This document shows, piece by piece, positions 1 through 64,000 of a stretch of 64,000 bases of DNA (its first letter is position 1; every line of letters starts with the position of its first letter). The stretch spans positions 93,235 to 157,234 of the forward strand of contig JAIDCJ010000009.1 in the NCBI GenBank assembly GCA_029055875.1, read 5' to 3'. The notes beneath the pieces are model-generated. The model was not told where the DNA came from and did not search any database. It saw nothing but the letters and a program-made list of their open reading frames with translations. The translations under genes and the position numbers were made by a program. The stretch comes from Clostridia bacterium. GTDB taxonomy: Bacteria; Bacillota; Clostridia; Christensenellales; Borkfalkiaceae.

Positions 1-1455
1 CATTGGCACGCGGCAACCTGCGAACATACGGGCGAGATAAGCGGAAAAGCAGAGCATAACTTTGCAGACGGCAAATGCTCGGATTGCGGATACCGGACCG
101 CGCCGCCCGAAACGAAAGCAACGTGTTCGTTTGAATTGAACGGGGAGAAAGACGGATATATTGTAACCGGTTTTGAGAACGTGGGAACGGTTTTGGAAAT
201 TCCCGCAACGCACGCGGACTTGCCCGTTACCGAAATCGGCGAAAAGTCTCTCAGGCTTTCCGAGCTGGTGAAGGTAACCATTCCCGACAGCGTGAAGAAA
301 ATCGGCGAGCAGGCATTCTACGCGTGTTCATCGCTTACGAGCGTTGATTTGGGCAAGGGAGTAGAGATAATCGGGAAATATGCGTTTCGGCAAACTGCGG
401 TAAATGAAATTTCGATACCCGAGAGTTTAACTCAAATTTGCTTTGGCGCCTTTGCTTATACAGACCAACTGAAAACGATAGAAATTCCCTCAAACGTAAC
501 TATAGTTGAAGATTACGCATTTTGGAACGGCGGCATTGAAACCATAAAAATAGATGCGAACACCGCGAAGTGGGGAACGGGGCAGTATATCTTTTCGGGC
601 TGTGAAAATTTGAAGCAGGTAATCTTTGGCGGGAATGCCTCGACAAGCGCGTATTTGAAGTTCGATACCTGTTACACCGTTTTAAGCTATACCGCGGAAA
701 ACAACTCCAATTATAAGAGCGTAAACGGTATCCTTTGCAATACGGCAGGAACAAAGGTGTTGCGCGGCCCGCTGGGGGCTACGAATGCCGTAATTCCCGA
801 CGGCGTTACGGAAATAGGCGAATATGCGTTTATGAACTCGAAGCTGGAAACGGTAGCCTTCCCCAATACGTTAAAGACGATTGGGAAAAGAGCTTTCCAA
901 GCTTCCAAATTAAAATCGGTGAGGATTCCCGACAGCGTTACTTATATCAACGATACGGCTTTCGGCAGCTGCAAGTCGCTTACCGAATTGAATATCGGCG
1001 CGGGGCTCAGCTCCCTTTACGGCAATCCGTTCAAGGGCTGCTCGTCCTTAAATAACGTAACCGTAAGCAAAGACAATCAAAAATATTATTCCGAGAACAA
1101 CGCAATCATTCAAATAACAACGGCGACTGTATACGGCGGAAACGTTCTCGTAAGAGCAAATCTTGCGGGCGAAATTCCAAGCGGTGTGGTCTATCTCGAT
1201 GCCGATACGTTTTACGATTGCACGGAAGTAGAGCATATCTATATTCCCACAAGCGTGAAGAGAACCTCGTTTGATATTTTTGCGAGATGTAAAAATCTGA
1301 AGTCCGTAACGTTTGAAGACGCGCAGGGATGGTCGGTTGTGGCAAACGGGGCTTCCTGGCCAAAGGATGCAATTTCGGTAACCGTAACGAACGCGGAAAC
1401 AAATGTTGAATTGTTCCAGACGACGTACGCAGACTATTGGTGGACAAAGTCTTAA
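1..1455 (+). CDS. BspA-like leucine-rich-repeat surface protein, 3' part
   Basis: The reading frame is open from the first base, so this is the C-terminal 484 residues of a longer protein; the TTG at 136 in the ORF track is not the real start. The first ~35 residues carry a small Cys/His motif (HWHAATCEH, then CSDCGYR) of the kind that precedes repeats in clostridial surface proteins. From about residue 60 on there are LRR_5/BspA-type repeats with the pattern IPDSVKKIGEQAFYACSSL and repeated 'AF' turns. Such repeats are usually extracellular and adhesive. No membrane anchor, sortase motif or dockerin is seen at the C-terminus (ends DYWWTKS), so any anchor must lie upstream. Domain type is clear; the ligand is unknown. 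Confidence 0.85.
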   Translation, partial: HWHAATCEHTGEISGKAEHNFADGKCSDCGYRTAPPETKATCSFELNGEKDGYIVTGFENVGTVLEIPATHADLPVTEIGEKSLRLSELVKVTIPDSVKKIGEQAFYACSSLTSVDLGKGVEIIGKYAFRQTAVNEISIPESLTQICFGAFAYTDQLKTIEIPSNVTIVEDYAFWNGGIETIKIDANTAKWGTGQYIFSGCENLKQVIFGGNASTSAYLKFDTCYTVLSYTAENNSNYKSVNGILCNTAGTKVLRGPLGATNAVIPDGVTEIGEYAFMNSKLETVAFPNTLKTIGKRAFQASKLKSVRIPDSVTYINDTAFGSCKSLTELNIGAGLSSLYGNPFKGCSSLNNVTVSKDNQKYYSENNAIIQITTATVYGGNVLVRANLAGEIPSGVVYLDADTFYDCTEVEHIYIPTSVKRTSFDIFARCKNLKSVTFEDAQGWSVVANGASWPKDAISVTVTNAETNVELFQTTYADYWWTKS

Positions 1456-1468
1456 GCGGTAAATAATA

Positions 1469-1499
1469 GGGGCGGCGATTTTTAATCGCCGCCCCGTAT
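1469..1499. terminator. Terminator between convergent genes
   Basis: A 12-bp perfect stem (GGGGCGGCGATT / AATCGCCGCCCC) with a TTT loop lies between the plus-strand LRR gene and the minus-strand ABC-F gene, whose stop codons are about 45 bp apart. It has a modest T/A-rich flank on both sides and probably serves both transcripts. Confidence 0.75.
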
Positions 1500-1501
1500 C
1501 T

Positions 1502-3358
1502 TTATATCAACGTTTCATATTCCGCGTAGAGATTGTCCGATTCGGTTTGTAATTCTGTAAGCCTTGCGGTAATTTTTTGTACCTTCGTATAATCTGCGGC
1601 GTAGGTAACCAAATCGTTGTTTAAGGTTTCCTGCTCCGCTTCTATTTCTTCCAGCCGCGTTTCTATCTCTTTCGTGCGTGTCCGCTGCCTTGCCTCGCGG
1701 GCGCGTTCCTCTTTGGAGCGGTAGTTGCTCTCCGTCGGCTTTTGTTTCTTTTCTTTTTCGGCGGGCGGGGGAGCGGCCTTTTTGCTTTCAAGATACTCGG
1801 TGTAATTCCCTGCAAAGAGACCCAGCTTTCCGTTTTCGAGAACGACGATCCGCGTTGCAATTTGCTCCACAAAGCGGCGGTCGTGCGATACGAACAGCAC
1901 CGTTCCGTCAAATGCCTTTAATGCCTCTTCCAAAGCCTCGCGTGCGGGAAGGTCGAGGTGGTTGGTCGGCTCGTCTAAAAGGAGCACGTTGCCGCGCCGC
2001 GCTTCTAAGAGGGAAAGCTCTAATTTCGCTTTCAGCCCGCCCGAAAGCTCTTTTACTTTTTTCTCCACGTCCTCGGCAGTCAGCCCCGCCTGTGCTAAGA
2101 GCTTTCTTGCATCCGTCTGCGAAAGGAGCGCGTGTTTGCCCCAAAACGCCTCTAAAACGCGCTCTTCGCCGTCTAAATCGGCGTTTTCCTGATCGTAATA
2201 GGCAATTTTTACAAATCTGCCGAACTGTACGGCGGGCGTTTTGGAAAGCAGGTATTTCAGGAACGTACTCTTTCCCGTGCCGTTATCGCCGAGGATCGCA
2301 CACTTTTCCCCGCGCATGAGCGTAAATTCCACGTCACTTAAAAGAAGCTTTCCGTCCGCTTTGAGGTCGAATTTCTCGGCGTGGATCACGCGCTCATAGG
2401 GGCGTTCGTCGTACTTGAAGGAGAAGTGCGGACGGGGCGGCGGGGGAAGCGGCTTTTCGAGCAGCTCCATTCTATCAAGCTGTTTTACGCGGCTCTGTGC
2501 GCTCTTTGCGGTCGTCGCACGCACGATGTTTCTATCTACGTAATCCTGCAAGCGTGCAATCTCTTCCTGCTGTTTTTCGTATTCCTTTTCAAGCCGTGCG
2601 ACGCGTTCTTCTTTTAAGATTTTATACTTCGAGTAGTTCCCGCTGTATGTTGCAACTTTGCCGCGCTCCAAATCGAGCGTGCGGGAAGTAATTTTATCGA
2701 GGAAGAACCGATCGTGCGAAACCACGAACAGCGCGCCGCGATAGGTAGCAAGATACTCTTCCAGCCAGAACAGCGTTTTGATATCGAGGTGGTTGGTCGG
2801 CTCGTCGAGTACGAGCAGGTCGGGCGCTTCGAGAAGCAGGCGGCAGAGCTTGAGCCGCGTCTTTTCTCCGCCGCTCATGGTGCTTACGATTTGATTGTAG
2901 ACCGAGCCAAAGCCCATGCCGTTCAGCACCGTTTTAATGCGGACCTCAAAGTTATAGCTGTCGCGTGCGGCAATGCGTTTCGTGAGAGATTCGCACCGCG
3001 CCGAGAGAATGCGCAGCTCGTTTTCGTCCGCGTGCGCCATTGCCTGCTCGGTTTCGCGCAGGCGTGCAAGCAGTTGTTTGTCCTCGGCGAATACTTCTTC
3101 CATGGCTTCGTATACGGTGGAATTGCTTTCAAAGCCGCCGCTCTGCTCTAAATATCCTATTTTAATGCCGTTTTTGCGCGTCACGCTTCCGCTGTCGGGC
3201 GAGAGCAATCCGAGACATAAACCAATGAGGGTTGTCTTTCCCTCGCCGTTGCCGCCCACAAGTCCCACGCGCTCGTTTTCATTCAGCGTAAAACTGACTC
3301 CATCCACTACGGGGGAGCCGACGTAGCCGAACGTTACGTTGTCAAGACTTATCAGCAT
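1502..3358 (-). CDS. ABC-F family ATPase (YdiF/Uup-like translation factor)
   Basis: Soluble protein of 618 residues with two ABC ATPase domains and no membrane segment, the ABC-F layout. Domain 1 has Walker A GGNGEGKTT, signature MSGGEKTRL and Walker B ending LDEPTNHLD. Domain 2 has GDNGTGKST, signature LSGGLKAKL and a second LDEPTNHLD. A charged linker joins the domains, and a Lys/Glu-rich coiled-coil tail follows, as in Uup/YdiF. ABC-F proteins bind the ribosomal E site and relieve stalls; some protect against antibiotics, but nothing here points to resistance. The ORF track starts 44 residues upstream; I chose the ATG of MLISLDNVTFGY because this is where ABC-F homology begins and GAGG lies 10 nt before it. 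Confidence 0.9.
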   Translation of the reverse strand: MLISLDNVTFGYVGSPVVDGVSFTLNENERVGLVGGNGEGKTTLIGLCLGLLSPDSGSVTRKNGIKIGYLEQSGGFESNSTVYEAMEEVFAEDKQLLARLRETEQAMAHADENELRILSARCESLTKRIAARDSYNFEVRIKTVLNGMGFGSVYNQIVSTMSGGEKTRLKLCRLLLEAPDLLVLDEPTNHLDIKTLFWLEEYLATYRGALFVVSHDRFFLDKITSRTLDLERGKVATYSGNYSKYKILKEERVARLEKEYEKQQEEIARLQDYVDRNIVRATTAKSAQSRVKQLDRMELLEKPLPPPPRPHFSFKYDERPYERVIHAEKFDLKADGKLLLSDVEFTLMRGEKCAILGDNGTGKSTFLKYLLSKTPAVQFGRFVKIAYYDQENADLDGEERVLEAFWGKHALLSQTDARKLLAQAGLTAEDVEKKVKELSGGLKAKLELSLLEARRGNVLLLDEPTNHLDLPAREALEEALKAFDGTVLFVSHDRRFVEQIATRIVVLENGKLGLFAGNYTEYLESKKAAPPPAEKEKKQKPTESNYRSKEERAREARQRTRTKEIETRLEEIEAEQETLNNDLVTYAADYTKVQKITARLTELQTESDNLYAEYETLI

Positions 3359-3389
3359 AAATATTTTACCTCGGCGCAAATTGTGGTTA

Positions 3390-3512
3390 ATGAGCAAACA
3401 GTTAAAAACCATTCGCCTTTTGGAAGAGAAGCTGAAGGACGCTTCTCCCGAAGAGAGCGCACGGCTCACGCAAAAAATCGTGAAACTCAAAGAGGACTTT
3501 CTTGGCCGTTAA
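3390..3512 (+). CDS. Possible 40-residue coiled-coil small protein
   Basis: A plus-strand ATG-to-TAA frame of 40 codons lies in the 150-bp gap between two minus-strand genes and encodes MSKQLKTIRLLEEKLKDAS... ending KEDFLGR. It is rich in Lys, Glu and Leu with heptad-like spacing, so it would form an amphipathic helix or short coiled coil. Its codons look like those of neighbouring genes. Against it: no Shine-Dalgarno sequence is visible before the ATG, it overlaps the radical SAM stop codon by 4 nt, and it covers the probable promoter region of the ABC-F gene. I do not recognise a family. It is a candidate only. Confidence 0.35.
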   Translation: MSKQLKTIRLLEEKLKDASPEESARLTQKIVKLKEDFLGR

Positions 3513-4360
3513 AAATCCCACTTGGGAATAAAGTCCTTTTCCGCGCTTTCCTTTTCCTGCGTAAAGAGCGAAGTGAACCCAAGCACAAGTGCGTAATCGA
3601 GTACGCGCTCGTATTCGCGTGCCGTCAGTTTTCGGCCCAGTTCGGGATAGCCCTCGATTTCTCCCATGGGCGTATATTGCCGCATGAGCGAAAGGGGCAC
3701 GTTTTCGGGGAGAGCTGCTTTCAGAAAGTCAAGAATTTTCAGAGAATCGGAGGTGCAGGCGGGAAGAATGAGGTGCCGCACGATGATCCCCGAAAGCAGC
3801 TTATCCTTTTGCCATACGAGCGGCTTTCCTGCCATAAATTTGACGGCTTCGCTTGCATATTCAAAGTAGTCCGTTTTTCCCGTGTAACGCTCGGAGAGCG
3901 CGGGGGAGTAAAATTTCAAATCGGGAAGCCAGATATCGATATAGGGCGCAATCGCTTTGAGTGCGGAAATCTTTGCGTACCCGCTCGAATTGTAAACCAC
4001 GGGAATTTCGGGTTTATAGATAGAGAGCGCTTCCCCAATCAAATGCGAAACGTGGTCGGGCGTGACGAGATTGATATTTTCTGCGCCCGTATCTTCTAAT
4101 TCGCGAAAGATATCCGTCAGCTCTTTCGGCGTAACGGCTTTCCCGCGTTTGGCGCGGGAGACCTCGTAGTTTTGGCAGAACACACACGAAAGCGCACAGC
4201 CGCCGAAGAATACGGTGCCGCTACCGTTTTTATAGGAAATAGGCGGTTCTTCATAGGGGTGAAGATAGTATTTTGCGACGGTAAGTCCTTTTACGCCGCA
4301 TTTGCCCGCCGTATTGGTTCTGTCCGCCCCGCACGCCGCGGGGCAAAGCCTGCATTGCAT
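3509..4360 (-). CDS. PflX-type radical SAM protein (pyruvate formate-lyase activase-like)
   Basis: 283-residue radical SAM enzyme of the COG1313/PflX group. The N-terminus has [12 protein letters not shown], and the Fe4S4-SAM motif CALSCVFC (C-x3-C-x2-C) follows at about residue 55. A GG-type SAM-binding stretch and a TIM-barrel-like core come next, and it ends FIPKWDF, as usual for this group. Relatives are annotated as putative glycyl-radical activating enzymes, but their real substrates are mostly unknown, and no glycyl-radical enzyme gene is seen nearby. Length is near the family norm. It is transcribed away from metK, from a promoter whose predicted start point falls on the A of the ATG, so the mRNA may be leaderless; no ribosome binding site is present. 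Confidence 0.85.
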
Positions 4361-4366
4361 ACGCAG

Positions 4367-4395
4367 ATTATAACATTTTGCGCCTCAAAAAGCAA
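4367..4395 (-). promoter_or_regulatory. Promoter of the radical SAM gene, predicted leaderless
   Basis: On the minus strand: TTGCTT, 17 bp, then TATAAT preceded by TG one base upstream (extended -10, TGTTATAAT). Six bases separate the -10 box from the ATG, which puts the expected start of transcription on the start codon. The -35 box is 8 bp from the -35 box of the metK promoter on the other strand. Confidence 0.75.
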
Positions 4396-4403
4396 CGGAA
4401 CAG

Positions 4404-4432
4404 TTGACAATTCCCGCCTTTTTCATTATAAT
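4404..4432 (+). promoter_or_regulatory. Consensus sigma-A promoter of metK-bioY
   Basis: Perfect TTGACA (4404-4409), 17-bp spacer, perfect TATAAT (4427-4432). The expected start near 4439 leaves only about 20 nt before the metK ATG, including the ribosome binding site. There is no room for an S-box/SAM riboswitch, the common metK control in Bacillota. Confidence 0.88.
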
Positions 4433-4459
4433 AATTGCGTTCAAAAGAGGAAGTGGAAT

Positions 4460-5629
4460 ATGAGCAGATTTTTTACAAGCGAGAGCGTAACCGAAGGACA
4501 TCCCGATAAAGTTTGCGATATGATTGCAGACAGCATTTTAGACGAGCTTTTGTGTGCGGATAAAAACGCACGTTCCGCCGTGGAATGCTGTGCCGCGTAC
4601 AACACGCTTTTTATGACGGGTGAGGTAACGGCAAACGCAAAAGTGAATTACGAAAAAACCGCAAGGGAAGTCATACATAAAATCGGGTACGATTTCGGCG
4701 GTTTTGCCTACGATAAATGCCGTATTATCGAGCTGATACACGGTCAGTCGGCGGATATCGCGCTCGGCGTAGATAATTCCAAAGAAAAGAAAGAGGGCGG
4801 CGGCGAGAACGATTTGCTCGGCGCAGGCGATCAGGGCATGATGTTCGGCTACGCCTGCCGTGAAACGCAGGAGCTTATGCCGCTTCCTATCATGCTGGCG
4901 CATAAGCTTGCCGAAAAACTCACCGAGGTAAGAAAGAAGGGTAAGCTGAAATATCTTCGTCCGGACGGAAAGACGCAGGTCACCGTAGAATACGACGGTA
5001 GAAAGCCCGTGCGCGTCGATACGATCGTCGTATCCACCCAGCACACGGAGGAAGTAGCGCAGGAGAAAATCGCAGAGGATATCAAGAAGTACGTCATTGG
5101 TGCAGTCGTGCCGAAAAATCTTCTTGACGATAATACCAAATATTATATCAATCCCACGGGCAAGTTTGTCATCGGCGGCCCGGAAGGGGATTCGGGCTTA
5201 ACGGGCAGAAAAATCGTCGTAGATACCTATGGCGGCAGATGCCCGCACGGCGGCGGCTCGTTCTCGGGCAAGGATCCCACGAAGGTGGACCGCAGTGCAA
5301 CCTATATGGCGCGCTATATTTGTAAAAACATGGTTGCCGCAGGGCTTGCGGAGGAAATGGAATTGCAGGTCGCTTACGCAATCGGCGTAGCGCACCCTGT
5401 TTCCGTGTTCGTAGATAGCTTCGGCACGGGTTTATTCTCCGACGAATTCCTTGCCGAAATCGTGAAGCACGAGTTCGATCTTCGTCCTTCGGCGATTATT
5501 TCCGAGCTTGGGCTTCGCCGTCCCATCTACGCGCAGACGGCGGCTTACGGGCATTTCGGCAGAAAGAATCTCCCTTGGGAGCAAACCGACCGCGTGAAAG
5601 CGCTTAAAAAATATCTCAAAGAGGTTTGA
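4460..5629 (+). CDS. metK: S-adenosylmethionine synthetase
   Basis: 389-residue MetK, which makes SAM from methionine and ATP in the cytoplasm. Visible hallmarks are [17 protein letters not shown] near the N-terminus, [12 protein letters not shown] (methionine/ATP site) in the middle, the phosphate-binding [13 protein letters not shown], and [15 protein letters not shown] near the C-terminus. The ORF track extends 96 codons upstream; I start at the ATG of [13 protein letters not shown] because GAGGAAG precedes it and the promoter lies inside the longer frame. It is the first gene of a two-gene operon: bioY begins 2 nt after its stop. Length is typical (380-400 residues). Confidence 0.97.
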
Positions 5630-5631
5630 GT

Positions 5632-6210
5632 GTGAAAACAAAGCGGGCAGAAGGCCGCATATCGGGAAAACGCCGCGCAAGGAGTGCGGCAAAGGAAATC
5701 GCCTATATTGCGCTCGGCGTTGCGCTTATTACGATTTGCGCTTGGATTTCCATTCCCGTCTTTACCATTCCCTATACGCTCCAAACGCTTGCGGTGCCGC
5801 TTATCGGCGCGCTCTTGGGTTGGAAGCGCGGCGCAACTTCGGTTGTCGTTTATATTCTCATGGGGCTTGCGGGCATTCCCGTGTTCTCGAATTTCAATGC
5901 GGGCGCAGGCGTGCTCTTCGGCCCGACGGGCGGATATATCTTCGGATTCTTGTTTGCGGTAGTCATTTCAGGACTATTCAAGCTTATTCCCTTAAAAAAT
6001 AAGTGGGGCAGAAGCGGAATGTTCTACGGCGCGAACGTTTTGGGTATGGCGGTTTGCTACGCGTTCGGTACGGCTTGGTTTGTATTTATGTACCGTTGCA
6101 GCGTGGCGTACGCACTCACCGTGTGCGTCGTGCCGTATCTTGCCGCCGATGCCGTGAAGCTTCTTGTAGCCGCACTTCTCACCGTCCGCTTGGAGCCCTA
6201 TATCAAATAA
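5632..6210 (+). CDS. bioY: Biotin ECF transporter substrate-binding subunit BioY
   Basis: 192-residue integral membrane protein with about six hydrophobic helices. It shows the BioY signatures FTIPYTLQTLAVPLIGALLG and GPTGGYIFGFL. BioY is the S component that captures biotin and works with a shared EcfT/EcfA module encoded elsewhere. The GTG at 5632 is chosen over the TTG at 5626 because GAGG at 5621-5624 is 7 nt from the GTG. It lies 2 nt after the metK stop, so the genes are almost certainly co-transcribed and translationally coupled. A lysine/arginine-rich N-terminus of about 25 residues precedes the first helix. No biotin-repressor operator was recognised. Confidence 0.93.
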   Translation: MKTKRAEGRISGKRRARSAAKEIAYIALGVALITICAWISIPVFTIPYTLQTLAVPLIGALLGWKRGATSVVVYILMGLAGIPVFSNFNAGAGVLFGPTGGYIFGFLFAVVISGLFKLIPLKNKWGRSGMFYGANVLGMAVCYAFGTAWFVFMYRCSVAYALTVCVVPYLAADAVKLLVAALLTVRLEPYIK

Positions 6211-6229
6211 TACCTTACAAATAAAGATA

Positions 6230-6268
6230 ACCGCCCCGACGCGTAAATGCGTCGGGGCGGTCTTTTTA
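6230..6268 (+). terminator. Terminator after bioY
   Basis: A 13-bp perfect GC-rich stem (ACCGCCCCGACGC / GCGTCGGGGCGGT) with loop GTAAAT is followed by CTTTTTAT. Strong intrinsic terminator ending the metK-bioY transcript. Confidence 0.93.
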
Positions 6269-6616
6269 TGTCGGATAAATGCGTTAATTCATATTATGAT
6301 AAAAAGATACAAATTATACCCGCCCAAAAAATCACCTAAATATATTCAATATACTGAAAAACGAGCATAGAAAGTGTATAAAAAGGGCGAAAATTTGTTT
6401 CATAATCTTTACACAGTACTAAAATATACTGTATAATCATAGTGTCTAATAGTCTAGAAAAGTGTGTCATTCTGCCCAAAAACAGGTAGGGCTTTTTGCG
6501 CACCCAAAAAATCGTGATATTTTGCGAAAAAAAGGGTAGCAATAAGGCGCAACCGGGTAAATGATTCTATACATGAAAATGTATAAAATTTATGTTACAT
6601 GGAGGCATTCAGCCAT
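6269..6616 (+). promoter_or_regulatory. Intergenic region and long 5' leader before the giant gene
   Basis: About 350 nt without a gene. It is AT-rich, holds the promoter at 6408-6437 and an untranslated leader with short inverted segments, but matches no riboswitch class I can recognise. It contains CATAGAAAGTGTATAAAA (6366-6383) and ATTCTGCCCAAAAAC (6469-6483). Both have close counterparts upstream of the other dockerin-protein gene (54468-54485 and 54524-54538). The perfect GGAGG at 6601-6605 sets the start codon at 6617. Confidence 0.45.
6408..6437 (+). promoter_or_regulatory. Probable promoter of the giant surface-protein operon
   Basis: TTTACA (6408-6413), 18 bp, TATAAT (6432-6437). 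The expected start near 6444 gives a 5' leader of about 170 nt. A weaker extended -10 alternative (TGATATTTT, about 6517-6525) lies within that leader. Confidence 0.6.
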
Positions 6617-9600
6617 ATGAAACGTAAAGTGAATAACCAATTATTACATAACGAGGAGAAAACCGTGTCTCAGAGCGGCAAACCCACCGTGCAAACGTGT
6701 GGGCGCGAAGCTGTGAAAACCGTAAGCAGAAGCAAAAAAGTGCTTGCGGGAGTACTCACGCTTATTTTAAGCGTTCTGATGCTTGTTACGGGTCTCCTCG
6801 TTACATTATTATATAATAACAATAACGGCGGGCAGGAGCTCGGTGGAAATTCCCATGTAGCGGCGACAACGGCGAATTTAACGCCTTATTTGCATGAGGA
6901 CGTAGCGGAAGCAAGCACGTGGGACGCGGCAGTTCAGAACAGCTCCGCAAGTTCTCCCCGCAAATATAAACTCACGGCGGATTGGACGGCTTACTTTGCT
7001 TGGCCGAGATATGTTTTCGGGACCAACGGCAACTGTTATTGGGATACGGCTCTTTACGTTCCCACAGGGAAATCGGTCATTCTCGACTTAAACGGCCATA
7101 CCATTAACGGTAATAACTCAGATGCAAGTCAGACTGGGCGTGGCGACGTAATCGTCGTTGGCGGCACGCTTATCATTACTGATAGTTCGGAATCCGGCAC
7201 CGGCAAAATAACGGGCGGCAAAATGGGCGGTAACAGTTGTAGCCAAGTCGGCGGCGGAGGACTTACAATCCTTTCGGGCGGCACCGTTACGTTGGAGCGC
7301 GGCGCGATTACGGGCAACGAAGGACACTTTAATAATTCAAATGCGGGCGGCGTAGGCGGCGTTTACGTGGCAGGAACGTTCAACATGACGGGCGGCTCCG
7401 TCAACGGAAACCGAATCGGAAACGACGTTTTCAATAACGAAGGAAGGCCGAATAGTACCGCAGGAATTTGGATTACCTCTACCGGTAAAATGAATATGTC
7501 CGGCGGTACGGTTTCCGGCAATGCTTTGGAATATTCTTCTGGTGCCATCAGAAGAGAGTATGCCACGCTCGGCATTCGTGTGGAGGGTACTCTGAACATG
7601 ACGGGCGGTGTGATTGAGGCTCACACGATTCCTAATGATACGCACTACGCTTCTTCCTACGGCGTAGCGGGGGTTCTTGTACAGAATGGCGGCAGCTTCA
7701 CGATGGAAGGGGGCACGATTCGGAATAACAAATCGCTTTATACCGGCGGGGATTCATATGGTGCGGGACTTTTCCTGAATACCAATGCCGTATTTAACAT
7801 GAAAGGCGGTACGATTTCCGGCAACCAGCTTACGAAAAATGCAAACGCTACCAGAGCCGCGGGCATTTTCTGCGGCGCAGGTGTTACGCTCAATATAACA
7901 GGCGGTACCATTACCGGCAATACCGCAACCGGCACGAACAGTGTCGGCGGTGTGATTTGTGCTCCGACCACCAAAATTGAAAACGCTACGATTACGAACA
8001 ACACGGGCGCATTGGTGGGCGGAATGTATCTCGGCACCACTACTTCGACAAGTTTTGCAGGTACTAATAATATTTCCGGCAACAAGGTAGGCAGTACGGC
8101 GTCTAACCTTTATCTTCCTGCCGACGCAAAGATTAACGTAACGGGCGGTTTAACCGGCTCAAATATCGGCGTTACGAGTGTGAAGGGTGGTCTTATCACA
8201 AATGGGTTTGAGGAACATAACCCCGGCGTAGATCCTGCGGATATCTTCATTCCCGATAACCCGAAGGTAGAAATTACTTTGGAAGACGGCGAGGCTTCCT
8301 ATTTCCTGAGAACCAACGCCAATTTATGGACGAAAGCGATTCAGACTTCCGTTGCAAACGGCACGCAGGAAACCTTCCGGTTGATAGAGGACTGGACTGC
8401 TCAATCTTACACGGGACTTGCAACGAATGTACGTTCTTTCACCGAGCCGCTTTCAACGGCAAGCGCGGCATATTATCAGTCTTGCGGCTATGTGTGGTCG
8501 GCAACGAACAACTACGGCGCACTCTACGTTCCCGCAACGGCAAACATTATTCTCGACCTCAACGGCTACTCGATTGACCGTGGTTTAACTTCGGCGGCGA
8601 CGTACGGTTTTGTAATTCTAATGGAAGGTAAGCTGACGATTATCGACAGCAAGGCGCCCGAAGGCGGCTATGCACCCGTTTTAGATGCGAACGGCAACCT
8701 CATGAAGAATGCAGACGGCACCGTGCAAATGAACGCCGAGGGCGGCAGAATTAAGGGCGGCTGGTCGAGTACGGGCGGCAACGGCGGCGGAATTCACGTA
8801 AACCCCGGCGCTACACTCAACCTCGTTCAGGGTGTCATTTCGGGCAACCGCGTTACGGCAGGAACGAACAGCACGTTCGCGGCAGGCGTTAAGTTGTACG
8901 GTAATACCACTACGGCAGCTAACTTCAATATGACGGGCGGCGTAATTGCCGATAACGTTGCAACCACTTCGAATGCAAGCGCTATTTTAGGCGGTGGTAT
9001 TCAGGCAACGTATGCAAACTTAAATATTACGGGCGGCTACGTAGCGGGCAACACCGTTACGTCTTCCACGAGCGGATACTCTGCAAGTGGTATTTCCGTA
9101 CATCTCTGCCCCTCCGTAAACGTCGAGAATGTGAAGGTGCTGGGCAACGAAGGTATCACTGGTATTACGGTATATCAGGCAACTGCTGCCACGCTCAAAA
9201 ACGTAACCGTCAGCGGCAACCGTGCAACTACCTACAACCTTGCAGGCGGCGCTTACTTAGTGGGCAACGCAAACACGGTGAAATTCAAGGTTGAAGACTG
9301 CACGTTCACAAACAATGTAATTGCTACGTCAAGCTCGTATGCCGGCACGGGATATTGGAATCGTGCGGGCGGTTTATGGTGCAACACAGGTGATTTCACG
9401 ATTACGGACACCATCATTGCAAATAACACCACGAACACCGGCTCGGGCGGGTTATCGTTTACAACGGCGAATGCAAAGCTCGATAACGTAATTATAGCGG
9501 GAAACACGACTACGTATGCCGCAGATACGAAGAACGGCACTTTCAATGCCGGCGGTCTTCTTGTTAACGCTTCTACCGTAACGGCAACCCATTGTCATAT

Positions 9601-12600
9601 TGGTTCCGTTTCTGCGGAAGATAACGAACTTAACGGCAAAGAATACGGCGGCAACACGGCAACTGCCAATCTCATTGCGGGAATCATTTCCTTAATGAAT
9701 TCCTCTGTATTCACTTTTGAAAACGGCACCATGAACGATAACAGTTCGCAAGGTCACTCGCTTTCGGTTCGTGGCGGTACAACGGGTGCGTGCACCCTCA
9801 ACCTCAAAAACGTAGATCTCATTCACAACGAAGTTGGATACGGTCAGGCGTTTATGTTGGCGTACGGTTTTGCGCATACGCTGAATTTTGAGAACGTAAC
9901 CGCTGAAAGAAATGTTTCTGGGAGTAGTGCTTTTGCTTTAGAACATAGCTCGACCTTAAACTGGAACGGGGGCAGAATTTCGAATAATACACTTTATTCT
10001 GTTATACTGGCCGGTACTTCCTCGGTTGCCGGAAGTGTGTACCTTTCGAACGTAGATATTACGGACAATGATTGTACTGGTAATCCTATTTCAGTAAACT
10101 ACGTGGCGGGTAGCTCCTTCGTAATGGAAGGGGGCAGCATTTCGGGCAACGACTCTACGCTTGCAGGCGGTGCAGGCGCAATTTACGTAAGTGGTTCCTC
10201 CGCGGCGGCACACGGCGTTTGCCGCTTGACTGACGTAGATGTCGTTGGTAACACGGGTTATATGGCGGGCGGTGTATATGTGACCAATTATGCCGAATTC
10301 TCCATGGTGGGCGGTAAGCTCGAGGGCAATACGTCTCGCGGTAGCGTAGGCGGACTTCGGATAGATGCAAATGCTACCGCTTTGCTTGAAAACGTGGTGG
10401 TACGCAGCAATAAAGCGCTCGCTACGGTAAACACGACAGCGGGCGGAATTTACACTCTCGGTGCGCTCACGCTCAAAACCGTTACCATCGGCACGCCTTA
10501 TGAGGCAGACGCGGAAAAATATGCCAACAAGGGCGCGTACGGCGGCTTGTGGGTTAACACTTCGGGTACGCTCACTTTAAGCGGCGCAGTTGTAATTGCA
10601 AACAACGACGGCGAGGCTGCCAATAACTTCTATTATAACCGTACGGATAAGAAAATTACCGTAGCGGGCGATTTGAGAAACTCGGAAATTTACATGGGCA
10701 CGTCGTTTATCGGCACGTTCACCGAGGGCTACGGTTTATACAACACCGTTTTGCCTGAAACATACTTCCTCTCCGATGAATGGTTTAGTGCAACTGAGCC
10801 CAAGTATATCATCGGACATATCAACGAGGGCACTGCGTTAGAGGGCACCATTCGCCAAAACACCAACGAGGCGAACTGGACGTTTGCCGTTCAGACATCT
10901 TATAGCAACCCCTCGGCGGATGATCCTACGCTGGGTACTTTAACGACCTTCAAACTCATCAGCGACTGGAACGCCAATTCGAGCGGTGCATTCAATGGTA
11001 ACATTGCGGCAGCGCATGCGAACGGATATCAGTCGAACGGCTCGATCATGGTGCCTAACGTCAATGGCGTTCAGGCGAATATTATTCTCGACCTCAACGG
11101 TTACACCATTAACCGCGGCGGTAATATTGCAACGGGCGCGGCAGGCCCTGCCAACGGCAACGGTTACGTAATCTACGTTCAAGGTCACTTAACGGTAATC
11201 GATAGCAAAATGAAAACGAAGGACGGAAGACCCTTCGAGCTCACCTACGATGAAGAGGGTATTCCTCACACCAACGCCGTTGCTCCTTATTACGATGAGG
11301 AAACGGGCGAAGTGGTCACGGGCGGTACGGGCACCATTACGGGTGCAAACAATACAACCGCAAACTACGGCGGTGCGTTCTTAGTAGGCGGCCTCACTGT
11401 TCCGGATCCTCTGAATTACTCGCTCAATCTCCTCGGCGGCAATATCGTAAACAACCGCTCCACGGGCAACTATACCGGCTCAGCGATTACCGCGCGCTAT
11501 AAATCGCATATCTACGTAGAGAACACCTACTTTGGAAAAAACTACGCAAGCGGCTCTTATTCTTCCACCATAACGTCGTACTTGTCTACTACGGGCGATA
11601 CGGTTACGGTTGATAACTGTTTGTTTGTAAATAATACGTCGGCAGCCTCCTACACGCTTACGATGCTGAATACTTCGTTCAATGTAACGAATTCCGAAGT
11701 AAGAAACGGCTCTTCGTACGGAATTTACTATGAATCGACTTTAGAAGATACCGAATGTAACATCGAGCACGTAAAGATAATCGGCAACAAGAGTGGCATT
11801 AATATTCCAAAGGGCGTCGGCACATTTACGGACGTAATCATTAACGGTGGTGACGTTGGTCTTTCTGTTGGAACGCTGGCGGCTACGAGCGTTAAGGCTT
11901 ACGGCGTACAGATTTTGAACTCTTCCGTAAACAATGCATCGAATGCAGCCGTTGTAGTAGGCGCATACGGCTCGCTCGAAATGTACAACTATACCGACTC
12001 GAAAACGGGCGAGGAAATTCCTTGCAGAATTGACGGCAGTAAGAATGCACATGCAAGCGGTGCTGCTGCGCTCTACATAAACGGCGGTACGTTCAAAATG
12101 GAGGGTACAGAAGATACACCTGCTTCCATTTCAAACAACGTCAGCCCTAATTCCAGCAATCTTATTTATACTAAGAGCGGCGCAAACGTAGAGCTCACCA
12201 ACGTTGATATCAAGGGCAACACGGCTAAGGCTAACCTTATTGGGTTGGAAACGACCGTTGCAAAATTAACCGACGTGAATATTACGGGCAATACCGCAAC
12301 TGCTGCGAATGCCACAATTTTGGTAGCATATACTTCTTCCGAACTTACGATGACGGGCGGTTCTATTTCCGACAATACGATTTCGGCAACGAATTCAACC
12401 GGTTATGGTGTTTTAACAATCGGTTATAACACCGCGGCGGCTTCGCACGCAGAGCTCTACGGCGTTACCATCGACGGCAATCACGGCGGTTACGCTACGG
12501 TTTTTGTAAATTCCCGCGGCGACAGCCTCGTGATGACGGATTGCTCGGTTACGAACAATACGAGTAGCGTTACGAACGCCGCAACCGTTATTGTTAATGC

Positions 12601-15600
12601 TGGAAATGCTACGACTTACGGCTCGCTTTCGCTCAACAACACCGCAATTGACGGCAACACGGCGCCAAGAGCTGCTTTGCTTTTGGGAGGCAGTGCTGCG
12701 TTCTCCATGACGGGGGGCAGCGTTTCCAACAACACGACCACGCATTTGAATTCTATTGTGTTCGGCCTGGGGGGTTCCGTAAAAGACCTTAACGGCAACG
12801 TCGGTGTTACGCTCGACGGCGTTACGGTGAGCGGCAACAACTGCACGAGGGCAATCACCTTGGGCGGCGATACTTCTTTTGCAGGTCTTCGTACGTCCGG
12901 TATCGGCACTTGGACGGATCTCGTACTCAACAACTGCGAAATCAGCGAGAATCACGGTGCGTATTTCGGCGGTATCGTTGGAAATTCGGGTGTAAACCTT
13001 ACGCTCAACAATACCACGGTTCAAAATAACACGGGTGTGAAGGCGGGCGGTATCTACTCGCAGGGTGAGCTCACACTCAACAATTCGCACGTAGATAACA
13101 ATACGGCTGAGGGCTCGCTCAACTCGGGCGACAAGGGTGCCGCAGGCGGTATCTTCGTGAACAGCGGCGTGCTGAATCTCGGCGCAGGCTCTTCCGTTTC
13201 GGGCAACACCTGTTCCGTTCCCGAAAGTGCGGGCGGTATCTACGTAAAGGGTATCGTTGAAATGACGGGCGGCGATATTATCGGCAACACGGCTACGGGC
13301 AGCGCGTCCGCAGGCGGCGTGTATATCTTCGGCGCGGCTACCACCAAGCTCAATATGTCGGGCGGCAGCATCACGCTCAACTCCGCAAGCGACGCAGACG
13401 AGGCAAATAACGTTAAAATGGGCGCGGGCGGCGTTTACGTGGCCGGCTCGGGCGTTACGGCAGGTACGCTTGCTATCGAAGGCAACGTTACAATCGATAC
13501 CAACCTGCTCAACGGCGCACAGCAATCTAATAGTAACGTTTACGTTGTCGATGCTGAAAACGTCATGATTTTGGTTACGGGCGAGCTGAGCACTTCTTCG
13601 TCCGTAGGCGTCTACCGTCGTCCTATCGGTGTGTTCACAAAAGATTTCGGTACGCACAATCCTACCGTTCTTGCAGAGGCAATCTTCCATTCGGATCTCC
13701 TTCTTTCCGAAGTCGCATCTTACGATACGGTAAGAGAAGAGGTTGTGAAAACGGCGGGTGCGGATATCGAAGGCTACACCATCAGCTACGATAACGAAAT
13801 CAACTGGGCGTTCCTTGTAAATTACAGCCTTAACCATAACGGCGAAACACAGACCTTCGTCTTGTACGGCGACTGGGTTGCGCCTATGCTTAACACAAAC
13901 ACGACTTCGTTCGGTTCGGATCTCAGAGCGTTCTCCAACGGTGCGCTTCAGGTTCCTGCCGGTGCGAACATGATTATCGAGCTCAACGGTTCGTCTATCG
14001 ACCGTAACCTCTATAGGGCAGACGGCAGCGGTACTTCCGCTGCGGGCCGTGACTCGGGTTACGTTATCACCGTTGCGGGCGGCGGTACGCTCATTATTCA
14101 AGATAATCACAGAAAAGACGACAGCCTCATTCGCGAGGGCATCAACGACCGCGAGCAGGGCGCCGTTTACAACGGCTCGATTACGGGCGGTAACAACGCT
14201 ACAAGAAACCGCGCGGGCGGTATCTACGTTGCACAGAACGGTACGCTTACCTTAAAAGACGGTATGATTGCGGGCAACAGAGGCTCGGGTTCCGCGCCCG
14301 TTGCCGGCGGTGTGTACGTAGACGGTACGTTCGATATGTACGGCGGCGCAGTCAACGAGAACTTCGGCGACAGCGCGGGCGGTATCTACGTTTCCGCTAC
14401 GGGTACGTTCACCTTATTCGCGGGTGAAATTAAAAACAATTCTTCCGTATCCTCTACGAATGCTTCGGGCGTAGGCGGCGTGCGCGTCGTCAATAACGGC
14501 GTTATGTACTTCGGCGACGGCGTTTCCGAGCTCGGCAAAATCGAGATTTCGGGCAACACGCTTTCCACCGGCGTCAACAGCAACCTCAAGAGCGACAACG
14601 AAAGCTATCAGTTCCAGGTAAACGGCAAGTTCGGCGACGGCACGCAGATCGGCGTAACCCGCGGCATGAACGCGAAGATTACCGAGGGCTACGGTCAGTA
14701 CAATAACGTAGGCGGCACGGAAATCGATCCCAGACTTTACTTCTTCTCCGACGACGAAGATCATTTCGTCACCCAGGAGGGAAGCGGTACGGATACCGAA
14801 GCAATCATGTTCGGTTACAACAACCGTGACAACTGGACGTACGCAGTTGAAACGAGCCTTCGCTTTGAGGGCGCAACGCAGACGTTCATGCTGTATAGCG
14901 ACTGGACTGCCAGCAGACCTGCCAGCACCAACTATACGAGTGAATTCGGTTCTAACACCAACGCTTACTACCGCGGTGCGCTTTACGTGCCCGCAGGCGC
15001 AAGCATTATCCTGAACCTCAGAGGTCACGTTCTTGACCGCGGCTTGTCGCAGAATGAAATCCGCGCCGACGGTTTCGTTATCTACGTTCTCGGTGAGCTC
15101 ATCATTATCGACGAGCCCGATTCCCATGACGAAACGGCGGATATCGGTATTATCACGGGCGGTGCTTCCAGAAACTTGGCAGGCGGTGTCGTAGTCGGCA
15201 ACGGCGGTGAATTAACCCTTAAGGGCGGCGTTATTTCGGGTAATATTGCAAGCTATGCATCCGGCTCCGCAGGCGGTGTGTACGTTTACGGCAGCGGAGA
15301 TACGCACTTCACCATGACGGGCGGTGAAATTACCGAAAACCGCGGCTACGATGCGGGCGGCGTTTACGTCGATAACGGTCTCGGCGGCGATCGGAACGGC
15401 ACCTTCACCATGACCGGCGGTTCCATTACGGAAAACAGAGCGGTCAGCTCGAATATCGGCGGCGTCCGTGTGAATACTACGGGCATCATCGAACTCGGCG
15501 GCGGCGCTATCATCAAAGATAACTCCAACGGCGAGCTTGAAAAGACGAGCAACCTCTATCTTATGTATGCGAATAACTCGGGCAGCCTTGCTACCGTTCC

Positions 15601-18600
15601 ACCCAATATTCAGGTTGTTGAGGCGTTCACGAACGCTGCGGATATTCACATCACGAGAGAAACGATCGGACAATTTACCGAGGGCTTTGAAGAGAGCGGT
15701 ACGGTTCGTTCTACCACGGACGTATTCACTTCCGATAACGACGACTACTTCGTAGATACGATTGAAGTGGAAATTACGCTCGAAGACGGCACGACCAAGA
15801 CGACGCACGAAGCGTTCATGAAGTGCTATCTTGCATCCGTGAACTGGTCTTACACCGTTCAGATGAGCCTTACTACGGGCACTACGCAGACGTTCACGCT
15901 CGAATACGACGACTGGACGGCTGAATTAAGCGCTTCGGACGGCACTTCGTTCGGCAGAGGCGTCGGTTACGAGCAGGGCAGACTTTGGGTTCCCGTCGGC
16001 GCAAGCATTATCCTCGATTTGAACGGCCATACCATTGACCGTGCGCTCGATCATGCGGTTCAGAACGGCGAAGTCTTCTTCGTACAGGGCGAACTCACGA
16101 TTATCGATAAATCCGATGCAAAGACCGGTACCATCATGGGCGGTTACAGCACCGGTACGGGCGGCATTTACAACAGCGGTAAGCTCACCATAGAGGCGGG
16201 CACCATTACGGGCAACCGTTCTACCGCAGTTGCGAACGGCGCAGGTATCTATAACAGCGGTACGCTCACCATGACGGGCGGCACCGTTACGGGCAACAGC
16301 GGTTACCGTGCGGGTATCTATCAGGATACGACGGGTATTATCAACCTCGGCGGAAGCGTCAAAATCGACGGAAACTTCTACGAAACCGAAGGCGAGGACG
16401 GCGATACCGTTCAAACGCCCAGCAACCTCTATATCAAATCGAATACCGGCGTTATTAACGTCATCAAGCCCTTCACAAGCGGCGCAAAGATTTCTCTCAT
16501 CAGAGAGGGCATCGGCGTGCTCACGAACGGCTACGGTGTGTACAATACGGTAAATCCCGAAACGTACTTCGTTTCCGAGAGCCCGAACAACATCTATGAG
16601 GTTTCTCATATCGGCGAGGGTACGAGACTGGAAGCGGCAATCGTCAGCTTCGACAATGCGACCAACTGGACGCACGCAGTCAAAACGAGCCTTGCAAACC
16701 AAGGCGCGGTTCAGACGTTCACGCTTTACAGCAACTGGACGCCCGACGAAAATCATTCGTTCGGTAACGACGTCGGCTACCTCGGCGGTGCGCTTTACGT
16801 GCCGCAGGGTGCGAACATTATTCTCGACCTCAACGGCTACACGATTGACCGTGAGTTCGTAGAAGCGGTGACGAGGGGCTACGTCTTCGATATCGCGGGT
16901 TCGCTGACCATTATTGATAGCTCCGATGAAAAGACGGGCGTTATCACGGGCGGTTACAGCACGAACACAGCGGGCGGTATCCACGTTGAGAACAACGGCT
17001 GGGTTGATCTCCAAGAGGGAACGCTCAAAGGCAACGCTACCACCTCTTCGAGAGACGGCGGCGCGATTACCGTGAACGGTAAGCTCTCTATGACGGGCGG
17101 CGTCATCACCGAGAACGAGGGCGTTGTATGCGGCGGTGTGTATGTTTCTACCTCCGGCACGCTTGAACTCGGCGGCAAAGCAAAGATTTTCGACAACACG
17201 AAGGGTGAAGACGAGCAGGCGAATATCTATTTGGAATCGTCCAGAGGAATGGTTACCATCATTTCCAACTTCACCGAGGACGCTTATTTCACCATCACGA
17301 GAAAGGGCATCGGCCCCTTCACGACGGGCTACGGCGCATTTGCAACAAACGTTGAAGTAACGTTCGTTTCCGAAGACGAGTTGTATATCGTGGAACGCAC
17401 TTCCAACGGTCAGGAATTGCAGATGATTACCAAAGATAACCGTCTTAACTGGGAATATGCGGTGCAAACGAGCCTTGATACGGGCACGACGCAGGAGTTC
17501 AAGCTTTGGGACGATTGGAACGCTACGAACGGCGTCTTCGGAACGACGGCTCCTTATTACCTCAACGGAGCGTTAAACGTTCCCGTTGGTGCAAGCATCT
17601 CGTTCAACCTCAACGGCAAAGCGTTGAACCGCGGACTTACTTCCGCACGTGCAAACGGCTACGTTATGTACGTTTCCGGCGAGCTGATTTTGAATGATCT
17701 TTCTTCCGAACAGACGGGCGTATTTAAGGGCGGCTACAACTCGTCCGGCAGCTCTACGGGCGGCGTGTACGTGAACAGAAATGCTACCTTCACGATGAAC
17801 GGCGGCAGAATTTCCGAAAACAGCGTACAGGGCGCAGGCGGTGGCGGCGTTTACAACAACGGTAACTTCACGCTCAATGGCGGCGTGATCGGCGCGTTCG
17901 AGACGGACGAGGTAAGCTACGGTGGCAACAGCGGTCTTGCAGGCGGCGTGTTCAACGGCCCTTACGGTACGTTCGTTATGAATGGCGGTAGCATCAACGG
18001 CAACACGAGCGTTAACAACGCAGGCGGTGTGTATATTTACAACAGTGTAGACTCCATCTTCATCATGAATGGCGGTAGCATCACGAACAACACCGCAGAG
18101 GATGCAGGAGGCGTTTACGTTTCGGGCAAGTTCAATATGACCGGCGGTGAAATCTCCGGCAACACCGCTAAAGGTACAAACGTGACCAAAGGCGGCGGCA
18201 GCGGCGTTTACGTTTCGTCCTCGGGTGTCTTCACCATGACGGGCGGCGTCGTAAAAGAAAACGTCGGCTTGAACGGTGTCCGCGTGTACTCCTCCGGTAC
18301 GCTCAACGTCGGCGGAACTGCGCAGGTTTACAACAATAAGAACGAAAGGGTATACGATTCCACCGATCCTCACGAATACAGAAACGTCTACCTCACGGTC
18401 GGCACGCAATTCGTTAACGTCGTTGAGAAGTTTGAAGAGGGTGCGTTCATTGGTGTAACGAGAGATGCTTCGGGTATCTTCACTGCGGAGTATGGTACCT
18501 ATAATCCTAATTCGTCTCCCGCAAATTACTTCCAATCCGACGTAGAGGCTTACGCGGTATCGTCGGCACAGTCGAACGTAACGGGCACGATTGAAGGCGT

Positions 18601-21600
18601 TATCGGTACTCCCGTTCAGCAGCCCTCCAAGACGGAAAGCCCCGTTTACGACGGCGAGTGGCATGCAATCTTGGTTGACTACAATCCCAAGTATATGTCC
18701 TACGGCCCGCTTCCTCAGGGCGTCATTTACGACGAAGATGAGGGCGCGTTCAAGGCGGTCAATGCAGGTGAGTACACCATCAGCTTCACGCTGAAAGAAG
18801 GCTTCTGCTGGCCCGACGGTACGAGCGGTACGCTCAACCTTATTGTGAAGATCGAGCCCCGCGTTGCGGAACTCGAATGGAAACATCTTGACGACCTCGT
18901 ATATAACACGAGAGAGCAAACGCCTACGGCAATCGTAACCAATTTGGTGCCCGGCGACGTCTGCGACGTATACGTGACGGGCGGACAAATTCATGCAGGC
19001 TCTTACGTCGCAACGGCCTCCTTCCTTTCCAACTCCAATTACACGTTGAAGAATGCCAAGGAAAGCGATATTGAAAGGGGCTTCACGATTTCAAAAGCAG
19101 AAATCTCCGTTGAAATTCTCAACGACAGCGCGGCTTACAATACCCCTCAGGTATTGAAGGTCAACGCGAACGTCGGAAAAGACGGGATTACCTTTATCGT
19201 AATCGATAACACTTGGATTACCTACGAGGTAGACGCTGCGGGTGCAAGCTTGATTGACCTCAACGAGCTTGCCGGCGGTATCATTCTTGCAAAGGAAGCC
19301 AACGGTACCATTTACGTTACGGCAGTCGTCGGCGAAACGCAAGATACGCTTCCCGCAACGTCTGATCCTAAGGAAATCAAACTCACCAAGGCAACGCCCA
19401 ATCTTGGATTGGCCGAAACCACGGTAGAGTACGGCACCGATTTGGAACTCAAAGTTACGGGTAACGATGAGGCGTCCGCAACGCTTACGCTCGTAAACGG
19501 TACGGGTGAGGCAGTGCTCAACGGCACGACGCTCACTCCCGTAAAAGCGGGCAAGGTCAAAATCACCATTTCTACGGAAGAAACCGATCACTACTTCGCA
19601 AAAGAAGTAACGGTAACCGTAGATATCACGCCGAAGGTATTAGTCATTGAATGGGACGGTCCTTTCGAGTTCAAGTACGACGGTTTCGTACACGGACCCG
19701 AAGCGCACGCAACCAATCTGGTTGGGAACGACGAGTGCAAGATTATCGTCGGCGGTCAGCAAACGGATGCGGGCGAATACCTCGGTGAGAACGGTGCGCA
19801 CGCGCTTCTCACCTCCAATCCCAACTATACGCTTGAAGGTGCGGAGAACCTCTACCACGACTTCGTAATTCTTCAGGTTCCGCTTCCCGTAGACGATAAA
19901 ATCAGTCTTGTAAAGAATACGGTTCACTACGGCGATACGCTCACGCTCGAAATTACGGGCAATAGAGAGGACGCGGAAGTATTCTATGAAATTTCGGAGC
20001 CTCAGGCTTGGCCTGCCAACCGTCAACGCGGCGAAGCAGTCATCTATTACGATTACGGCGTAGATGAAGAGGGCAACAGATTGACAGAAGGTGACCGCTT
20101 AGATCCCTTCACGGCAATCTTAGAACCGACGGGCAGCATTGGTTTCGTGCTCGTGAAAGTAACGATCGGCGAATCCAAGAACTACACGGGTTGCGTTTAC
20201 TACGAATACGTAGAGATTCTGAAAGCTAAGCTTGACGCTTCCTTCTATACGGATGCCGAAAGAGAGCTTCGTGAGGTCGTTTACGGCGACGAAAACTGCC
20301 TCCTTGAAGTTGTGGGTAACCCTGAAAACGGTAAAGTAGAGTTCACCGTTCTCGGCGGTACGGGCGAAGTTCAAATTGAAGGAAACGTTCTGAAAGCGCT
20401 CCGCGTGGGTCAGGTGAACATCCGTATGCATATCGCGGCAACCGACCACTACGACGAACAATACGTATCCGCGATTATCACGGTAAAACCCCGTCCCGTT
20501 ATCTTGTCCTGGACTTTGAACACGTTGATTTATAACGGCGAGGAGCAAGCCCCCGTTGCAAGCGTGGCAAACCTTGCGTTCGGCGACCGGATTACCGTGC
20601 TCGTAGAGGGTGCGGTCAATGCCGGCATACATACGGCTAGAGCGATCGGTTTGACGGGCGAGCGCAGCGAAAATTACACGCTCGAAGTAGAAGAGGGCGC
20701 GCTTGCAGTTACCACCCCGTTTGAAATTCAACCCCGCAAGATCGAGAGCATCACTTGGGGCAATACGGAACTTCTTTTCAACGGTAAAACGCAGGTTCCT
20801 GCTTATACCCTCGTTGGTTTGGTGTACGGCGACACCTGCGAGCTCGTCATGGAGAACGCGGGCAGAGACGTAGGCAGATATACGGCAACCGCAGTCGGCG
20901 TTAAGAACACGAACTACTATATCGACGAGACTACGGCAAACCGCACCATTACCTACACGATTATTAAAGCACCGATTACGCTTCAAATTCTGAATGAATA
21001 CGTGCTTTACTATAATGAAGTTCAGGTTGAATTGGAAGGTAATATCGGTGACGGCGAGATAACCTACACCATCACAACCAATCCTTCCGGAATTGCTACG
21101 ATTTCCAAAGACGGCGTTATTTTCGCCTCGGATTACGGCTACGTCACCATCAGAGTGGAAGTTGCGGAAACGAACAACACTTACTCCGGTTGGGTAGAGA
21201 AGACCGTACCCGTCAAAAAAGGCGAGGCTTCTCTCGACTTCGTAAAAACGGACGTAATTTACGGCGATACGCTCGACCTTGAGTTTGCAAGCATCTATCA
21301 TCCCGACCAAATCTCCATCACGTTACAAAACGGAACGGATGAAGCAGGAACGGGCATGGCGACGTTAGACGTCATAAACCGTGTTCTTACGGCAACCGGC
21401 GCGGGCGAGGTAACTTTGGTTATCTACACGAGGGAAACGGATAGATACCTTGAAACCGTGAAGGAAATTACCATCACCATTCATAAGCGTATTCTTACCG
21501 TAGAATGGAAGGATGAATTCACTTACGACGGCACGGAGAAATTACCCGTTGCGGAAGAGATCGGCAACCTTGCGTTCAACGATAGGGCACCCGAAATTAC

Positions 21601-24600
21601 GTTGGAAGGCGCTCAGATCGACGCAGGCGAATATATCGCAACGGTTACGGGAATTTCCAACCCCAATTACGCACTGCTCGTAGACGAAGAGAATTCGATC
21701 AACGGCTACTTAGTACCTTTCAAAATTACAAAGGCAGGACTTGACATCGAAGTACGGCCCGAGGAAATCTTTATTGACCAAGAGAGAGTACCTGTTGAAA
21801 TTCTGAACAATCCCGGCGGGAATAACTTTACGCTTGAATTGGTTAACGACACGGGTTCGGCAGATCTTATTATGGAACGCGATGAAGAAGGCAACGTCAG
21901 CTACTACATTACGCCTTCGGCGGTAGGTGAAGTCGTTCTCATCGTCCATATCCCCGCGTCGGATAACTATCTCGCATACGACGGTCAATTCACCATCACG
22001 ATCTCGAGATTGGCACCCGAAATCGACTTGGAAACCGTTGAAGTGTTCTACGGTGACAACCTCACGCTCAGCGTAACGGGTGAAGGTACCGCGGACAGAG
22101 AAGTAACCTACTCGGTTGCAAACGGTACGGGCTCGGCAGAACTTGTTGATGCTACTACCCTGCTCGGCACGGGCGTTGGTACGGTAATCGTAACCGTAAC
22201 GCTTGCGGAAACGGATATCTATGAGGAGCAAACTTTCGAGGTAATCGTAACCGTTAAGAAGCGCCCCGTAGTCCTTACGTGGGACGTTGGCGAATACGTG
22301 TACAACGGTGAAGAACAAGCGCCTGAAGCTACGATAGATAACACCGTGTTCGGCGATACCGTAAACGTAACCGTAAGGGGCAATATCAACGCGGGCTCTA
22401 ACCTCATTGCCGAGGCAATCGAGCTCGATAACGAGAACTACACGATTGTCGGCGGAACGAATATTACGGTTACCTACACGATTGACCGCAAGATCGTTGA
22501 AATCGAATGGGATGAAGATACCAGATCGTTCATCTACGACTGTAATCAGCATCAACCCACGGCAGTCGTGAAGTCCGGTCTGATTGAAGGCGACGAGTGC
22601 GACGTCATTGTAAGCGGCGCACAAACCGATGCCTACGATGCTTGGGAAGCAGCCGTTTCGGGACTTTCCAATCCCAACTACGATTTCGATCACGACAGCG
22701 AAGCGAATACGACCACTTTTGAAATTAAAACGGCAGATCCCGAAGTGACGCTTAACGAGGTGGAAGTACGCTATCACGAGCTCAGCGAGCTTTCGGTTAC
22801 GGTAACGCCCATCGGCGGCGACGTGACCTACACGATTATCGCGGGTAACGAGTTCGCAGAAATCCGTAACGGCAACAAGATTTACGGCTTAGAACTTGGA
22901 ACGATCACGCTTCAGATTCACGTAGATTCGACCATGGGCAGCGCAGGCGTGCTCAACACCTACGAAAAGACCATCGAAGTAGAAATCACCATTCAAAAAG
23001 GCTGGCAGCCTTACGAGCTCGACGAGAATACCGTTGTTTACGGTTCCGACCTTGAGCTTGAGCTGAAAAACTACGTTGAAGCTGCGGACTATAAGTTCCT
23101 TGAAATCATCAGAATTGAGGGTGATGACGGCGACGCAACGCTGAGCGGAAACGTACTCACGCCCGTACACGTCGGCAAAGTTAAGGTGAAAGTAGAATAT
23201 GCGGAAACCGACCACTACGAGAAGACGATAAGAGAACTCGAAGTTACGATTACTCCTTACGTATTAGAGTTCACTTGGGATAACGCCCCCGCAGATGAAA
23301 AGTTAATATTCACCTACAACGGTCAGGAGCAAGCTCCTAAGGCAATTCCCGAAAAACTCTTCGGCGACGATGAGTGCGAAATTCTCGTACAGGGTGCGCG
23401 GAACGCAGGTAACTGGACCGCGAGGGCAACCGGCACTTCTAACCCTAACTACACGATTGTCGGAAGCAATTCGATTGTTGACCATCCTACGCAGAACTTC
23501 ACCATCAAACCGCTCACGGTCATCGTAGAGTGGAACGACACAACGCTCGAATACACCGCCACCGCTCAAACGCCTAAGGCAAATATTGCCAACAAGGTGG
23601 AAGGCGACGTCGTATCGTTCGTATACGAAGGCGCACAAACCGAGATGGGTACCTACACAGGTGACGAGAGGGCAAGAATCGTCGGACTCACGGGTAGAGA
23701 CAGCGGCAACTACACGCTCGAAGGTGTTGATGCCGAAGACCTTGAAACCGATTTTGAAATCGTCAAGGGTCATATCAATCTCAGACTCAGCACTTCCAGC
23801 ACGAATATCACTTACCTGCAGTCGGTTACCGTAACGCTTACGGGGAATATCGGCGGCGGAGAAGTAACCTATCAGGTTGTGTCCGGCTCCGGTAGGTTTA
23901 ATACCGATGCGAACGGAAGGGTTACCTTCACGCCGGGCGGCGCAGGCAGGGTTGTCATCCGCGCATACGTTGCCGAAACCGAGAAGACCTACGAGGGATA
24001 TTCCAACACTGTTACTATCGAAGTTGCAAAGGCAAATTGGTCTGTTGGCTTCTCGTACAGTACAAACGGTCAGAACGGCGTTGCATACTACGGTACAACG
24101 ACAACCTTAAGGTGGGCGCCCGGTGTTAGTCCCGGTTTTTCGTATACGCCTATTGCTAACGATAAGGGCGGTTCGTGGATTAACGTCAACACTTTCAGAG
24201 GATACGGCGTTGGCACTTACAGCATCTTTGTTACCTGGGGGGGAAATGCGAACTTCAAGGCAGGAAGCACATGGGTGAGTATCAGAGTACAGAGGTTGCC
24301 TCTCACCATCGATTGGCAAACCCTGGAGTTCACCTACAACGGTACGCAACGGGAACCTGTTGTCGTTACGCATACGCAAGTAACTGAAAAGGGTGATCAT
24401 TACGCCGTTCGGTTCTCCGGACTCGGTACGAACGCAGGATCCTACGTTGCGAATGCTGTCGGGTTAAAGGACGGCGGTGATACGTATTACGTGCTTACAG
24501 GCGATAACCTTTCCTCGAGCTATACCATCGGCCGTGCGGAAATCGATCCGAAGATCATCACTACGGATGCAGAGTACGGAGTTCCTCTCCAGCTTTTGGT

Positions 24601-27600
24601 GAGCGGTAACCTCGGAGACGGTAGGGTGACGTACGAAATCTTACCGGGCGGTACGGGCTCTGCGACGATTGACGGCGATATCCTCAATCCTACGGGACTC
24701 GGTACGGTTATCGTGAAAGCGTACGTAGAAGAAACCAGAAACTATCACGGCGGCGAGTGCACGGCAATCATTACCATCGGTAAGAGAATTCCGCAACTGG
24801 GTATTGATAGAAATACCGTGGTGTACGGTGATACGTTGCAGCTGAACGTTACGGGCAACGAAGAGAACGGACAGATTTTGTTCTCCGTGAGGGACGAAAC
24901 GGGCTCGGCAACAATTACTCCTACGAGCGGCATTTTAACACCCGTAAGCGTCGGAACGGTAACCGTGATTATCTCCATTACGGAAACGGCAAGCTTCCGT
25001 GCGTTCACGATTGAAAGAGAAATAACAATCACTCCTCGCCCGATTCAAATCGAATGGGATGAAGATACGCTCGAATTTGAGTATGACGGCACGTTAAAGA
25101 CGCCCGTAGCGAACGTAGTAAGCGGTCTTGTAGAAGGCGATAGCACCGGAATCAACGTACTCGGCGGCAAAATCAATGCAGGCGTTTATACGGCAACGGC
25201 ATCTTCGTGCACGAACCCCAACTATATGATTGATCCCGAATCGGATAATATCAACGTTGAGTTCGTAATTACGCCTCAGATCATTGAAATTCGCATTGAG
25301 CAAACGGAAGCGTACCTTGGAGTACCCGTCACGCTCACGGTCAGCAGTAACTTGCCGATTGATCAGTCGAGGGTTATCTTCACCGTAACCGCTGCCGGCG
25401 GTAACGCAACCTTGGAAGGCAACGTTATCACGGGTACGCAATACGGTCAGGTCATCGTAAACGCAACGCTTCCCGCATCGACGAACTACCAGGGCGCTAC
25501 GGATATGCGTGTCTTTGAAATCAAGAAGTTCGCACCGAACATCGGCTTGGAGAAAAACGAAGTCGTTTACGGATCCACGTTAGATCTCGTAATAACGGGT
25601 AACCTCGGTGAAGGCGCAGCAAGTATCGCGCTCGCGAACAAAGCGGGTGATAGCGGCATGGCATCACTTAACGGCATGAGACTGAGAGGTCTTGCCGTAG
25701 GTAAAGTAACGCTTATCGTAACGATTGCACCTACACCCAACTATGAGGGCGGCGACTTTGAAGTCGAAGTCAACGTCGTTCCCAGACCCGTGGTTCTCGT
25801 ATGGGGCGGTGAGGATCAGGTATTTGAATTCCAGTATAACGGCAAAGAGCAATACCCCGAAGCGCGCGTCATTAACGCTTTGCCCGGAGATGAATGTAAC
25901 GTAACGCTCATCCAAGGCGCAGTTAACGCGGGCAACCACGTTGCCAAAGCGCTCGAACTCGACAACGCAAATTATACGGTCGTAAACGCATTGAATATCG
26001 TAAACGACGAATACGTGAGAGACGTTTCGTTCACGATTACGAAGAGGGTTGCCGAGCTCGAATGGGAAGACGAAGAATTCATCTATAACGGCAGAATGCA
26101 GGCTCCTACTGCTAAGATTCGTAACCTGCTTCCCGAAGATGAGGGCAAGTCAATCCAGATTGTAGTAACGGGCGAAACGCACGCAACGAAGACTTGGGAC
26201 GGCGAAGTTGCAATTGCAACTGCAACCATGATCAGCGACGCAAACTATACGCTCGTAGGCAGCAATAGCATCAGTACGGAATACGTCATCGAACAGCTCG
26301 AAGCAGAGCTTATATGGGACGATCCGGCAGTCGTAGATTACGGCAGTGAAGTAACGCTTCCCGGAGCCATCGTAGGCAACAAAGCATTGCAAACCGACGA
26401 ATGCGACGTCTTGGTGAAAAAGTACGAGCCTACTCAGACGTTTGCGCTGTTCGCGGCAGGTGCGGGTTCGCGTGCCGGCACGGTATCCAATACGTGTATT
26501 GCGGAAGCCTACGGGTTTGAGGGTGCCAATAAGGACGACTACAAGCTTCCCGAAGATAACTTGAAAGAGTATATCGAGAATGCAAAAGAGATTACCGTCA
26601 ACTTCGGTAGCTTGGAGCTCGTTTATAACGGTCAAGAGCAATATCCGACCTGGTCGCTCACGGGCGTTCAGGCAGGCGACGACGTCTCGGTCGAGTTCTC
26701 TTGCGATGAAGAGCCGATCAACGTGAAGTATGCATCCGATAACGTAACGATTGCGTCTTATACCGCGAAGCTCAAGCTCGTTGGTAAAGATGCCGAACAC
26801 TACGCAATCGATATTCTTCAACAGGAGACCGATGAGCAGGGTAACATGCAAGCCTTGGTTGACTTCAAGATCGTGCCCCGTCCCGTAACGGTATACGCAA
26901 CTTCAAAAGACGTTCAGTTGCTGCTTGAGCTCGACGAAAACGGCAAGTTCGTTCTTGATAAGTTCACGACCAAGGATTGGGAGGATTGGTTCTTCCTGAC
27001 CTGCGACGAATTAGTCGGTAAAGATATCGGCGCAGACGTACACACCATCTTCGATGCAGAAAATCTCTTCCTTAGTCCGGCGTTCTACCGCATCACGAGA
27101 GACGAACAAGGCAATATCGTTTCTATTTCCGATGAGCGCGTAATCCCCGGACAGGAAGGACCCGACATCAGCATGGGTGAGTACAAGATCGGTATCATTA
27201 TCGAAAACCTTACCAGACTCGACTGCTTAACGGGTAACTACATTGCAGAAGTCAAACTTTCCGATGATTATGGTATTCTTACCATTCTCCGCGACGACGC
27301 AGTACTCAAGCTCGACGTTTTGAGCGGCTACGAGTTCCTGTATCTCGAAGAAGACGGTTGGGATATCTACCGCAGAGCATATACGGAACTCGGCTGGAAG
27401 CACGGCGAAGACGACGCTTTGTTTGAACGTGTGGTGCTCGGTCAGGTAATGCCTGAAACCACGGTAGATATGTTCCTTGCCAATATTCATCAATCGCAAA
27501 TGATGTCGATTAGAATTTACGATTCGTACGGCAACCTCATCTACGATTGCGGACAGATGATCGACTCGGAAGCATTCATTGGTACAGGTTCAAAGATACA

Positions 27601-27874
27601 ACTCATGCTCGGCGGCGAAGCAATCGATACGGTTTACGTTTCCGTTCTCGGTGATACCGACGGTGACGGCGAGCTTAAAGCGAAAGATTCGTCTAATATT
27701 TCTCAGTACATTATGGGTAAGAATCAAAGTGAAAAGTTTGAGTTGGACGAATATATCTTGGCCGCATTGTTGCAAAACGAGGGAATCATGAGTGCGAAGG
27801 ACGCTTCGACGGTAACATCCATTATTTATGGGAAAGAATCGGTAGAAGATTATTTCTACAAAAAGCAAGACTAA
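6617..27874 (+). CDS. Giant secreted beta-helix / Ig-repeat protein with C-terminal dockerin-like module (7,085 aa)
   Basis: Start: GGAGG at 6601-6605 overlaps the upstream ATG at 6599 and is 11 nt from the ATG at 6617, so translation should begin at MKRKVNNQLL. Residues 42-65 are a hydrophobic export segment. Residues ~95-3990 are right-handed beta-helix-type repeats (MTGGSISGNTA, GGIYV) in eight large units, each opening with a variant of NWTYAVQTSL...LYVPAGANIILDLNGYTIDR. Residues ~3995-6890 are alternating Ig-like repeats of the YDG type (YNGEEQAPVA, about 16) and MBG type (YGDTLTLEITGN, about 16). The last ~190 residues hold a small beta domain, then a dockerin-like pair: GDTDGDGELKAKDSS with an intact Ca2+ loop, and a degenerate second half LQNEGIMSAKDAS. 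No catalytic motif was found, so a structural or adhesive surface role is inferred. First gene of a three-gene operon. Confidence 0.85.
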   Translation: MKRKVNNQLLHNEEKTVSQSGKPTVQTCGREAVKTVSRSKKVLAGVLTLILSVLMLVTGLLVTLLYNNNNGGQELGGNSHVAATTANLTPYLHEDVAEASTWDAAVQNSSASSPRKYKLTADWTAYFAWPRYVFGTNGNCYWDTALYVPTGKSVILDLNGHTINGNNSDASQTGRGDVIVVGGTLIITDSSESGTGKITGGKMGGNSCSQVGGGGLTILSGGTVTLERGAITGNEGHFNNSNAGGVGGVYVAGTFNMTGGSVNGNRIGNDVFNNEGRPNSTAGIWITSTGKMNMSGGTVSGNALEYSSGAIRREYATLGIRVEGTLNMTGGVIEAHTIPNDTHYASSYGVAGVLVQNGGSFTMEGGTIRNNKSLYTGGDSYGAGLFLNTNAVFNMKGGTISGNQLTKNANATRAAGIFCGAGVTLNITGGTITGNTATGTNSVGGVICAPTTKIENATITNNTGALVGGMYLGTTTSTSFAGTNNISGNKVGSTASNLYLPADAKINVTGGLTGSNIGVTSVKGGLITNGFEEHNPGVDPADIFIPDNPKVEITLEDGEASYFLRTNANLWTKAIQTSVANGTQETFRLIEDWTAQSYTGLATNVRSFTEPLSTASAAYYQSCGYVWSATNNYGALYVPATANIILDLNGYSIDRGLTSAATYGFVILMEGKLTIIDSKAPEGGYAPVLDANGNLMKNADGTVQMNAEGGRIKGGWSSTGGNGGGIHVNPGATLNLVQGVISGNRVTAGTNSTFAAGVKLYGNTTTAANFNMTGGVIADNVATTSNASAILGGGIQATYANLNITGGYVAGNTVTSSTSGYSASGISVHLCPSVNVENVKVLGNEGITGITVYQATAATLKNVTVSGNRATTYNLAGGAYLVGNANTVKFKVEDCTFTNNVIATSSSYAGTGYWNRAGGLWCNTGDFTITDTIIANNTTNTGSGGLSFTTANAKLDNVIIAGNTTTYAADTKNGTFNAGGLLVNASTVTATHCHIGSVSAEDNELNGKEYGGNTATANLIAGIISLMNSSVFTFENGTMNDNSSQGHSLSVRGGTTGACTLNLKNVDLIHNEVGYGQAFMLAYGFAHTLNFENVTAERNVSGSSAFALEHSSTLNWNGGRISNNTLYSVILAGTSSVAGSVYLSNVDITDNDCTGNPISVNYVAGSSFVMEGGSISGNDSTLAGGAGAIYVSGSSAAAHGVCRLTDVDVVGNTGYMAGGVYVTNYAEFSMVGGKLEGNTSRGSVGGLRIDANATALLENVVVRSNKALATVNTTAGGIYTLGALTLKTVTIGTPYEADAEKYANKGAYGGLWVNTSGTLTLSGAVVIANNDGEAANNFYYNRTDKKITVAGDLRNSEIYMGTSFIGTFTEGYGLYNTVLPETYFLSDEWFSATEPKYIIGHINEGTALEGTIRQNTNEANWTFAVQTSYSNPSADDPTLGTLTTFKLISDWNANSSGAFNGNIAAAHANGYQSNGSIMVPNVNGVQANIILDLNGYTINRGGNIATGAAGPANGNGYVIYVQGHLTVIDSKMKTKDGRPFELTYDEEGIPHTNAVAPYYDEETGEVVTGGTGTITGANNTTANYGGAFLVGGLTVPDPLNYSLNLLGGNIVNNRSTGNYTGSAITARYKSHIYVENTYFGKNYASGSYSSTITSYLSTTGDTVTVDNCLFVNNTSAASYTLTMLNTSFNVTNSEVRNGSSYGIYYESTLEDTECNIEHVKIIGNKSGINIPKGVGTFTDVIINGGDVGLSVGTLAATSVKAYGVQILNSSVNNASNAAVVVGAYGSLEMYNYTDSKTGEEIPCRIDGSKNAHASGAAALYINGGTFKMEGTEDTPASISNNVSPNSSNLIYTKSGANVELTNVDIKGNTAKANLIGLETTVAKLTDVNITGNTATAANATILVAYTSSELTMTGGSISDNTISATNSTGYGVLTIGYNTAAASHAELYGVTIDGNHGGYATVFVNSRGDSLVMTDCSVTNNTSSVTNAATVIVNAGNATTYGSLSLNNTAIDGNTAPRAALLLGGSAAFSMTGGSVSNNTTTHLNSIVFGLGGSVKDLNGNVGVTLDGVTVSGNNCTRAITLGGDTSFAGLRTSGIGTWTDLVLNNCEISENHGAYFGGIVGNSGVNLTLNNTTVQNNTGVKAGGIYSQGELTLNNSHVDNNTAEGSLNSGDKGAAGGIFVNSGVLNLGAGSSVSGNTCSVPESAGGIYVKGIVEMTGGDIIGNTATGSASAGGVYIFGAATTKLNMSGGSITLNSASDADEANNVKMGAGGVYVAGSGVTAGTLAIEGNVTIDTNLLNGAQQSNSNVYVVDAENVMILVTGELSTSSSVGVYRRPIGVFTKDFGTHNPTVLAEAIFHSDLLLSEVASYDTVREEVVKTAGADIEGYTISYDNEINWAFLVNYSLNHNGETQTFVLYGDWVAPMLNTNTTSFGSDLRAFSNGALQVPAGANMIIELNGSSIDRNLYRADGSGTSAAGRDSGYVITVAGGGTLIIQDNHRKDDSLIREGINDREQGAVYNGSITGGNNATRNRAGGIYVAQNGTLTLKDGMIAGNRGSGSAPVAGGVYVDGTFDMYGGAVNENFGDSAGGIYVSATGTFTLFAGEIKNNSSVSSTNASGVGGVRVVNNGVMYFGDGVSELGKIEISGNTLSTGVNSNLKSDNESYQFQVNGKFGDGTQIGVTRGMNAKITEGYGQYNNVGGTEIDPRLYFFSDDEDHFVTQEGSGTDTEAIMFGYNNRDNWTYAVETSLRFEGATQTFMLYSDWTASRPASTNYTSEFGSNTNAYYRGALYVPAGASIILNLRGHVLDRGLSQNEIRADGFVIYVLGELIIIDEPDSHDETADIGIITGGASRNLAGGVVVGNGGELTLKGGVISGNIASYASGSAGGVYVYGSGDTHFTMTGGEITENRGYDAGGVYVDNGLGGDRNGTFTMTGGSITENRAVSSNIGGVRVNTTGIIELGGGAIIKDNSNGELEKTSNLYLMYANNSGSLATVPPNIQVVEAFTNAADIHITRETIGQFTEGFEESGTVRSTTDVFTSDNDDYFVDTIEVEITLEDGTTKTTHEAFMKCYLASVNWSYTVQMSLTTGTTQTFTLEYDDWTAELSASDGTSFGRGVGYEQGRLWVPVGASIILDLNGHTIDRALDHAVQNGEVFFVQGELTIIDKSDAKTGTIMGGYSTGTGGIYNSGKLTIEAGTITGNRSTAVANGAGIYNSGTLTMTGGTVTGNSGYRAGIYQDTTGIINLGGSVKIDGNFYETEGEDGDTVQTPSNLYIKSNTGVINVIKPFTSGAKISLIREGIGVLTNGYGVYNTVNPETYFVSESPNNIYEVSHIGEGTRLEAAIVSFDNATNWTHAVKTSLANQGAVQTFTLYSNWTPDENHSFGNDVGYLGGALYVPQGANIILDLNGYTIDREFVEAVTRGYVFDIAGSLTIIDSSDEKTGVITGGYSTNTAGGIHVENNGWVDLQEGTLKGNATTSSRDGGAITVNGKLSMTGGVITENEGVVCGGVYVSTSGTLELGGKAKIFDNTKGEDEQANIYLESSRGMVTIISNFTEDAYFTITRKGIGPFTTGYGAFATNVEVTFVSEDELYIVERTSNGQELQMITKDNRLNWEYAVQTSLDTGTTQEFKLWDDWNATNGVFGTTAPYYLNGALNVPVGASISFNLNGKALNRGLTSARANGYVMYVSGELILNDLSSEQTGVFKGGYNSSGSSTGGVYVNRNATFTMNGGRISENSVQGAGGGGVYNNGNFTLNGGVIGAFETDEVSYGGNSGLAGGVFNGPYGTFVMNGGSINGNTSVNNAGGVYIYNSVDSIFIMNGGSITNNTAEDAGGVYVSGKFNMTGGEISGNTAKGTNVTKGGGSGVYVSSSGVFTMTGGVVKENVGLNGVRVYSSGTLNVGGTAQVYNNKNERVYDSTDPHEYRNVYLTVGTQFVNVVEKFEEGAFIGVTRDASGIFTAEYGTYNPNSSPANYFQSDVEAYAVSSAQSNVTGTIEGVIGTPVQQPSKTESPVYDGEWHAILVDYNPKYMSYGPLPQGVIYDEDEGAFKAVNAGEYTISFTLKEGFCWPDGTSGTLNLIVKIEPRVAELEWKHLDDLVYNTREQTPTAIVTNLVPGDVCDVYVTGGQIHAGSYVATASFLSNSNYTLKNAKESDIERGFTISKAEISVEILNDSAAYNTPQVLKVNANVGKDGITFIVIDNTWITYEVDAAGASLIDLNELAGGIILAKEANGTIYVTAVVGETQDTLPATSDPKEIKLTKATPNLGLAETTVEYGTDLELKVTGNDEASATLTLVNGTGEAVLNGTTLTPVKAGKVKITISTEETDHYFAKEVTVTVDITPKVLVIEWDGPFEFKYDGFVHGPEAHATNLVGNDECKIIVGGQQTDAGEYLGENGAHALLTSNPNYTLEGAENLYHDFVILQVPLPVDDKISLVKNTVHYGDTLTLEITGNREDAEVFYEISEPQAWPANRQRGEAVIYYDYGVDEEGNRLTEGDRLDPFTAILEPTGSIGFVLVKVTIGESKNYTGCVYYEYVEILKAKLDASFYTDAERELREVVYGDENCLLEVVGNPENGKVEFTVLGGTGEVQIEGNVLKALRVGQVNIRMHIAATDHYDEQYVSAIITVKPRPVILSWTLNTLIYNGEEQAPVASVANLAFGDRITVLVEGAVNAGIHTARAIGLTGERSENYTLEVEEGALAVTTPFEIQPRKIESITWGNTELLFNGKTQVPAYTLVGLVYGDTCELVMENAGRDVGRYTATAVGVKNTNYYIDETTANRTITYTIIKAPITLQILNEYVLYYNEVQVELEGNIGDGEITYTITTNPSGIATISKDGVIFASDYGYVTIRVEVAETNNTYSGWVEKTVPVKKGEASLDFVKTDVIYGDTLDLEFASIYHPDQISITLQNGTDEAGTGMATLDVINRVLTATGAGEVTLVIYTRETDRYLETVKEITITIHKRILTVEWKDEFTYDGTEKLPVAEEIGNLAFNDRAPEITLEGAQIDAGEYIATVTGISNPNYALLVDEENSINGYLVPFKITKAGLDIEVRPEEIFIDQERVPVEILNNPGGNNFTLELVNDTGSADLIMERDEEGNVSYYITPSAVGEVVLIVHIPASDNYLAYDGQFTITISRLAPEIDLETVEVFYGDNLTLSVTGEGTADREVTYSVANGTGSAELVDATTLLGTGVGTVIVTVTLAETDIYEEQTFEVIVTVKKRPVVLTWDVGEYVYNGEEQAPEATIDNTVFGDTVNVTVRGNINAGSNLIAEAIELDNENYTIVGGTNITVTYTIDRKIVEIEWDEDTRSFIYDCNQHQPTAVVKSGLIEGDECDVIVSGAQTDAYDAWEAAVSGLSNPNYDFDHDSEANTTTFEIKTADPEVTLNEVEVRYHELSELSVTVTPIGGDVTYTIIAGNEFAEIRNGNKIYGLELGTITLQIHVDSTMGSAGVLNTYEKTIEVEITIQKGWQPYELDENTVVYGSDLELELKNYVEAADYKFLEIIRIEGDDGDATLSGNVLTPVHVGKVKVKVEYAETDHYEKTIRELEVTITPYVLEFTWDNAPADEKLIFTYNGQEQAPKAIPEKLFGDDECEILVQGARNAGNWTARATGTSNPNYTIVGSNSIVDHPTQNFTIKPLTVIVEWNDTTLEYTATAQTPKANIANKVEGDVVSFVYEGAQTEMGTYTGDERARIVGLTGRDSGNYTLEGVDAEDLETDFEIVKGHINLRLSTSSTNITYLQSVTVTLTGNIGGGEVTYQVVSGSGRFNTDANGRVTFTPGGAGRVVIRAYVAETEKTYEGYSNTVTIEVAKANWSVGFSYSTNGQNGVAYYGTTTTLRWAPGVSPGFSYTPIANDKGGSWINVNTFRGYGVGTYSIFVTWGGNANFKAGSTWVSIRVQRLPLTIDWQTLEFTYNGTQREPVVVTHTQVTEKGDHYAVRFSGLGTNAGSYVANAVGLKDGGDTYYVLTGDNLSSSYTIGRAEIDPKIITTDAEYGVPLQLLVSGNLGDGRVTYEILPGGTGSATIDGDILNPTGLGTVIVKAYVEETRNYHGGECTAIITIGKRIPQLGIDRNTVVYGDTLQLNVTGNEENGQILFSVRDETGSATITPTSGILTPVSVGTVTVIISITETASFRAFTIEREITITPRPIQIEWDEDTLEFEYDGTLKTPVANVVSGLVEGDSTGINVLGGKINAGVYTATASSCTNPNYMIDPESDNINVEFVITPQIIEIRIEQTEAYLGVPVTLTVSSNLPIDQSRVIFTVTAAGGNATLEGNVITGTQYGQVIVNATLPASTNYQGATDMRVFEIKKFAPNIGLEKNEVVYGSTLDLVITGNLGEGAASIALANKAGDSGMASLNGMRLRGLAVGKVTLIVTIAPTPNYEGGDFEVEVNVVPRPVVLVWGGEDQVFEFQYNGKEQYPEARVINALPGDECNVTLIQGAVNAGNHVAKALELDNANYTVVNALNIVNDEYVRDVSFTITKRVAELEWEDEEFIYNGRMQAPTAKIRNLLPEDEGKSIQIVVTGETHATKTWDGEVAIATATMISDANYTLVGSNSISTEYVIEQLEAELIWDDPAVVDYGSEVTLPGAIVGNKALQTDECDVLVKKYEPTQTFALFAAGAGSRAGTVSNTCIAEAYGFEGANKDDYKLPEDNLKEYIENAKEITVNFGSLELVYNGQEQYPTWSLTGVQAGDDVSVEFSCDEEPINVKYASDNVTIASYTAKLKLVGKDAEHYAIDILQQETDEQGNMQALVDFKIVPRPVTVYATSKDVQLLLELDENGKFVLDKFTTKDWEDWFFLTCDELVGKDIGADVHTIFDAENLFLSPAFYRITRDEQGNIVSISDERVIPGQEGPDISMGEYKIGIIIENLTRLDCLTGNYIAEVKLSDDYGILTILRDDAVLKLDVLSGYEFLYLEEDGWDIYRRAYTELGWKHGEDDALFERVVLGQVMPETTVDMFLANIHQSQMMSIRIYDSYGNLIYDCGQMIDSEAFIGTGSKIQLMLGGEAIDTVYVSVLGDTDGDGELKAKDSSNISQYIMGKNQSEKFELDEYILAALLQNEGIMSAKDASTVTSIIYGKESVEDYFYKKQD
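6918..18600 (+). repeat. Eight tandem large beta-helix units inside the giant gene
   Basis: Eight related coding units begin near 6918, 8330, 10870, 13795, 14825, 15840, 16660 and 17445. Each has a cap-like segment (variants of AVQTSL...DWTA...GALYVPAGANIILDLNGYTIDR), then TIID...ITGG, then GGxYV/MTGG coils, and ends with a variant of FTEGYGxYN. The first three units are long (about 1.4-2.9 kb) and diverged. The last five are short (about 0.8-1.2 kb) and alike, which suggests more recent expansion toward the 3' side. Confidence 0.75.
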
Positions 27875-27885
27875 ATCTTATTCGG

Positions 27886-27915
27886 CCCGAAGGGGGAGGA
27901 AACTCCCCCAAAGGG
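27886..27915 (+). promoter_or_regulatory. GAAA-tetraloop hairpin between giant gene and adaptor gene
   Basis: GGGGGAG-GAAA-CTCCCCC (27892-27909), extendable by flanking CCC/GGG. No T-run follows, so it is not a standard terminator. It sits in the 74-nt gap inside the operon, just before the next ribosome binding site (AAGGAG), and could protect or separate mRNA segments. Confidence 0.55.
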
Positions 27916-27948
27916 TTGATAGATTTCAAAAATTAAGGAGAAAATCAT

Positions 27949-30327
27949 ATGAAGAGCACAAAAAAGAAAGTAATTCTTTCGGTTTGCCTTGCAGCACTTT
28001 TTGCCTGCATTGCAGTAGTAAGTGGCGTAATGCTTGCATTGAACTTGAACAAGCATTCTAAACCGGATGCGGTATCCACTGCGGCTACTGGCCCCGAGAC
28101 GCTCACTACGCCTGCTAAAATGAAATTGACAACTGACCGTACAAGTTTGACACCCGGTTGTAGTGTTACGATTCACGTTTCACTTTCAATTGTTGACACC
28201 GGTGTTTGGTATGCAGCGCAATCAGTTTTGGCGCCTATAAACGAAGACGGTACTATCAATTACGAGCTTGCGCAGTACTTTTCGATTGATCAGTCTTCGA
28301 TTAAAAATCCTACGATAATTGCAGTTGAGAAGGGTGATTATGCGCTTATTTCTAAGCTTTCTTCTTATACCGCAGAGGTTTCGGATTGGTTTAATCGTTA
28401 TAATAGTGAGGATATTGCCACAAAGCAGGGAACGGGAATATTCTTCTATATTTCAAAGTCCGGTAGTGCTTCTTTGGAAACGAATAATGATTTTGAATTT
28501 GAGTTTGTATTAAAGGTCTCCGACTCATTTCCTTTAGATCAATACGATTCAGTATCGTTCGGTCTTAGTCCTGCTTACACGCGGAACTTCTTTACTACAA
28601 TTCCTGACGACGCACATTCCTCAAATCAGAAAGATTATACGGCGCAGGAGAATACCTATTCTTCCAACATTCTTTCCTATGCGGCAAAGAAAGCAAACAC
28701 GGAAGCTGAAATTGATTCGATTAAGATTGTGGTTGACGTGAAGGGAGACCCTACCACCGAAGAATACGTAATTGAAGCGGACGATTTCGTGGGCGGCAAT
28801 TACGATCTCGCGCTTCCCGAAACCTCCGATTTGGATTTGCTCGTATTCTATCCCAAAATGAAAGATGGCAGCGAGAACGCAACCGTGAAGGCGGGTGCAA
28901 CCGCATCTCAAAACGGAACTCCCGCAACGCTTACGGAGCTCGCCCAAGACGGTACGGAAATTAAAGTTTCCGGTACGAACAGATATCTCTACATTCAGGC
29001 AACTCCCGAAGACGGCAATACGACCAACAGAAAGGTTTACACCGTTAAACTTACGTTTAAGTATGCAAGACTGATTAACTTAACGGCAACCTCAGAAGGT
29101 TTTGCAGATACTTCCATCACGAAGTACGATTTAGACTTAGAGCCTACGAACGGCGAATTTGATCCCGATACGTTCAGCTATACGGCGTACGTTCCCGAAG
29201 GAACGACCGATACGACGGTAACGCCCACGCTTGCGGTGGACTACGGTACGTCTACTTCGATTAGGGTCGTGAAAGACGGCGCTTATCAGATCGTTGGCAA
29301 TAAAGTTAGCGTAAACAACGAGGCGGAGCTTTACCTCAGAGGCATTGAAAACGGTGATAAAATCAGCTTTGAACTTACCGCACAAGACGGCTCCACTCAA
29401 ACCTACGATATCACGTTTGAAATCGTTACTACCGATACGAGCTTGAAAGAGGTTAAGGCAACGGGAAACACATCGGGAAAAGATATTCCCAACAACGAGG
29501 AGAAAGCGGAGGAAGAGGGTAAAGATTACTACTTCCGCGTGGCAGACACCCCCGCTGAGGCGAAGCTCACCATCACGCCTAACGATGAAAACGCGAAGGT
29601 GGAAATTAAAAAGGTCGGTTCCGATGAGTTTGAAGAGTTTGATCCCGATAAGGTTTACGACCTCGGCGAATATATCGTAAAAGTAACCGCTTCGGCGGGC
29701 AATTCTAAGGAATACACCTTGGTTTTGGAGAAGTTCGACGGCTTCGAGCTGAAAGCAGGTTCCGATTTTGCATTGATTGCTTTGGTGGAAGATACCAACA
29801 CGTACGGTGAAACTGTTCACTATCGTAGAACGTATGAAGAACTCGATTGGACGCACGGTATCGACGACGTTAACTTAGAAAGATACGTTTTGGGTGAAAT
29901 TGTTGCCGGAACCACTTTAACCGCATTGACGAATGATTTCCTCAAGGTTGATCAAATTTGCGTTTACACGGCAGACGGAACTTTGATTTTCGACGGCGCA
30001 AACGGCGGTATTGTTTCCGGTCATGCAGACGACCTCGTATGCACGAGCTGGAAGGTTGTTTACGGCAGCGGCGCTACGGCAGATATTATCTATGTTTCCG
30101 TCCTTGGTGACGTAAACGGCGACGGTGAGATTACCGCAAAAGACTCGTCGGATATTTCTACACACATAATTAAAGATACCATTAGAGCATTTGATTTCTT
30201 GGAAGTGCAGCTTGCCGCTTATTTGAGTAATGAGGGCGCAATTCTTGCAAAAGATGCTTCAAATGTAAGTGCTATCGTCATAAGAGAGGATAGAACTATC
30301 AATGAATATCTTCGTGTTAATCAATAA
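27949..30327 (+). CDS. Secreted protein with cohesin-like N-terminus and dockerin-like C-terminus
   Basis: 792 residues. Residues 8-33 are a hydrophobic export or anchor segment. Residues ~60-210 form a predicted beta-sandwich beginning MKLTTDRTSLTPGCSVTIHV, with cohesin-like strand pattern and the stretch FFYISKSGSAS...FGLSP shared with the next gene. Residues ~230-590 hold three cadherin-like/Ig-type beta-sandwiches (for example FDPDTFSYTAYVPEGT). Residues ~600-715 are a small beta domain homologous to that in the giant protein (ELDWTHGIDDVNLERYVLGE). The dockerin-like pair is at ~718-792: GDVNGDGEITAKDSS intact, SNEGAILAKDAS degenerate. If the cohesin call is right, the protein could bridge two partners as an adaptor scaffoldin. 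The start follows AAGGAG. It lies 74 nt after the giant gene and 68 nt before the anchor gene. Confidence 0.75.
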   Translation: MKSTKKKVILSVCLAALFACIAVVSGVMLALNLNKHSKPDAVSTAATGPETLTTPAKMKLTTDRTSLTPGCSVTIHVSLSIVDTGVWYAAQSVLAPINEDGTINYELAQYFSIDQSSIKNPTIIAVEKGDYALISKLSSYTAEVSDWFNRYNSEDIATKQGTGIFFYISKSGSASLETNNDFEFEFVLKVSDSFPLDQYDSVSFGLSPAYTRNFFTTIPDDAHSSNQKDYTAQENTYSSNILSYAAKKANTEAEIDSIKIVVDVKGDPTTEEYVIEADDFVGGNYDLALPETSDLDLLVFYPKMKDGSENATVKAGATASQNGTPATLTELAQDGTEIKVSGTNRYLYIQATPEDGNTTNRKVYTVKLTFKYARLINLTATSEGFADTSITKYDLDLEPTNGEFDPDTFSYTAYVPEGTTDTTVTPTLAVDYGTSTSIRVVKDGAYQIVGNKVSVNNEAELYLRGIENGDKISFELTAQDGSTQTYDITFEIVTTDTSLKEVKATGNTSGKDIPNNEEKAEEEGKDYYFRVADTPAEAKLTITPNDENAKVEIKKVGSDEFEEFDPDKVYDLGEYIVKVTASAGNSKEYTLVLEKFDGFELKAGSDFALIALVEDTNTYGETVHYRRTYEELDWTHGIDDVNLERYVLGEIVAGTTLTALTNDFLKVDQICVYTADGTLIFDGANGGIVSGHADDLVCTSWKVVYGSGATADIIYVSVLGDVNGDGEITAKDSSDISTHIIKDTIRAFDFLEVQLAAYLSNEGAILAKDASNVSAIVIREDRTINEYLRVNQ

Positions 30328-30395
30328 AATATAAGCGTAAAACAAATAATTTTATACTGGGCAAATGCCAATCATCTCTATAAGGGAAAACCAAT

Positions 30396-33300
30396 ATGAA
30401 AAATAACGCAAAACCGCTATCCAAAAGAGGTAAAATTATTGCAATAATCGTTGCAATAATTTTGGCGTGCTGTATTACTGTAAGCGGAGTAATGCTGTTC
30501 AAACCGCAGAAAAACGGTCCCGTGGCAACAAATGCGGCAAGTACGACCAATGCAACCGTCACCATAGAGGCAGATAAAACCGAGTGGGAGGCAGGTGATG
30601 AGGTTACACTTACGATAACTTTTTCTGAACAAAGAACGAATAGCATCTATTATGCCGCAGAGGCTACACTTGTTCCTCTTAAATCGGATGGCACTATTGA
30701 TCTGGAGCTCTGCAAAGCGTTGAAGATTGTGGGGGAACCGGTAGGTCCGTTACAATATGACGTAACGCATGGAAACATGGGTAATATAGCGGCTTTTGGC
30801 GCTTATACGCTTGAAGCAACTGATAGGTTCGACTACGACAGTCTTAGAAATAAGAATCAGGTTGGCTTATATTTCTACTGTTCAAAAAGTGGTAGTGCTT
30901 CGTTAAGCACCACACAAACTTTTACTTTTGAGATAAAGATAAAAGTTGACGACAACTATTCGGGATCTTCCAATTTCAAGTTTGGTTTATCTCCCAATAT
31001 GAACAGTTACATCTGCACGTTATATGGCCCTGAAGCGGATAACAACCAGATAGACGATAAATTGAGCGAAGGTAATTTCTCTGCCGTTTCTCCCGATTTC
31101 AAAATCGGTGATGATGATGGTAGCGGCGGGGAGACGCCAACCGTTCAGCCTACGCTTTCCAAGCTGGAGCTTTCCACAAGCATGGCGAGCGGCTACTCGG
31201 AGGTCACCTCGGGCGGAGGCGTTACTTGGAAGCTTGCAGATCACGCAGTAAACAGCTATGTTTACTTCCGTGCAACCGTGCCTACGGGTGCAACTGCGAG
31301 TGCAAGCACGGGACTTGATGCCACGTCTACTGCAAACGTATTCAGGGGCCGGCTTGCTTACGGTACGAACACGTTCAAGGTAAAAGTACAGGGCACTTCT
31401 GCAAGCCGGGAATATACCTATACCATTAAACTCTTAGAGCAGGTGAACACCATTTCAAGCATCACGGCTTCGCCTGCGCTTACGGGCTTCACGTTCAATC
31501 CCGCTACTACTTCTTATTCGTTAGAGGTTGAGAATTCGGTTTCGTCTCTTACACTTACCGTTACCATTGACGGTGATTACGAAACGCTTACCGCTTCCGG
31601 CTCGCCTACGAAATCGAATACGGGAAAGGTTTATACCTTAGTATATAATCTTAGTACCGGTACGAATACCATTACGCTCCGCGGTGTTAGCGACGAGTCC
31701 GTAAACGGTACGCAGTATACGTTTACCGTGAAGCGTAAGACTGACGACGGTAGTACCACTAATCCGGATCCGAGCACCGATAGCTCGCTCACCGGACTGG
31801 AAATCACTTCGGGCGGAAAGCCTGCCACGCTCAGTCCCACGTTCAGACCCGATAAAACGGACGGCTATACGGCTACGGTTGACGATATCGATGATATAAA
31901 CGTCAATCCTACGCCCAATCCGGATGCAAAAAATACCGAAACCAAAATTACGGATAACGGCGACGGCACCAAAACGGTTACGGTAACGGTAACGGCAGAG
32001 GACGATACTACCACCGAATACGTCATTACGGTGAAAGAGAAGGATAAGCCTACTCCTCCCGTGAGTTTGGGCGACGCGATTCTCGACGCAATTTACGTCA
32101 ATAAAAATATTGCCGACGACTTGTATGGACAGGGTGATTTGATTCCCGGATTTAAGTCCGCAGAAACCGACTACAAGATTTTCGTACCTTACACTTGCGA
32201 GTATGTTCGTCTTACTGCGATTGCAGAGTCGAATGCGGACGTTGTCATGTACACAAACGGCGAAGAGGCCGATCCGGCGAACTTGGGCAAGGTAACGGAT
32301 ATCGTCCATTTGGCGAATATCGGTGATCGTGCCGAGGTGCAATTCGTGGTTACCACGAGCGAGGACACGAGAACGTACACGGTGGTAATTACCCGCTCTA
32401 CACAGGCTCCTTATCTGAATTATTTGACCGTCGGCAATTATCAGATTTATGACGCAAACGGAAAAGCGATTGACGGCAAGAAAGAGGACGCCGTTCGCGA
32501 CGTAAAAGATTTCTACGTTACGATTGAGAATGCCGATACGATTGTCAACGTCGTTGCGAAAGCAAGTCCCGAAAATGCAACTGTTTTGATTCAGAATAAG
32601 GGGAACTTCATCGTAGAGGAGCTGTTCAACGGTAAAGCAACCGTCGATCTGCCGTTCTCGGTAGTTATCCTTGACGACGACAATACTCCGATCAGCGAAA
32701 CGATTCACTATACGTTGCATCTCACGCGGAAACCCAAGCTTACCAGCGATATCAACGCGCGTATTATTATCGACGAAATCACGAAGGCGCACAACTCCGT
32801 CATCTTCAATGACGAGTATGCGCAGGATTGGAATACGGACAGAATCGTTTACGGTGCGAACGAGCCTTACTATCGCGTGCCTTACAACGTTTCCGCGCTC
32901 ACCATTCACGTTTATCCCGATGCAATCGGCGAATTGATTGCTCCGCCTACGTATCAGATTTTCTACGGCGACGTATTAAAGAGCGATAACGGTGCGGAAA
33001 ACACGAGCCTTCGTCTGAACTACACGTTCAACGTCGTTACCATCGTAATTACTTCAAGCGATTTATCGACGAGTAAAACGGTCGTAGTAATCGTTTACCG
33101 CGAGGAACCGTCTTTGAGTAATCCGGTAATCGTGGAAATTCCCGATTTCAAGAATGAGTATCAGCCCGAGGTCACCGATTACGCTTACACGGTAGGACAC
33201 GACGTCACCAAGCTCACCGTTCAAGTGGGTTGGGACACGGCTATGTACACCTGCGTGATTGAGGGCGCAGACAGCTTGAAGATCGGACATAATATCGTAA

Positions 33301-33761
33301 CGATTAGTCTTTACGAGAAGGCGTCCGGTATCAGCAATACGGCTGCATCCACCGATAAGCCCAATGCGGTAAGAACGATTACGCTCGACGTATTCCGTGA
33401 GAGCAACGGCCCGAGCACGATTTGGCTCATTCTCTTCATCGTATTCTTGGTGCTCGCAATCCTTGAGTTCCTTATCCTTCTTCTCCTCCTGTTGAGAAAC
33501 AGAAGGGAAACGGAGAAAGTAACGGAAAGAGTAGTGGTTCAAGCCGCGCCTGCACCCGTGGTAAGACAGCAGCTTGCCGCTCCTCCCGTAGCACCGCAGG
33601 TGCAATATATTGCAATGCCTCAACCGCAGGTGCAATACGTTGCAATGCCTCAACCGCGGCCCCAGCCCGTGGAAGCGGAGAAACCGCAACAGCCCGTAAA
33701 CGTTGAAGTAAAAATCACCGGTTGCGGCGATAGCGACGGCTACTACAAAACGAAGAAGTAA
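30396..33761 (+). CDS. Membrane-anchored cohesin-like / cadherin-like beta-sandwich protein
   Basis: 1,121 residues. Residues 13-35 are an N-terminal export helix. Residues ~48-215 are a cohesin-like beta-sandwich homologous to that of the preceding gene (LYFYCSKSGSAS...KFGLSP). Residues ~250-1000 hold several cadherin-like beta-sandwich domains (PF12733 type: FNPATTSYSLEVENSVSSLTL and similar NPxTxxYxxxV cores). A strong transmembrane helix spans ~1008-1031 (WLILFIVFLVLAILEFLILLL), followed by RNRRETEK as a stop-transfer signal and a Pro/Gln-rich tail of about 90 residues that should be cytoplasmic. The tail repeats VQY(I/V)AMPQP and ends GCGDSDGYYKTKK. No dockerin is present. Together with the two genes upstream this suggests a surface anchor for dockerin-bearing proteins. 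The cohesin identity is inferred from pattern only. Confidence 0.75.
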   Translation: MKNNAKPLSKRGKIIAIIVAIILACCITVSGVMLFKPQKNGPVATNAASTTNATVTIEADKTEWEAGDEVTLTITFSEQRTNSIYYAAEATLVPLKSDGTIDLELCKALKIVGEPVGPLQYDVTHGNMGNIAAFGAYTLEATDRFDYDSLRNKNQVGLYFYCSKSGSASLSTTQTFTFEIKIKVDDNYSGSSNFKFGLSPNMNSYICTLYGPEADNNQIDDKLSEGNFSAVSPDFKIGDDDGSGGETPTVQPTLSKLELSTSMASGYSEVTSGGGVTWKLADHAVNSYVYFRATVPTGATASASTGLDATSTANVFRGRLAYGTNTFKVKVQGTSASREYTYTIKLLEQVNTISSITASPALTGFTFNPATTSYSLEVENSVSSLTLTVTIDGDYETLTASGSPTKSNTGKVYTLVYNLSTGTNTITLRGVSDESVNGTQYTFTVKRKTDDGSTTNPDPSTDSSLTGLEITSGGKPATLSPTFRPDKTDGYTATVDDIDDINVNPTPNPDAKNTETKITDNGDGTKTVTVTVTAEDDTTTEYVITVKEKDKPTPPVSLGDAILDAIYVNKNIADDLYGQGDLIPGFKSAETDYKIFVPYTCEYVRLTAIAESNADVVMYTNGEEADPANLGKVTDIVHLANIGDRAEVQFVVTTSEDTRTYTVVITRSTQAPYLNYLTVGNYQIYDANGKAIDGKKEDAVRDVKDFYVTIENADTIVNVVAKASPENATVLIQNKGNFIVEELFNGKATVDLPFSVVILDDDNTPISETIHYTLHLTRKPKLTSDINARIIIDEITKAHNSVIFNDEYAQDWNTDRIVYGANEPYYRVPYNVSALTIHVYPDAIGELIAPPTYQIFYGDVLKSDNGAENTSLRLNYTFNVVTIVITSSDLSTSKTVVVIVYREEPSLSNPVIVEIPDFKNEYQPEVTDYAYTVGHDVTKLTVQVGWDTAMYTCVIEGADSLKIGHNIVTISLYEKASGISNTAASTDKPNAVRTITLDVFRESNGPSTIWLILFIVFLVLAILEFLILLLLLLRNRRETEKVTERVVVQAAPAPVVRQQLAAPPVAPQVQYIAMPQPQVQYVAMPQPRPQPVEAEKPQQPVNVEVKITGCGDSDGYYKTKK

Positions 33762-33779
33762 TTCGTTATTTCACAAATA

Positions 33780-33858
33780 AAATACGGACGGATTTCCGCC
33801 CGTATTTTTCACGTAACCGAAAACCGTCTATTTTGTATTTAGGACGGTTTTTTCTTAT
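33780..33858 (+). terminator. Two tandem terminators closing the giant operon
   Basis: First hairpin ATACGGACGG-ATTT-CCGCCCGTAT followed by TTTTT (33781-33809). Second hairpin AAACCGTC...GACGGTTTTTTC (33821-33853). Together they end the transcript of the three surface-protein genes. Confidence 0.85.
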
Positions 33859-33936
33859 ATCGTAATTTTTTCACAAAAAACGCACATGATAATTGAAGAA
33901 ATTTCACGAAAAATGAATAAAAATCAAATAAGGGTA

Positions 33937-33964
33937 TTGACTTTTCCGGTTTTTATTATATAAT
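33937..33964 (+). promoter_or_regulatory. Promoter of the GH16 gene
   Basis: TTGACT, 16 bp, TATAAT. Expected start near 33971, giving a leader of about 70 nt. The leader opens with a hairpin (AGGGTAAA / TTTTGCCCT, 33970-33993), and AAGGTG lies before the ATG. Confidence 0.78.
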
Positions 33965-34039
33965 AAAGAGAGGGTAAAGCGCGATTTTGCCCTGTTTGTC
34001 ATGTGCGTTCATTGGTTTATTACATAAAAAGGTGATTGA

Positions 34040-35695
34040 ATGACCAATCAAAATAAAAAATCGAAATTTCACGTTATTCTGAAAACGGCGTGTGTAATGA
34101 TGGCGGCGTTAGTTGCCGTTCTTGCATGCGGGTGTGATTTATCGGATATCTTCGGCTCGGTGGAAGGCGAGGACGAGGTAACCATCAGCCAAACCACGGC
34201 GGAATTAAAAGTAGGGGAAACGCTTACGCTTACGGCAAGCTCTTCGGAAGGCCGCGTAATCAGTTGGTATTCCGATGACGAAGATATCGCCTGGGTAGAA
34301 GCGGGCGACGTGACGGCCGTTGCCGAGGGAACGACTACGATTACGGCAACCGACGGGAAAGAGTCTGCTTCCTGCGAAGTGACCGTGAAAAGTGCAGGGG
34401 CGGAAAAACCCGAACAGGGAGATATAACGCTTTCTTCCTCCACGTTAAGAGTAGTGGAAGGTCAGTGGGTAACGATTACCGCAAAAGTATCCGACGGTTC
34501 GGATATCGAGTGGTATACGAGCGACGCCTCGATTGCTACGGTTTCCGCAACCGTTTCCCAAAACGGCAGAGTCACCGGCGTTGCTGCCGGTACGGTAACG
34601 ATTACCGCAATCAGTAAAACGGCAGGTTCGGCTACCTGCACGGTGACGGTTGTTCCCGTTGTTACGATTTCTTCCACGTCCAAGACCGTTAGAGAGCAGG
34701 AAGCGTTCAAATTGACGGCGACTGCTTCCGACCATTCGGCAATCACTTGGAGCACGAGCAATCAGGCGGTTGCTACGGTTACGCAGCAGGGCTTGGTTAC
34801 GGGTGTCGGCGTCGGCACGGCTACCATTACCGCAACGAGCGCAACTTCGGGTACGGCGTCCTGCACGGTGAAGGTAATTACTCAGACGCAAACGGAAGAC
34901 GGATACGAGCTTGTTTGGAGCGACGAATTTAACGGTACTTCCCTCGATATGACCAAGTGGGGCTATCAGACGGGAACGCAAGATAATTATTACGGCAACT
35001 ACGGTCCTAGCTATTGGGGCAACGGTGAGTTGCAGTATTATACCGACGGCGCGAACGTAGTAGTGGCGGACGGCAGCTTACAGATTACCGCAAGGCGTCA
35101 ACAAATGGGTGATAGACCCTTTACTTCCGCCCGCATTACAACGCGTGATAAATACAGCGTCACGTTCGGCAGAATCGAAGCGAAAATGAAAACACCTGCC
35201 GTTCAAGGCATGTGGCCTGCATTCTGGATGCTTCCTCAGCCGCCCAACCATTCGTCTTCTAACAACGAATACGGCGGTTGGCCTGCAAACGGCGAGTTGG
35301 ATATTATGGAGGCAAAGGGCAGACTTCAAAACGTAGTGGATACCACCTTGCACTTCGGCGGCCCCGATTGGAATATTCACGATATGGCGGGAGGCAGTAC
35401 TACGCTTTCTTCCAGCACGGAAGAATGGCATACCTATGCAGTAGAGTGGACGAGTACGTATATCGCATGGATCATCGACGGAAAGGAAGCTACCAGAGTG
35501 CAGAGCAGCCGTTGGTGGACGTCTGCGGCGAGCAATAGCGGCGCAACGCAGTCCGCGCCCTTCGATAAACCGTACTACATTCTTCTGAACCTTGCAGTAG
35601 GCGGAATGTACGATAGTTATACGGAGCCTACGCCGGACTTCCAGCAGGCAACGATGTACGTTGACTACGTTCGCGTATATCAGAAGAGCAATTGA
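34040..35695 (+). CDS. GH16 endo-beta-glucanase lipoprotein with three Big_2 domains
   Basis: 551 residues. The N-terminal hydrophobic segment ends VLACGC, so lipid attachment at Cys30 is likely. Three bacterial Ig-like Big_2 domains follow at roughly 47-116, 127-207 and 207-278 (pattern ATVTQQGLVTGVGVGTATITATS). Residues ~283-551 are a glycoside hydrolase family 16 catalytic domain, from LVWSDEFNG to YVDYVRVYQ. The catalytic motif ELDIMEAKG is complete (Glu419, Asp421, Glu424), in the ExDxxE form typical of laminarinase-type enzymes. Likely activity is hydrolysis of beta-1,3- or mixed beta-1,3/1,4-glucan at the cell surface. It has its own promoter and is followed by a lipoprotein with binding-type modules. 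No dockerin is present, so it is not an obvious client of the neighbouring assembly. Confidence 0.92.
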   Translation: MTNQNKKSKFHVILKTACVMMAALVAVLACGCDLSDIFGSVEGEDEVTISQTTAELKVGETLTLTASSSEGRVISWYSDDEDIAWVEAGDVTAVAEGTTTITATDGKESASCEVTVKSAGAEKPEQGDITLSSSTLRVVEGQWVTITAKVSDGSDIEWYTSDASIATVSATVSQNGRVTGVAAGTVTITAISKTAGSATCTVTVVPVVTISSTSKTVREQEAFKLTATASDHSAITWSTSNQAVATVTQQGLVTGVGVGTATITATSATSGTASCTVKVITQTQTEDGYELVWSDEFNGTSLDMTKWGYQTGTQDNYYGNYGPSYWGNGELQYYTDGANVVVADGSLQITARRQQMGDRPFTSARITTRDKYSVTFGRIEAKMKTPAVQGMWPAFWMLPQPPNHSSSNNEYGGWPANGELDIMEAKGRLQNVVDTTLHFGGPDWNIHDMAGGSTTLSSSTEEWHTYAVEWTSTYIAWIIDGKEATRVQSSRWWTSAASNSGATQSAPFDKPYYILLNLAVGGMYDSYTEPTPDFQQATMYVDYVRVYQKSN

Positions 35696-35735
35696 AGAAA
35701 CTAAATTGAGAATATCCCGTACGGTTAAATGCAGA

Positions 35736-35775
35736 TAAGGGGGTACCCCCTTATGCGTTACTGCGTAACGCATAA
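35736..35775 (+). repeat. Double palindrome, copy 1
   Basis: TAAGGGGGTACCCCCTTA, a perfect 18-bp palindrome (35736-35753), runs into TTATGCGTTAC-TGC-GTAACGCATAA, an 11-bp perfect hairpin (35751-35775). The same pair occurs at 54693-54735, also upstream of a surface-protein gene. Here it lies 80 nt before the lipoprotein ATG. A GGGGAATCCCC element (35817-35827) sits between it and the GGAGG ribosome binding site. Confidence 0.85.
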
Positions 35776-35855
35776 AATCTTTCATGGCGGTGCGGCAGTC
35801 AATTACGGAACGAATGGGGAATCCCCGTTGTTTATAAAAAAATTGGAGGAAAAAA

Positions 35856-38800
35856 ATGAGAAAGAAAGTTTTCTTACTGTTGTCTTTCGTTCTCGCGCTT
35901 GCTATGTCTATCGGCATATTGACGGCTTGCGGCGGCGGCAAGAAAGTAACGGTAGATAACATGCCCGAGACGTTGACGCTCGTTGTTGGCGGCTCAGGCA
36001 AAACACTTCCGACAACCGCATCGGACGGTAAAGGCTTGACCTGGTCTTCGGACAACGAGGGCGTTGCAACCGTATCCAATGCCGGCAGAGTTACGCCGGT
36101 TGCTTCCGGCACTGCGACGATTACGGCAACCGCCGTGTCTAACAGCAAAGTGTCCGCCACCTGCGTGGTTACGGTAAAAACCAAACCCACGTTCACGTTC
36201 CGGGATGCGAGCGGAAACACGATCACCTCGGTTGAGGTTGATAGAAACGGCGAGCCCGTGAAGATTACCGCAATCGCTTCGGACGGCGATACGATTACGA
36301 GTTGGGAGTCTGATGACCCTACCATTGCAACCGTAACGAACAGCGGCGTTGTTACGGGTAAAAGAGAGGGCGATACGGCCTTAACGGTAAAAACCGCATA
36401 CGGCTCGGGCACTATTGACGTTCACGTTATCGATACTGCCGAGCACGAAGCAATCGTAGAAGGTGCAGGCGCGGCAAAGGCAGGCGAGTGGTGGTATTAT
36501 TTGAGCGATAAAGATAACAGATCTCCTGAAATTATCACCAGCGAAGTGCGTGAAGGAATCGTTACGTTCGAGTTCGGCGGCAACGTAAACTGGAACAAAG
36601 GCGACGTTCAACTCGGTCAGAAGAAAGATTCCACAGCAAAAACCGGCTGGACGGCGTTCAGCGGTAAAATTACTTCCTCCGTGGATGGCACGGTATCCAT
36701 TTTCGATACGACGGTTACCCTCGTAGCAGGCGAAGAAACTGCATTTGAAGTTTACTATGACCAATTAATCAACGAGAATATGGTATATATCACGCCCGAT
36801 AACAACATTGCGGCGGCAGAATTTATCATTAAGATTGAAGATTTGGATTGGCAGGATTATACCCCGCCTACATTGGACGCTCCTACCGGAATTTCGATTA
36901 ACGAGAAAACGGTTACGATTACGGATGATTCCAACACGGCGGGCGTAAAAGAATATCTGATAGGCTTCTTTAACAATGCGGAAGACGCAGAGCCTGCTTA
37001 CGTTCAGAGCTTCACGGCGAAAACCGGAGAAATTGACCCTATGGTGATTGAAACCGTCGGTACCTATGTCGTAAAGGTGAAAACGGCAGGTATCCCCGGC
37101 TATCTCGATTCCGCTTGGTCTGAGGCCACGGCACAATATACGGTAAGCAGCGTTAACATTGAATACGACCTTGAAATGACGACGACTTACAGCAGTACCC
37201 GTTGGACGTACTTTGCCGTAGCGGCTGACGGTTCGTATGCGTCGGAAGCTTCTTATGCAAACGGCGTTGTGACCTATAAGTCCGCCGGTCTTGGTTGGAA
37301 ATTCGATAGTACGCAGATTTACCGTCATTATGCAACCTATGAGGCCGGTCAATCTTTGAAGCTGGTAATGAAAGTTACCACTATCAAAGAAGGAACGATT
37401 CTTGTCTGCGGCGAGCCTTACGCTCTTACCGTTGGCGAAAATACGCTTAAAGTTTTCTTTGAACAGCCTGCAAGCGGTGCTACGATTACAATTATGTTCG
37501 GCGATCCTACTGCTACGTTTGATTGGAGCGGCGAAGTAGACTTCCAATTTGAAGTCGTAAGCATTGAGAAATATACGCCCCCGGCTTTGGACGCACCTTC
37601 TGCTACGTTGGAGGGTACCGGCGAAGATAAGGTCATTACCATTGCCGAATATGCCGATGAAGACAAGGTTTCCAAATACGAAGTCGGCTTCTTCGATGAA
37701 AACGGCGAGTGCAAGGGCTATACCGCGATTTTGAAGGACGGTTCGTTCAGCGACATGGCAATCGAGAACGGCTTCTATACGTTGAAGATCCGTGCGGTTC
37801 CTAAGACCGGTGAATATGCTTCTTCCGAATGGAATGCAATCACGGGCGGCGAAAACTACGAGGTTAAGAATTCTGTTAAAATTACGCCTCTTCCCAACGG
37901 CGGTGAGCACGACAGTTACGTTGATCCCGACGTTTGGTATGAGTGGCATGACCAGAGTTGGAACGGCTCGACCGTAAGAGTTGACGAGGGTTACACGACC
38001 TCTACCGGTGAAATTCATTTCAGTTTCACGATTACGGCCGGCTCCAATAAGTATGACCAAGCGGCGCACCTGTATTATCATTATAGCACCTTAACGCCCG
38101 GAAATCCTTACACCCTTACGCTCAAAATCAATTCGACAGTTGCGTGTGTTGTTGATATCAACGGCGAAAAGGTATCCCTGAAAGTAGGCAATAACGACGT
38201 AACCGTGAATTTCATTCACATTGAAGAAAATGCCGATTGGCAGGGCAATCCTCAGGGTGCAACCATCAGAATTTACTTCAACAACAGCGGCAGCTATATT
38301 CTTTCCGACGTAAAAGTAGAAACGTTGACGCAGACGAAGCTCCAAGCGCCTTCTATCGCAATCGACGCGAACGGAATCGTTACCGTTACCGATCCCAACA
38401 CCGTAGGCGTTGGTAGCTACGTTGCCGGCTTCTATCAAGGTAATAAGCTTGCAGGTTCTACTACGGTTGTAAGCGGCGAAGCAATTGACGTTTCAATGGT
38501 AGAAAGCGGTAACTACACCGTTAAGATTATGGCAAAATCAGCAGACGTAGCTTATCTCGATTCCGATTGGTCGGCGGGCATCACTTATAACGTGGTCAAC
38601 GATAAAGGCGTAAAATATGAATTGGGAACGGATACTCCTGATGCCGGTAAATGGTCTTACTGGGCTGCAACTAACGGTGAGTGGACGGGATGGACGGCTT
38701 GGGTTACAGAATTAAAGAAAGCAGAATACGATAACGGCAATGTAACGATTGCGTTTACTGCTACCGACAATGACCAAAATCCCGGAAAAACCTGTGCGCA

Positions 38801-39026
38801 CGGCGTTCAATTCAAATATACCAACCCCAATGAAGGCACTAATTGCACGTTTACAATTACTGCAACGCAGAATTGCGGCATTGATGTAGGCGAAGTTCAT
38901 TATAATCTTGTTGCAGGGGAAGCAAAGCAAATCAGTTTCAGCGGAACGAAGGAGTTCTATCTCCAAGTCAATCTTGCGGGTAAAATGGACATCTCTGTTA
39001 CCATTTCCAACGTACAGTGGAACTAA
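35856..39026 (+). CDS. Lipoprotein with Big_2 domains and four carbohydrate-binding-like modules
   Basis: 1,056 residues. Lipoprotein signal with lipobox LTAC, so Cys25 is the probable lipidated residue. Two Big_2 Ig-like domains follow (~32-108 and ~110-195). Then come four diverged ~140-residue beta-sandwiches, each opening with a Trp/Tyr-rich stretch (GEWWYYLSD, TRWTYFAVA, DVWYEWHDQ, GKWSYWAAT) and containing a similar late strand (LVAGEETAF, LTVGENTLKV, LKVGNNDVTV, LVAGEAKQIS). They are separated by three Fn3-like spacers (LDAPTGISINEKTVTITDD type). The aromatic richness and the GH16 neighbour suggest glycan binding, but no CBM family is assigned. The start follows GGAGG. It is probably co-transcribed with the GH16 gene and ends at its own terminator. 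Confidence 0.8.
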   Translation: MRKKVFLLLSFVLALAMSIGILTACGGGKKVTVDNMPETLTLVVGGSGKTLPTTASDGKGLTWSSDNEGVATVSNAGRVTPVASGTATITATAVSNSKVSATCVVTVKTKPTFTFRDASGNTITSVEVDRNGEPVKITAIASDGDTITSWESDDPTIATVTNSGVVTGKREGDTALTVKTAYGSGTIDVHVIDTAEHEAIVEGAGAAKAGEWWYYLSDKDNRSPEIITSEVREGIVTFEFGGNVNWNKGDVQLGQKKDSTAKTGWTAFSGKITSSVDGTVSIFDTTVTLVAGEETAFEVYYDQLINENMVYITPDNNIAAAEFIIKIEDLDWQDYTPPTLDAPTGISINEKTVTITDDSNTAGVKEYLIGFFNNAEDAEPAYVQSFTAKTGEIDPMVIETVGTYVVKVKTAGIPGYLDSAWSEATAQYTVSSVNIEYDLEMTTTYSSTRWTYFAVAADGSYASEASYANGVVTYKSAGLGWKFDSTQIYRHYATYEAGQSLKLVMKVTTIKEGTILVCGEPYALTVGENTLKVFFEQPASGATITIMFGDPTATFDWSGEVDFQFEVVSIEKYTPPALDAPSATLEGTGEDKVITIAEYADEDKVSKYEVGFFDENGECKGYTAILKDGSFSDMAIENGFYTLKIRAVPKTGEYASSEWNAITGGENYEVKNSVKITPLPNGGEHDSYVDPDVWYEWHDQSWNGSTVRVDEGYTTSTGEIHFSFTITAGSNKYDQAAHLYYHYSTLTPGNPYTLTLKINSTVACVVDINGEKVSLKVGNNDVTVNFIHIEENADWQGNPQGATIRIYFNNSGSYILSDVKVETLTQTKLQAPSIAIDANGIVTVTDPNTVGVGSYVAGFYQGNKLAGSTTVVSGEAIDVSMVESGNYTVKIMAKSADVAYLDSDWSAGITYNVVNDKGVKYELGTDTPDAGKWSYWAATNGEWTGWTAWVTELKKAEYDNGNVTIAFTATDNDQNPGKTCAHGVQFKYTNPNEGTNCTFTITATQNCGIDVGEVHYNLVAGEAKQISFSGTKEFYLQVNLAGKMDISVTISNVQWN

Positions 39027-39062
39027 TTTCCGAAACGTTTTGAAACGAAAGGAACAAAAAGG

Positions 39063-39098
39063 CAACGCGGTCAAATATGACCGCGTTGTTCTTTTTTT
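39063..39098 (+). terminator. Terminator after the lipoprotein gene
   Basis: 11-bp stem CAACGCGGTCA / TGACCGCGTTG with a short AATA loop, followed by TTCTTTTTTTGG. Strong intrinsic terminator. Confidence 0.92.
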
Positions 39099-39161
39099 GG
39101 TTAAAAAATACCCGCGTTTTACGGCGGTATAACACAAAGTAATAAAGTTTAGATTTTTTAT

Positions 39162-39190
39162 TTGCAAAAATGGAAAAAATATGTTACAAT
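39162..39190 (+). promoter_or_regulatory. Promoter of the V-type ATPase operon, predicted leaderless
   Basis: TTGCAA, 17 bp, TACAAT with an upstream TG (extended -10, TGTTACAAT). Only 8 nt separate the -10 box from the ATG at 39199, so the transcript should begin within about 2 nt of the start codon. No ribosome binding site is visible before that ATG. Confidence 0.65.
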
Positions 39191-39198
39191 AAGACAGT

Positions 39199-39516
39199 AT
39201 GCAGGAAATATTAAAATCAATCAATGAGGCCGAGCAAAAGGCGGCTGAAATAAAAACGGCGGCACAGCAAAAGGCGGCGGAAATTGCGGATAACGCGGAG
39301 CAACGCTCTCAGGAAATCGCAAAGCTTTCGGAAACGGATTGCAAAGCGTACCGCGAAAAGGCTTTGAAGGAAGCCGAAGAGGCTGCGCAGAAGCATTACG
39401 ACGACGAAATTACCGCAAAGCGGGCGGAAGCGGCAAAGTACGCCGCAAAGTGCCTTGCGTCTACGGACGATATTGTAAACGAGATAGTTCGGAGGATCGT
39501 GCGTGGCAGTTGTTGA
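39199..39516 (+). CDS. V-type ATP synthase subunit H/G (peripheral stalk)
   Basis: 105 residues, almost entirely a charged Ala/Glu/Lys coiled coil (NEAEQKAAEIKTAAQQKAAEIADNAEQ), as in the AhaH/NtpF-type stalk subunit that pairs with subunit E. Its place as first gene before subunit I fits the usual bacterial and archaeal operon. The frame overlaps the subunit I start by 14 nt. Sequence conservation in this family is low, so the call rests on the coiled coil plus context. Confidence 0.82.
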   Translation: MQEILKSINEAEQKAAEIKTAAQQKAAEIADNAEQRSQEIAKLSETDCKAYREKALKEAEEAAQKHYDDEITAKRAEAAKYAAKCLASTDDIVNEIVRRIVRGSC

Positions 39517-41476
39517 AATGGGCAAGCTTAATTTAGTCGCCATGTCCTACGAGAAGGACAAGGTATTAAACGCCCTTTCTCGCTCGGGCGCGACGGAAAT
39601 TAAGCTGCACACTCAAACCGAATACGCCGCACCAATAACTGCGGATTGTGAAAGCCTGAGAGAATATCTTTCGGGCCTTGAAGACGTGCTTTCCAAAATT
39701 ACGGAAGGCGCAAAGAAATATATCTCGCAGAATAAATTAAAGATCGATTTGGAAAAGGAAGGCTTTGACGTCACCTATTCCGAATTTATGGGCGCAAGAG
39801 ATTTCAAGGCGGAAGCGGACGAAACGGTAGAAGTGGTCAACCGTCTTTTAGCGGAGCAGAAGAAGTGCTCCGCAGAGCTTGCCAAGGTGAAACGCACGCT
39901 TGGCGAAGCGGAAATCTATGCGTCCGTCAAACAGCCGTTAAAAATAGAAAACACTTCGCACGCACGGTTCCGCTTGGGCACTATTCCCGCGGCGGCAAAA
40001 AAGAATTTCGCGCAGGCGATGGAGGAGCTGCCTCTTGCATCGTATTCGTTTTTATCGGGCAGTGCAGAAAGCGAGCTTATCATGGTTGCCGCGCATAAAG
40101 CGGAAACGGAAAAAACGGACGCGCTTTTGCAGAGCATCGGTTTTACGAAATGTCCGTTTGACGACGGGCGCACGGGCGAGGAGATTTACAATTCCTTAAA
40201 GAGCAGGGAAGAGGAGCTCGAAAAAGAGCTGCGTGAAAAATACAATCTTTATGCGTTCAAGGACCGTATCCGCAATTTGAGAATTTACTGCGACTACGTT
40301 GCATTCGAGCTGGAAAAGGCCGAGCTCTCCGAAATGATGCTTGCAACCGAAACCACCTTCTTGCTGGAGGCGTACGTTCCCGTAGAGGCTCAGGAGCGCG
40401 TTCGGCAGGAATTAACGGAAGTTTCGCCTGCAATCTATTTTGAATTTTCAAAGCCATCCGAGGACGAGATGCCTCCGACGCTTTTGAAGAATAACGTTAT
40501 CGTTAAGAATTTTGAAGCCGTTACCAATATGTATTCCCCCCCGAACTCGCGCGAGTTCGACCCGAACGCGGTAATGGGATTCTTTTACAGCATTTTCTTA
40601 GGGTTCATTATGGGGGATATGGGCTACGGGCTCCTAATGTTTCTCGGCGGCGGCTTTCTTTGGCTGAAAAACAAACGCCGCGATACCACGCTGGGCCGTT
40701 TGGGCGGTGTGTTTGCAATCGGCGGTATCCTTGCGATTATCTGGGGCTTCTTGTTCAATTCGCTGTTCGGGTACGGCCCGCTTCCGTTCAAGGTAATGCC
40801 CGATTTGCGCGGCCCGAATATGAGCTGGTCGCTTTCGGGAATCAACGTTCCCGCACTCCTCATCATCAGTATGATTATCGGCGTTACGCAGCTGTTTGCG
40901 GGTTACGTTTGCAAAGCGGTTCAGTGCTGGCGCAGAGGCAAAATCTTAGACGGCATTTTCGACGGTATCGTCTGGGCGGTGTTCTCCCTCGGTGCGCTCC
41001 TCGCCATTATCGGCTTTGTAGAGGACTTCCACGTTTCCGTTCTCGCCATGGTCGGCGGAATTATTGCGGGCGCAAGTCTTGTGGTTGCAATGCTCACTGC
41101 GGGCAGGCACGAAAAGTTTTTCGGGAAATTCACCAAGGGCTTCGGCGCGGCGTACGGCGTTATCAACTACGCTTCCGACGTTTTGAGCTATGCCCGTCTT
41201 TACGGCTTAATGCTCGCGGGCGCGGTGATTGCGGAAATTATAACCGATAACTGCATCTTGCTTATAGGCGGCGGAAACGTCGGGTTCATCATTTTGGGCG
41301 TTATTATAATGGTGATAGGGCATTTGTTCAACCTTGCTATCGGGCTTCTAGGTGCGTATATCCACGATGCAAGATTACAATACGTCGAGTTCTACGGCAG
41401 ATTCTATGAGGGCGAGGGTTCGCTCTTCACTCCCTTGGGCTCTCAGCACAAACACGTTTACGTGTTAAACAATTAA
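39503..41476 (+). CDS. ntpI: V-type ATP synthase subunit I (membrane stator, subunit a)
   Basis: 657 residues. The N-terminal half is cytoplasmic with long helices that link to the peripheral stalks. The C-terminal half (from about residue 355, GFFYSIFLGFIMGDMGYGLLM) has seven to eight membrane helices forming the ion path against the K ring. The segment SYARLYGLMLAGAVIAE includes the conserved arginine region that faces the ring. GTG start, with GGAGG 7 nt upstream and overlapping the preceding gene by 14 nt. Length is typical (640-680 residues). Confidence 0.94.
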   Translation: MAVVEMGKLNLVAMSYEKDKVLNALSRSGATEIKLHTQTEYAAPITADCESLREYLSGLEDVLSKITEGAKKYISQNKLKIDLEKEGFDVTYSEFMGARDFKAEADETVEVVNRLLAEQKKCSAELAKVKRTLGEAEIYASVKQPLKIENTSHARFRLGTIPAAAKKNFAQAMEELPLASYSFLSGSAESELIMVAAHKAETEKTDALLQSIGFTKCPFDDGRTGEEIYNSLKSREEELEKELREKYNLYAFKDRIRNLRIYCDYVAFELEKAELSEMMLATETTFLLEAYVPVEAQERVRQELTEVSPAIYFEFSKPSEDEMPPTLLKNNVIVKNFEAVTNMYSPPNSREFDPNAVMGFFYSIFLGFIMGDMGYGLLMFLGGGFLWLKNKRRDTTLGRLGGVFAIGGILAIIWGFLFNSLFGYGPLPFKVMPDLRGPNMSWSLSGINVPALLIISMIIGVTQLFAGYVCKAVQCWRRGKILDGIFDGIVWAVFSLGALLAIIGFVEDFHVSVLAMVGGIIAGASLVVAMLTAGRHEKFFGKFTKGFGAAYGVINYASDVLSYARLYGLMLAGAVIAEIITDNCILLIGGGNVGFIILGVIIMVIGHLFNLAIGLLGAYIHDARLQYVEFYGRFYEGEGSLFTPLGSQHKHVYVLNN

Positions 41477-41495
41477 AAAAATTTTGGAGGTATAT

Positions 41496-41990
41496 ATGAT
41501 TTCATCACTTTTAGCGGAAGGTGAGCAGGCTGCTTCGGGAGCCGGTGCCGGTTTTGCAATTGCTATGGTCGGCGTTGCACTCTGCGTAATCCTTTGCGGA
41601 ATCGGTTCGGCGCTCGGGCTTTACAAGACGGGCACGGCGGCGGCAGGCGTATTGAGCGAGGCACCCAAAAAGTTCGGTAAGGTGTTCATGCTCGTGCTTC
41701 TTCCCGCAACGCAAGGTTTGTACGGCTTCGTTATCGGCATCATTGCATCCGGTTCGATTGCTCCGGAATTATCCATGGCGCAGGGCTGGGCAATGTTCGG
41801 TGCAGTTATGCCTATGGCAATTTCCGGTCTTATTACGGGCATTTTCCAAGGTAAATCCTCAGCCAACTGTATCTATGCGGCAGGCAAGCAGGATTCGCTT
41901 AGCTTCAAGCTCGTTATCTATCCCGCAATGATCGAGTTCTATGCAATTCTCGGACTCGTCATTTCCATTATGTTACTTCCCCTTGTATAA
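41496..41990 (+). CDS. ntpK: V-type ATP synthase subunit K (rotor ring), Na+-type
   Basis: 164 residues with four hydrophobic helices from two fused hairpins, the V-type proteolipid form. The start is the ATG at 41496, 5 nt after GGAGG; the ORF track's TTG at 41484 overlaps that site. Residues that bind Na+ in Enterococcus hirae NtpK are present in matching positions: LLPATQGLYGF (Leu, Thr, Gln), GIFQGK (Gln) and MIEFYAILG (essential Glu). The ring therefore probably carries Na+ rather than H+. Only the second hairpin carries the carboxylate, so each monomer should hold one ion. Confidence 0.93.
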   Translation: MISSLLAEGEQAASGAGAGFAIAMVGVALCVILCGIGSALGLYKTGTAAAGVLSEAPKKFGKVFMLVLLPATQGLYGFVIGIIASGSIAPELSMAQGWAMFGAVMPMAISGLITGIFQGKSSANCIYAAGKQDSLSFKLVIYPAMIEFYAILGLVISIMLLPLV

Positions 41991-41996
41991 AAGATT

Positions 41997-42584
41997 ATGA
42001 GCGAACAGGCAATCGTTGAAAGAATTATTTCCGACGCCGAGGAAGAGGCGCGGCAAATTATTTCGGATGCGGAGGAGAAAGCTAAGGCAACCCTTGCCGA
42101 GGCAAACGTCCGCGCCGAAAGAAACAAGCAGGGAACGGAAGCGGAAGTAAAAGCCAAGGCGCAGAGCATTTTCGACGGAAAGGCGGCTACCGCACGGCTT
42201 GACGGCGCAAAAATTCTGCTTGGTGAAAAGCGTGGCGTAATAGACGCGCTCTATTCCCGCGCACTTGAAAAGCTGCTTACTTTAAGCGAAAAGGAAACGC
42301 TCTCGCTCTGCACGCGGCTTCTTGCCGAATACGCCGAAGAGGGCGACGAATTGGTGTTTGCGGAAAATTTCCGCTATGCAAAGTCGGTTGCGGCTCTTCC
42401 GATCGTGAAAGAAAAAAAGTTAAAGATTTCAAAGGGGAACGCTGCGGTTGACGGCGGGTTCATACTCTCGGGAAAAAATTCCGATAAAAACCTTTCCTAC
42501 GGCGCTTTGCTTGCTATGGACAGGGAAGAACAACAAGCTCAAATCGCATCCGTTATATTTGATTCCGGTACATTGAATGGCTAA
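41997..42584 (+). CDS. ntpE: V-type ATP synthase subunit E (peripheral stalk)
   Basis: 195 residues. An N-terminal coiled coil (ERIISDAEEEARQIISDAEEKAKATL) is followed by a globular C-terminal half, as in NtpE/AtpE of V-type enzymes. It forms the outer stalk with the H/G subunit encoded at the operon start. The start is 6 nt after the subunit K stop, with no clear Shine-Dalgarno sequence, so coupling to K translation is likely. Its end overlaps the subunit C start by 8 nt. Confidence 0.88.
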   Translation: MSEQAIVERIISDAEEEARQIISDAEEKAKATLAEANVRAERNKQGTEAEVKAKAQSIFDGKAATARLDGAKILLGEKRGVIDALYSRALEKLLTLSEKETLSLCTRLLAEYAEEGDELVFAENFRYAKSVAALPIVKEKKLKISKGNAAVDGGFILSGKNSDKNLSYGALLAMDREEQQAQIASVIFDSGTLNG

Positions 42585-43557
42585 GGACGTATTGTTTACG
42601 AACGGCGTGATTGCCGTAAAAGAGACGCATCTCTTAAAAGACAAGATTTTCAAACTCTGCTCTGCGAGCGCAGAGGAGGCTTTGCGCGTCGCGCAGGAGA
42701 GCGGCTTCGGGAAAGGCGCGGAAGCGGCGTCCGTTTACGAGTACGAAAAGCTTGTTTCCGCAGACGAGGCGGATATCGACGCGTTTATCCGCGATTACGC
42801 ACCTTCGCGTGCGGAAGCGGCATATCTATTGTCCCCGCGTGATTTCCATAACGCCAAAGCGGCGGTAAAGGCGCGCTTCGGGGGGCTCAGCACGGAAAAT
42901 ATGCTCGCGCCCGCGGGGCTCATTCCCGCAGAGGAAATCGTTGACTGCGTGAATTCGGAAAATTACGCACGCTTAGGCGAGGTTTTAGGCGAAGCCGTGA
43001 AGGAAGCGGTTTCCTTGTTTTCGGACGAAACGCAAGCGGAGGCTTCGGGTGCGGAAATCGGAATGATATTTGAAAAGGCACTTTATCGCCATCTGCACGA
43101 GACTTCGGCAAAGATCGGACTTTTGAAAAAGCTGTTAACCACGAAAGCGGATATGACGAATATTTTAACCGCGCTTCGCTCAAAGGAAGCGGAATACGCC
43201 GCAAAGTGTTACGTTACGGGCGGAAAGCTTTCCGAAAAACAGCTCGCCTCGCTTTTTGAGGAAGATACCGAAAACGCGGTAAAGGCTTTCGAGCGTACGC
43301 CGTATTACGACTTCGTTAAAAAGTGTGTTACGGATAAGGCGGCGGGGCTTCCCTTAACGACTGCGGAACGCCTCTTGGAGAGCTACGAAACGGAGTATTT
43401 TTCCCAAAGAAAGTACGAGCTGCAAAAGAGCCAGCCGTTTCTCTATTATGTTTTCCGCCGTCGTGCGGAAAACGCCAACGTCAGAATTCTTTTCGTGTGT
43501 CTTCTGGCAGGCATGCAGGAAAGCGAGATAAAACGCCGTTTGCGCGCAATCGATTAA
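42577..43557 (+). CDS. ntpC: V-type ATP synthase subunit C (central-axle cap, subunit d)
   Basis: 326 residues, helical, with V-ATPase subunit C/d features such as LLSPRDFHNAKAAVKARFGG and the C-terminal RAENANVRILFVCLLAG. It is the socket joining the rotor ring to the D/F shaft. The ATG lies inside the end of the subunit E frame (8-nt overlap), indicating translational coupling. Length is near the family norm (320-350 residues). Confidence 0.9.
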   Translation: MAKDVLFTNGVIAVKETHLLKDKIFKLCSASAEEALRVAQESGFGKGAEAASVYEYEKLVSADEADIDAFIRDYAPSRAEAAYLLSPRDFHNAKAAVKARFGGLSTENMLAPAGLIPAEEIVDCVNSENYARLGEVLGEAVKEAVSLFSDETQAEASGAEIGMIFEKALYRHLHETSAKIGLLKKLLTTKADMTNILTALRSKEAEYAAKCYVTGGKLSEKQLASLFEEDTENAVKAFERTPYYDFVKKCVTDKAAGLPLTTAERLLESYETEYFSQRKYELQKSQPFLYYVFRRRAENANVRILFVCLLAGMQESEIKRRLRAID

Positions 43558-43571
43558 GGTATAGGTGTGGT

Positions 43572-43889
43572 ATGACGGGTAAAATAGCAATTATAGGCGA
43601 CGGCGACAGCATCATGGTTTTTCGGGCGGCGGGCGTTGCAACCTTCCCTGCGGAAAACGAGGGAAAGGCGCGTGAGGTGTTAAGAAAGGTCGCCAAGGAT
43701 TATCAGATTATTTTTCTCACCGAGGAGCTTGCAAAGCCTTTGGGTGAATTCTTAAAAAGGTTTGACGAAGAGCCTTATCCCGTGATTTTGAGCATTCCGT
43801 CCCAAAACGGCAGTACGGGCCACGGCACGGAGCTTTTGAAGGATGCAATGGATCGCGCCCTCGGCGTAGATATTCTATTTAATAACTGA
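43572..43889 (+). CDS. ntpG: V-type ATP synthase subunit F (central shaft)
   Basis: 105 residues beginning MTGKIAIIGDGDSIMVFRAAG, the standard subunit F opening, followed by the EN..KAREVLR and IIFLTEELAK strands of its Rossmann-like fold. It binds subunit D in the rotating shaft. ATG at 43572, preceded by AGGTG; the ORF track's start at 43497 runs into subunit C. Named by the E. hirae scheme, where this subunit is NtpG. Confidence 0.9.
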   Translation: MTGKIAIIGDGDSIMVFRAAGVATFPAENEGKAREVLRKVAKDYQIIFLTEELAKPLGEFLKRFDEEPYPVILSIPSQNGSTGHGTELLKDAMDRALGVDILFNN

Positions 43890-43905
43890 GTAGTAGGAGT
43901 TTTTT

Positions 43906-45669
43906 ATGGGCAAAACAGTAAAGATTTCCGGCCCTTTAATTATTGCGGAGGGCATGGCGGACTGCAAGATGTACGACGTCGTGCACGTTTCCGAAAAGGA
44001 GCTAATCGGCGAAGTTATCGAACTGCGCGGCGATAAGGCCTCCATACAGGTATACGAGGAAACGTCGGGGTTAGGCCCCGGCGAAGAAGTCGTTTCCACG
44101 GGCGAGCCTCTTTCGGTAGAGCTTGCTCCGGGGCTTATTTCGGGCATCTTCGACGGAATTCAGCGTCCGCTTACCGCGCTTTATCAGAAATACGGTGCGC
44201 GTATTTCAAGGGGCGTTTCGGTAAACAATCTCGACCGCCAAAAGAAGTGGCGTTTCTCGCCCCGCGTCAAGGCGGGCGACGAGGTCTCCGAGGGCGACGT
44301 TTTGGGCGTCGTTCAGGAAACGGAAATCGTAGAACACAGAATATTAGTCCCCAACGGCATGAAAGGAAAAGTCGTTTCCGTGGAAGAAGGGGATTTCAGA
44401 ATAGAAGATACGGTTGCAGTCATTAAAACTGCTTCGGGCAACAAAAAGGTGAGCATGCTCAGAAAGTGGCCCGTAAGAAAGGGCAGACCGTATAAAGAAA
44501 AGCTTTCGCCCGATAAGCCCATGGTTACGGGGCAAAGAGTTATAGATACTTTGTTCCCCATTTCCCGCGGCGGCGTTGCCGCCGTTCCCGGGCCTTTCGG
44601 AAGCGGAAAGACCGTCGTTCAGCACCAGCTTGCAAAGTGGGCGGACGCGGATATTATCGTGTACGTCGGCTGCGGCGAACGCGGAAACGAAATGACGGAC
44701 GTACTCAACGAATTCCCCGAACTCATTGACCCCAAGACGGGCGAATCGCTCATGAAGAGAACCATTCTCATTGCAAACACTTCGGATATGCCCGTTGCCG
44801 CGCGCGAAGCCTCTATCTATACGGGTATCACCATTGCGGAATATTTCCGTGATATGGGCTATAACGTGGCAATCATGGCGGACTCGACCTCGCGTTGGGC
44901 GGAAGCGCTGCGTGAAATGAGCGGACGCCTCGAAGAGATGCCCGGCGACGAAGGGTATCCCGCATACCTTGCAAGCCGTCTTGCGGAATTCTACGAGCGC
45001 GCGGGTATCGTAAAGCTTTTGGGCTCGACCCAGCGGACGGGCTCGGTTACCGCAATCGGCGCGGTTTCGCCTCCCGGCGGCGATTTGTCCGAACCCGTTT
45101 CGCAGGCAACGCTCAGAATCGTAAAAGTGTTCTGGGGACTTTCGGCTTCGCTTGCTTATAAGCGCCATTTCCCCGCGATCGACTGGCTCATCAGCTATTC
45201 GCTCTATGCGGATAAAATGCGTGACTGGTACGACGAGAACGTCAGCGTCGAATACGCGAAGTACCGTCAATTTATCATGACGGTTTTGCAGGAGGAAGCG
45301 GCACTCAACGAAATCGTAAGGCTCGTCGGTATGGACGCGCTTACCTCAAAGGACAGGCTTACCATGGAAACCGCGAAGATTATCCGCGAGGACTATCTGC
45401 ACCAGAACGCGTTCGACGAAGTGGATACCTATACTTCCATGAAAAAGCAATTCTTCATGTTGAAGCTCATTTACGAATTCGATACGTGCGCACGCGAAGC
45501 GGTAGCTTCATTCGCTTCACTCGACGATATTCTTGCAAGTAAGAGCAAGGAGAAGATAGGACGCGCCAAATATATCAGGGAAGAAAATCTTTCCGAATTC
45601 GACGCAATATTAAAACTCATGAGCACGGAATTCAAAGAAATCTGTCAGGGAGGGGAGGACGATGTTTAA
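43906..45669 (+). CDS. ntpA: V-type ATP synthase catalytic subunit A
   Basis: 587 residues. It has the P-loop [17 protein letters not shown] at about residues 229-245, the GER motif in [11 protein letters not shown], the Walker B/arginine region [19 protein letters not shown], and the A-subunit-specific insert between the N-terminal barrel and the nucleotide domain. It binds and hydrolyses or makes ATP. ATG 16 nt after the subunit F stop, preceded by TAGGAG. It overlaps subunit B by 8 nt. Full length. Confidence 0.97.
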
Positions 45670-47029
45670 GGAATACAAAACCATCCGCGAAGTCGTCGGG
45701 CCTCTTATGGTGGTAGACGGCGTCGAGGGCGTAACCTATAACGAGCTCGTCGATATTATCTGTCACGACGGCAGTATCCGCCGCGGCAAGGTGCTTGAAA
45801 TCAACCGCGATAAAGCGGTCGTACAGCTCTTTGAAAACTCGCAGGGCTTGCAGATTTCGGGCGCAAAGGCCCGCTTCACGGGGCACAGCCAGCAGCTCGC
45901 GTGCTCGCGCGATATGCTTGGGCGTGTGTTCGACGGTATGGGCAACCCCCGCGACGGCGGCGCACCCGTAATTCCCGAAAAGGTTTTGGATATCAACGGC
46001 GAACCGATCAACCCCGCGGCGCGCGACTATCCCGACGAGTTTATTCAGACGGGTATTTCCGCAATAGACGGACTTAACACCTTAGTTAGAGGGCAGAAGC
46101 TGCCCGTGTTCTCCATGAGCGGACTTCCCCACGCGGAGCTTGCGGCGCAGATTGCTCGGCAGGCAAAAGTACGCGGGAGCGAGAGTAAGTTCGCAGTCGT
46201 ATTTGCGGCAATCGGCATCACGTTCGAGGAAGCGCAGTATTTCGTAGACGACTTCAAAAAGACGGGCGCAATCGAAAGAACGGTGCTGTTCACCAACCTT
46301 GCAAACGATCCCGCGGTAGAGCGTATTTCCACGCCGCGTATGGCGTTGACCTGCGCGGAATACCTCGCGTTCACCTGCGGTATGCACGTCCTCGTTATCA
46401 TGACCGATATTACCAACTATGCAGAAGCCTTGCGTGAGGTCTCCGCCGCACGGCGCGAAATCCCCGGCAGACGCGGTTATCCCGGTTATCTTTATACCGA
46501 CCTTGCAACCATGTACGAACGCGCGGGCAGAATCCGCGGGTGCGAAGGCTCCATTACGCAGATTCCCATTTTAACCATGCCCGAGGACGATAAAACGCAC
46601 CCCATTCCGGACTTGACGGGCTACATTACCGAGGGGCAAATCATACTTTCGAGAGATTTGTATAAAAAGGGCATCAATCCGCCTATCGACGTATTGCCTT
46701 CTCTTTCCCGTCTGAAAGATAAGGGCATCGGCAAGGGCAAGACCAGAGAAGACCACGCCGATACCATGAACCAGCTTTTCTCTGCGTACGCAAGCGGAAA
46801 GGAAAACAAGGAGCTTGCCGCCATTTTGGGCGAGGCGGCGCTGTCCGATACCGATAAGCTGTACGCGAAATTTGCGGAAAATTTTGAAAAGGTGTATATC
46901 AATCAGGGCTTTGATGCAAACAGATCGGTAGAGGAAACGCTCGATACCGGCTGGGAGCTTTTGAAGATTCTTCCCGTAACGGAACTCAAACGTATCCGTC
47001 AGGCATATATCGATAAGTATCTGAAATAA
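45662..47029 (+). CDS. ntpB: V-type ATP synthase regulatory subunit B
   Basis: 455 residues. It has the B-subunit core with [20 protein letters not shown] in place of a catalytic P-loop, and [20 protein letters not shown] with [16 protein letters not shown] typical of the non-catalytic subunit. It alternates with A in the hexamer. The start codon lies inside the 3' end of ntpA (8-nt overlap) with GGGAGGGGAGGA before it. Length matches the family (about 455-465). Confidence 0.96.
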
Positions 47030-47043
47030 TTCGAGGTAGACAT

Positions 47044-47670
47044 TTGGCACGGCTTAACGTAAACCCCACGCGTATGGAGCTGAAAAAGCTGCAAGCGCGG
47101 CTTACAACGGCGGTTCGCGGTCATAAACTGTTGAAGGATAAATCCGATGAAATGGTGCGCCGCTTTACGCTTATCATCAAAGAAAACAAACGCCTTAGAG
47201 ACGCAGTGGAAGCAGAGCTTTCCGAAACCTTAAGGCAGTTTTCCGTTGCGCGTTCGGTTACGCCCGCATACCGCGCCGAAACGGCTTTCGCTATGCCGTC
47301 GGTCGCAGTCAAGGCCGACTGCGGCGTAAAGAGCGTTATGGGTGTGGAAGTGCCTCAAATCGAGCTTGCGGGGGAAGAGGACGAGGGCGGACTTCCGTAC
47401 GCCTATCCCGAAATCACCAGCGAAGCGGACTATTCCGTAACGCGTGCCGCCGCGCTGCTTCCTAAAATGATTGCCTTGGCTGAGACCGAAAAAACGGTGC
47501 GAATGCTTGCGGAGGAAATCGAACGCAACAAACGCCGCGTCAACGCGCTTGAATACGTTATGATTCCTCAACTTGAGGAAACAATCAAGTATATCAAGAG
47601 CAAGCTCGACGAAAACGAGCGTGCCGCAGTCATCAGATTAATGAAAGTAAAAAACAAAGCCGACGTTTGA
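47044..47670 (+). CDS. ntpD: V-type ATP synthase subunit D (central shaft)
   Basis: 208 residues beginning MARLNVNPTRMELKKLQARL, the signature opening of subunit D, with long helices at both ends forming the antiparallel rotor shaft. Translation starts at TTG (47044), with GAGGT at typical spacing; no ATG fits. Last gene of the operon. No clear terminator follows, so read-through into the XRE-type gene 67 nt downstream is possible. Confidence 0.93.
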   Translation: MARLNVNPTRMELKKLQARLTTAVRGHKLLKDKSDEMVRRFTLIIKENKRLRDAVEAELSETLRQFSVARSVTPAYRAETAFAMPSVAVKADCGVKSVMGVEVPQIELAGEEDEGGLPYAYPEITSEADYSVTRAAALLPKMIALAETEKTVRMLAEEIERNKRRVNALEYVMIPQLEETIKYIKSKLDENERAAVIRLMKVKNKADV

Positions 47671-47737
47671 CAACCGCACGCGGCAAACGGAGCGCTGCTT
47701 CGCTTGCATTGTGAATAGGAAATGATTTGGACGAAAG

Positions 47738-48061
47738 ATGAAATTAATACGCAGAAATTTTATAGACTGGAAAAAGACGGGCAGAAATTTGCAGCTGCTT
47801 CGGGAAGACAATATCGAGCTTAGACGCGCGGTGTGCAATGCGCTCAAACACGATAAAGGCGATTGCAGCGGCGAATGCGGCGCGTGCAGATTTGAAATGG
47901 ATAACCATATCAGCCGCAAAGAGCTTGCCGACGTGTTCGGCGTGTCGGAAAGCGTTATCTTTAACTGGGAAAACGGAAGAACGGCGGTGGCGTTAGAAGA
48001 CGTGCTTTTTTATGCCGAGATATCCAAGAAAGAGCTATCGGATATCATCGTCTATATGTAA
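47738..48061 (+). CDS. XRE-type helix-turn-helix protein with a cysteine-rich insert
   Basis: 107 residues. The C-terminal part is an XRE/Cro-type DNA-binding domain (RKELADVFGVSESVIFNWENGRTAVALEDVLFYAEISKKELSDI). The expected first helix seems to be GRNLQLLRED at residues 15-24. Between it and the second helix there is an extra segment of about 33 residues with Cys33, Cys43, Cys47 and Cys50 (CSGECGAC, spacing C-x3-C-x2-C). That layout could hold a metal ion or Fe-S cluster, though this is inference. It follows the V-ATPase operon with no visible terminator between, and a strong terminator follows it. Its target genes are unknown. Confidence 0.7.
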   Translation: MKLIRRNFIDWKKTGRNLQLLREDNIELRRAVCNALKHDKGDCSGECGACRFEMDNHISRKELADVFGVSESVIFNWENGRTAVALEDVLFYAEISKKELSDIIVYM

Positions 48062-48103
48062 AAGGGCGCCAAGTAGCGAATAAACCGAAAAACTCAGATT
48101 TCA

Positions 48104-48140
48104 AAAGGAACTTGTAAAATTTACAAGTTCCTTTTTTCTT
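48104..48140 (+). terminator. Terminator after the XRE-type gene
   Basis: Near-perfect dyad AAAGGAACTTGTAAA / TTTACAAGTTCCTTT followed by TTTCTT. It ends transcription from the V-ATPase side before the accessory cluster. Confidence 0.92.
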
Positions 48141-48176
48141 GTACAAGTTTTCGGTACGGGCGAATAGAGTGCTGTC

Positions 48177-48205
48177 TTGTCGAGGCGTGTCGGGTATTGT
48201 ATAAT
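48177..48205 (+). promoter_or_regulatory. Promoter of the accessory cluster
   Basis: TTGTCG, 17 bp, TATAAT (48200-48205). Followed by AAAGGAGATAACGCAT and the ATG at 48235. Confidence 0.7.
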
Positions 48206-48234
48206 GAAGTAAAGAAAAAAAGGAGATAACGCAT

Positions 48235-49854
48235 ATGTTAAATGCAACGTTTGAATTATTTATGTCGGAATACTTTTTGACGAAAGCAGTTCTCGGCAAG
48301 TATCTGGAAAACAGCGGGGAGCTTTTTCGGGCATTGGGGAAAATCTTTTTGATCCCGAACGGAGAGATCGAGAGATTATACCGTTTGTCCGAAAATGAAA
48401 CGGCAAAGGCGATTACCACCGAAAAAGAGTTTATGCAACATCAGAGGCTGCAAAAATACTCTATGCTCATAGGCTCGGCGAAGTCGTCCAATGCCGAATG
48501 GGAAGAGGTCGCCCGTATCAAAGGCAATGCAATTTTAACCGCGCAAAGCCGCAATTTGATTTTGGATGCGGACGCATCGAGGAACGTGGTTTATACCTGT
48601 CTTTCTTCGGCGGCAACCTGCGGCGTAATAAGTGCCATAAGGATTATGGGTATTTTACAATGCGAAGGGATTTTCCTGAGTAAGAACGAAACCGTTGGCA
48701 TGAAAACCCTGTCCAAGGCGGCGGACTGGAACGATAGCGTCAGTACGCTTGCTCTGTTGCATTATTGTAAAGCTACGCGTGAGTTTAATATGGCGCGTCT
48801 TCGTCAACAGGTTGCAAATACTCCGTTTGATGAGCTGTATCAAACTGCCGCCGCGGAATACGGCGAGGCGGATGCGGAGGAAATAGACGAGGTCAAGCTC
48901 TTGGATAAATCGTTTCATGCAGGCGTCCTGAAACGTGAAACTTACGATCCTAAGTACGCCAGAATCCTGTACAGTTTTGCGCTTTATTTCAAAGATAAAG
49001 AGAAAGCAGTATTTACGTTGAACAAGGAGCAGCTCTGTGCCATAAGCGATTTGCCTTTGAAGCTATCGCATGAAAGAATGTCGGCGGTAGATGCAAGCGG
49101 CGTGCAGAAGGTAACGGTGAAAAGAGAAGCGGAAATTTCTACGGTAACCCGTGCGCTGAAAAACTGTGATTTAAGAGGGCTTTCCTCTTACCGCCCGATG
49201 TGCCTTTGCTGCGAGTCGAAATACGTGTTGAATATGTATGCCAAGGCAATCGGAGCGAAAAATCCCGATACGCATATCGAAAGAATATACGTTGCGGAAT
49301 TAGAGGATTACGATCTTGAACCGACGCAGAACAACGTTTTCGTGCGCAGTATCGACGAAGACAGAGACAACCGTTTTCTGTTATTCTTCTACGGTGAAAT
49401 TTCGGAAAGAAAAAAGGATGCGGTAAAGAGCATTTTACAAAGTTTTCGCCGTGCGAAGTTCCACTTAAACAGCCCCAGCGTAACCCTCAATTTAAGCGCG
49501 GTATTGCCCGTATGTTTCTGCGACGAGCAAAATGCAAAATGGCTGAAACCCTACTGCGATGAAATACAGCTGAGCGGGGTTTCGCCCGACGAGATGCCCT
49601 TCGTCATTAAGAACATTCTTGCGGGCAAGCAAAAGCTTTACGGGGTGGGGGCAATCGATTTGATTGGCGATACAAAGGATGTGTTCAGCGGCTATGACGT
49701 TGACACGGCGGAACTGCTCATTGACGCGGCGGTACGCGCACGCAGAGAAAAGGGCGCAGTGATTACCTTATCGAGGGAAATGCTGCAGGAATATGCAGGT
49801 GATAGCGACAAACTGACGATAGGTTTCGGAGGTAGTACGTATGCAAGATACTAA
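48235..49854 (+). CDS. Sel1-repeat protein with degenerate AAA+ (Lon-like) C-terminus
   Basis: 539 residues, not matched to a named family. The middle region has a Sel1-type repeat (MGILQCEGIFLSKNETVGMKTLSKAA, then STLALLHYC). From about residue 310 the order of elements resembles an AAA+ domain: a P-loop position without GxxGxGK (RPMCLCCESKYVLNMYAKAIG), a Walker B-like strand (NNVFVRSIDEDRDNRFLLFF), and a sensor/lid stretch (FCDEQNAKWLKPYCDEIQLSGVSPDEMPFVIKNIL) that recalls Lon. It therefore looks like an ATPase fold that has lost nucleotide binding. It starts after GGAG and overlaps the VirD4-type ATPase gene by 14 nt, so the two products probably act together. The AAA+ call is inference. 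Confidence 0.6.
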   Translation: MLNATFELFMSEYFLTKAVLGKYLENSGELFRALGKIFLIPNGEIERLYRLSENETAKAITTEKEFMQHQRLQKYSMLIGSAKSSNAEWEEVARIKGNAILTAQSRNLILDADASRNVVYTCLSSAATCGVISAIRIMGILQCEGIFLSKNETVGMKTLSKAADWNDSVSTLALLHYCKATREFNMARLRQQVANTPFDELYQTAAAEYGEADAEEIDEVKLLDKSFHAGVLKRETYDPKYARILYSFALYFKDKEKAVFTLNKEQLCAISDLPLKLSHERMSAVDASGVQKVTVKREAEISTVTRALKNCDLRGLSSYRPMCLCCESKYVLNMYAKAIGAKNPDTHIERIYVAELEDYDLEPTQNNVFVRSIDEDRDNRFLLFFYGEISERKKDAVKSILQSFRRAKFHLNSPSVTLNLSAVLPVCFCDEQNAKWLKPYCDEIQLSGVSPDEMPFVIKNILAGKQKLYGVGAIDLIGDTKDVFSGYDVDTAELLIDAAVRARREKGAVITLSREMLQEYAGDSDKLTIGFGGSTYARY

Positions 49855-51520
49855 CAAGATTCTAACCGGATATGAAAACACGAGGTACGTTCACTATGCG
49901 GATTTATCGGAACTTCCGAATACGGTGGCATATGCCGAACTCGGGAAGAGGGCACCGTCGGGCGTTTTGAAGGCTTGCCGGCAGGTAGACGGAAAACTCG
50001 TACAAACCTATACGGGGCAGGAGAACCACGTAGGGGTTATTGCGGCAACGAGGCTCGGGAAAACGACCTCGTACGTTGTACCTACCATTCTCTCGTTCGC
50101 CCAACAGCCGATGAAGAGGAGCATGATTATTTCCGATCCGAAGGGCGAGATTTATCGCCTCACGTCCGAAACGCTCCGAGGGGCGGGGTATCGGGTGGTA
50201 CTGCTGAATTTCCGTGATTACGTTCACTCGGAGTGTTGGAATCCGCTTACCCCGATTTTCCGCAAATACCGTAAGGCGGCTCAGATATACGACGAAGTCG
50301 GCGTTGTTGATACCGATAACGGGCCGCGCAACGTCTTCCGTGAAATCGTCTACGACGACGAGAAAGAACTGGAACAGGCAATCGCACTCGCCAAGGCAAT
50401 GCTGACGGACGAGGTCGGAAACGATATCGATACGTTGGCGGCAATGCTTATGCCCACCCAAAATACGAAAGACCCTTATTGGGAAGACAGCGCGCGTGAG
50501 CTTCTGAAAGCCTTTCTGTGGGCAATGCTCGAAGATTCGGATAAGGAGGATAACCCCATAACGGAGGATACCTTCTCGTTCAGTACGATTCTCAGATTGC
50601 AGACGACAATTCACTCGGGCAAAAACATGAGCTTTGAAGACGGCGGATATTTTACGGAGCGGGGTGCGGATTCCCGCGCGTATCAGCTGGCTAAGAATAC
50701 GGTCATTGAAAACGGCGACGTAACGAGCGCCTGCATTCTGGCGGTTTTCAATACGGGGATATCGGTTTTCCGTGATTGCGCAATGCGCCTTGTAACAAGC
50801 TGTAATTCGTTTGATTTTTCGGCGTTTGACGAGGGCCCTGTGGCAATTTATATTGACTACCGCGACGAGGTAAAGGTGCATTACCAAATTATTTCGCTGT
50901 TTATTCAGGACGCATACCGCTATCTGATTGAGCAAGCGACCAAGAAGGCGAACGGAAAACTTGAAGTGCCGTTCTACTTCATTCTCGATGAGTTCGGGAA
51001 TTTCCCCGCCATTAAGGATTTTGAAACGACGATCTCGGCCTGTGCAGGGAGAAATATTTGGTTCATATTAATTATTCAGTCCTACGCACAGCTTAACAGC
51101 GTTTACGGAGAGAACGTCGCCGAAATCATCAGGGATAATCTCAATATGCATATTTTCTTCGGCTCGAATAATCCCGATACGCTGGAATCCTTCTCGCGCG
51201 AGTGCGGTCAGCAAACGCGTATTTCTCCGCTCAGCGCATTGAACGGGCAAGGGGCGGATATCGATACGTACCAAATTGAAACGATCCCGCTCGTGCCCAA
51301 GAGCATGCTGTCGCATTTTCAGCCCGGTGAATGCATTATTACCGAGGCGAACAGCGGATACGTTATGTTTTCCAAACTTGAAAGGTATTATCTTTGCGAC
51401 GAGTTCAAAAACTTAAAGCTCGCTTCCGAGAAGGAATACAAGTGCAGCGTAAATCCCTTTGAAAAACGTTATACCTACACGGTGTCGGCCAAGAAAAAAC
51501 ACAGTCTGTTTGACTTTTAA
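49841..51520 (+). CDS. Orphan VirD4/TraG-type ATPase (coupling-protein family)
   Basis: 559 residues. Walker A is AATRLGKT at 68-75, where coupling proteins usually have GPTRSGKG/T; the following VVPTILSF and SMIISDPKGE match the family. Walker B is FILDEFGNFP at about 379-388, and the conserved IIQSYAQLNSVYG (sensor) follows. Coupling proteins feed DNA or protein into type IV secretion systems as hexamers. This one has no N-terminal membrane helices, and no relaxase, VirB4 or other conjugation gene is in the window, so its role may differ from conjugation. Its start overlaps the upstream gene by 14 nt, and an acidic winged-helix protein follows after 18 nt. Confidence 0.85.
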   Translation: MQDTNKILTGYENTRYVHYADLSELPNTVAYAELGKRAPSGVLKACRQVDGKLVQTYTGQENHVGVIAATRLGKTTSYVVPTILSFAQQPMKRSMIISDPKGEIYRLTSETLRGAGYRVVLLNFRDYVHSECWNPLTPIFRKYRKAAQIYDEVGVVDTDNGPRNVFREIVYDDEKELEQAIALAKAMLTDEVGNDIDTLAAMLMPTQNTKDPYWEDSARELLKAFLWAMLEDSDKEDNPITEDTFSFSTILRLQTTIHSGKNMSFEDGGYFTERGADSRAYQLAKNTVIENGDVTSACILAVFNTGISVFRDCAMRLVTSCNSFDFSAFDEGPVAIYIDYRDEVKVHYQIISLFIQDAYRYLIEQATKKANGKLEVPFYFILDEFGNFPAIKDFETTISACAGRNIWFILIIQSYAQLNSVYGENVAEIIRDNLNMHIFFGSNNPDTLESFSRECGQQTRISPLSALNGQGADIDTYQIETIPLVPKSMLSHFQPGECIITEANSGYVMFSKLERYYLCDEFKNLKLASEKEYKCSVNPFEKRYTYTVSAKKKHSLFDF

Positions 51521-51538
51521 GCGCATAGGAGGAGCAAC

Positions 51539-52255
51539 GTGAATAAGACGGAAATCATTGAATATATCAAGAAAAAACAGTTTGCGGAAACCGCCGACCT
51601 GCAAAAGAAATTCGGCATTTCGTACAAAGAAGCCAAATCCATCATTGCGGAGTTAGTCTCCAACGAGGACTTGGTGTTTTCCGGCGGGGTAAGATACGAC
51701 TTTGTCGGCAGGAATAAATTTCTGCGGGAAGAACGCAGAGCAGAGCTCGAACGCCGCAGGGAAGAGCTTATAAGGCGTATTCAAGCCGAAACGGAAGAAG
51801 ACGAGGAAGACGACGACTTGGACGTAGAAACTGAGCACAAAATCGAGGATTACCTAAAATATTTGGAGCATCAGTCCGAGGAGGACGACGGAAGCGAAGA
51901 TACGGAATATGATAATATCATAAATCTTATGCTTCACTCGGATGAGGACGGAGATAAAATCACCCGCAGAGGGCAACCGCCGATTGCCGTTGATGCAATC
52001 CCCGTGCATTCGTTCTGGGACGATGAAGAGGAGTTCGCCCAAGCCGTAATAGAGCGTATCGAATGCCTTGTGAAATCCGATATGAAGATGGGAAGGCAGG
52101 GGGCAGTCAAGAAAGCGGAAGCGTATCTCGAAGCCGTAAGGGACACCAACGACAGAAAGAAGATACAAGTGTACGAACGGCTTGTTTACGAGCTGAAAAA
52201 CACGAGCTCGTATCTTTACGGGAGACTGAAAAAGCAGTTCTGTGAGGCATGGTGA
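51539..52255 (+). CDS. Acidic winged-helix protein (FtsK-gamma-like N-terminus)
   Basis: 238 residues, GTG start after AGGAGG. Residues ~1-58 resemble a winged helix, with the helix pair TADLQKKFGISYKEAKSIIAELVSNE similar in layout to the gamma domain of FtsK. A Lys/Arg/Glu-rich helix follows, then a very acidic stretch (EEDEEDDDLDVETE) and a conserved-looking C-terminal helical domain (AVIERIECLVKSDMKMGRQGAVKKAEA). It is the third gene of the cluster, after a VirD4/TraG-type motor, so a DNA-guiding partner is a reasonable guess. I do not recognise the full-length family. Confidence 0.6.
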   Translation: MNKTEIIEYIKKKQFAETADLQKKFGISYKEAKSIIAELVSNEDLVFSGGVRYDFVGRNKFLREERRAELERRREELIRRIQAETEEDEEDDDLDVETEHKIEDYLKYLEHQSEEDDGSEDTEYDNIINLMLHSDEDGDKITRRGQPPIAVDAIPVHSFWDDEEEFAQAVIERIECLVKSDMKMGRQGAVKKAEAYLEAVRDTNDRKKIQVYERLVYELKNTSSYLYGRLKKQFCEAW

Positions 52256-52271
52256 AATCCGGACGGTTTTA

Positions 52272-52280
52272 TGATATAAT
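52272..52280 (+). promoter_or_regulatory. Extended -10 promoter for the Clp-N gene
   Basis: TGATATAAT (TG, one base, TATAAT) 17 nt before the ATG at 52298, with GGAGG between them. No good -35 box was found. Confidence 0.5.
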
Positions 52281-52297
52281 GTTTATGGAGGCTTAAG

Positions 52298-52732
52298 ATG
52301 AAGACGGAAAAGATATTTTCATCGGAAATGAATCGGGTATTAGAAAAGGCAGAAGAATTAGCGCGGATGTTCAAAACTCATTATATCGCTTCGGAACATA
52401 TCGTGTATGCGATGCTGAGTACGAACTGTCTGGCAGGAAAAGTCCTGAAATCCTGCGGGTTGACTTCGCACGCCTACTCTCAATATTTCATGCGGACGTT
52501 AGATAGAAACGCCGAGATCAACGGCCTCACGCCAAAGACGAAACTTTTGATTGAAGAAGCAAAGCAAATTGCGTCAGACTTTGACGGCGGGGATGCGGAC
52601 ACGGGGAGCGAACATCTGCTCTTGGCAATCGTTTCTTCTAAAGATTGTTTGGCAACGCAAATTTTGGAGTCCATGGGCGTTGATATTTCAAGGTTAGAGA
52701 CCGCGTTGGAACTGGTCTTAGGGATTCAATGA
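52298..52732 (+). CDS. Free-standing Clp N-terminal domain protein
   Basis: 144 residues made of the two Clp-N repeats found at the front of ClpA/ClpC: FSSEMNRVLEKAEELARMFKTHYIASEHIVYAML and LLIEEAKQIASDF...TGSEHLLLAIVSSKDCLATQILESMG. No ATPase domain follows. Such single domains (ClpS/ClpN-like) can bind adaptors or substrates of Clp proteases, or act as decoys. It has its own extended -10 promoter and GGAGG. A metallophosphatase gene follows 13 nt later, so the two are co-transcribed. Confidence 0.85.
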   Translation: MKTEKIFSSEMNRVLEKAEELARMFKTHYIASEHIVYAMLSTNCLAGKVLKSCGLTSHAYSQYFMRTLDRNAEINGLTPKTKLLIEEAKQIASDFDGGDADTGSEHLLLAIVSSKDCLATQILESMGVDISRLETALELVLGIQ

Positions 52733-52745
52733 CAAGGAGGGAAAT

Positions 52746-53444
52746 ATGATTTACGTAACGGGCGATACGCACGGTTTGGAAGACGCGTATAAATTGCATA
52801 TTTTTGCGGGAGAGCACCCAAAGCTCACCCGAAACGACTACGTTATTATTGCGGGGGATTTCGGTGCGATATGGAGCGAGCGAACCTTAGCCGAGAATTT
52901 AAGGTATTATACCGAACTCCCTTTTACCGTATTATTCGTGGACGGGAATCATGAAAATTTCGACCTAATCAATTCATATCCCGTAGAAATTTGGAACGGC
53001 GGCAAGGTACATAGAATCAGACCCAACGTGCTCCATTTAATGCGCGGACAGATTTTTGAAATCGAAGGTAAAACGATATTCACGTTCGGCGGTGCAACCA
53101 GTATCGATCGGCACTATCGTGTAGAGGGCAGGAGCTGGTGGCCGCAGGAGCTACCTTCGTTTGAAGAATTGGACGAGGGGCTTGCGAATCTGAAAAAGTA
53201 TGGGAATAAGGTAGACTATATTATTACGCACGCCTGTGGACAGCGTGCGTTGGCGTATCCGAAATTGAGGGCGCAAGCGGGCATAAAAATCGAATGCCCC
53301 GAATGCCAGCTTTTATCGAACTTTGAAGACGTCGTAGAGTTCAAGCACTGGTATTTCGGTCATTTCCATATTGATTTGCGGTTGAGCGACAAATACACGG
53401 TATTGATGCACAAAATAGTCAAATTGGGTGAACACGGTGAATAA
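52746..53444 (+). CDS. Calcineurin-like metallophosphoesterase
   Basis: 232 residues with the full set of metal-ligand motifs in order: GDTHG (6-10), GDFGA (about 37-41), GNHENFD (about 66-72), THACG (about 159) and GHFHID (about 201-206). These give the two-metal phosphoesterase site. It could hydrolyse a phosphomonoester or phosphodiester; substrate unknown. GGAGG precedes the ATG. Its 3' end overlaps the next small gene. It lies between a Clp-N protein and an HAD phosphatase, in a cluster rich in phosphate chemistry. Confidence 0.88.
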   Translation: MIYVTGDTHGLEDAYKLHIFAGEHPKLTRNDYVIIAGDFGAIWSERTLAENLRYYTELPFTVLFVDGNHENFDLINSYPVEIWNGGKVHRIRPNVLHLMRGQIFEIEGKTIFTFGGATSIDRHYRVEGRSWWPQELPSFEELDEGLANLKKYGNKVDYIITHACGQRALAYPKLRAQAGIKIECPECQLLSNFEDVVEFKHWYFGHFHIDLRLSDKYTVLMHKIVKLGEHGE

Positions 53445-53859
53445 GGAAAAACTGAAACAAATCAAAGAAATTCTGAAAGAAGAATATCAAGACAAAATGT
53501 CCGATGCAGCAATCGATTCCTTTGCCAAACAGCTGTATCATTCTCTTTTCGTGGGGCAATACGAGCTTGAAGATATTCCCGCAACTATATTCGATTGCGA
53601 GTCCGAAGAGGGGGTTGAAGGCGGCGACTGGTGTTATCTGTTCAGTCAGTTGATTGACCTTTTGGATAATAACGAAACAACCGCAAAACGGCTTTACAGA
53701 AGCTTTATGGAAGAGTTCGATTTGCCCGATACGTTCTTAAAGCTCGTCAACGAGAACGGGGAATATTTAAGCGCGGAAGAGTTAGCCGAAGTAAAAGAAA
53801 AAGCGGTTAGACTGTTTGGCCGCCAAATATTAGAAAACTGTTGGATCGACGAAGATTAA
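53437..53859 (+). CDS. Small acidic protein of unknown function
   Basis: 140 residues from the GTG at 53437 (MNKEKLKQIKEIL); the track's GTG at 53428 is three codons longer and lacks a ribosome binding site. The protein is acidic and helical, with no membrane segment, no cysteine cluster and no motif I recognise (core FAKQLYHSLFVGQYELEDIP, later GGDWCYLFSQLIDLLDNN). It overlaps the phosphatase gene upstream by 8 nt and is followed 21 nt later by the HAD gene, so it belongs to that operon. Probably real because of coupling and normal codon use. Confidence 0.7.
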   Translation: MNKEKLKQIKEILKEEYQDKMSDAAIDSFAKQLYHSLFVGQYELEDIPATIFDCESEEGVEGGDWCYLFSQLIDLLDNNETTAKRLYRSFMEEFDLPDTFLKLVNENGEYLSAEELAEVKEKAVRLFGRQILENCWIDED

Positions 53860-53880
53860 TTTTGCGAAAAGGGGAAAGGA

Positions 53881-54357
53881 ATGAAAATCATATTTCTCGA
53901 TATCGACGGAGTGTTAAATTCCAAGGCATACGATAGAAAACGGAATTGGAACGAGCAAACGGATATAGACGAAACGAGGCTACCGTACGTAAAGGAAATC
54001 GTCGATGCCACAAATGCGAAAATCGTGTTGAGCTCCACTTGGCGGCGGCACTGGAATGCGGATTCAAAGCTCTGCGATGCGGACGGCAGGTATATCAACG
54101 AAACCTTTGCAAAGTTCGGACTATCCGTTTACGGTAAAACGCCTGAGCTCGGCATTCACGCGTTAAGAAGAGATGAAATCGTCAAGTGGCTGCAGGAAGC
54201 TGAAGAGGGGGTTGAATCGTTTGTGATAATCGACGACTACCGCTACGGATGGGGCGAGCTGTCGCAGTACTTTGTAAAGACTGATCCCGTCTTCCGTCTG
54301 GGGATTGAAAAAGAGGGAGTACAGCAAGCAATCGATATTTTGAATAAAACCAAGTAA
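53881..54357 (+). CDS. HAD phosphatase of the 'Swiss army knife' RNA-repair-associated type
   Basis: 158 residues. HAD motif I is FLDIDGVLN (nucleophile Asp7, acid Asp9), motif II is IVLSSTWRRHWN, and motif IV is FVIIDDYRY. This arrangement, with STWR after motif II, is that of the HAD domain found in or beside bacterial RNA-repair (Pnkp/Hen1-linked) proteins. Free-standing members are common and their substrate is not settled; 3'- or 5'-phosphate removal from nucleic acid is possible. GGGGAAAGGA precedes the ATG. Last gene of the cluster, with a terminator just after. Confidence 0.8.
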   Translation: MKIIFLDIDGVLNSKAYDRKRNWNEQTDIDETRLPYVKEIVDATNAKIVLSSTWRRHWNADSKLCDADGRYINETFAKFGLSVYGKTPELGIHALRRDEIVKWLQEAEEGVESFVIIDDYRYGWGELSQYFVKTDPVFRLGIEKEGVQQAIDILNKTK

Positions 54358-54378
54358 TAAAACAGCCTCAGATAAAAG

Positions 54379-54422
54379 CACAGCCTTATTCGGTAACCGA
54401 ATAGGGCTGTGAGCGTTTTGTT
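54379..54422 (+). terminator. Terminator after the accessory cluster
   Basis: Long stem CACAGCC-TTATTCGG / CCGAATA-GGGCTGTG with a TAA loop, followed by AGCGTTTTGTT. The T-run is moderate. Confidence 0.8.
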
Positions 54423-54563
54423 ACGAAATCGAAGTTGATCTTATGTGGATAAAGGTTTATTTTATGCATATAGAAAAGGTATAAAACGTGGTATTTTTAC
54501 GGAAATATTGTCGATAATTGGATATTCTGCCTAAAAACCACCAAAAAAATGTGTAAAACCGTG

Positions 54564-54592
54564 TTGACAAAGCTGAAATTTTCGATTATAAT
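54564..54592 (+). promoter_or_regulatory. Consensus promoter of the second surface locus
   Basis: Perfect TTGACA, 17 bp, perfect TATAAT (54587-54592). Expected start near 54599, giving a leader of about 160 nt. Confidence 0.9.
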
Positions 54593-54692
54593 GAGTAAAC
54601 CTAAAACTATCTAAAAAATCGGGGTTCTATACTTAACCGCTCGATTGGCGGGGGAATTGCCCCGAAAGGACGGAAACGAAACTTTTAGAAAT

Positions 54693-54735
54693 ATAAAGGG
54701 GGTACCCCCTTTATGCGTTACTGCGTAACGCATAA
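54693..54735 (+). repeat. Double palindrome, copy 2
   Basis: ATAAAGGGGGTACCCCCTTTAT, a perfect 22-bp palindrome (54693-54714), runs into TTATGCGTTAC-TGC-GTAACGCATAA (54711-54735), identical to copy 1 over the hairpin. It ends 25 nt before the ATG and 12 nt before the ribosome binding site, so it lies in the mRNA leader. Confidence 0.85.
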
Positions 54736-54760
54736 AGACTTCTCATAGGAGGAAAGGAAA

Positions 54761-57700
54761 ATGAGACACAATCAGGACAAGATTCAAAAGACTGAAAGCG
54801 GTTGTCTAAGGTCTATGAAGTTGGTACGAATCATACTGGCTGTTTTCTTCATGCTCTTTATAGGCGCGGCAATATTCTGCGGTGCATTTTTATTCAAGTC
54901 GGATAAGGGGAACGAGCCGGTGCACGCACTCACGGGCGATGGTTCGCAAGGCAATCCGTATAAAATTTCCACGCCGGAAGACTTAACGTCTTTAGCGAGC
55001 AACGTAAATGCGGGAACTACGTATAAGGATAAATACTTTGAGATGGAGAACGATATTGACCTGAAGGGCAAAATATGGGTTCCCATCGGCAGTACTGCAC
55101 CCAGTGGCTATGGCAAAAACTTCCAGGGACATTTTGACGGGAAGAATCACACCATTTATAATATGAACGTCACCCAAACGGCTAGCTACAAGGGCTTGTT
55201 TGGCTGCGCCTATAACGCCACGTTTGAAAACGTGACGATTGAAAATCCCGTATTTGCTACTACGGCAGGTGCGCTGGCGGGCGGCGAATATACCGGCGCA
55301 ATCGTCGGACGCCTCGTGCTGGCAAGCGTAAGCAAGGTTGATTACAATTCCTACGTAAAAAATTGCCACTTAAAAAACGGTCAATTGTTATCATCGGGCA
55401 GCTACGTGGGCGGTTTGGTCGGCCGCGTGACCGCTCCCAGCGGCAACACTTTCAAAATGGAAAACTGCACCGTAACGGGCGGTGTGATAAAAGGCAACAA
55501 CTACGTGGGCGGTTTGATTGGCTATCTCGACGGCGCGAAGGCGGGGGATCTCGGCAAGAAAGACGCCCAAGCTACAATCATTGAAAACTGCACCGTAAAA
55601 GGCTCGGGAACGAACAAAGTGCCCACCTACATATTTGGGGCTTCAAGCAACGTCGGCGGAATTATCGGTTACGCTACGAGTACGGCATATACGATAGACG
55701 CAGGCGGTACCGAGAGGGCAGGCGTATACGTTTCAAAATGCGCGTCCACGGCTACGGTTGTGGCAAAGTCGGATTCTGCCGGCGGAATTTGCGGATATGC
55801 AGCCGGTGTGAAAATAGACCAGTGCTATAACACGGGCGCTGTAAGCAATATATTAGGAAACTATACCGGCGGAATTTGCGGTATCATTATGACTGCGGCA
55901 GTCAGAGTAGAGAACTGCCTCTCCATGGGAGATGTTTCTGCTAGTAACCACTCTACCGCTGGTGCGCAAGCGGGCGGTATCGCCGGCGACGTAAAAATTG
56001 CCGGTAGCAGCATTGAAAAATGCGTGGTCACGGGAAATATTTTGGCAAGCCCTTCCAGTAGCGGTAACGGCTGGGCGGGCGGTATCGTCGGACTGGGTGA
56101 AACATCCGTCGCGGTTGGCGGATGCGTCGTTGCCTCCGAGCATATTTCGGGGCAAACCAGTAGCTCGGGGGCTTCACTCTCTTCGCCTTTCGTATGCGCT
56201 AACAACGTTACCGCTACAGTTCTTCCTACAACGATTAAGGATTTGGACGTAAATCTGAATAATAACCGTTCACCCATAGATGCACCCTATAACTATTATA
56301 ATGCAGATATGATTTTGGGCGCACGCAAAGCAAACTCGGCAACGGGAAATTACCCCGCATGGGCAAGTAACGTTTCGGGCGTGCCGGTCAGTCTGAGCGA
56401 GATGACGACTACTCGTTCCATCTACGACCATCTGAAATGGGATTTTACCAGCGGTGTCCGCGTCTGGAATCATTCGTCAAGCCAGAACGAAGGTATTCCT
56501 TATCTGGATTCTTTAGGAGAGCCCGAGAAGCCTTACGGACATAAGACCAACCCCATTGAAATTCAAACGGCAGCGGACTTTTATGATCTCCGCACGAAAG
56601 TAAACGCAAGCGCGGCAGCCGATAGATATCTCTACGCGGCTCAATACTTAAAACAGACTGCCGATTTAGATTTGTCTGCCATGACGGAGGCGAATATCAT
56701 CGGAAGTACCAATGAATACTCGTTCAGAGGGAATTACGACGGCGGCAACCACAGATTGCTCAACGTGGATTTCACAACCAAGAAGGGGAATACCGCTATC
56801 TTCGGCGTTGTTCTAAATGCGTCTTTCAGAAACGTCGTTGTGGAAAGCCCTAAGGTTTTCGTTACGGGAAAAGTAAGCAACGTCGGCATTCTGGTTGCTC
56901 TGGCATATAACAATCTCTATATGGAAAACTGCGCCATCATCGGCGGTCAGTTAATTGCACAGCAGGCTACGAACGTCGGTGCGCTCTGCGCAAACGATAC
57001 AGCGGGCGGCAACCACTTTATCAGGTGCTTCTCGTCCGCCTCGGTCGACGGCGGAACAAACGTGGGCGGCCTCGTCGGCAATGCGTTCGGCACGCGTATT
57101 GAGCGGTGCTATACCTCGGGCAACGTAAAATCTACCACGCTTACCGGTGTTAACTTATACGTGGGCGGCTTGGTCGGGCAAATGTCGCATGCTACAAATA
57201 CTGCCTATCTCCTCTACGAATACGATTACACGAAAAGCGAAAACGATCCTAAGGGTTCCACTATTAAGGATAATAGCGGATGCACGGTTGTCGGCTCCAC
57301 CATTAAGGATAGTTATGCGAAATGTGACGTTACGGTAAGTCTTTCAGGTAACTACAACATTACCGCGGGCGGTATCCTCGGTTATGCGTACGGAAAAACC
57401 ACAGTTTCAAACTGTTATTTCAACGGCAACCTCTCGGCAACTGCAACCGGAGGAAGTGCAGCCAATACCAGCGGTGCGTTTGCGGGCGGCATTATCGGTA
57501 TGTCCTTCTACGGGGACGTCGCTATCGATCATTGCTTAAGCGCCATTCAAAAAGTAACCGCTTCCTCAACCCGCGGTTACCTCGGCGTCGGCTATTTCAA
57601 TACGTATTATATTCCGTTCGTCAGTAGCGGCACCGCTGCGGCGCCCGTGAAACCGCACGAAAGCGAGGACAGTTACTATATTGAGGTGTCTATGCCTTCC

Positions 57701-60700
57701 GTATCCAATGCGGCGGGAATCAACACCGGAACTAAGATAACGCTCAACAAAGCGGACGACGGCAACGGACTGTTAGCCGTAACGGACGGTTCCGTGTTTA
57801 AGGCGGATGCACTCGGCTGGAATATGTCAACCGTTTGGGAGCGCAGTAATGCGGTAAACGACGGCTTCCCGATGTTAAAGGGACTTATTATCGACTCTAT
57901 CGAGCTCGTGCAGGTACTCAACAGAGCGCAGGAGTATCAGGCATCCGATTGGAGCGAAGAAACCTTCGGCCATCTTCAGGACCTCATTACGGCTGCAAGA
58001 GAGGAGATGGTCAAGAACACCCTTACGAATGCAAGTCAAGAGGAATACATCACCGATATCAACAACGCCATCGATAGCCTCCGTGCAGATAAGAAAGATC
58101 TGAAAAACTATTACGATATCGTGATTCGGGAAATCGCGCCGAATGCGGACTTCTACACGAATTACAGCATGGTCGACAGCGTTATGAAAAGCGCGCAGAC
58201 CATCGTAGAGGATAACACCAGCAGATACCGCAACGGCGACGTGAAAACCATTTACGATGCGTTGGTGCTGGCTGTCAACAGTCTGCGGGTAGATAAAACC
58301 GAACTCAATAAAGCAGTCGAGCAGGCGAACGCAATCATGCTCAAGCCCGATTCTTATCTTGCGGCGGACGTGCTTGCGCTGAAAAACGTGCTCGACAAAG
58401 CCGTTGAGGTAAACAATAACCCGTCCGCTTCCGTCGACGACGTAATCGCCGCAACGAAAGCCATGCAGGCGGCTCTCGAAAAAATGAAGCTCGATAAATC
58501 GAAGCTGATCGATGCAATTATCGGTGCGTACAATAGCATCGGCGTGAAAGCAGAATATATCGAACTTTCCTCGACCTTTAAGCTCAACGAAGAGGACAGG
58601 CTTGATTCTAAGAAGCTTGAAAACTACGATGCGTTTGAAAAGGCGTTAAATGCGGCGGTAGCCGTTACCAAAAAAGCGGACGCCACCTCGAAGGAAATTT
58701 CAACCGCCGTGTTCAATCTGAACGTCGCGCTCAACGATTTGGCACTCAATAAAAAAACTTTGCAAAATCTTTGCTCAGAAGCGGCGTCGTCCTTGCTCAA
58801 CGAATCGTACTACACGAAATCTAGCGTAGAGGCGTTGAAAACTGCGTATGCTGCGGCACAAACGGAACTCAAACTCTCCGTCACGAAGGACAATTTGATC
58901 GAGCGTTCCGAAGCGCTTGATAAAGCAACGCAGGATTTGGATAGTGCCATCAGCGCGCTCGGGCTCGATAAATCCGAATTGGAGCAGTTGCTCAAATGGA
59001 CAGAGGATGAACTCAAAGAGGATATCTACACGGGTGATTCGTTAAAAGCACTTCAGAATGCGTACGATAACGGTAAAAAGGTATTTGACAGCACGTCCGC
59101 TACACAGGAAGACATCCGCAACGCCGTTACCGCTCTGGACGACGCCATTCAAAACCTCACAATCAACCTCGCACACTTGAAGAGTTTAATTGACGAGGCT
59201 ACGGCTATTCTGGATAACGATAATTCCAAGCTGTATTCAAACTTAGACGCTTTGCAAGACGCAAGAGACAAGGCACAACCCGTTTACAACGACTATAATG
59301 GTGGACAAAGTAGCGAAGAGAACACCGTAAAAATCCAGAAGGTTAAAAATGCAACCAAAGCATTGCAGACGGCGCTCGATAATCTTTCGGTTAGCACCAA
59401 GGAATTGAACGACTACGTCACTTGGGGTACGTCTCAAACCAATCAGAATTACGTAAACGATATCGTTTATACGCCGGAGAGCGCAAAGGCATTCAGAGAT
59501 GCGGCGCAGGAGGTAAAGGATAAGGGCGTCCTCATGCTCACGAAGGAGGAGGTAATTACCTATACCCTCAAACTCAGAGCGCTGTACAATGCATTAAAAC
59601 CCAATAAAGATGCGCTTACCAAGCTCGTTGCCGAAGTCAACGTCATGACGAATACGAAGTATCGTCAGGATAACGACGGCAAGTGGATTTTAGACGACGA
59701 CGGCAACATGAAGGTGTTCGTCATTTACAGTCAGGATACGTGGGACAAGCTTCAAGACGAATTGAAGAAGGCGAACGACGTTATTCTTGATAATGACGCA
59801 ACGGTGGACGAAGTTACCGAGGCACGCACGAACCTGATTGCCGCCCGCGATAAACTCGTCGTAGATACCTCCGAGCTTGAGGAGAGAATGAAGAAAGCCG
59901 AAGGGCTTCTTGCTCAGACGGATATTTATACTGCAACGTCGTTAACTGCGCTTCAAACCGCTTACGACGAGGCGGACAAACTTCTTAAGGGCTCAGGACT
60001 TACGTTAGAGTCCGTACAGGAGAAGCTGGACGCTCTCCTTGCGGCAATCAACGGCTTGAAAGCGGATCTTACTGCCTTGCAAAACCGTATCAATGAAGGC
60101 AATAATTTGTTGAAACAATACGGGGCTTATTATAGCACGGCTTCCGCCAACAAGCTTCAAAGCGTCATCGATCAGGCTACCGAGCTTATCAAGACGGATC
60201 TTGATACGGGCAGCGTTACGCTTCTCGTCAATTTAATCAACTCGGCAATCGACGGTCTCGTAATCGTTACGGACGGGCTGAAAGATCTCATTAAAGACTT
60301 TAACGCCTTGGAAAAAGATTTTATTACCGACGCAACCTATAACGCGGCAAAAACGGCAGCAGATGCCGCAAGAAATCTTTTGAAGGGCACAATCAAAGTT
60401 GACGAGTATGCAAGTGCGTTTACGGCTTTGAAATCTGCGCTGAACGGTATTAAGCCGGATATGGCGAAGTACAAAGCGTTTATTGCAGAATGCGAAAAGG
60501 AAACCAAGCGTTCTTGCACGGATGAGAGCAAAGCGGCGCTTCAAGCAGTCATTGATAGCGCGAAAGAGATTTCTACCGATACCGATAGCACTTACGACGA
60601 CGTCATTGCATCCGTTCACGCGCTGCAAGCTGCGGTAGACGCGCTTGTACCGACAAAAGACGGCTTGGCAGACCTTATTAAAGCGACGCAGGAATATTTG

Positions 60701-62251
60701 TCAACCGCCGTTCCCGAACTCGGTGATAACGTAACGTACGCCGACTGCTTCACGGAAGACAGCTACGCAGTGCTGAATGCCGCGCTTCAAAAGGGTATCA
60801 AAATCAACGATGCGGGCGACGCGTCGTTAGACGAAGTGGAAGATGCGATGGCAGCCATCACCAATGCAAAGGATGCGCTCGTTCTGGATAGGTCTTTGTT
60901 GCAGTATTTAATTAAAGAGTGCGATGAAAACTACGGCGCGGATTATGCGGATTATTTTGAAGTATCGAGCTACATGGCGTTCACAACGCAGCTTACTGCC
61001 AGCAAAACGGTAGTAGCCAAAGCGAATCTTACCATTGATGAATACGCTAAATCCTATGAGGCATTGCTTAACGCAAGAAACGCGCTTGAATTCGATACTA
61101 GCGCGCTCGATAAGATTATCGCGCGTGCAGAGGAAAAGGTAACGGAACAGCAGACGTCGCTGAAATATTCCGCTGCATCCTTCAAAACGCTTACCGATAA
61201 TTTGCAAACTGCAAAAACCTATCGTGATAACACGAATAGGGATCCTTCCCAATCTAATGGAGTATGCAGTAACCTGTTAGCGGCAATCAGCGGTCTCGTT
61301 GATATCAGCAAGCTTGATCCTGCTATTTCAACGGTTCAGGCGTTTGTAAACAAGGGCAACAATATTTCAAACGGTCATTATTATTCAAGCGGCTCGTTCA
61401 AAGCGCTTCAGGATTTGTTGGCTCGTGCAATCGCGCTTAAAACCGGTAATCCCACACAAAGCGAAGTCGATTACGTAGTTGACAAGTTAACCAACTATGA
61501 AGACGTATTGTTGGACGTCACCGACGACAAACAATACAGTATCGAACAGCATACCTTCATGGGTAGAGAAAAATATAAGTATACCGAGGCAAGCTGGGCG
61601 CCCTACGCCGAAGCCGTTGAAAAGTTTGACGAGCTGATTGAGCTTGCAAAACATGAGGTAACGCGTGAAGAGATTGCCGCGGCGAGAGCAGCCGTTAAAG
61701 CGGCCTATGATAATTTGAAGGAAGATCCCGATGCGACTTTGGGATTGTTCCAAGTGATTGAGAAAAACAAGACCTTCCAGTTTATCGATGGCGAGGGTAA
61801 TGCGGTTAACTTCGGCGAACACGTATACGATGCGAACAAACCTACTTATCTTACGAACATAGCCTTGGGTGACAGTATTTCGGACATCCTAGCGCAGTTC
61901 GTAAATGAGGGTATTAAGGTCTACGATTCAAAGGGCGTGGAAATTACCAACTTATCGCAGGTGATTGCTACCGGTATGGTGTTAGAGATTCTTGACGGTA
62001 ACACCGTAATTGACGCCATCACGCTTGTAATACGCGGAGATGTGGATGGCAACGGAGAAATCGACGTTTTCGATAAGGCACAGTTAAACGCTTATACGAA
62101 CGGTACGGTGTTAACTGGGGCATTCTTGATGGCGGCGGACGTAGACGGAAATGGTGAAATCGACGTTTTCGATAAGGCACAGTTAAACGCTTATACGAAC
62201 GGTAACGCGCCGATTTTTGCAGGATTAAGCGTAAAAGGAGCGGCAAACTAA
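54761..62251 (+). CDS. Secreted GLUG / FIVAR-repeat protein with C-terminal dockerin (2,496 aa)
   Basis: Starts after AGGAGG. Residues ~21-45 are a hydrophobic export helix. Residues ~58-1040 are beta-solenoid-like with many GLUG-type motifs (YVGGLVGRV, AGGICGYAAG, VGGLVGNAFG), in two blocks each opening with a variant of ITTAADLYDLRTKVNA...DIDLKG. Residues ~1046-2330 contain about 18 FIVAR-type three-helix repeats of 62-85 residues, a rod-like architecture often found in adhesins. A small beta domain (ALGDSISDILAQFVNEGIKVYD) precedes a canonical dockerin with two intact Ca2+ loops, GDVDGNGEIDVFDKAQ and ADVDGNGEIDVFDKAQ. No catalytic motif was seen. The stop overlaps the start of the next gene (TAATG), so the two are translationally coupled. 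Confidence 0.88.
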   Translation: MRHNQDKIQKTESGCLRSMKLVRIILAVFFMLFIGAAIFCGAFLFKSDKGNEPVHALTGDGSQGNPYKISTPEDLTSLASNVNAGTTYKDKYFEMENDIDLKGKIWVPIGSTAPSGYGKNFQGHFDGKNHTIYNMNVTQTASYKGLFGCAYNATFENVTIENPVFATTAGALAGGEYTGAIVGRLVLASVSKVDYNSYVKNCHLKNGQLLSSGSYVGGLVGRVTAPSGNTFKMENCTVTGGVIKGNNYVGGLIGYLDGAKAGDLGKKDAQATIIENCTVKGSGTNKVPTYIFGASSNVGGIIGYATSTAYTIDAGGTERAGVYVSKCASTATVVAKSDSAGGICGYAAGVKIDQCYNTGAVSNILGNYTGGICGIIMTAAVRVENCLSMGDVSASNHSTAGAQAGGIAGDVKIAGSSIEKCVVTGNILASPSSSGNGWAGGIVGLGETSVAVGGCVVASEHISGQTSSSGASLSSPFVCANNVTATVLPTTIKDLDVNLNNNRSPIDAPYNYYNADMILGARKANSATGNYPAWASNVSGVPVSLSEMTTTRSIYDHLKWDFTSGVRVWNHSSSQNEGIPYLDSLGEPEKPYGHKTNPIEIQTAADFYDLRTKVNASAAADRYLYAAQYLKQTADLDLSAMTEANIIGSTNEYSFRGNYDGGNHRLLNVDFTTKKGNTAIFGVVLNASFRNVVVESPKVFVTGKVSNVGILVALAYNNLYMENCAIIGGQLIAQQATNVGALCANDTAGGNHFIRCFSSASVDGGTNVGGLVGNAFGTRIERCYTSGNVKSTTLTGVNLYVGGLVGQMSHATNTAYLLYEYDYTKSENDPKGSTIKDNSGCTVVGSTIKDSYAKCDVTVSLSGNYNITAGGILGYAYGKTTVSNCYFNGNLSATATGGSAANTSGAFAGGIIGMSFYGDVAIDHCLSAIQKVTASSTRGYLGVGYFNTYYIPFVSSGTAAAPVKPHESEDSYYIEVSMPSVSNAAGINTGTKITLNKADDGNGLLAVTDGSVFKADALGWNMSTVWERSNAVNDGFPMLKGLIIDSIELVQVLNRAQEYQASDWSEETFGHLQDLITAAREEMVKNTLTNASQEEYITDINNAIDSLRADKKDLKNYYDIVIREIAPNADFYTNYSMVDSVMKSAQTIVEDNTSRYRNGDVKTIYDALVLAVNSLRVDKTELNKAVEQANAIMLKPDSYLAADVLALKNVLDKAVEVNNNPSASVDDVIAATKAMQAALEKMKLDKSKLIDAIIGAYNSIGVKAEYIELSSTFKLNEEDRLDSKKLENYDAFEKALNAAVAVTKKADATSKEISTAVFNLNVALNDLALNKKTLQNLCSEAASSLLNESYYTKSSVEALKTAYAAAQTELKLSVTKDNLIERSEALDKATQDLDSAISALGLDKSELEQLLKWTEDELKEDIYTGDSLKALQNAYDNGKKVFDSTSATQEDIRNAVTALDDAIQNLTINLAHLKSLIDEATAILDNDNSKLYSNLDALQDARDKAQPVYNDYNGGQSSEENTVKIQKVKNATKALQTALDNLSVSTKELNDYVTWGTSQTNQNYVNDIVYTPESAKAFRDAAQEVKDKGVLMLTKEEVITYTLKLRALYNALKPNKDALTKLVAEVNVMTNTKYRQDNDGKWILDDDGNMKVFVIYSQDTWDKLQDELKKANDVILDNDATVDEVTEARTNLIAARDKLVVDTSELEERMKKAEGLLAQTDIYTATSLTALQTAYDEADKLLKGSGLTLESVQEKLDALLAAINGLKADLTALQNRINEGNNLLKQYGAYYSTASANKLQSVIDQATELIKTDLDTGSVTLLVNLINSAIDGLVIVTDGLKDLIKDFNALEKDFITDATYNAAKTAADAARNLLKGTIKVDEYASAFTALKSALNGIKPDMAKYKAFIAECEKETKRSCTDESKAALQAVIDSAKEISTDTDSTYDDVIASVHALQAAVDALVPTKDGLADLIKATQEYLSTAVPELGDNVTYADCFTEDSYAVLNAALQKGIKINDAGDASLDEVEDAMAAITNAKDALVLDRSLLQYLIKECDENYGADYADYFEVSSYMAFTTQLTASKTVVAKANLTIDEYAKSYEALLNARNALEFDTSALDKIIARAEEKVTEQQTSLKYSAASFKTLTDNLQTAKTYRDNTNRDPSQSNGVCSNLLAAISGLVDISKLDPAISTVQAFVNKGNNISNGHYYSSGSFKALQDLLARAIALKTGNPTQSEVDYVVDKLTNYEDVLLDVTDDKQYSIEQHTFMGREKYKYTEASWAPYAEAVEKFDELIELAKHEVTREEIAAARAAVKAAYDNLKEDPDATLGLFQVIEKNKTFQFIDGEGNAVNFGEHVYDANKPTYLTNIALGDSISDILAQFVNEGIKVYDSKGVEITNLSQVIATGMVLEILDGNTVIDAITLVIRGDVDGNGEIDVFDKAQLNAYTNGTVLTGAFLMAADVDGNGEIDVFDKAQLNAYTNGNAPIFAGLSVKGAAN
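62057..62204 (+). repeat. Direct repeat encoding the two dockerin halves
   Basis: Two 49-bp segments (62057-62105 and 62156-62204), beginning GAAATCGACGTTTTCGATAA, are identical at DNA level and lie 99 bp apart in the same frame. Each encodes EIDVFDKAQLNAYTNG. The bases just outside differ at synonymous sites. Confidence 0.95.
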
Positions 62252-64000
62252 TGAAAACAACGAATATGTTTAGAAAAATTAAATATCTCTTTTTAGCTGT
62301 TGCATTCTGCCTGATTGCTGCAATCGCTTTCATCGTGCCTTCGTCTTTGAAAGTGGAAAAAGACGCTAAGGCAGCCGACGGACTTACCTTTACATCGTAC
62401 AGTAGTCTTTCTCAAATTAAAACGAATGCGGCGAATAAAGAATTTATTGTGTACGGTGTGATATCAAATAACAGCGAATCTCTGTTCGGAGTAGATTTTC
62501 AGATAAATATTGATTCAAATGTTTTTGAATTTAAGGAATATATGACTCCGGCAAAGATAGCAGCCGCGCTAAGTGATTCTTCGCTATCGAATGCACTCAA
62601 TGCAACAGAGAACGTAACGAGGCACACCGATACAAGTGTGGTATGTTCAGTTGATAATAACTTTCAACCTATTACGGCAAGCACGTTTGTTATAGGCGGA
62701 TACAAAATCGCCGTGAAATCCGGCGCAACGTTATCAGGCAGTTCAACTGTCACCGTAACCGGAGTTAAAATTCCGAATATGCTTGGTCAAGCCGTAACAT
62801 TCACTTCGGCGGGCACAAGTATGTCGATAAGTTTCGTTCCGCCCTCAACCGCTTGTGATATCACGAATCTTACCAGCACGCAAAGCGGCGTAACCATCAC
62901 AAAAGACGGAAGTAATTTTAAGGCTGAGGTGCCGTATTCCGTAAGCACCTTAAACACTTCCAACTCCATCCTGAAGGCAACCGTAAGCGCAGGGGCTACT
63001 GCTACGTATTCGCCGAGCAACCCGGCGTTAACGGTAGGTCAAACCCAAACGATTACGATTACCGTAACGGCGGAAGACGGCGTAACCAAGAAAACGGCTA
63101 CATTAAGCGTTACGCGTAAGGCGGACGAGGAAGCAAAAACGCTTTCCGCACTGACCTTTAAAAACGGAAGTACGGAATTGCTTTCAAAATCGGCAAGCGA
63201 TTTGGCTTCGGGCGGCGATTTCAACATAGAGGATGAAATTGCCTATGCGGATAAGGACAATCTGTCCGTCACCACTTCAAAAAACGGAACGTATTCCACG
63301 GTTCAAATCAGTGTAGACGGAACGTCCAAATATAGCGGTGCGGCTACGGAGGCGAATAAAACGCAATCGCTTTCCGGCTTGGCGGCAGGCGATCACACGC
63401 TTACCGTAACCGTAAAATCGGAAACGGGTGAAAGCACGCAATATACGGTAAAATTTAAGATTGCTGAGGATTCTTCTGGCACTGGTCCTATCAATCCTAC
63501 CAATCCTACAAATCCTTCTAATCCTACCGAACCGGGTTTGCCGGATGAGAACGGCGCTGTCTTTAAGCCTACGTTAAAGTCAAATCCAACGTTCACGGGT
63601 AAGCCGATTGACATTAAAAGTTTGCTCGACGGCTTCAACAGCACGACGATGGAGATTTCGGGCGATGCTACGGTTACGAAGGCAGGCTCGTACAGCGTTA
63701 CCATTACGTTGAAAGACGCTGCGCACACTTGGAAAGATAAACCTGTAAACGCTGCAAAGAATATCGGACTTGTTGTTCCGCTTGCAGACGGTGCTTCTTT
63801 CTCGATTCCTTTTGAAATTCAGCCTTACAAAATCCCTGCTACGGCATGGAAAAACGTTAACGGCGGCGTACCGAAGCTCGACGGCGTACCTGCGGATATT
63901 CTTGGTTATATCAGTTTTGAATATACCAACAAAGACGGTGAAACGGTCGCTCTTGAAGACATGGTAGTTGGCGAAGAATATACCGCAACTCCGGTCCTTG
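62251..64000 (+). CDS. Secreted cohesin-like / cadherin-like beta-sandwich protein, 5' part
   Basis: Open frame from ATG 62251 to the window end (583 codons, no stop), absent from the ORF track because it is incomplete. AAAAGGAG lies before the start, which overlaps the preceding stop (TAATG). Residues 10-30 are a signal segment with a likely peptidase site at DAKA/ADG near residue 41. Residues ~44-205 form a predicted beta-sandwich with cohesin-like strands (GVDFQINIDSNVFEFKEY, TFVIGGYKIAVKSGATL). Two cadherin-like beta-sandwiches follow (~210-300 and ~304-395), then an Asn/Pro/Thr linker (PINPTNPTNPSNPTEPG) and an Ig-like repeat. By analogy with the gene at 30396, a C-terminal membrane anchor may lie downstream; not visible here. 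Confidence 0.78.
   Translation, partial: MKTTNMFRKIKYLFLAVAFCLIAAIAFIVPSSLKVEKDAKAADGLTFTSYSSLSQIKTNAANKEFIVYGVISNNSESLFGVDFQINIDSNVFEFKEYMTPAKIAAALSDSSLSNALNATENVTRHTDTSVVCSVDNNFQPITASTFVIGGYKIAVKSGATLSGSSTVTVTGVKIPNMLGQAVTFTSAGTSMSISFVPPSTACDITNLTSTQSGVTITKDGSNFKAEVPYSVSTLNTSNSILKATVSAGATATYSPSNPALTVGQTQTITITVTAEDGVTKKTATLSVTRKADEEAKTLSALTFKNGSTELLSKSASDLASGGDFNIEDEIAYADKDNLSVTTSKNGTYSTVQISVDGTSKYSGAATEANKTQSLSGLAAGDHTLTVTVKSETGESTQYTVKFKIAEDSSGTGPINPTNPTNPSNPTEPGLPDENGAVFKPTLKSNPTFTGKPIDIKSLLDGFNSTTMEISGDATVTKAGSYSVTITLKDAAHTWKDKPVNAAKNIGLVVPLADGASFSIPFEIQPYKIPATAWKNVNGGVPKLDGVPADILGYISFEYTNKDGETVALEDMVVGEEYTATPVL

Follow-up and report, generated by a model that had tools for sequence, protein, structure and literature searches.

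A membrane-anchor-free VirD4-type ATPase that appears to have been recruited to ClpP at least twice in gut Clostridia

Results

Gene content of the locus

We analysed a gene run within a 64,000-nucleotide stretch of a Clostridia bacterium genome (hereafter the window). At its centre are A, B and C, which are real, intact genes; the start of B overlaps the end of A by 14 nt, as a sequence-only reading of the same DNA had noted. The features are listed below.

47738..48061, + strand: XRE-type regulator with four cysteines (HTH_3, 5.6e-7)
48103..48135, + strand: terminator-like hairpin of 15 pairs between the XRE gene and A (pattern scan; frequency of such sites in the region not above chance)
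48177..48205, + strand: promoter-like site TTGTCG-17-TATAAT, 5' of A (pattern scan; frequency likewise not above chance)
48235..49854, + strand: A, Sel1-like helical N-domain, Lon-like pseudo-AAA+ domain and disordered IGF tail (539 aa)
49819..49833, + strand: IGFGG motif of A (residues 529-533), putative ClpP-docking plug
49841..51520, + strand: B, soluble VirD4/TraG-type ATPase, proposed motor (559 aa)
50042..50065, + strand: Walker A of B (residues 68-75), invariant in the B alignment
50978..51001, + strand: Walker B of B (residues 380-387, FILDEFGN), invariant in the B alignment
51539..52255, + strand: C, FtsK-gamma-like winged helix, acidic linker and C-terminal domain (238 aa, GTG start)
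52298..52732, + strand: D, stand-alone Clp N-domain protein within the gene run of A-C (Clp_N, 3.1e-19)
52746..53444, + strand: E, calcineurin-like phosphoesterase, a recurrent neighbour (PF00149, 1.8e-9)
53428..53859, + strand: F, small protein with no family match, found in one other locus (L123)
53881..54357, + strand: G, HAD_SAK_2 phosphatase-like protein, a recurrent neighbour (PF18143, 6.5e-26)
54379..54411, + strand: terminator-like hairpin of 15 pairs (8 GC) at the 3' end of the unit (pattern scan)

An XRE regulator homologue lies at most about 4 kb upstream of the module in 15 of 51 main-family loci. Homologues of E and G are present in 7 other main-family loci and 6 other loci, respectively, and no homologue of D was found in the other loci compared.

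The three core proteins

The trio had been described as built around a VirD4/TraG-type ATPase, and this assignment holds for B, which matches PF02534 (1.3e-54) and TraG-D_C (1.3e-25) and scores 247 bits against the NCBIfam CD1115 VirD4-like model (cut-off 250). Residues of its Walker A (T70, G73, K74) and Walker B (D383, E384) motifs are invariant in 32 homologues. As had also been proposed, B lacks membrane helices: no membrane-type hydrophobic segment was detected, and the 19-residue hydropathy maximum is at most 1.7 in all orthologues, compared with 2.0-3.3 in conjugative VirD4s. All three genes are under purifying selection (pN/pS 0.29 for A and 0.14 for B). The distribution is patchy, with a close relative of B in 12 of 61 genomes of the genus.

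A Pfam scan of A returned no match, but its AlphaFold model (mean pLDDT 89) matches Lon AAA+ domains in Foldseek (E 2e-7). We found no conserved Walker A across an alignment of 31 homologues, in keeping with the inactive AAA+ domain suspected earlier, and the Ser-Lys protease domain of Lon is absent (no Pfam match; the C-terminus is a tail that is disordered in the model). Within this tail GFGG is near-invariant, whereas A overall is only about 36% conserved, and in the 31-sequence alignment just 10 residues never vary, G530 and F531 being two of them. The window protein reads IGFGG here, matching the IGF plug that ClpX uses for docking to ClpP (PMC9035409; PMC12383707); the background rate of the IGFGG motif is 7 in 769 ORFs. 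A carries, then, an IGF-type, putatively ClpP-docking motif on an exposed, flexible segment. The sequence of A diverges fast.

The window C scores 18.8 bits (E 0.0014) against FtsK_gamma, for which the curated cut-off is 30.6 bits, and its model fits the Escherichia coli FtsK-gamma structure 2j5p with a TM-score of 0.71 by target and an rmsd of 1.4 A, at an E of only 0.06. Homologues of C match FtsK_gamma at 1e-20, far over the cut-off, consistent with the FtsK-gamma-like character first seen in the window sequence. Some of them also carry a full FtsK motor (1e-40), a domain absent from the window C. L142 (2e-9) and L139 (3e-7) carry the C-terminal domain of C as an extension of B, fused to its end. 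Co-occurrence of the three genes, proposed as a check, extends well beyond this genome and exceeds chance: A is next to B in 53 of the 55 loci with room, the exceptions (L126 and L128) retaining B and C without A, and a winged helix immediately follows B on the 3' side in 35 of 52 loci. In one clade a nearby J-domain protein takes the place of the winged helix. A DNA-linked role of C is possible.

Chromosomal context

The absence of conjugation genes around B was confirmed, with no relaxase or type IV secretion system (T4SS) gene among the window genes scanned. A conjugative region of this genome is on another contig (G000:C11), where it has a membrane VirD4 of its own together with a VirB4-like ATPase. 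No close relatives were found on plasmids or in phages, where only conjugative VirD4s below about 30% identity were recovered, and the module sits in mixed chromosomal neighbourhoods whose flanks are mostly ordinary chromosomal genes. Scanning 78 neighbour genes with PADLOC and Pfam revealed no recurrent or enriched defence family; among the core proteins, PADLOC gave no match for A and weak ones for B (25 bits to mad8) and C (11.7 bits to PsyrT). Occasional neighbours are SLOG, NACHT-like, kinase/phosphatase and TIR-like proteins, partly on our own reading of the sequences.

Linkage to ClpP

A gene for ClpP (PF00574 CLP_protease, 1.4e-60) lies immediately upstream of A in 31 of the 51 main-family loci with room. 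These operon copies are extra to the housekeeping ClpP of the same genomes, and the Ser-His-Asp triad is intact in all of the main-family ones. The window locus has no ClpP gene, and its genome encodes a single housekeeping ClpP and no dedicated copy. In L243 and L244, fetched later from another order, ClpP is immediately downstream, which agrees with the link. In the tree there are two separate soluble VirD4 clades, both with a link to ClpP, and membrane VirD4s show neither ClpP linkage nor an IGF-tailed partner. Soluble VirD4s that have no ClpP next to them and no IGF partner also occur (L140, L138, the first of L137, the first of L142, and L246), as do several families with a dedicated ClpP but no recognisable docking tail (L137, L139, L142, L165, L166, L183, L184). 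Many of the 'short' VirD4 matches of the wider survey (L170-L182 and similar) are conjugative-type and were left out of the soluble group because their membrane part lies in a separate or frame-shifted ORF.

Covariation of tail and docking pocket

Partners of other soluble VirD4s, dissimilar in sequence, also end in IGF (L069-L072, L074, L135, L136, L144, L146), and in L141 and L164 the motif is near, not at, the C-terminus; an exact IGF C-terminus occurs in 1 of 769 background ORFs. Profile comparison with A detected no homology for the AAA-like partners (L074, L137, L141, L164 and others) or for those of L136 and L144, and matched L069-type and L146-type partners to the N-domain of A at about 1e-10.

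The tail residue varies with the presence of an operon ClpP, being aliphatic in 0 and aromatic in 26 loci with one and aliphatic in 11 and aromatic in 10 loci without (Fisher 2e-5; because related loci are not independent, p-values of these tail and ClpP statistics overstate the case). On the ClpP side, Tyr63 of the pocket, which controls the ClpP gate (PMC8182300), is present in 16 of 16 housekeeping ClpPs and replaced by Gln in 25 of 27 operon ClpPs, while Leu114 is Thr in 23 of the 27. Altered pockets (Tyr63 to Gln or Leu) pair with YGF, FGF or FGY tails, and canonical pockets with IGF. Loci fetched later from another order agree with this pattern: L236, L237 and L240 combine Leu63 with FGY tails, and L241 and L242 lack a ClpP and carry a terminal IGF. 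The first loci had suggested that an IGF tail and a dedicated ClpP never occur together, a rule broken by one locus of this later set, L239, which has both; comparing the pockets accounts for it, as that of L239 is canonical. Judged from sequence, the predicted docking of the IGF-tailed partner on ClpP is well supported, with the covariation of tail and pocket as indirect evidence for physical binding.

Discussion

To our knowledge, the known partner ATPases of ClpP are AAA+ Clp/HSP100 proteins. The system resembles ClpXP, ClpAP and ClpCP in its ClpP with an intact triad, its IGF-type plug and a ring ATPase expected to feed ClpP. It differs from them in that the sole intact ATPase is the VirD4-class B rather than an AAA+ protein, the plug is carried C-terminally by another protein, A, which unlike a Clp/HSP100 unfoldase has no active AAA+ Walker A and B, and the dedicated ClpPs have a remodelled pocket. 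In the PDB the AAA+ fold of A is closest to that of Lon, but A lacks both the Walker motifs and the Lon protease domain. B shares PF02534, TraG-D_C and both Walker motifs with VirD4/TraG coupling proteins (CD1115 family), but has no membrane anchor, relaxase or T4SS, falls in separate clades and is ClpP-linked. C has an FtsK-gamma-like winged helix, and some homologues carry both the gamma domain and the full FtsK motor; unlike FtsK, there is no division-type membrane domain, and the gene shares its operon with those for VirD4 and ClpP.

Two features missed by the sequence-only reading, linkage to ClpP and the IGF docking tail, point to proteolysis. We think it likely that the locus encodes an unorthodox ATP-dependent protease in which a VirD4-class motor works with ClpP through an IGF-tailed pseudo-AAA+ adaptor. 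Counting against this reading are the missing ClpP gene of the window locus, the absence of A from L126 and L128, the families whose dedicated ClpP comes with no recognisable tail, and the soluble VirD4s that have neither feature. At the level of sequence, the comparisons establish the linkage, the tail motif, its covariation with the pocket, and the intact catalytic residues of ATPase and ClpP; the docking itself, the assembly of hexamers, the unfolding activity assigned to B, the function of C and the identity of the substrate are what we infer. Structures were modelled chain by chain. B would act as a hexameric motor, with the catalytically dead A placed between it and the ClpP peptidase. 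The flexible IGF tail of A would insert into the hydrophobic clefts of the ClpP barrel in the manner of the ClpX IGF loops, and B would then thread chosen proteins into ClpP. C most likely picks substrates or tethers the machine to DNA, and D may contribute a substrate receptor. Many relatives would use a dedicated ClpP whose docking pocket is remodelled, and in the window genome the single housekeeping ClpP would serve, consistent with the canonical IGF tail.

VirD4 and FtsK are members of a single DNA-motor superfamily. B and the FtsK-like C might translocate on DNA while a recruited ClpP degrades the DNA-bound proteins encountered, in chromosome maintenance or in action against invading DNA. 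The FtsK_gamma and full-motor matches among C homologues and the frequent winged helix 3' of B suit such a machine; the clade with a J-domain protein instead, the lack of a motor domain in the window C and the lack of any DNA substrate that can be named speak against it, and we regard it as unlikely. A further alternative makes the IGF-tailed protein a regulator or diverter that occupies the clefts and blocks or opens ClpP, with B merely recycling or positioning it. A is indeed catalytically dead, and competition with ClpX and ClpC would be expected of any multivalent IGF ligand, as happens with ADEP at ClpP (PMC8182300). However, dedicated ClpPs with a remodelled pocket would be unnecessary for regulating the housekeeping enzyme, and it is the intact ATPase B that is conserved, which makes this alternative decidedly improbable.

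Of the sequence-only reading, the soluble VirD4 machine itself is supported, including its degenerate AAA+ partner and its FtsK-gamma-like third member; the defence role raised there as one possibility is not supported by the data. A conflict system, anti-phage or other, that acts through regulated proteolysis would fit the patchy occurrence of B, the fast divergence of A and the occasional SLOG, NACHT-like, kinase/phosphatase and TIR-like neighbours, but with no defence family enriched among neighbours and mostly ordinary flanks we give it only a slim chance. Least credible is that the locus is what is left of a decayed conjugative element; orthologues within such elements had been named as the telling sign. 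Apart from the homology of B to conjugative VirD4s, what we found runs the other way (purifying selection, invariant motor residues, a conserved arrangement of A, B and ClpP or C, separate clades, mixed chromosomal neighbourhoods and no close plasmid or phage relatives), and we consider the remnant reading refuted because a non-conjugative operon is conserved in many species.

Returning to the VirD4-ClpP protease, a membrane-anchor-free VirD4-type motor appears to have been recruited to ClpP at least twice in gut Clostridia. On balance we incline to the view that it represents a new class of self-compartmentalised, energy-dependent protease, whose unfolding ring is a non-AAA+ motor of the VirD4/FtsK superfamily with co-evolved ClpP docking, and which arose at least two times from conjugation coupling proteins. 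Our literature searches for VirD4 with ClpP found no prior description. The operon ClpPs with Y63Q, a change at the gate tyrosine and ADEP binding site, predict an altered response to ADEP antibiotics, and operon ClpP and tail predict an orthogonal docking pair that could serve as a tool. The ATPase that unfolds T4SS substrates is listed as unknown (PMC6362355; PMC5826034), and the locus would offer a soluble, easily purified system for asking which one it is. If the proposal is correct, VirD4 ATPases would be able to unfold proteins, and a VirD4-class motor at ClpP would widen what can power regulated proteolysis.

Gene layout

The genome holding the window comprises 1.6 Mb on 25 contigs and is of Clostridia type, and its named relatives are Clostridia MAGs. 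Genes A to G are all co-directional, with neighbours overlapping or separated by gaps of less than 45 nt, and the run is flanked by a V-ATPase operon on one side and a gene for a large surface protein on the other.

Features of the A–G run (window coordinates)
48103-48135, terminator-like hairpin before the run (pattern scan; regional frequency of such sites not above chance)
48235-49854, A, Sel1-like/pseudo-AAA+ protein
49841-51520, B, soluble VirD4/TraG ATPase
51539-52255, C, FtsK-gamma-like winged-helix protein
52298-52732, D, stand-alone Clp N-domain
52746-53444, E, downstream gene
53428-53859, F, downstream gene
53881-54357, G, downstream gene
54379-54411, terminator-like hairpin after the run (pattern scan; regional frequency of such sites not above chance)

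A Clp N-domain protein sharing a gene run with a VirD4-type motor, as D does, was not seen in other loci. The window also contains two very large ORFs, at 6599-27874 (7091 aa) and 54761-62251 (2496 aa), the latter ending at its C-terminus in two dockerin-like GDVDGNGEIDVFDKAQLNAY repeats.

A soluble VirD4 motor

B is a VirD4/TraG ATPase by domain match, and no membrane segment was found in it. Identity is 59-83% in most relatives, with Walker residues invariant in the alignment, and comparison with the related locus L032 gave pN/pS values of 0.14 (B) and 0.29 (A). A lies ahead of B in 53 of the 55 loci with room for it, and a winged-helix protein lies directly 3' of B in 35/52. Two loci (L126, L128) contain both B and C but no A, with other genes immediately upstream of B.

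The closest matches on plasmids and phages are conjugative-type VirD4s with less than about 30% identity to B, and the conjugative VirD4 of the same genome, like a VirB4-like ATPase, is on a contig separate from the window. In a tree of 69 sequences, some of whose deeper branches joining soluble groups are weakly supported, the window family forms one side of a branch (95/84) nested in a soluble clade; a second soluble clade (12 members) is placed elsewhere, and membrane VirD4s adjoin each. The sequence-only reading had asked whether orthologues of B lie inside conjugative elements; we found only the distant plasmid and phage matches and separate clades. Together with pN/pS, the invariant Walker residues and the kept gene order, these lead us to reject a conjugative remnant.

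Among conjugative-type VirD4s, seven genes (L170, L173, L174, L176, L177, L178, L182) are divided between two frames around the VirD4 start: the membrane half ends at Walker A, and the remainder is read in a different frame, with a single additional base identically placed in each (in L170, GTTGGA-C-GGTTCTGG). The pattern suggests a conserved programmed +1 frameshift within Walker A.

Linkage to ClpP

A ClpP gene precedes A, and often overlaps the start of A, in 31 of the 51 loci of the main family (B relatives of the window type) with enough upstream sequence. The product is a genuine ClpP, matching PF00574 at 1.4e-60 and having only ClpP chains as its nearest PDB neighbours, and its catalytic triad is intact in the main family. 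This operon ClpP comes in addition to the housekeeping copy; at least one ClpP was present in 40/40 genomes checked. Divergent relatives and the second soluble clade show the link again in other gene orders: ClpP is upstream in L137, L139, L142 and L166, and follows B immediately in L165, L183, L184, L243 and L244. The operon ClpP is absent from the window clade, and the window genome has one ClpP, at G000:C18.

In the ClpP beside the soluble VirD4 of L183 and L184, Asn stands at the aligned catalytic Asp, so that the triad reads S-H-N, possibly reflecting altered activity or an alignment shift.

A proposed docking tail on A and its pocket

No family match was found for A. Its single-chain AlphaFold model (mean pLDDT 89) has a helical N-domain and, after it, an AAA+ fold whose nearest match is Lon; in the model we read the all-helical N-domain as probably containing Sel1-like repeats. 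An alignment of 31 homologues revealed no conserved Walker A. The sequence-only description of a VirD4 motor with a dead AAA+ partner and an FtsK-gamma-like protein thus holds, given the domain match of B, the missing Walker A of A and the structural likeness of C.

ClpX docks on ClpP through Ile-Gly-Phe loops inserted in clefts of the barrel (PMC9035409; PMC12383707). Although A diverges fast, its last residues carry a near-invariant GFGG; the tail in the window, ...DKLTIGFGGSTYARY, is disordered in the model. In other soluble VirD4 families a different upstream partner ends exactly in IGF (L069-L072, L074, L135, L136, L144, L146) or carries IGF near its C-terminal end (L141, L164). By profile comparison, some IGF-ended partners share the N-domain of A and not its AAA+ domain, and others have no detectable relation to A. 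In a background of 769 ORFs from the same loci, an exact IGF end occurs in 1 and such a motif within the last 12 residues in 7, one itself an A gene. No membrane VirD4 in the survey has an IGF-type partner or a same-strand ClpP. No docking tail is recognisable in seven of the ClpP-linked loci, and both link and tail are absent from a few soluble VirD4s.

The residue before GF is aromatic in 26 and aliphatic in 0 loci with an operon ClpP, versus 10 and 11 in loci without (Fisher 2e-5, with the loci related rather than independent, and some mis-scored as lacking ClpP: L062, L076, L119 and L131 do have it, and L054, L055 and L066, scored as without, share a genome with an operon ClpP). Position 63, the gate tyrosine of ClpP (PMC8182300), is Tyr in 16/16 housekeeping and Gln in 25/27 operon copies. 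Leu114 becomes Thr in 23/27 operon copies, and position 112, mostly aromatic, becomes R, S, A or V (E. coli-style numbering of 112 and 114, assigned in this analysis). By these residues, the docking pocket of operon ClpPs is rebuilt.

A check set of loci from another order, fetched after the rule was formed and with no part in forming it, included three with a Leu63 ClpP and FGY tails (L236, L237, L240), one whose dedicated ClpP has a canonical pocket and whose IGF tail is likewise canonical (L239), two without ClpP whose tails end in IGF (L241, L242) and two in which ClpP abuts B (L243, L244). That plug and socket change together is hard to explain unless both touch, and, for a case built on sequence alone, docking of an IGF-type tail on ClpP is strongly supported.

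The winged-helix protein

In the single-chain model, C has an FtsK-gamma-like winged helix, then an acidic linker of low confidence, then a helical C-domain. In L142 and L139 the end of B carries the C-terminal domain of C as a fusion, which is the reason for placing C near B. Some homologues of C have an entire FtsK motor plus FtsK-gamma, and at L070:12439-13224, in the neighbourhood of a C that itself has FtsK_gamma, an FtsK_gamma winged helix is joined to a cpYpsA/SLOG protein. Both proteins may use the gamma domain as a common recognition module, and these architectures suggest that the winged helix of C may recognise DNA or substrates. In a clade without the winged-helix protein, L037:11857-13518 and its relatives encode a J-domain protein with Sel1-like repeats downstream of B.

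Proposed machine

Sequence comparison shows which partners go together, that the residues of motor and peptidase are intact, that the plug is exposed, and that plug and socket covary. With A dead, the main family has no evident ATPase other than B. We found no prior description of a VirD4–ClpP machine in the open-access literature searched. The view of B as an orphan motor is sharpened by the ClpP linkage and the docking tail: its VirD4 class stands, and we propose that B of the window locus is the VirD4-class motor of a ClpP protease. B would form a hexamer, unfold proteins and thread them into ClpP, and A may serve as a flexible coupling between the six-fold motor and the seven-fold ClpP barrel.

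Follow-up and report, generated by a model that had tools for sequence, protein, structure and literature searches.

A putative two-gene cohesin-dockerin cassette for display of a giant GLUG/FIVAR protein in uncultured Clostridia

The cohesin-dockerin interaction is among the strongest plug-and-socket protein systems; it is best known from cellulose-degrading enzyme complexes and is discussed almost always as a means of enzyme assembly. Non-cellulosomal pairs occur in Clostridium perfringens (cohesins 2w1n, 2jh2 and 2vo8), where FIVAR is found beside the dockerin, as it is in the client protein P0001 described here. As at our locus, these pairs consist of a single cohesin and a single dockerin with no scaffoldin, and the interaction between the C. 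perfringens hydrolases is pairwise, from protein to protein (PMC12997984). However, the C. perfringens cohesins reside on secreted glycoside hydrolases, whereas here the cohesin-like domain belongs to a dedicated membrane receptor whose gene comes directly after that of its non-enzymatic client. Single-cohesin "nonSLH" anchoring scaffoldins with a C-terminal transmembrane (TM) helix, and monovalent adaptors, have also been described (PMC11557425). The anchor P0002 resembles the former in joining a cohesin-like domain to a C-terminal TM helix, and P0003, from a second locus, corresponds to a monovalent adaptor with one cohesin-like domain and one dockerin; the differences are that there is no cellulosome here, that each receptor has one gene-coupled client, and that the receptor carries a 530-aa cytoplasmic tail. 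In the mucinolysome of Limousia (PMC12997984), likewise from animal-gut bacteria, an anchoring cohesin holds the dockerin proteins at the surface, but the system employs classical multi-cohesin scaffolds with CAZymes and sortase anchoring, none of which we find. Single-cell genomes of cockroach-gut Christensenellales, also uncultured gut Firmicutes, show the same rare, few-per-genome pattern of cohesin and dockerin HMM matches, which the available part of that report lists as "cellulosome components" (PMC10266427); client-receptor pairing, which we find here, is not described in that part.

We consider it likely that the two genes of the locus studied here (locus 2) make up a docking cassette, in which a giant GLUG/FIVAR client is held at the cell surface by a receptor dedicated to it, whose gene is coupled to that of the client. 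As judged from sequence and structural models, the arrangement is a non-cellulosomal cohesin-dockerin pairing in a new variant form, and not a cellulosome. In the open-access literature we found no description of cassettes that couple the genes of one adhesin-like giant and one receptor, and nothing resembling a surface system that combines FIVAR or GLUG with dockerins. The cohesin-dockerin pair may serve small-genome uncultured Clostridia as a general means of displaying large surface proteins, one to each receptor, and a few cohesin and dockerin matches in a gut genome should not be taken as a cellulosome.

The client, its dockerin and the coupled receptor

Locus 2 lies at the end of the window, by which we mean the whole stretch of 64,000 nucleotides that was analyzed. 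Its features are as follows.

54761..62251, + strand: client gene P0001, 2,496 aa, with signal peptide, two GLUG-repeat blocks, FIVAR repeats, X-like module and dockerin
54929..57940, + strand: GLUG-repeat region of P0001, approximately residues 57-1060 (Pfam Glug, 25.8 bits, four stretches; boundaries approximate)
57998..61765, + strand: FIVAR-repeat region of P0001, approximately residues 1080-2335 (Pfam FIVAR, 92.4 bits, six stretches; boundaries approximate)
61844..62035, + strand: X-like module, residues 2362-2425, preceding the dockerin (alignment, profile search)
62036..62203, + strand: dockerin of P0001, residues 2426-2481 (Pfam, PDB sequence matches, half-to-half comparison)
62235..62240, + strand: AAGGAG, ribosome-binding site for P0002 within the last codons of P0001 (also in genome G094)
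62249..62253, + strand: TAATG, in which the P0001 stop codon overlaps the P0002 start codon
62251..64000, continuing to 65766 beyond the window, + strand: anchor gene P0002, 1,171 aa, complete on the contig
62377..62850, + strand: cohesin-like N-terminal domain of P0002, residues 43-200 (AlphaFold2 model and Foldseek search of the PDB; no Pfam match)
62851..63480, + strand: cadherin-like repeats of P0002, residues 201-410 (Pfam Cadherin-like, 26.7 bits, two stretches)
63481..63558, + strand: Pro/Asn/Thr-rich linker of P0002, residues 411-436 (boundaries from alignment)

P0001 has neither an LPxTG motif nor a C-terminal TM helix, and its GLUG and FIVAR content suggests a role in adhesion. The X-like module has an outline in common with both dockerin proteins of locus 1 (alignment, profile search). 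The first-pass annotation, made from the sequence alone, had P0001 end in a canonical dockerin, and this is borne out: residues 2426-2478 score 27.5 bits against Pfam Dockerin_1 (cut-off 22.9), and among solved dockerins the domain matches that of a serine protease (8x39) at 3.7e-10 and that of the adaptor scaffoldin ScaB (4uyq) at 3.8e-4. The two halves of the dockerin read DVDGNGEIDVFDKAQLNAYTNG; at the DNA level 61 of 69 nucleotides are the same, and the final 48 are fully identical. Both loops follow DxDxNxExDxxD, giving two F-hand calcium-binding repeats, and V10, F11, N17, A18 and G22 are present in both halves, so that the recognition residues are near-identical. Such near-identical halves are what a type I dual binding mode calls for, and the P0001 dockerin may be predicted to have it.

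The two genes are tightly coupled. The TAA stop codon of P0001 (62249-62251) shares one base with the ATG of P0002 (62251-62253), confirming the overlap noticed earlier, with the AAGGAG site upstream. The P0002 reading frame leaves the window but ends on the contig, its stop codon falling at window-equivalent position 65766. The complete protein comprises a signal peptide, the N-terminal cohesin-like domain, cadherin-like repeats (proposed in the first pass and now recognized by Pfam), one TM helix and a cytoplasmic tail. The helix, which the first-pass annotation had suggested looking for beyond position 64,000, occupies residues 621-639 and is followed by KKR, a positively charged cytoplasmic flank. 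An anchor is thus present, but a further cohesin-like domain, which that annotation had also named for the full-length gene, is not: P0002 has only one. LPxTG is absent from P0002, which has the TM helix and the long tail instead.

Whether the N-terminal domain of P0002 is a cohesin is a question of fold more than of sequence. Pfam cohesin (PF00963) does not match this domain (P0008) at E-values up to 10, no protein of the same genome exceeds the Pfam cohesin cut-off, profile-profile comparison gives no significant match to the Pfam cohesins found in the genus, and PDB sequence searches with P0002, and likewise with P0003, return no cohesin. The AlphaFold2 model of the domain, of moderate confidence (pLDDT 60.8, pTM 0.63; built from only two sequences, with G094 as the sole relative that contributed to structure prediction), nevertheless retrieves cohesins as its top 28 Foldseek matches in the PDB, the best at E = 1.8e-5, and these include the non-cellulosomal cohesins of C. 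perfringens, named above, and of A. fulgidus. We regard this as good, though not conclusive, support for a cohesin fold, since the PDB holds many other beta-sandwich families, and because Pfam does not recognize the domain by sequence, the claim that we make from its predicted fold is that it works like a cohesin. In this sense the earlier description as "cohesin-like" appears right.

The lack of a Pfam match is also what one would expect if P0002 were a membrane adhesin in its own right, with an Ig-like domain at the N-terminus, that is co-transcribed with P0001 but does not bind its dockerin, the dockerin having some other partner, for example on another cell or on the same protein. Moreover, the MBG-like/TM/tail part of P0002 is common to many large adhesin-like proteins in genome G007, and to one in its own genome, that are not beside known dockerins. 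However, cohesins head the fold search, in relatives the receptor gene in the corresponding position gives a Pfam cohesin match, and the genome offers no other cohesin candidate for the P0001 dockerin. We therefore regard an independent adhesin as improbable.

In the docking cassette that we favor, P0001 would be secreted by means of its signal peptide without an anchor of its own, and its C-terminal dockerin would bind calcium and plug into the single cohesin-like domain of P0002. The cadherin-like repeats would raise this domain off the membrane, the one TM helix would fix the receptor, and the long, coiled-coil-like tail would lie in the cytoplasm; the adhesin-like giant would thereby be held non-covalently on the cell surface. 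The tail, 530 aa long, consists to 40% of E, K, R and Q. Compared with the anchor of G094, its last 311 residues are 67% identical, the cadherin-like repeats 66% and the cohesin-like domain 50%. Because the end of the tail is better conserved than the cohesin-like domain, the receptor could link the adhesin outside to a partner inside, at which this conservation hints.

Locus 1 and the recognition codes of the two loci

About 20 kb upstream the first-pass annotation had seen the same pairing. The client-receptor plan does recur there, but in three proteins.

6599..27874, + strand: giant client P0007, 7,091 aa, with C-terminal X-module and degenerate dockerin (27425-27871)
27949..30327, + strand: adaptor P0003, with cohesin-like N-terminal domain (28090-28665) and C-terminal X-module and degenerate dockerin (29878-30324)
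30396..33761, + strand: anchor P0004, with cohesin-like N-terminal domain (30528-31100), five cadherin-like repeats and TM helix (33438-33494)

As P0003 has both a cohesin-like N-terminal domain and a dockerin, the proteins of locus 1 form a three-member relay and not a simple pair. It would follow the plan of locus 2 with an extra link, the dockerin of the giant, whose body is repeat-rich (by reading), plugging into the adaptor and the dockerin of the adaptor into the anchor. The N-terminal domains of P0003 and P0004 are related to each other (32% identity, 2e-25). Their assignment as cohesins is weaker: the model is poor (pLDDT 48) and may lean to type II cohesins, which are its best matches (1.6e-3) but are interspersed with integrins. 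In the dockerins of P0007 and P0003 the calcium-binding Asp pattern is missing from the second half, and the P0003 dockerin reaches only 15.2 bits against Pfam. The contrast drawn earlier between a canonical dockerin at locus 2 and a degenerate second half at locus 1 therefore stands.

The dockerins of locus 1 appear to have changed together within each genome. Between giant and adaptor inside one genome they are 44, 47 and 57% identical, above the 40/43, 37/30 and 32/25% (25-43%) found between orthologues. The X-modules show the reverse, with 58, 69 and 48% identity between orthologues versus 33-35% when giant and adaptor come from the same genome, the G347 adaptor being an exception. In a Fisher test this reversal gives p = 0.006 for G000 and G094, and 0.18 and 0.05 for the other pairs. 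The shared within-genome changes include positions 10, 11 and 17, described as recognition positions (PMC6780208), which read A/K/S in G000, T-S/V-L/N in G094 and G/G/G in G347. In the locus-1 cohesins, matching within-genome changes cluster in one loop (alignment columns 128-143, a region chosen post hoc). The locus-2 dockerin, with V10, F11 and N17 against A10, K11 and S17 at locus 1, is only 17-37% identical to the locus-1 dockerins and shows no concerted evolution with them. Since the locus-1 dockerins are alike within a genome and the locus-2 dockerin stays apart, separate specificities, already suspected from the difference between the dockerins, are likely. The covariation favors one code common to the giant and adaptor of locus 1 and another for locus 2, so that each locus probably has a cohesin-dockerin code of its own.

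Were the loci instead cross-reactive, the three dockerins and three cohesins would form one pool and the giants would share anchors. The occurrence of an X-like module and dockerin in all three dockerin proteins is compatible with this. However, the recognition positions differ, concerted evolution with locus 1 is not seen in the locus-2 dockerins, and the cohesins of one locus show no sequence relationship to that of the other, which leaves a shared pool only a small chance. The covariation seen inside genomes at locus 1 provides a test bed for deciphering the recognition code, and gene-coupled pairs of this kind may provide ready-made, naturally matched cohesin-dockerin sets.

Docking of the client on a scaffold shared with glycoside hydrolases, as in a cellulosome or mucinolysome, is rejected as very unlikely: the lineage is probably one of gut Clostridia with both dockerin and cohesin, and a GH16 gene adjoins locus 1, but the GH16 protein has no dockerin (Pfam), the genome (4% missing from the assembly) encodes no multi-cohesin scaffoldin and exactly three X-dockerins and three such cohesin-like domains, all in the window and one cohesin-like domain per protein, and no dockerin is on an enzyme, with no Pfam enzyme family matching P0001 or P0003. 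Sortase anchoring is likewise rejected at both loci, LPxTG being absent from P0007, P0003 and P0004 as well.

Pairing in related genomes

Both loci are retained in G094 (CAMUBY01, "uncultured Clostridia bacterium"). At its locus 2 a 2,436-aa client with a terminal dockerin is followed by a 1,062-aa anchor that is 59% identical to P0002, the two genes overlapping by 4 nt (ATGA), so that the search of relatives for the same gene pair, proposed in the first pass, had a positive outcome; together with the TM helix of P0002, this runs counter to both of the grounds that could have overturned the first-pass interpretation. Locus 1 of G094 comprises a giant, a 799-aa adaptor whose dockerin is over the Pfam cut-off, and a 1,113-aa anchor. 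An alignment scan of genome contigs found only the G094 contig CAMUBY010000005 (a single-sequence scan gave no match), and the locus-2 cohesin domain was not found, outside G094, in 301 family genomes except for one marginal match; the locus-2 pair itself is thus known from two genomes. The gene order of locus 1 also recurs in another genus, in G376 and, joined by a further cohesin-like protein of 359 aa, in G347; G069 has part of it.

The pairing of the two domains, as opposed to this particular pair, is wider. Within the genus (103 genomes), Pfam dockerins occur in 8 genomes, Pfam cohesins in 6 and both in 5 (p = 4e-6); within the family (398 genomes) the counts are 25, 18 and 10 (p = 4e-9, shared ancestry ignored). 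Family dockerins are rare, one to three in each of the 25 genomes, and in all 10 genomes with both domains the cohesin and dockerin are nearby or in one reading frame. By an approximate census by eye, about 15 of 22 loci with a C-terminal dockerin have an adjoining cohesin gene. For about seven, some on short contigs, none was seen (G153, two loci in G047, G174, G219, G285 contig 34 and G204 contig 115), and N-terminal dockerins without a neighboring cohesin are found in G177, G289, G204 contig 54, G021, G190 and G296. On this census we reject chance neighborhood; the recurrence of independent pairs in genus and family supports the modular client-receptor system that was proposed in its place. 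A bolder version, in which these proteins are transmembrane dockerin receptors and not passive anchors, and the family holds swappable cassettes, each with its own code, that are gained and lost as units, strikes us as possible but rather doubtful.

The client bodies of the paired family loci are unrelated to one another (subtilase, MACPF, VWA and giant repeat proteins), and clients thus span adhesin-like giants, subtilases and MACPF proteins. A subtilase/RCC1 client is followed by a three-cohesin protein in G134 (4-nt overlap) and G033 (6-nt gap); in G195 a similar three-cohesin receptor follows after an 18-nt gap a client that is truncated by the contig end, and this too is probably a subtilase-dockerin pair. 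MACPF clients in G125 and G365 precede a protein of 363 or 313 aa, respectively, with a C-terminal TM helix, whose cohesin was called by Pfam for G125 and by eye for G365. A client with both cohesin and dockerin is followed in G111 by a 268-aa cohesin-TM protein, and the cohesin proteins of G035, G149 and G086 are lipoprotein-like.

Halves of the locus-2 dockerin

The dockerin of P0001, the client protein of locus 2, is encoded at 62036-62203, and a DNA comparison of its two halves finds 61 of 69 nucleotides identical, with no difference over the final 48. This degree of identity suggests that the halves were homogenised at the DNA level by a recent gene conversion or duplication. In the dockerin of G094, a relative that keeps both loci, the two halves also resemble each other.

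Anchor ends and flanking genes

About 11 large proteins of genome G007 (L005-L018) and one protein of 2,183 aa on contig 17 of the source genome (L048:3162-9713) terminate in the same MBG-like/TM/tail region as the locus-2 anchor. This region is predicted to be a C-terminal display module common to these proteins, whose heads vary. The locus-1 anchor P0004 (30396-33761) ends in EKPQQPVNVEVKITGCGDSDGYYKTKK, a putative short, conserved cytoplasmic motif that is the same in the source genome and G094.

34040-35695: secreted protein of the GH16 family, immediately after locus 1, which has three Big_2 repeats and no dockerin
39503-47029: V-type ATPase operon
49841-51520: VirD4/TraG-type coupling protein, within 48235-51520

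A gene resembling the GH16-family one occupies the equivalent position in G094 (L039:6752-8587). Between the ATPase operon and locus 2 lie the coupling-protein gene and a 539-aa gene without a Pfam match (48235-51520), possibly the remnant of a conjugative element.

Further dockerin and cohesin proteins in relatives

In a second class of the family's dockerin proteins, the dockerin is close to the N-terminus (L102-L106, L108); no cohesin adjoins these genes at the six loci. Dockerin-tailed proteins with a MACPF/perforin domain are encoded at L045:8662-13317 and L107:100-4749; in both cases the next gene encodes a small TM receptor. In G347, which belongs to another genus, the gene order of locus 1 is interrupted by an additional protein of 359 aa (L067:6391-7470), with an N-terminal TM segment, Cys-rich repeats and, at its C-terminus, a cohesin-like domain.
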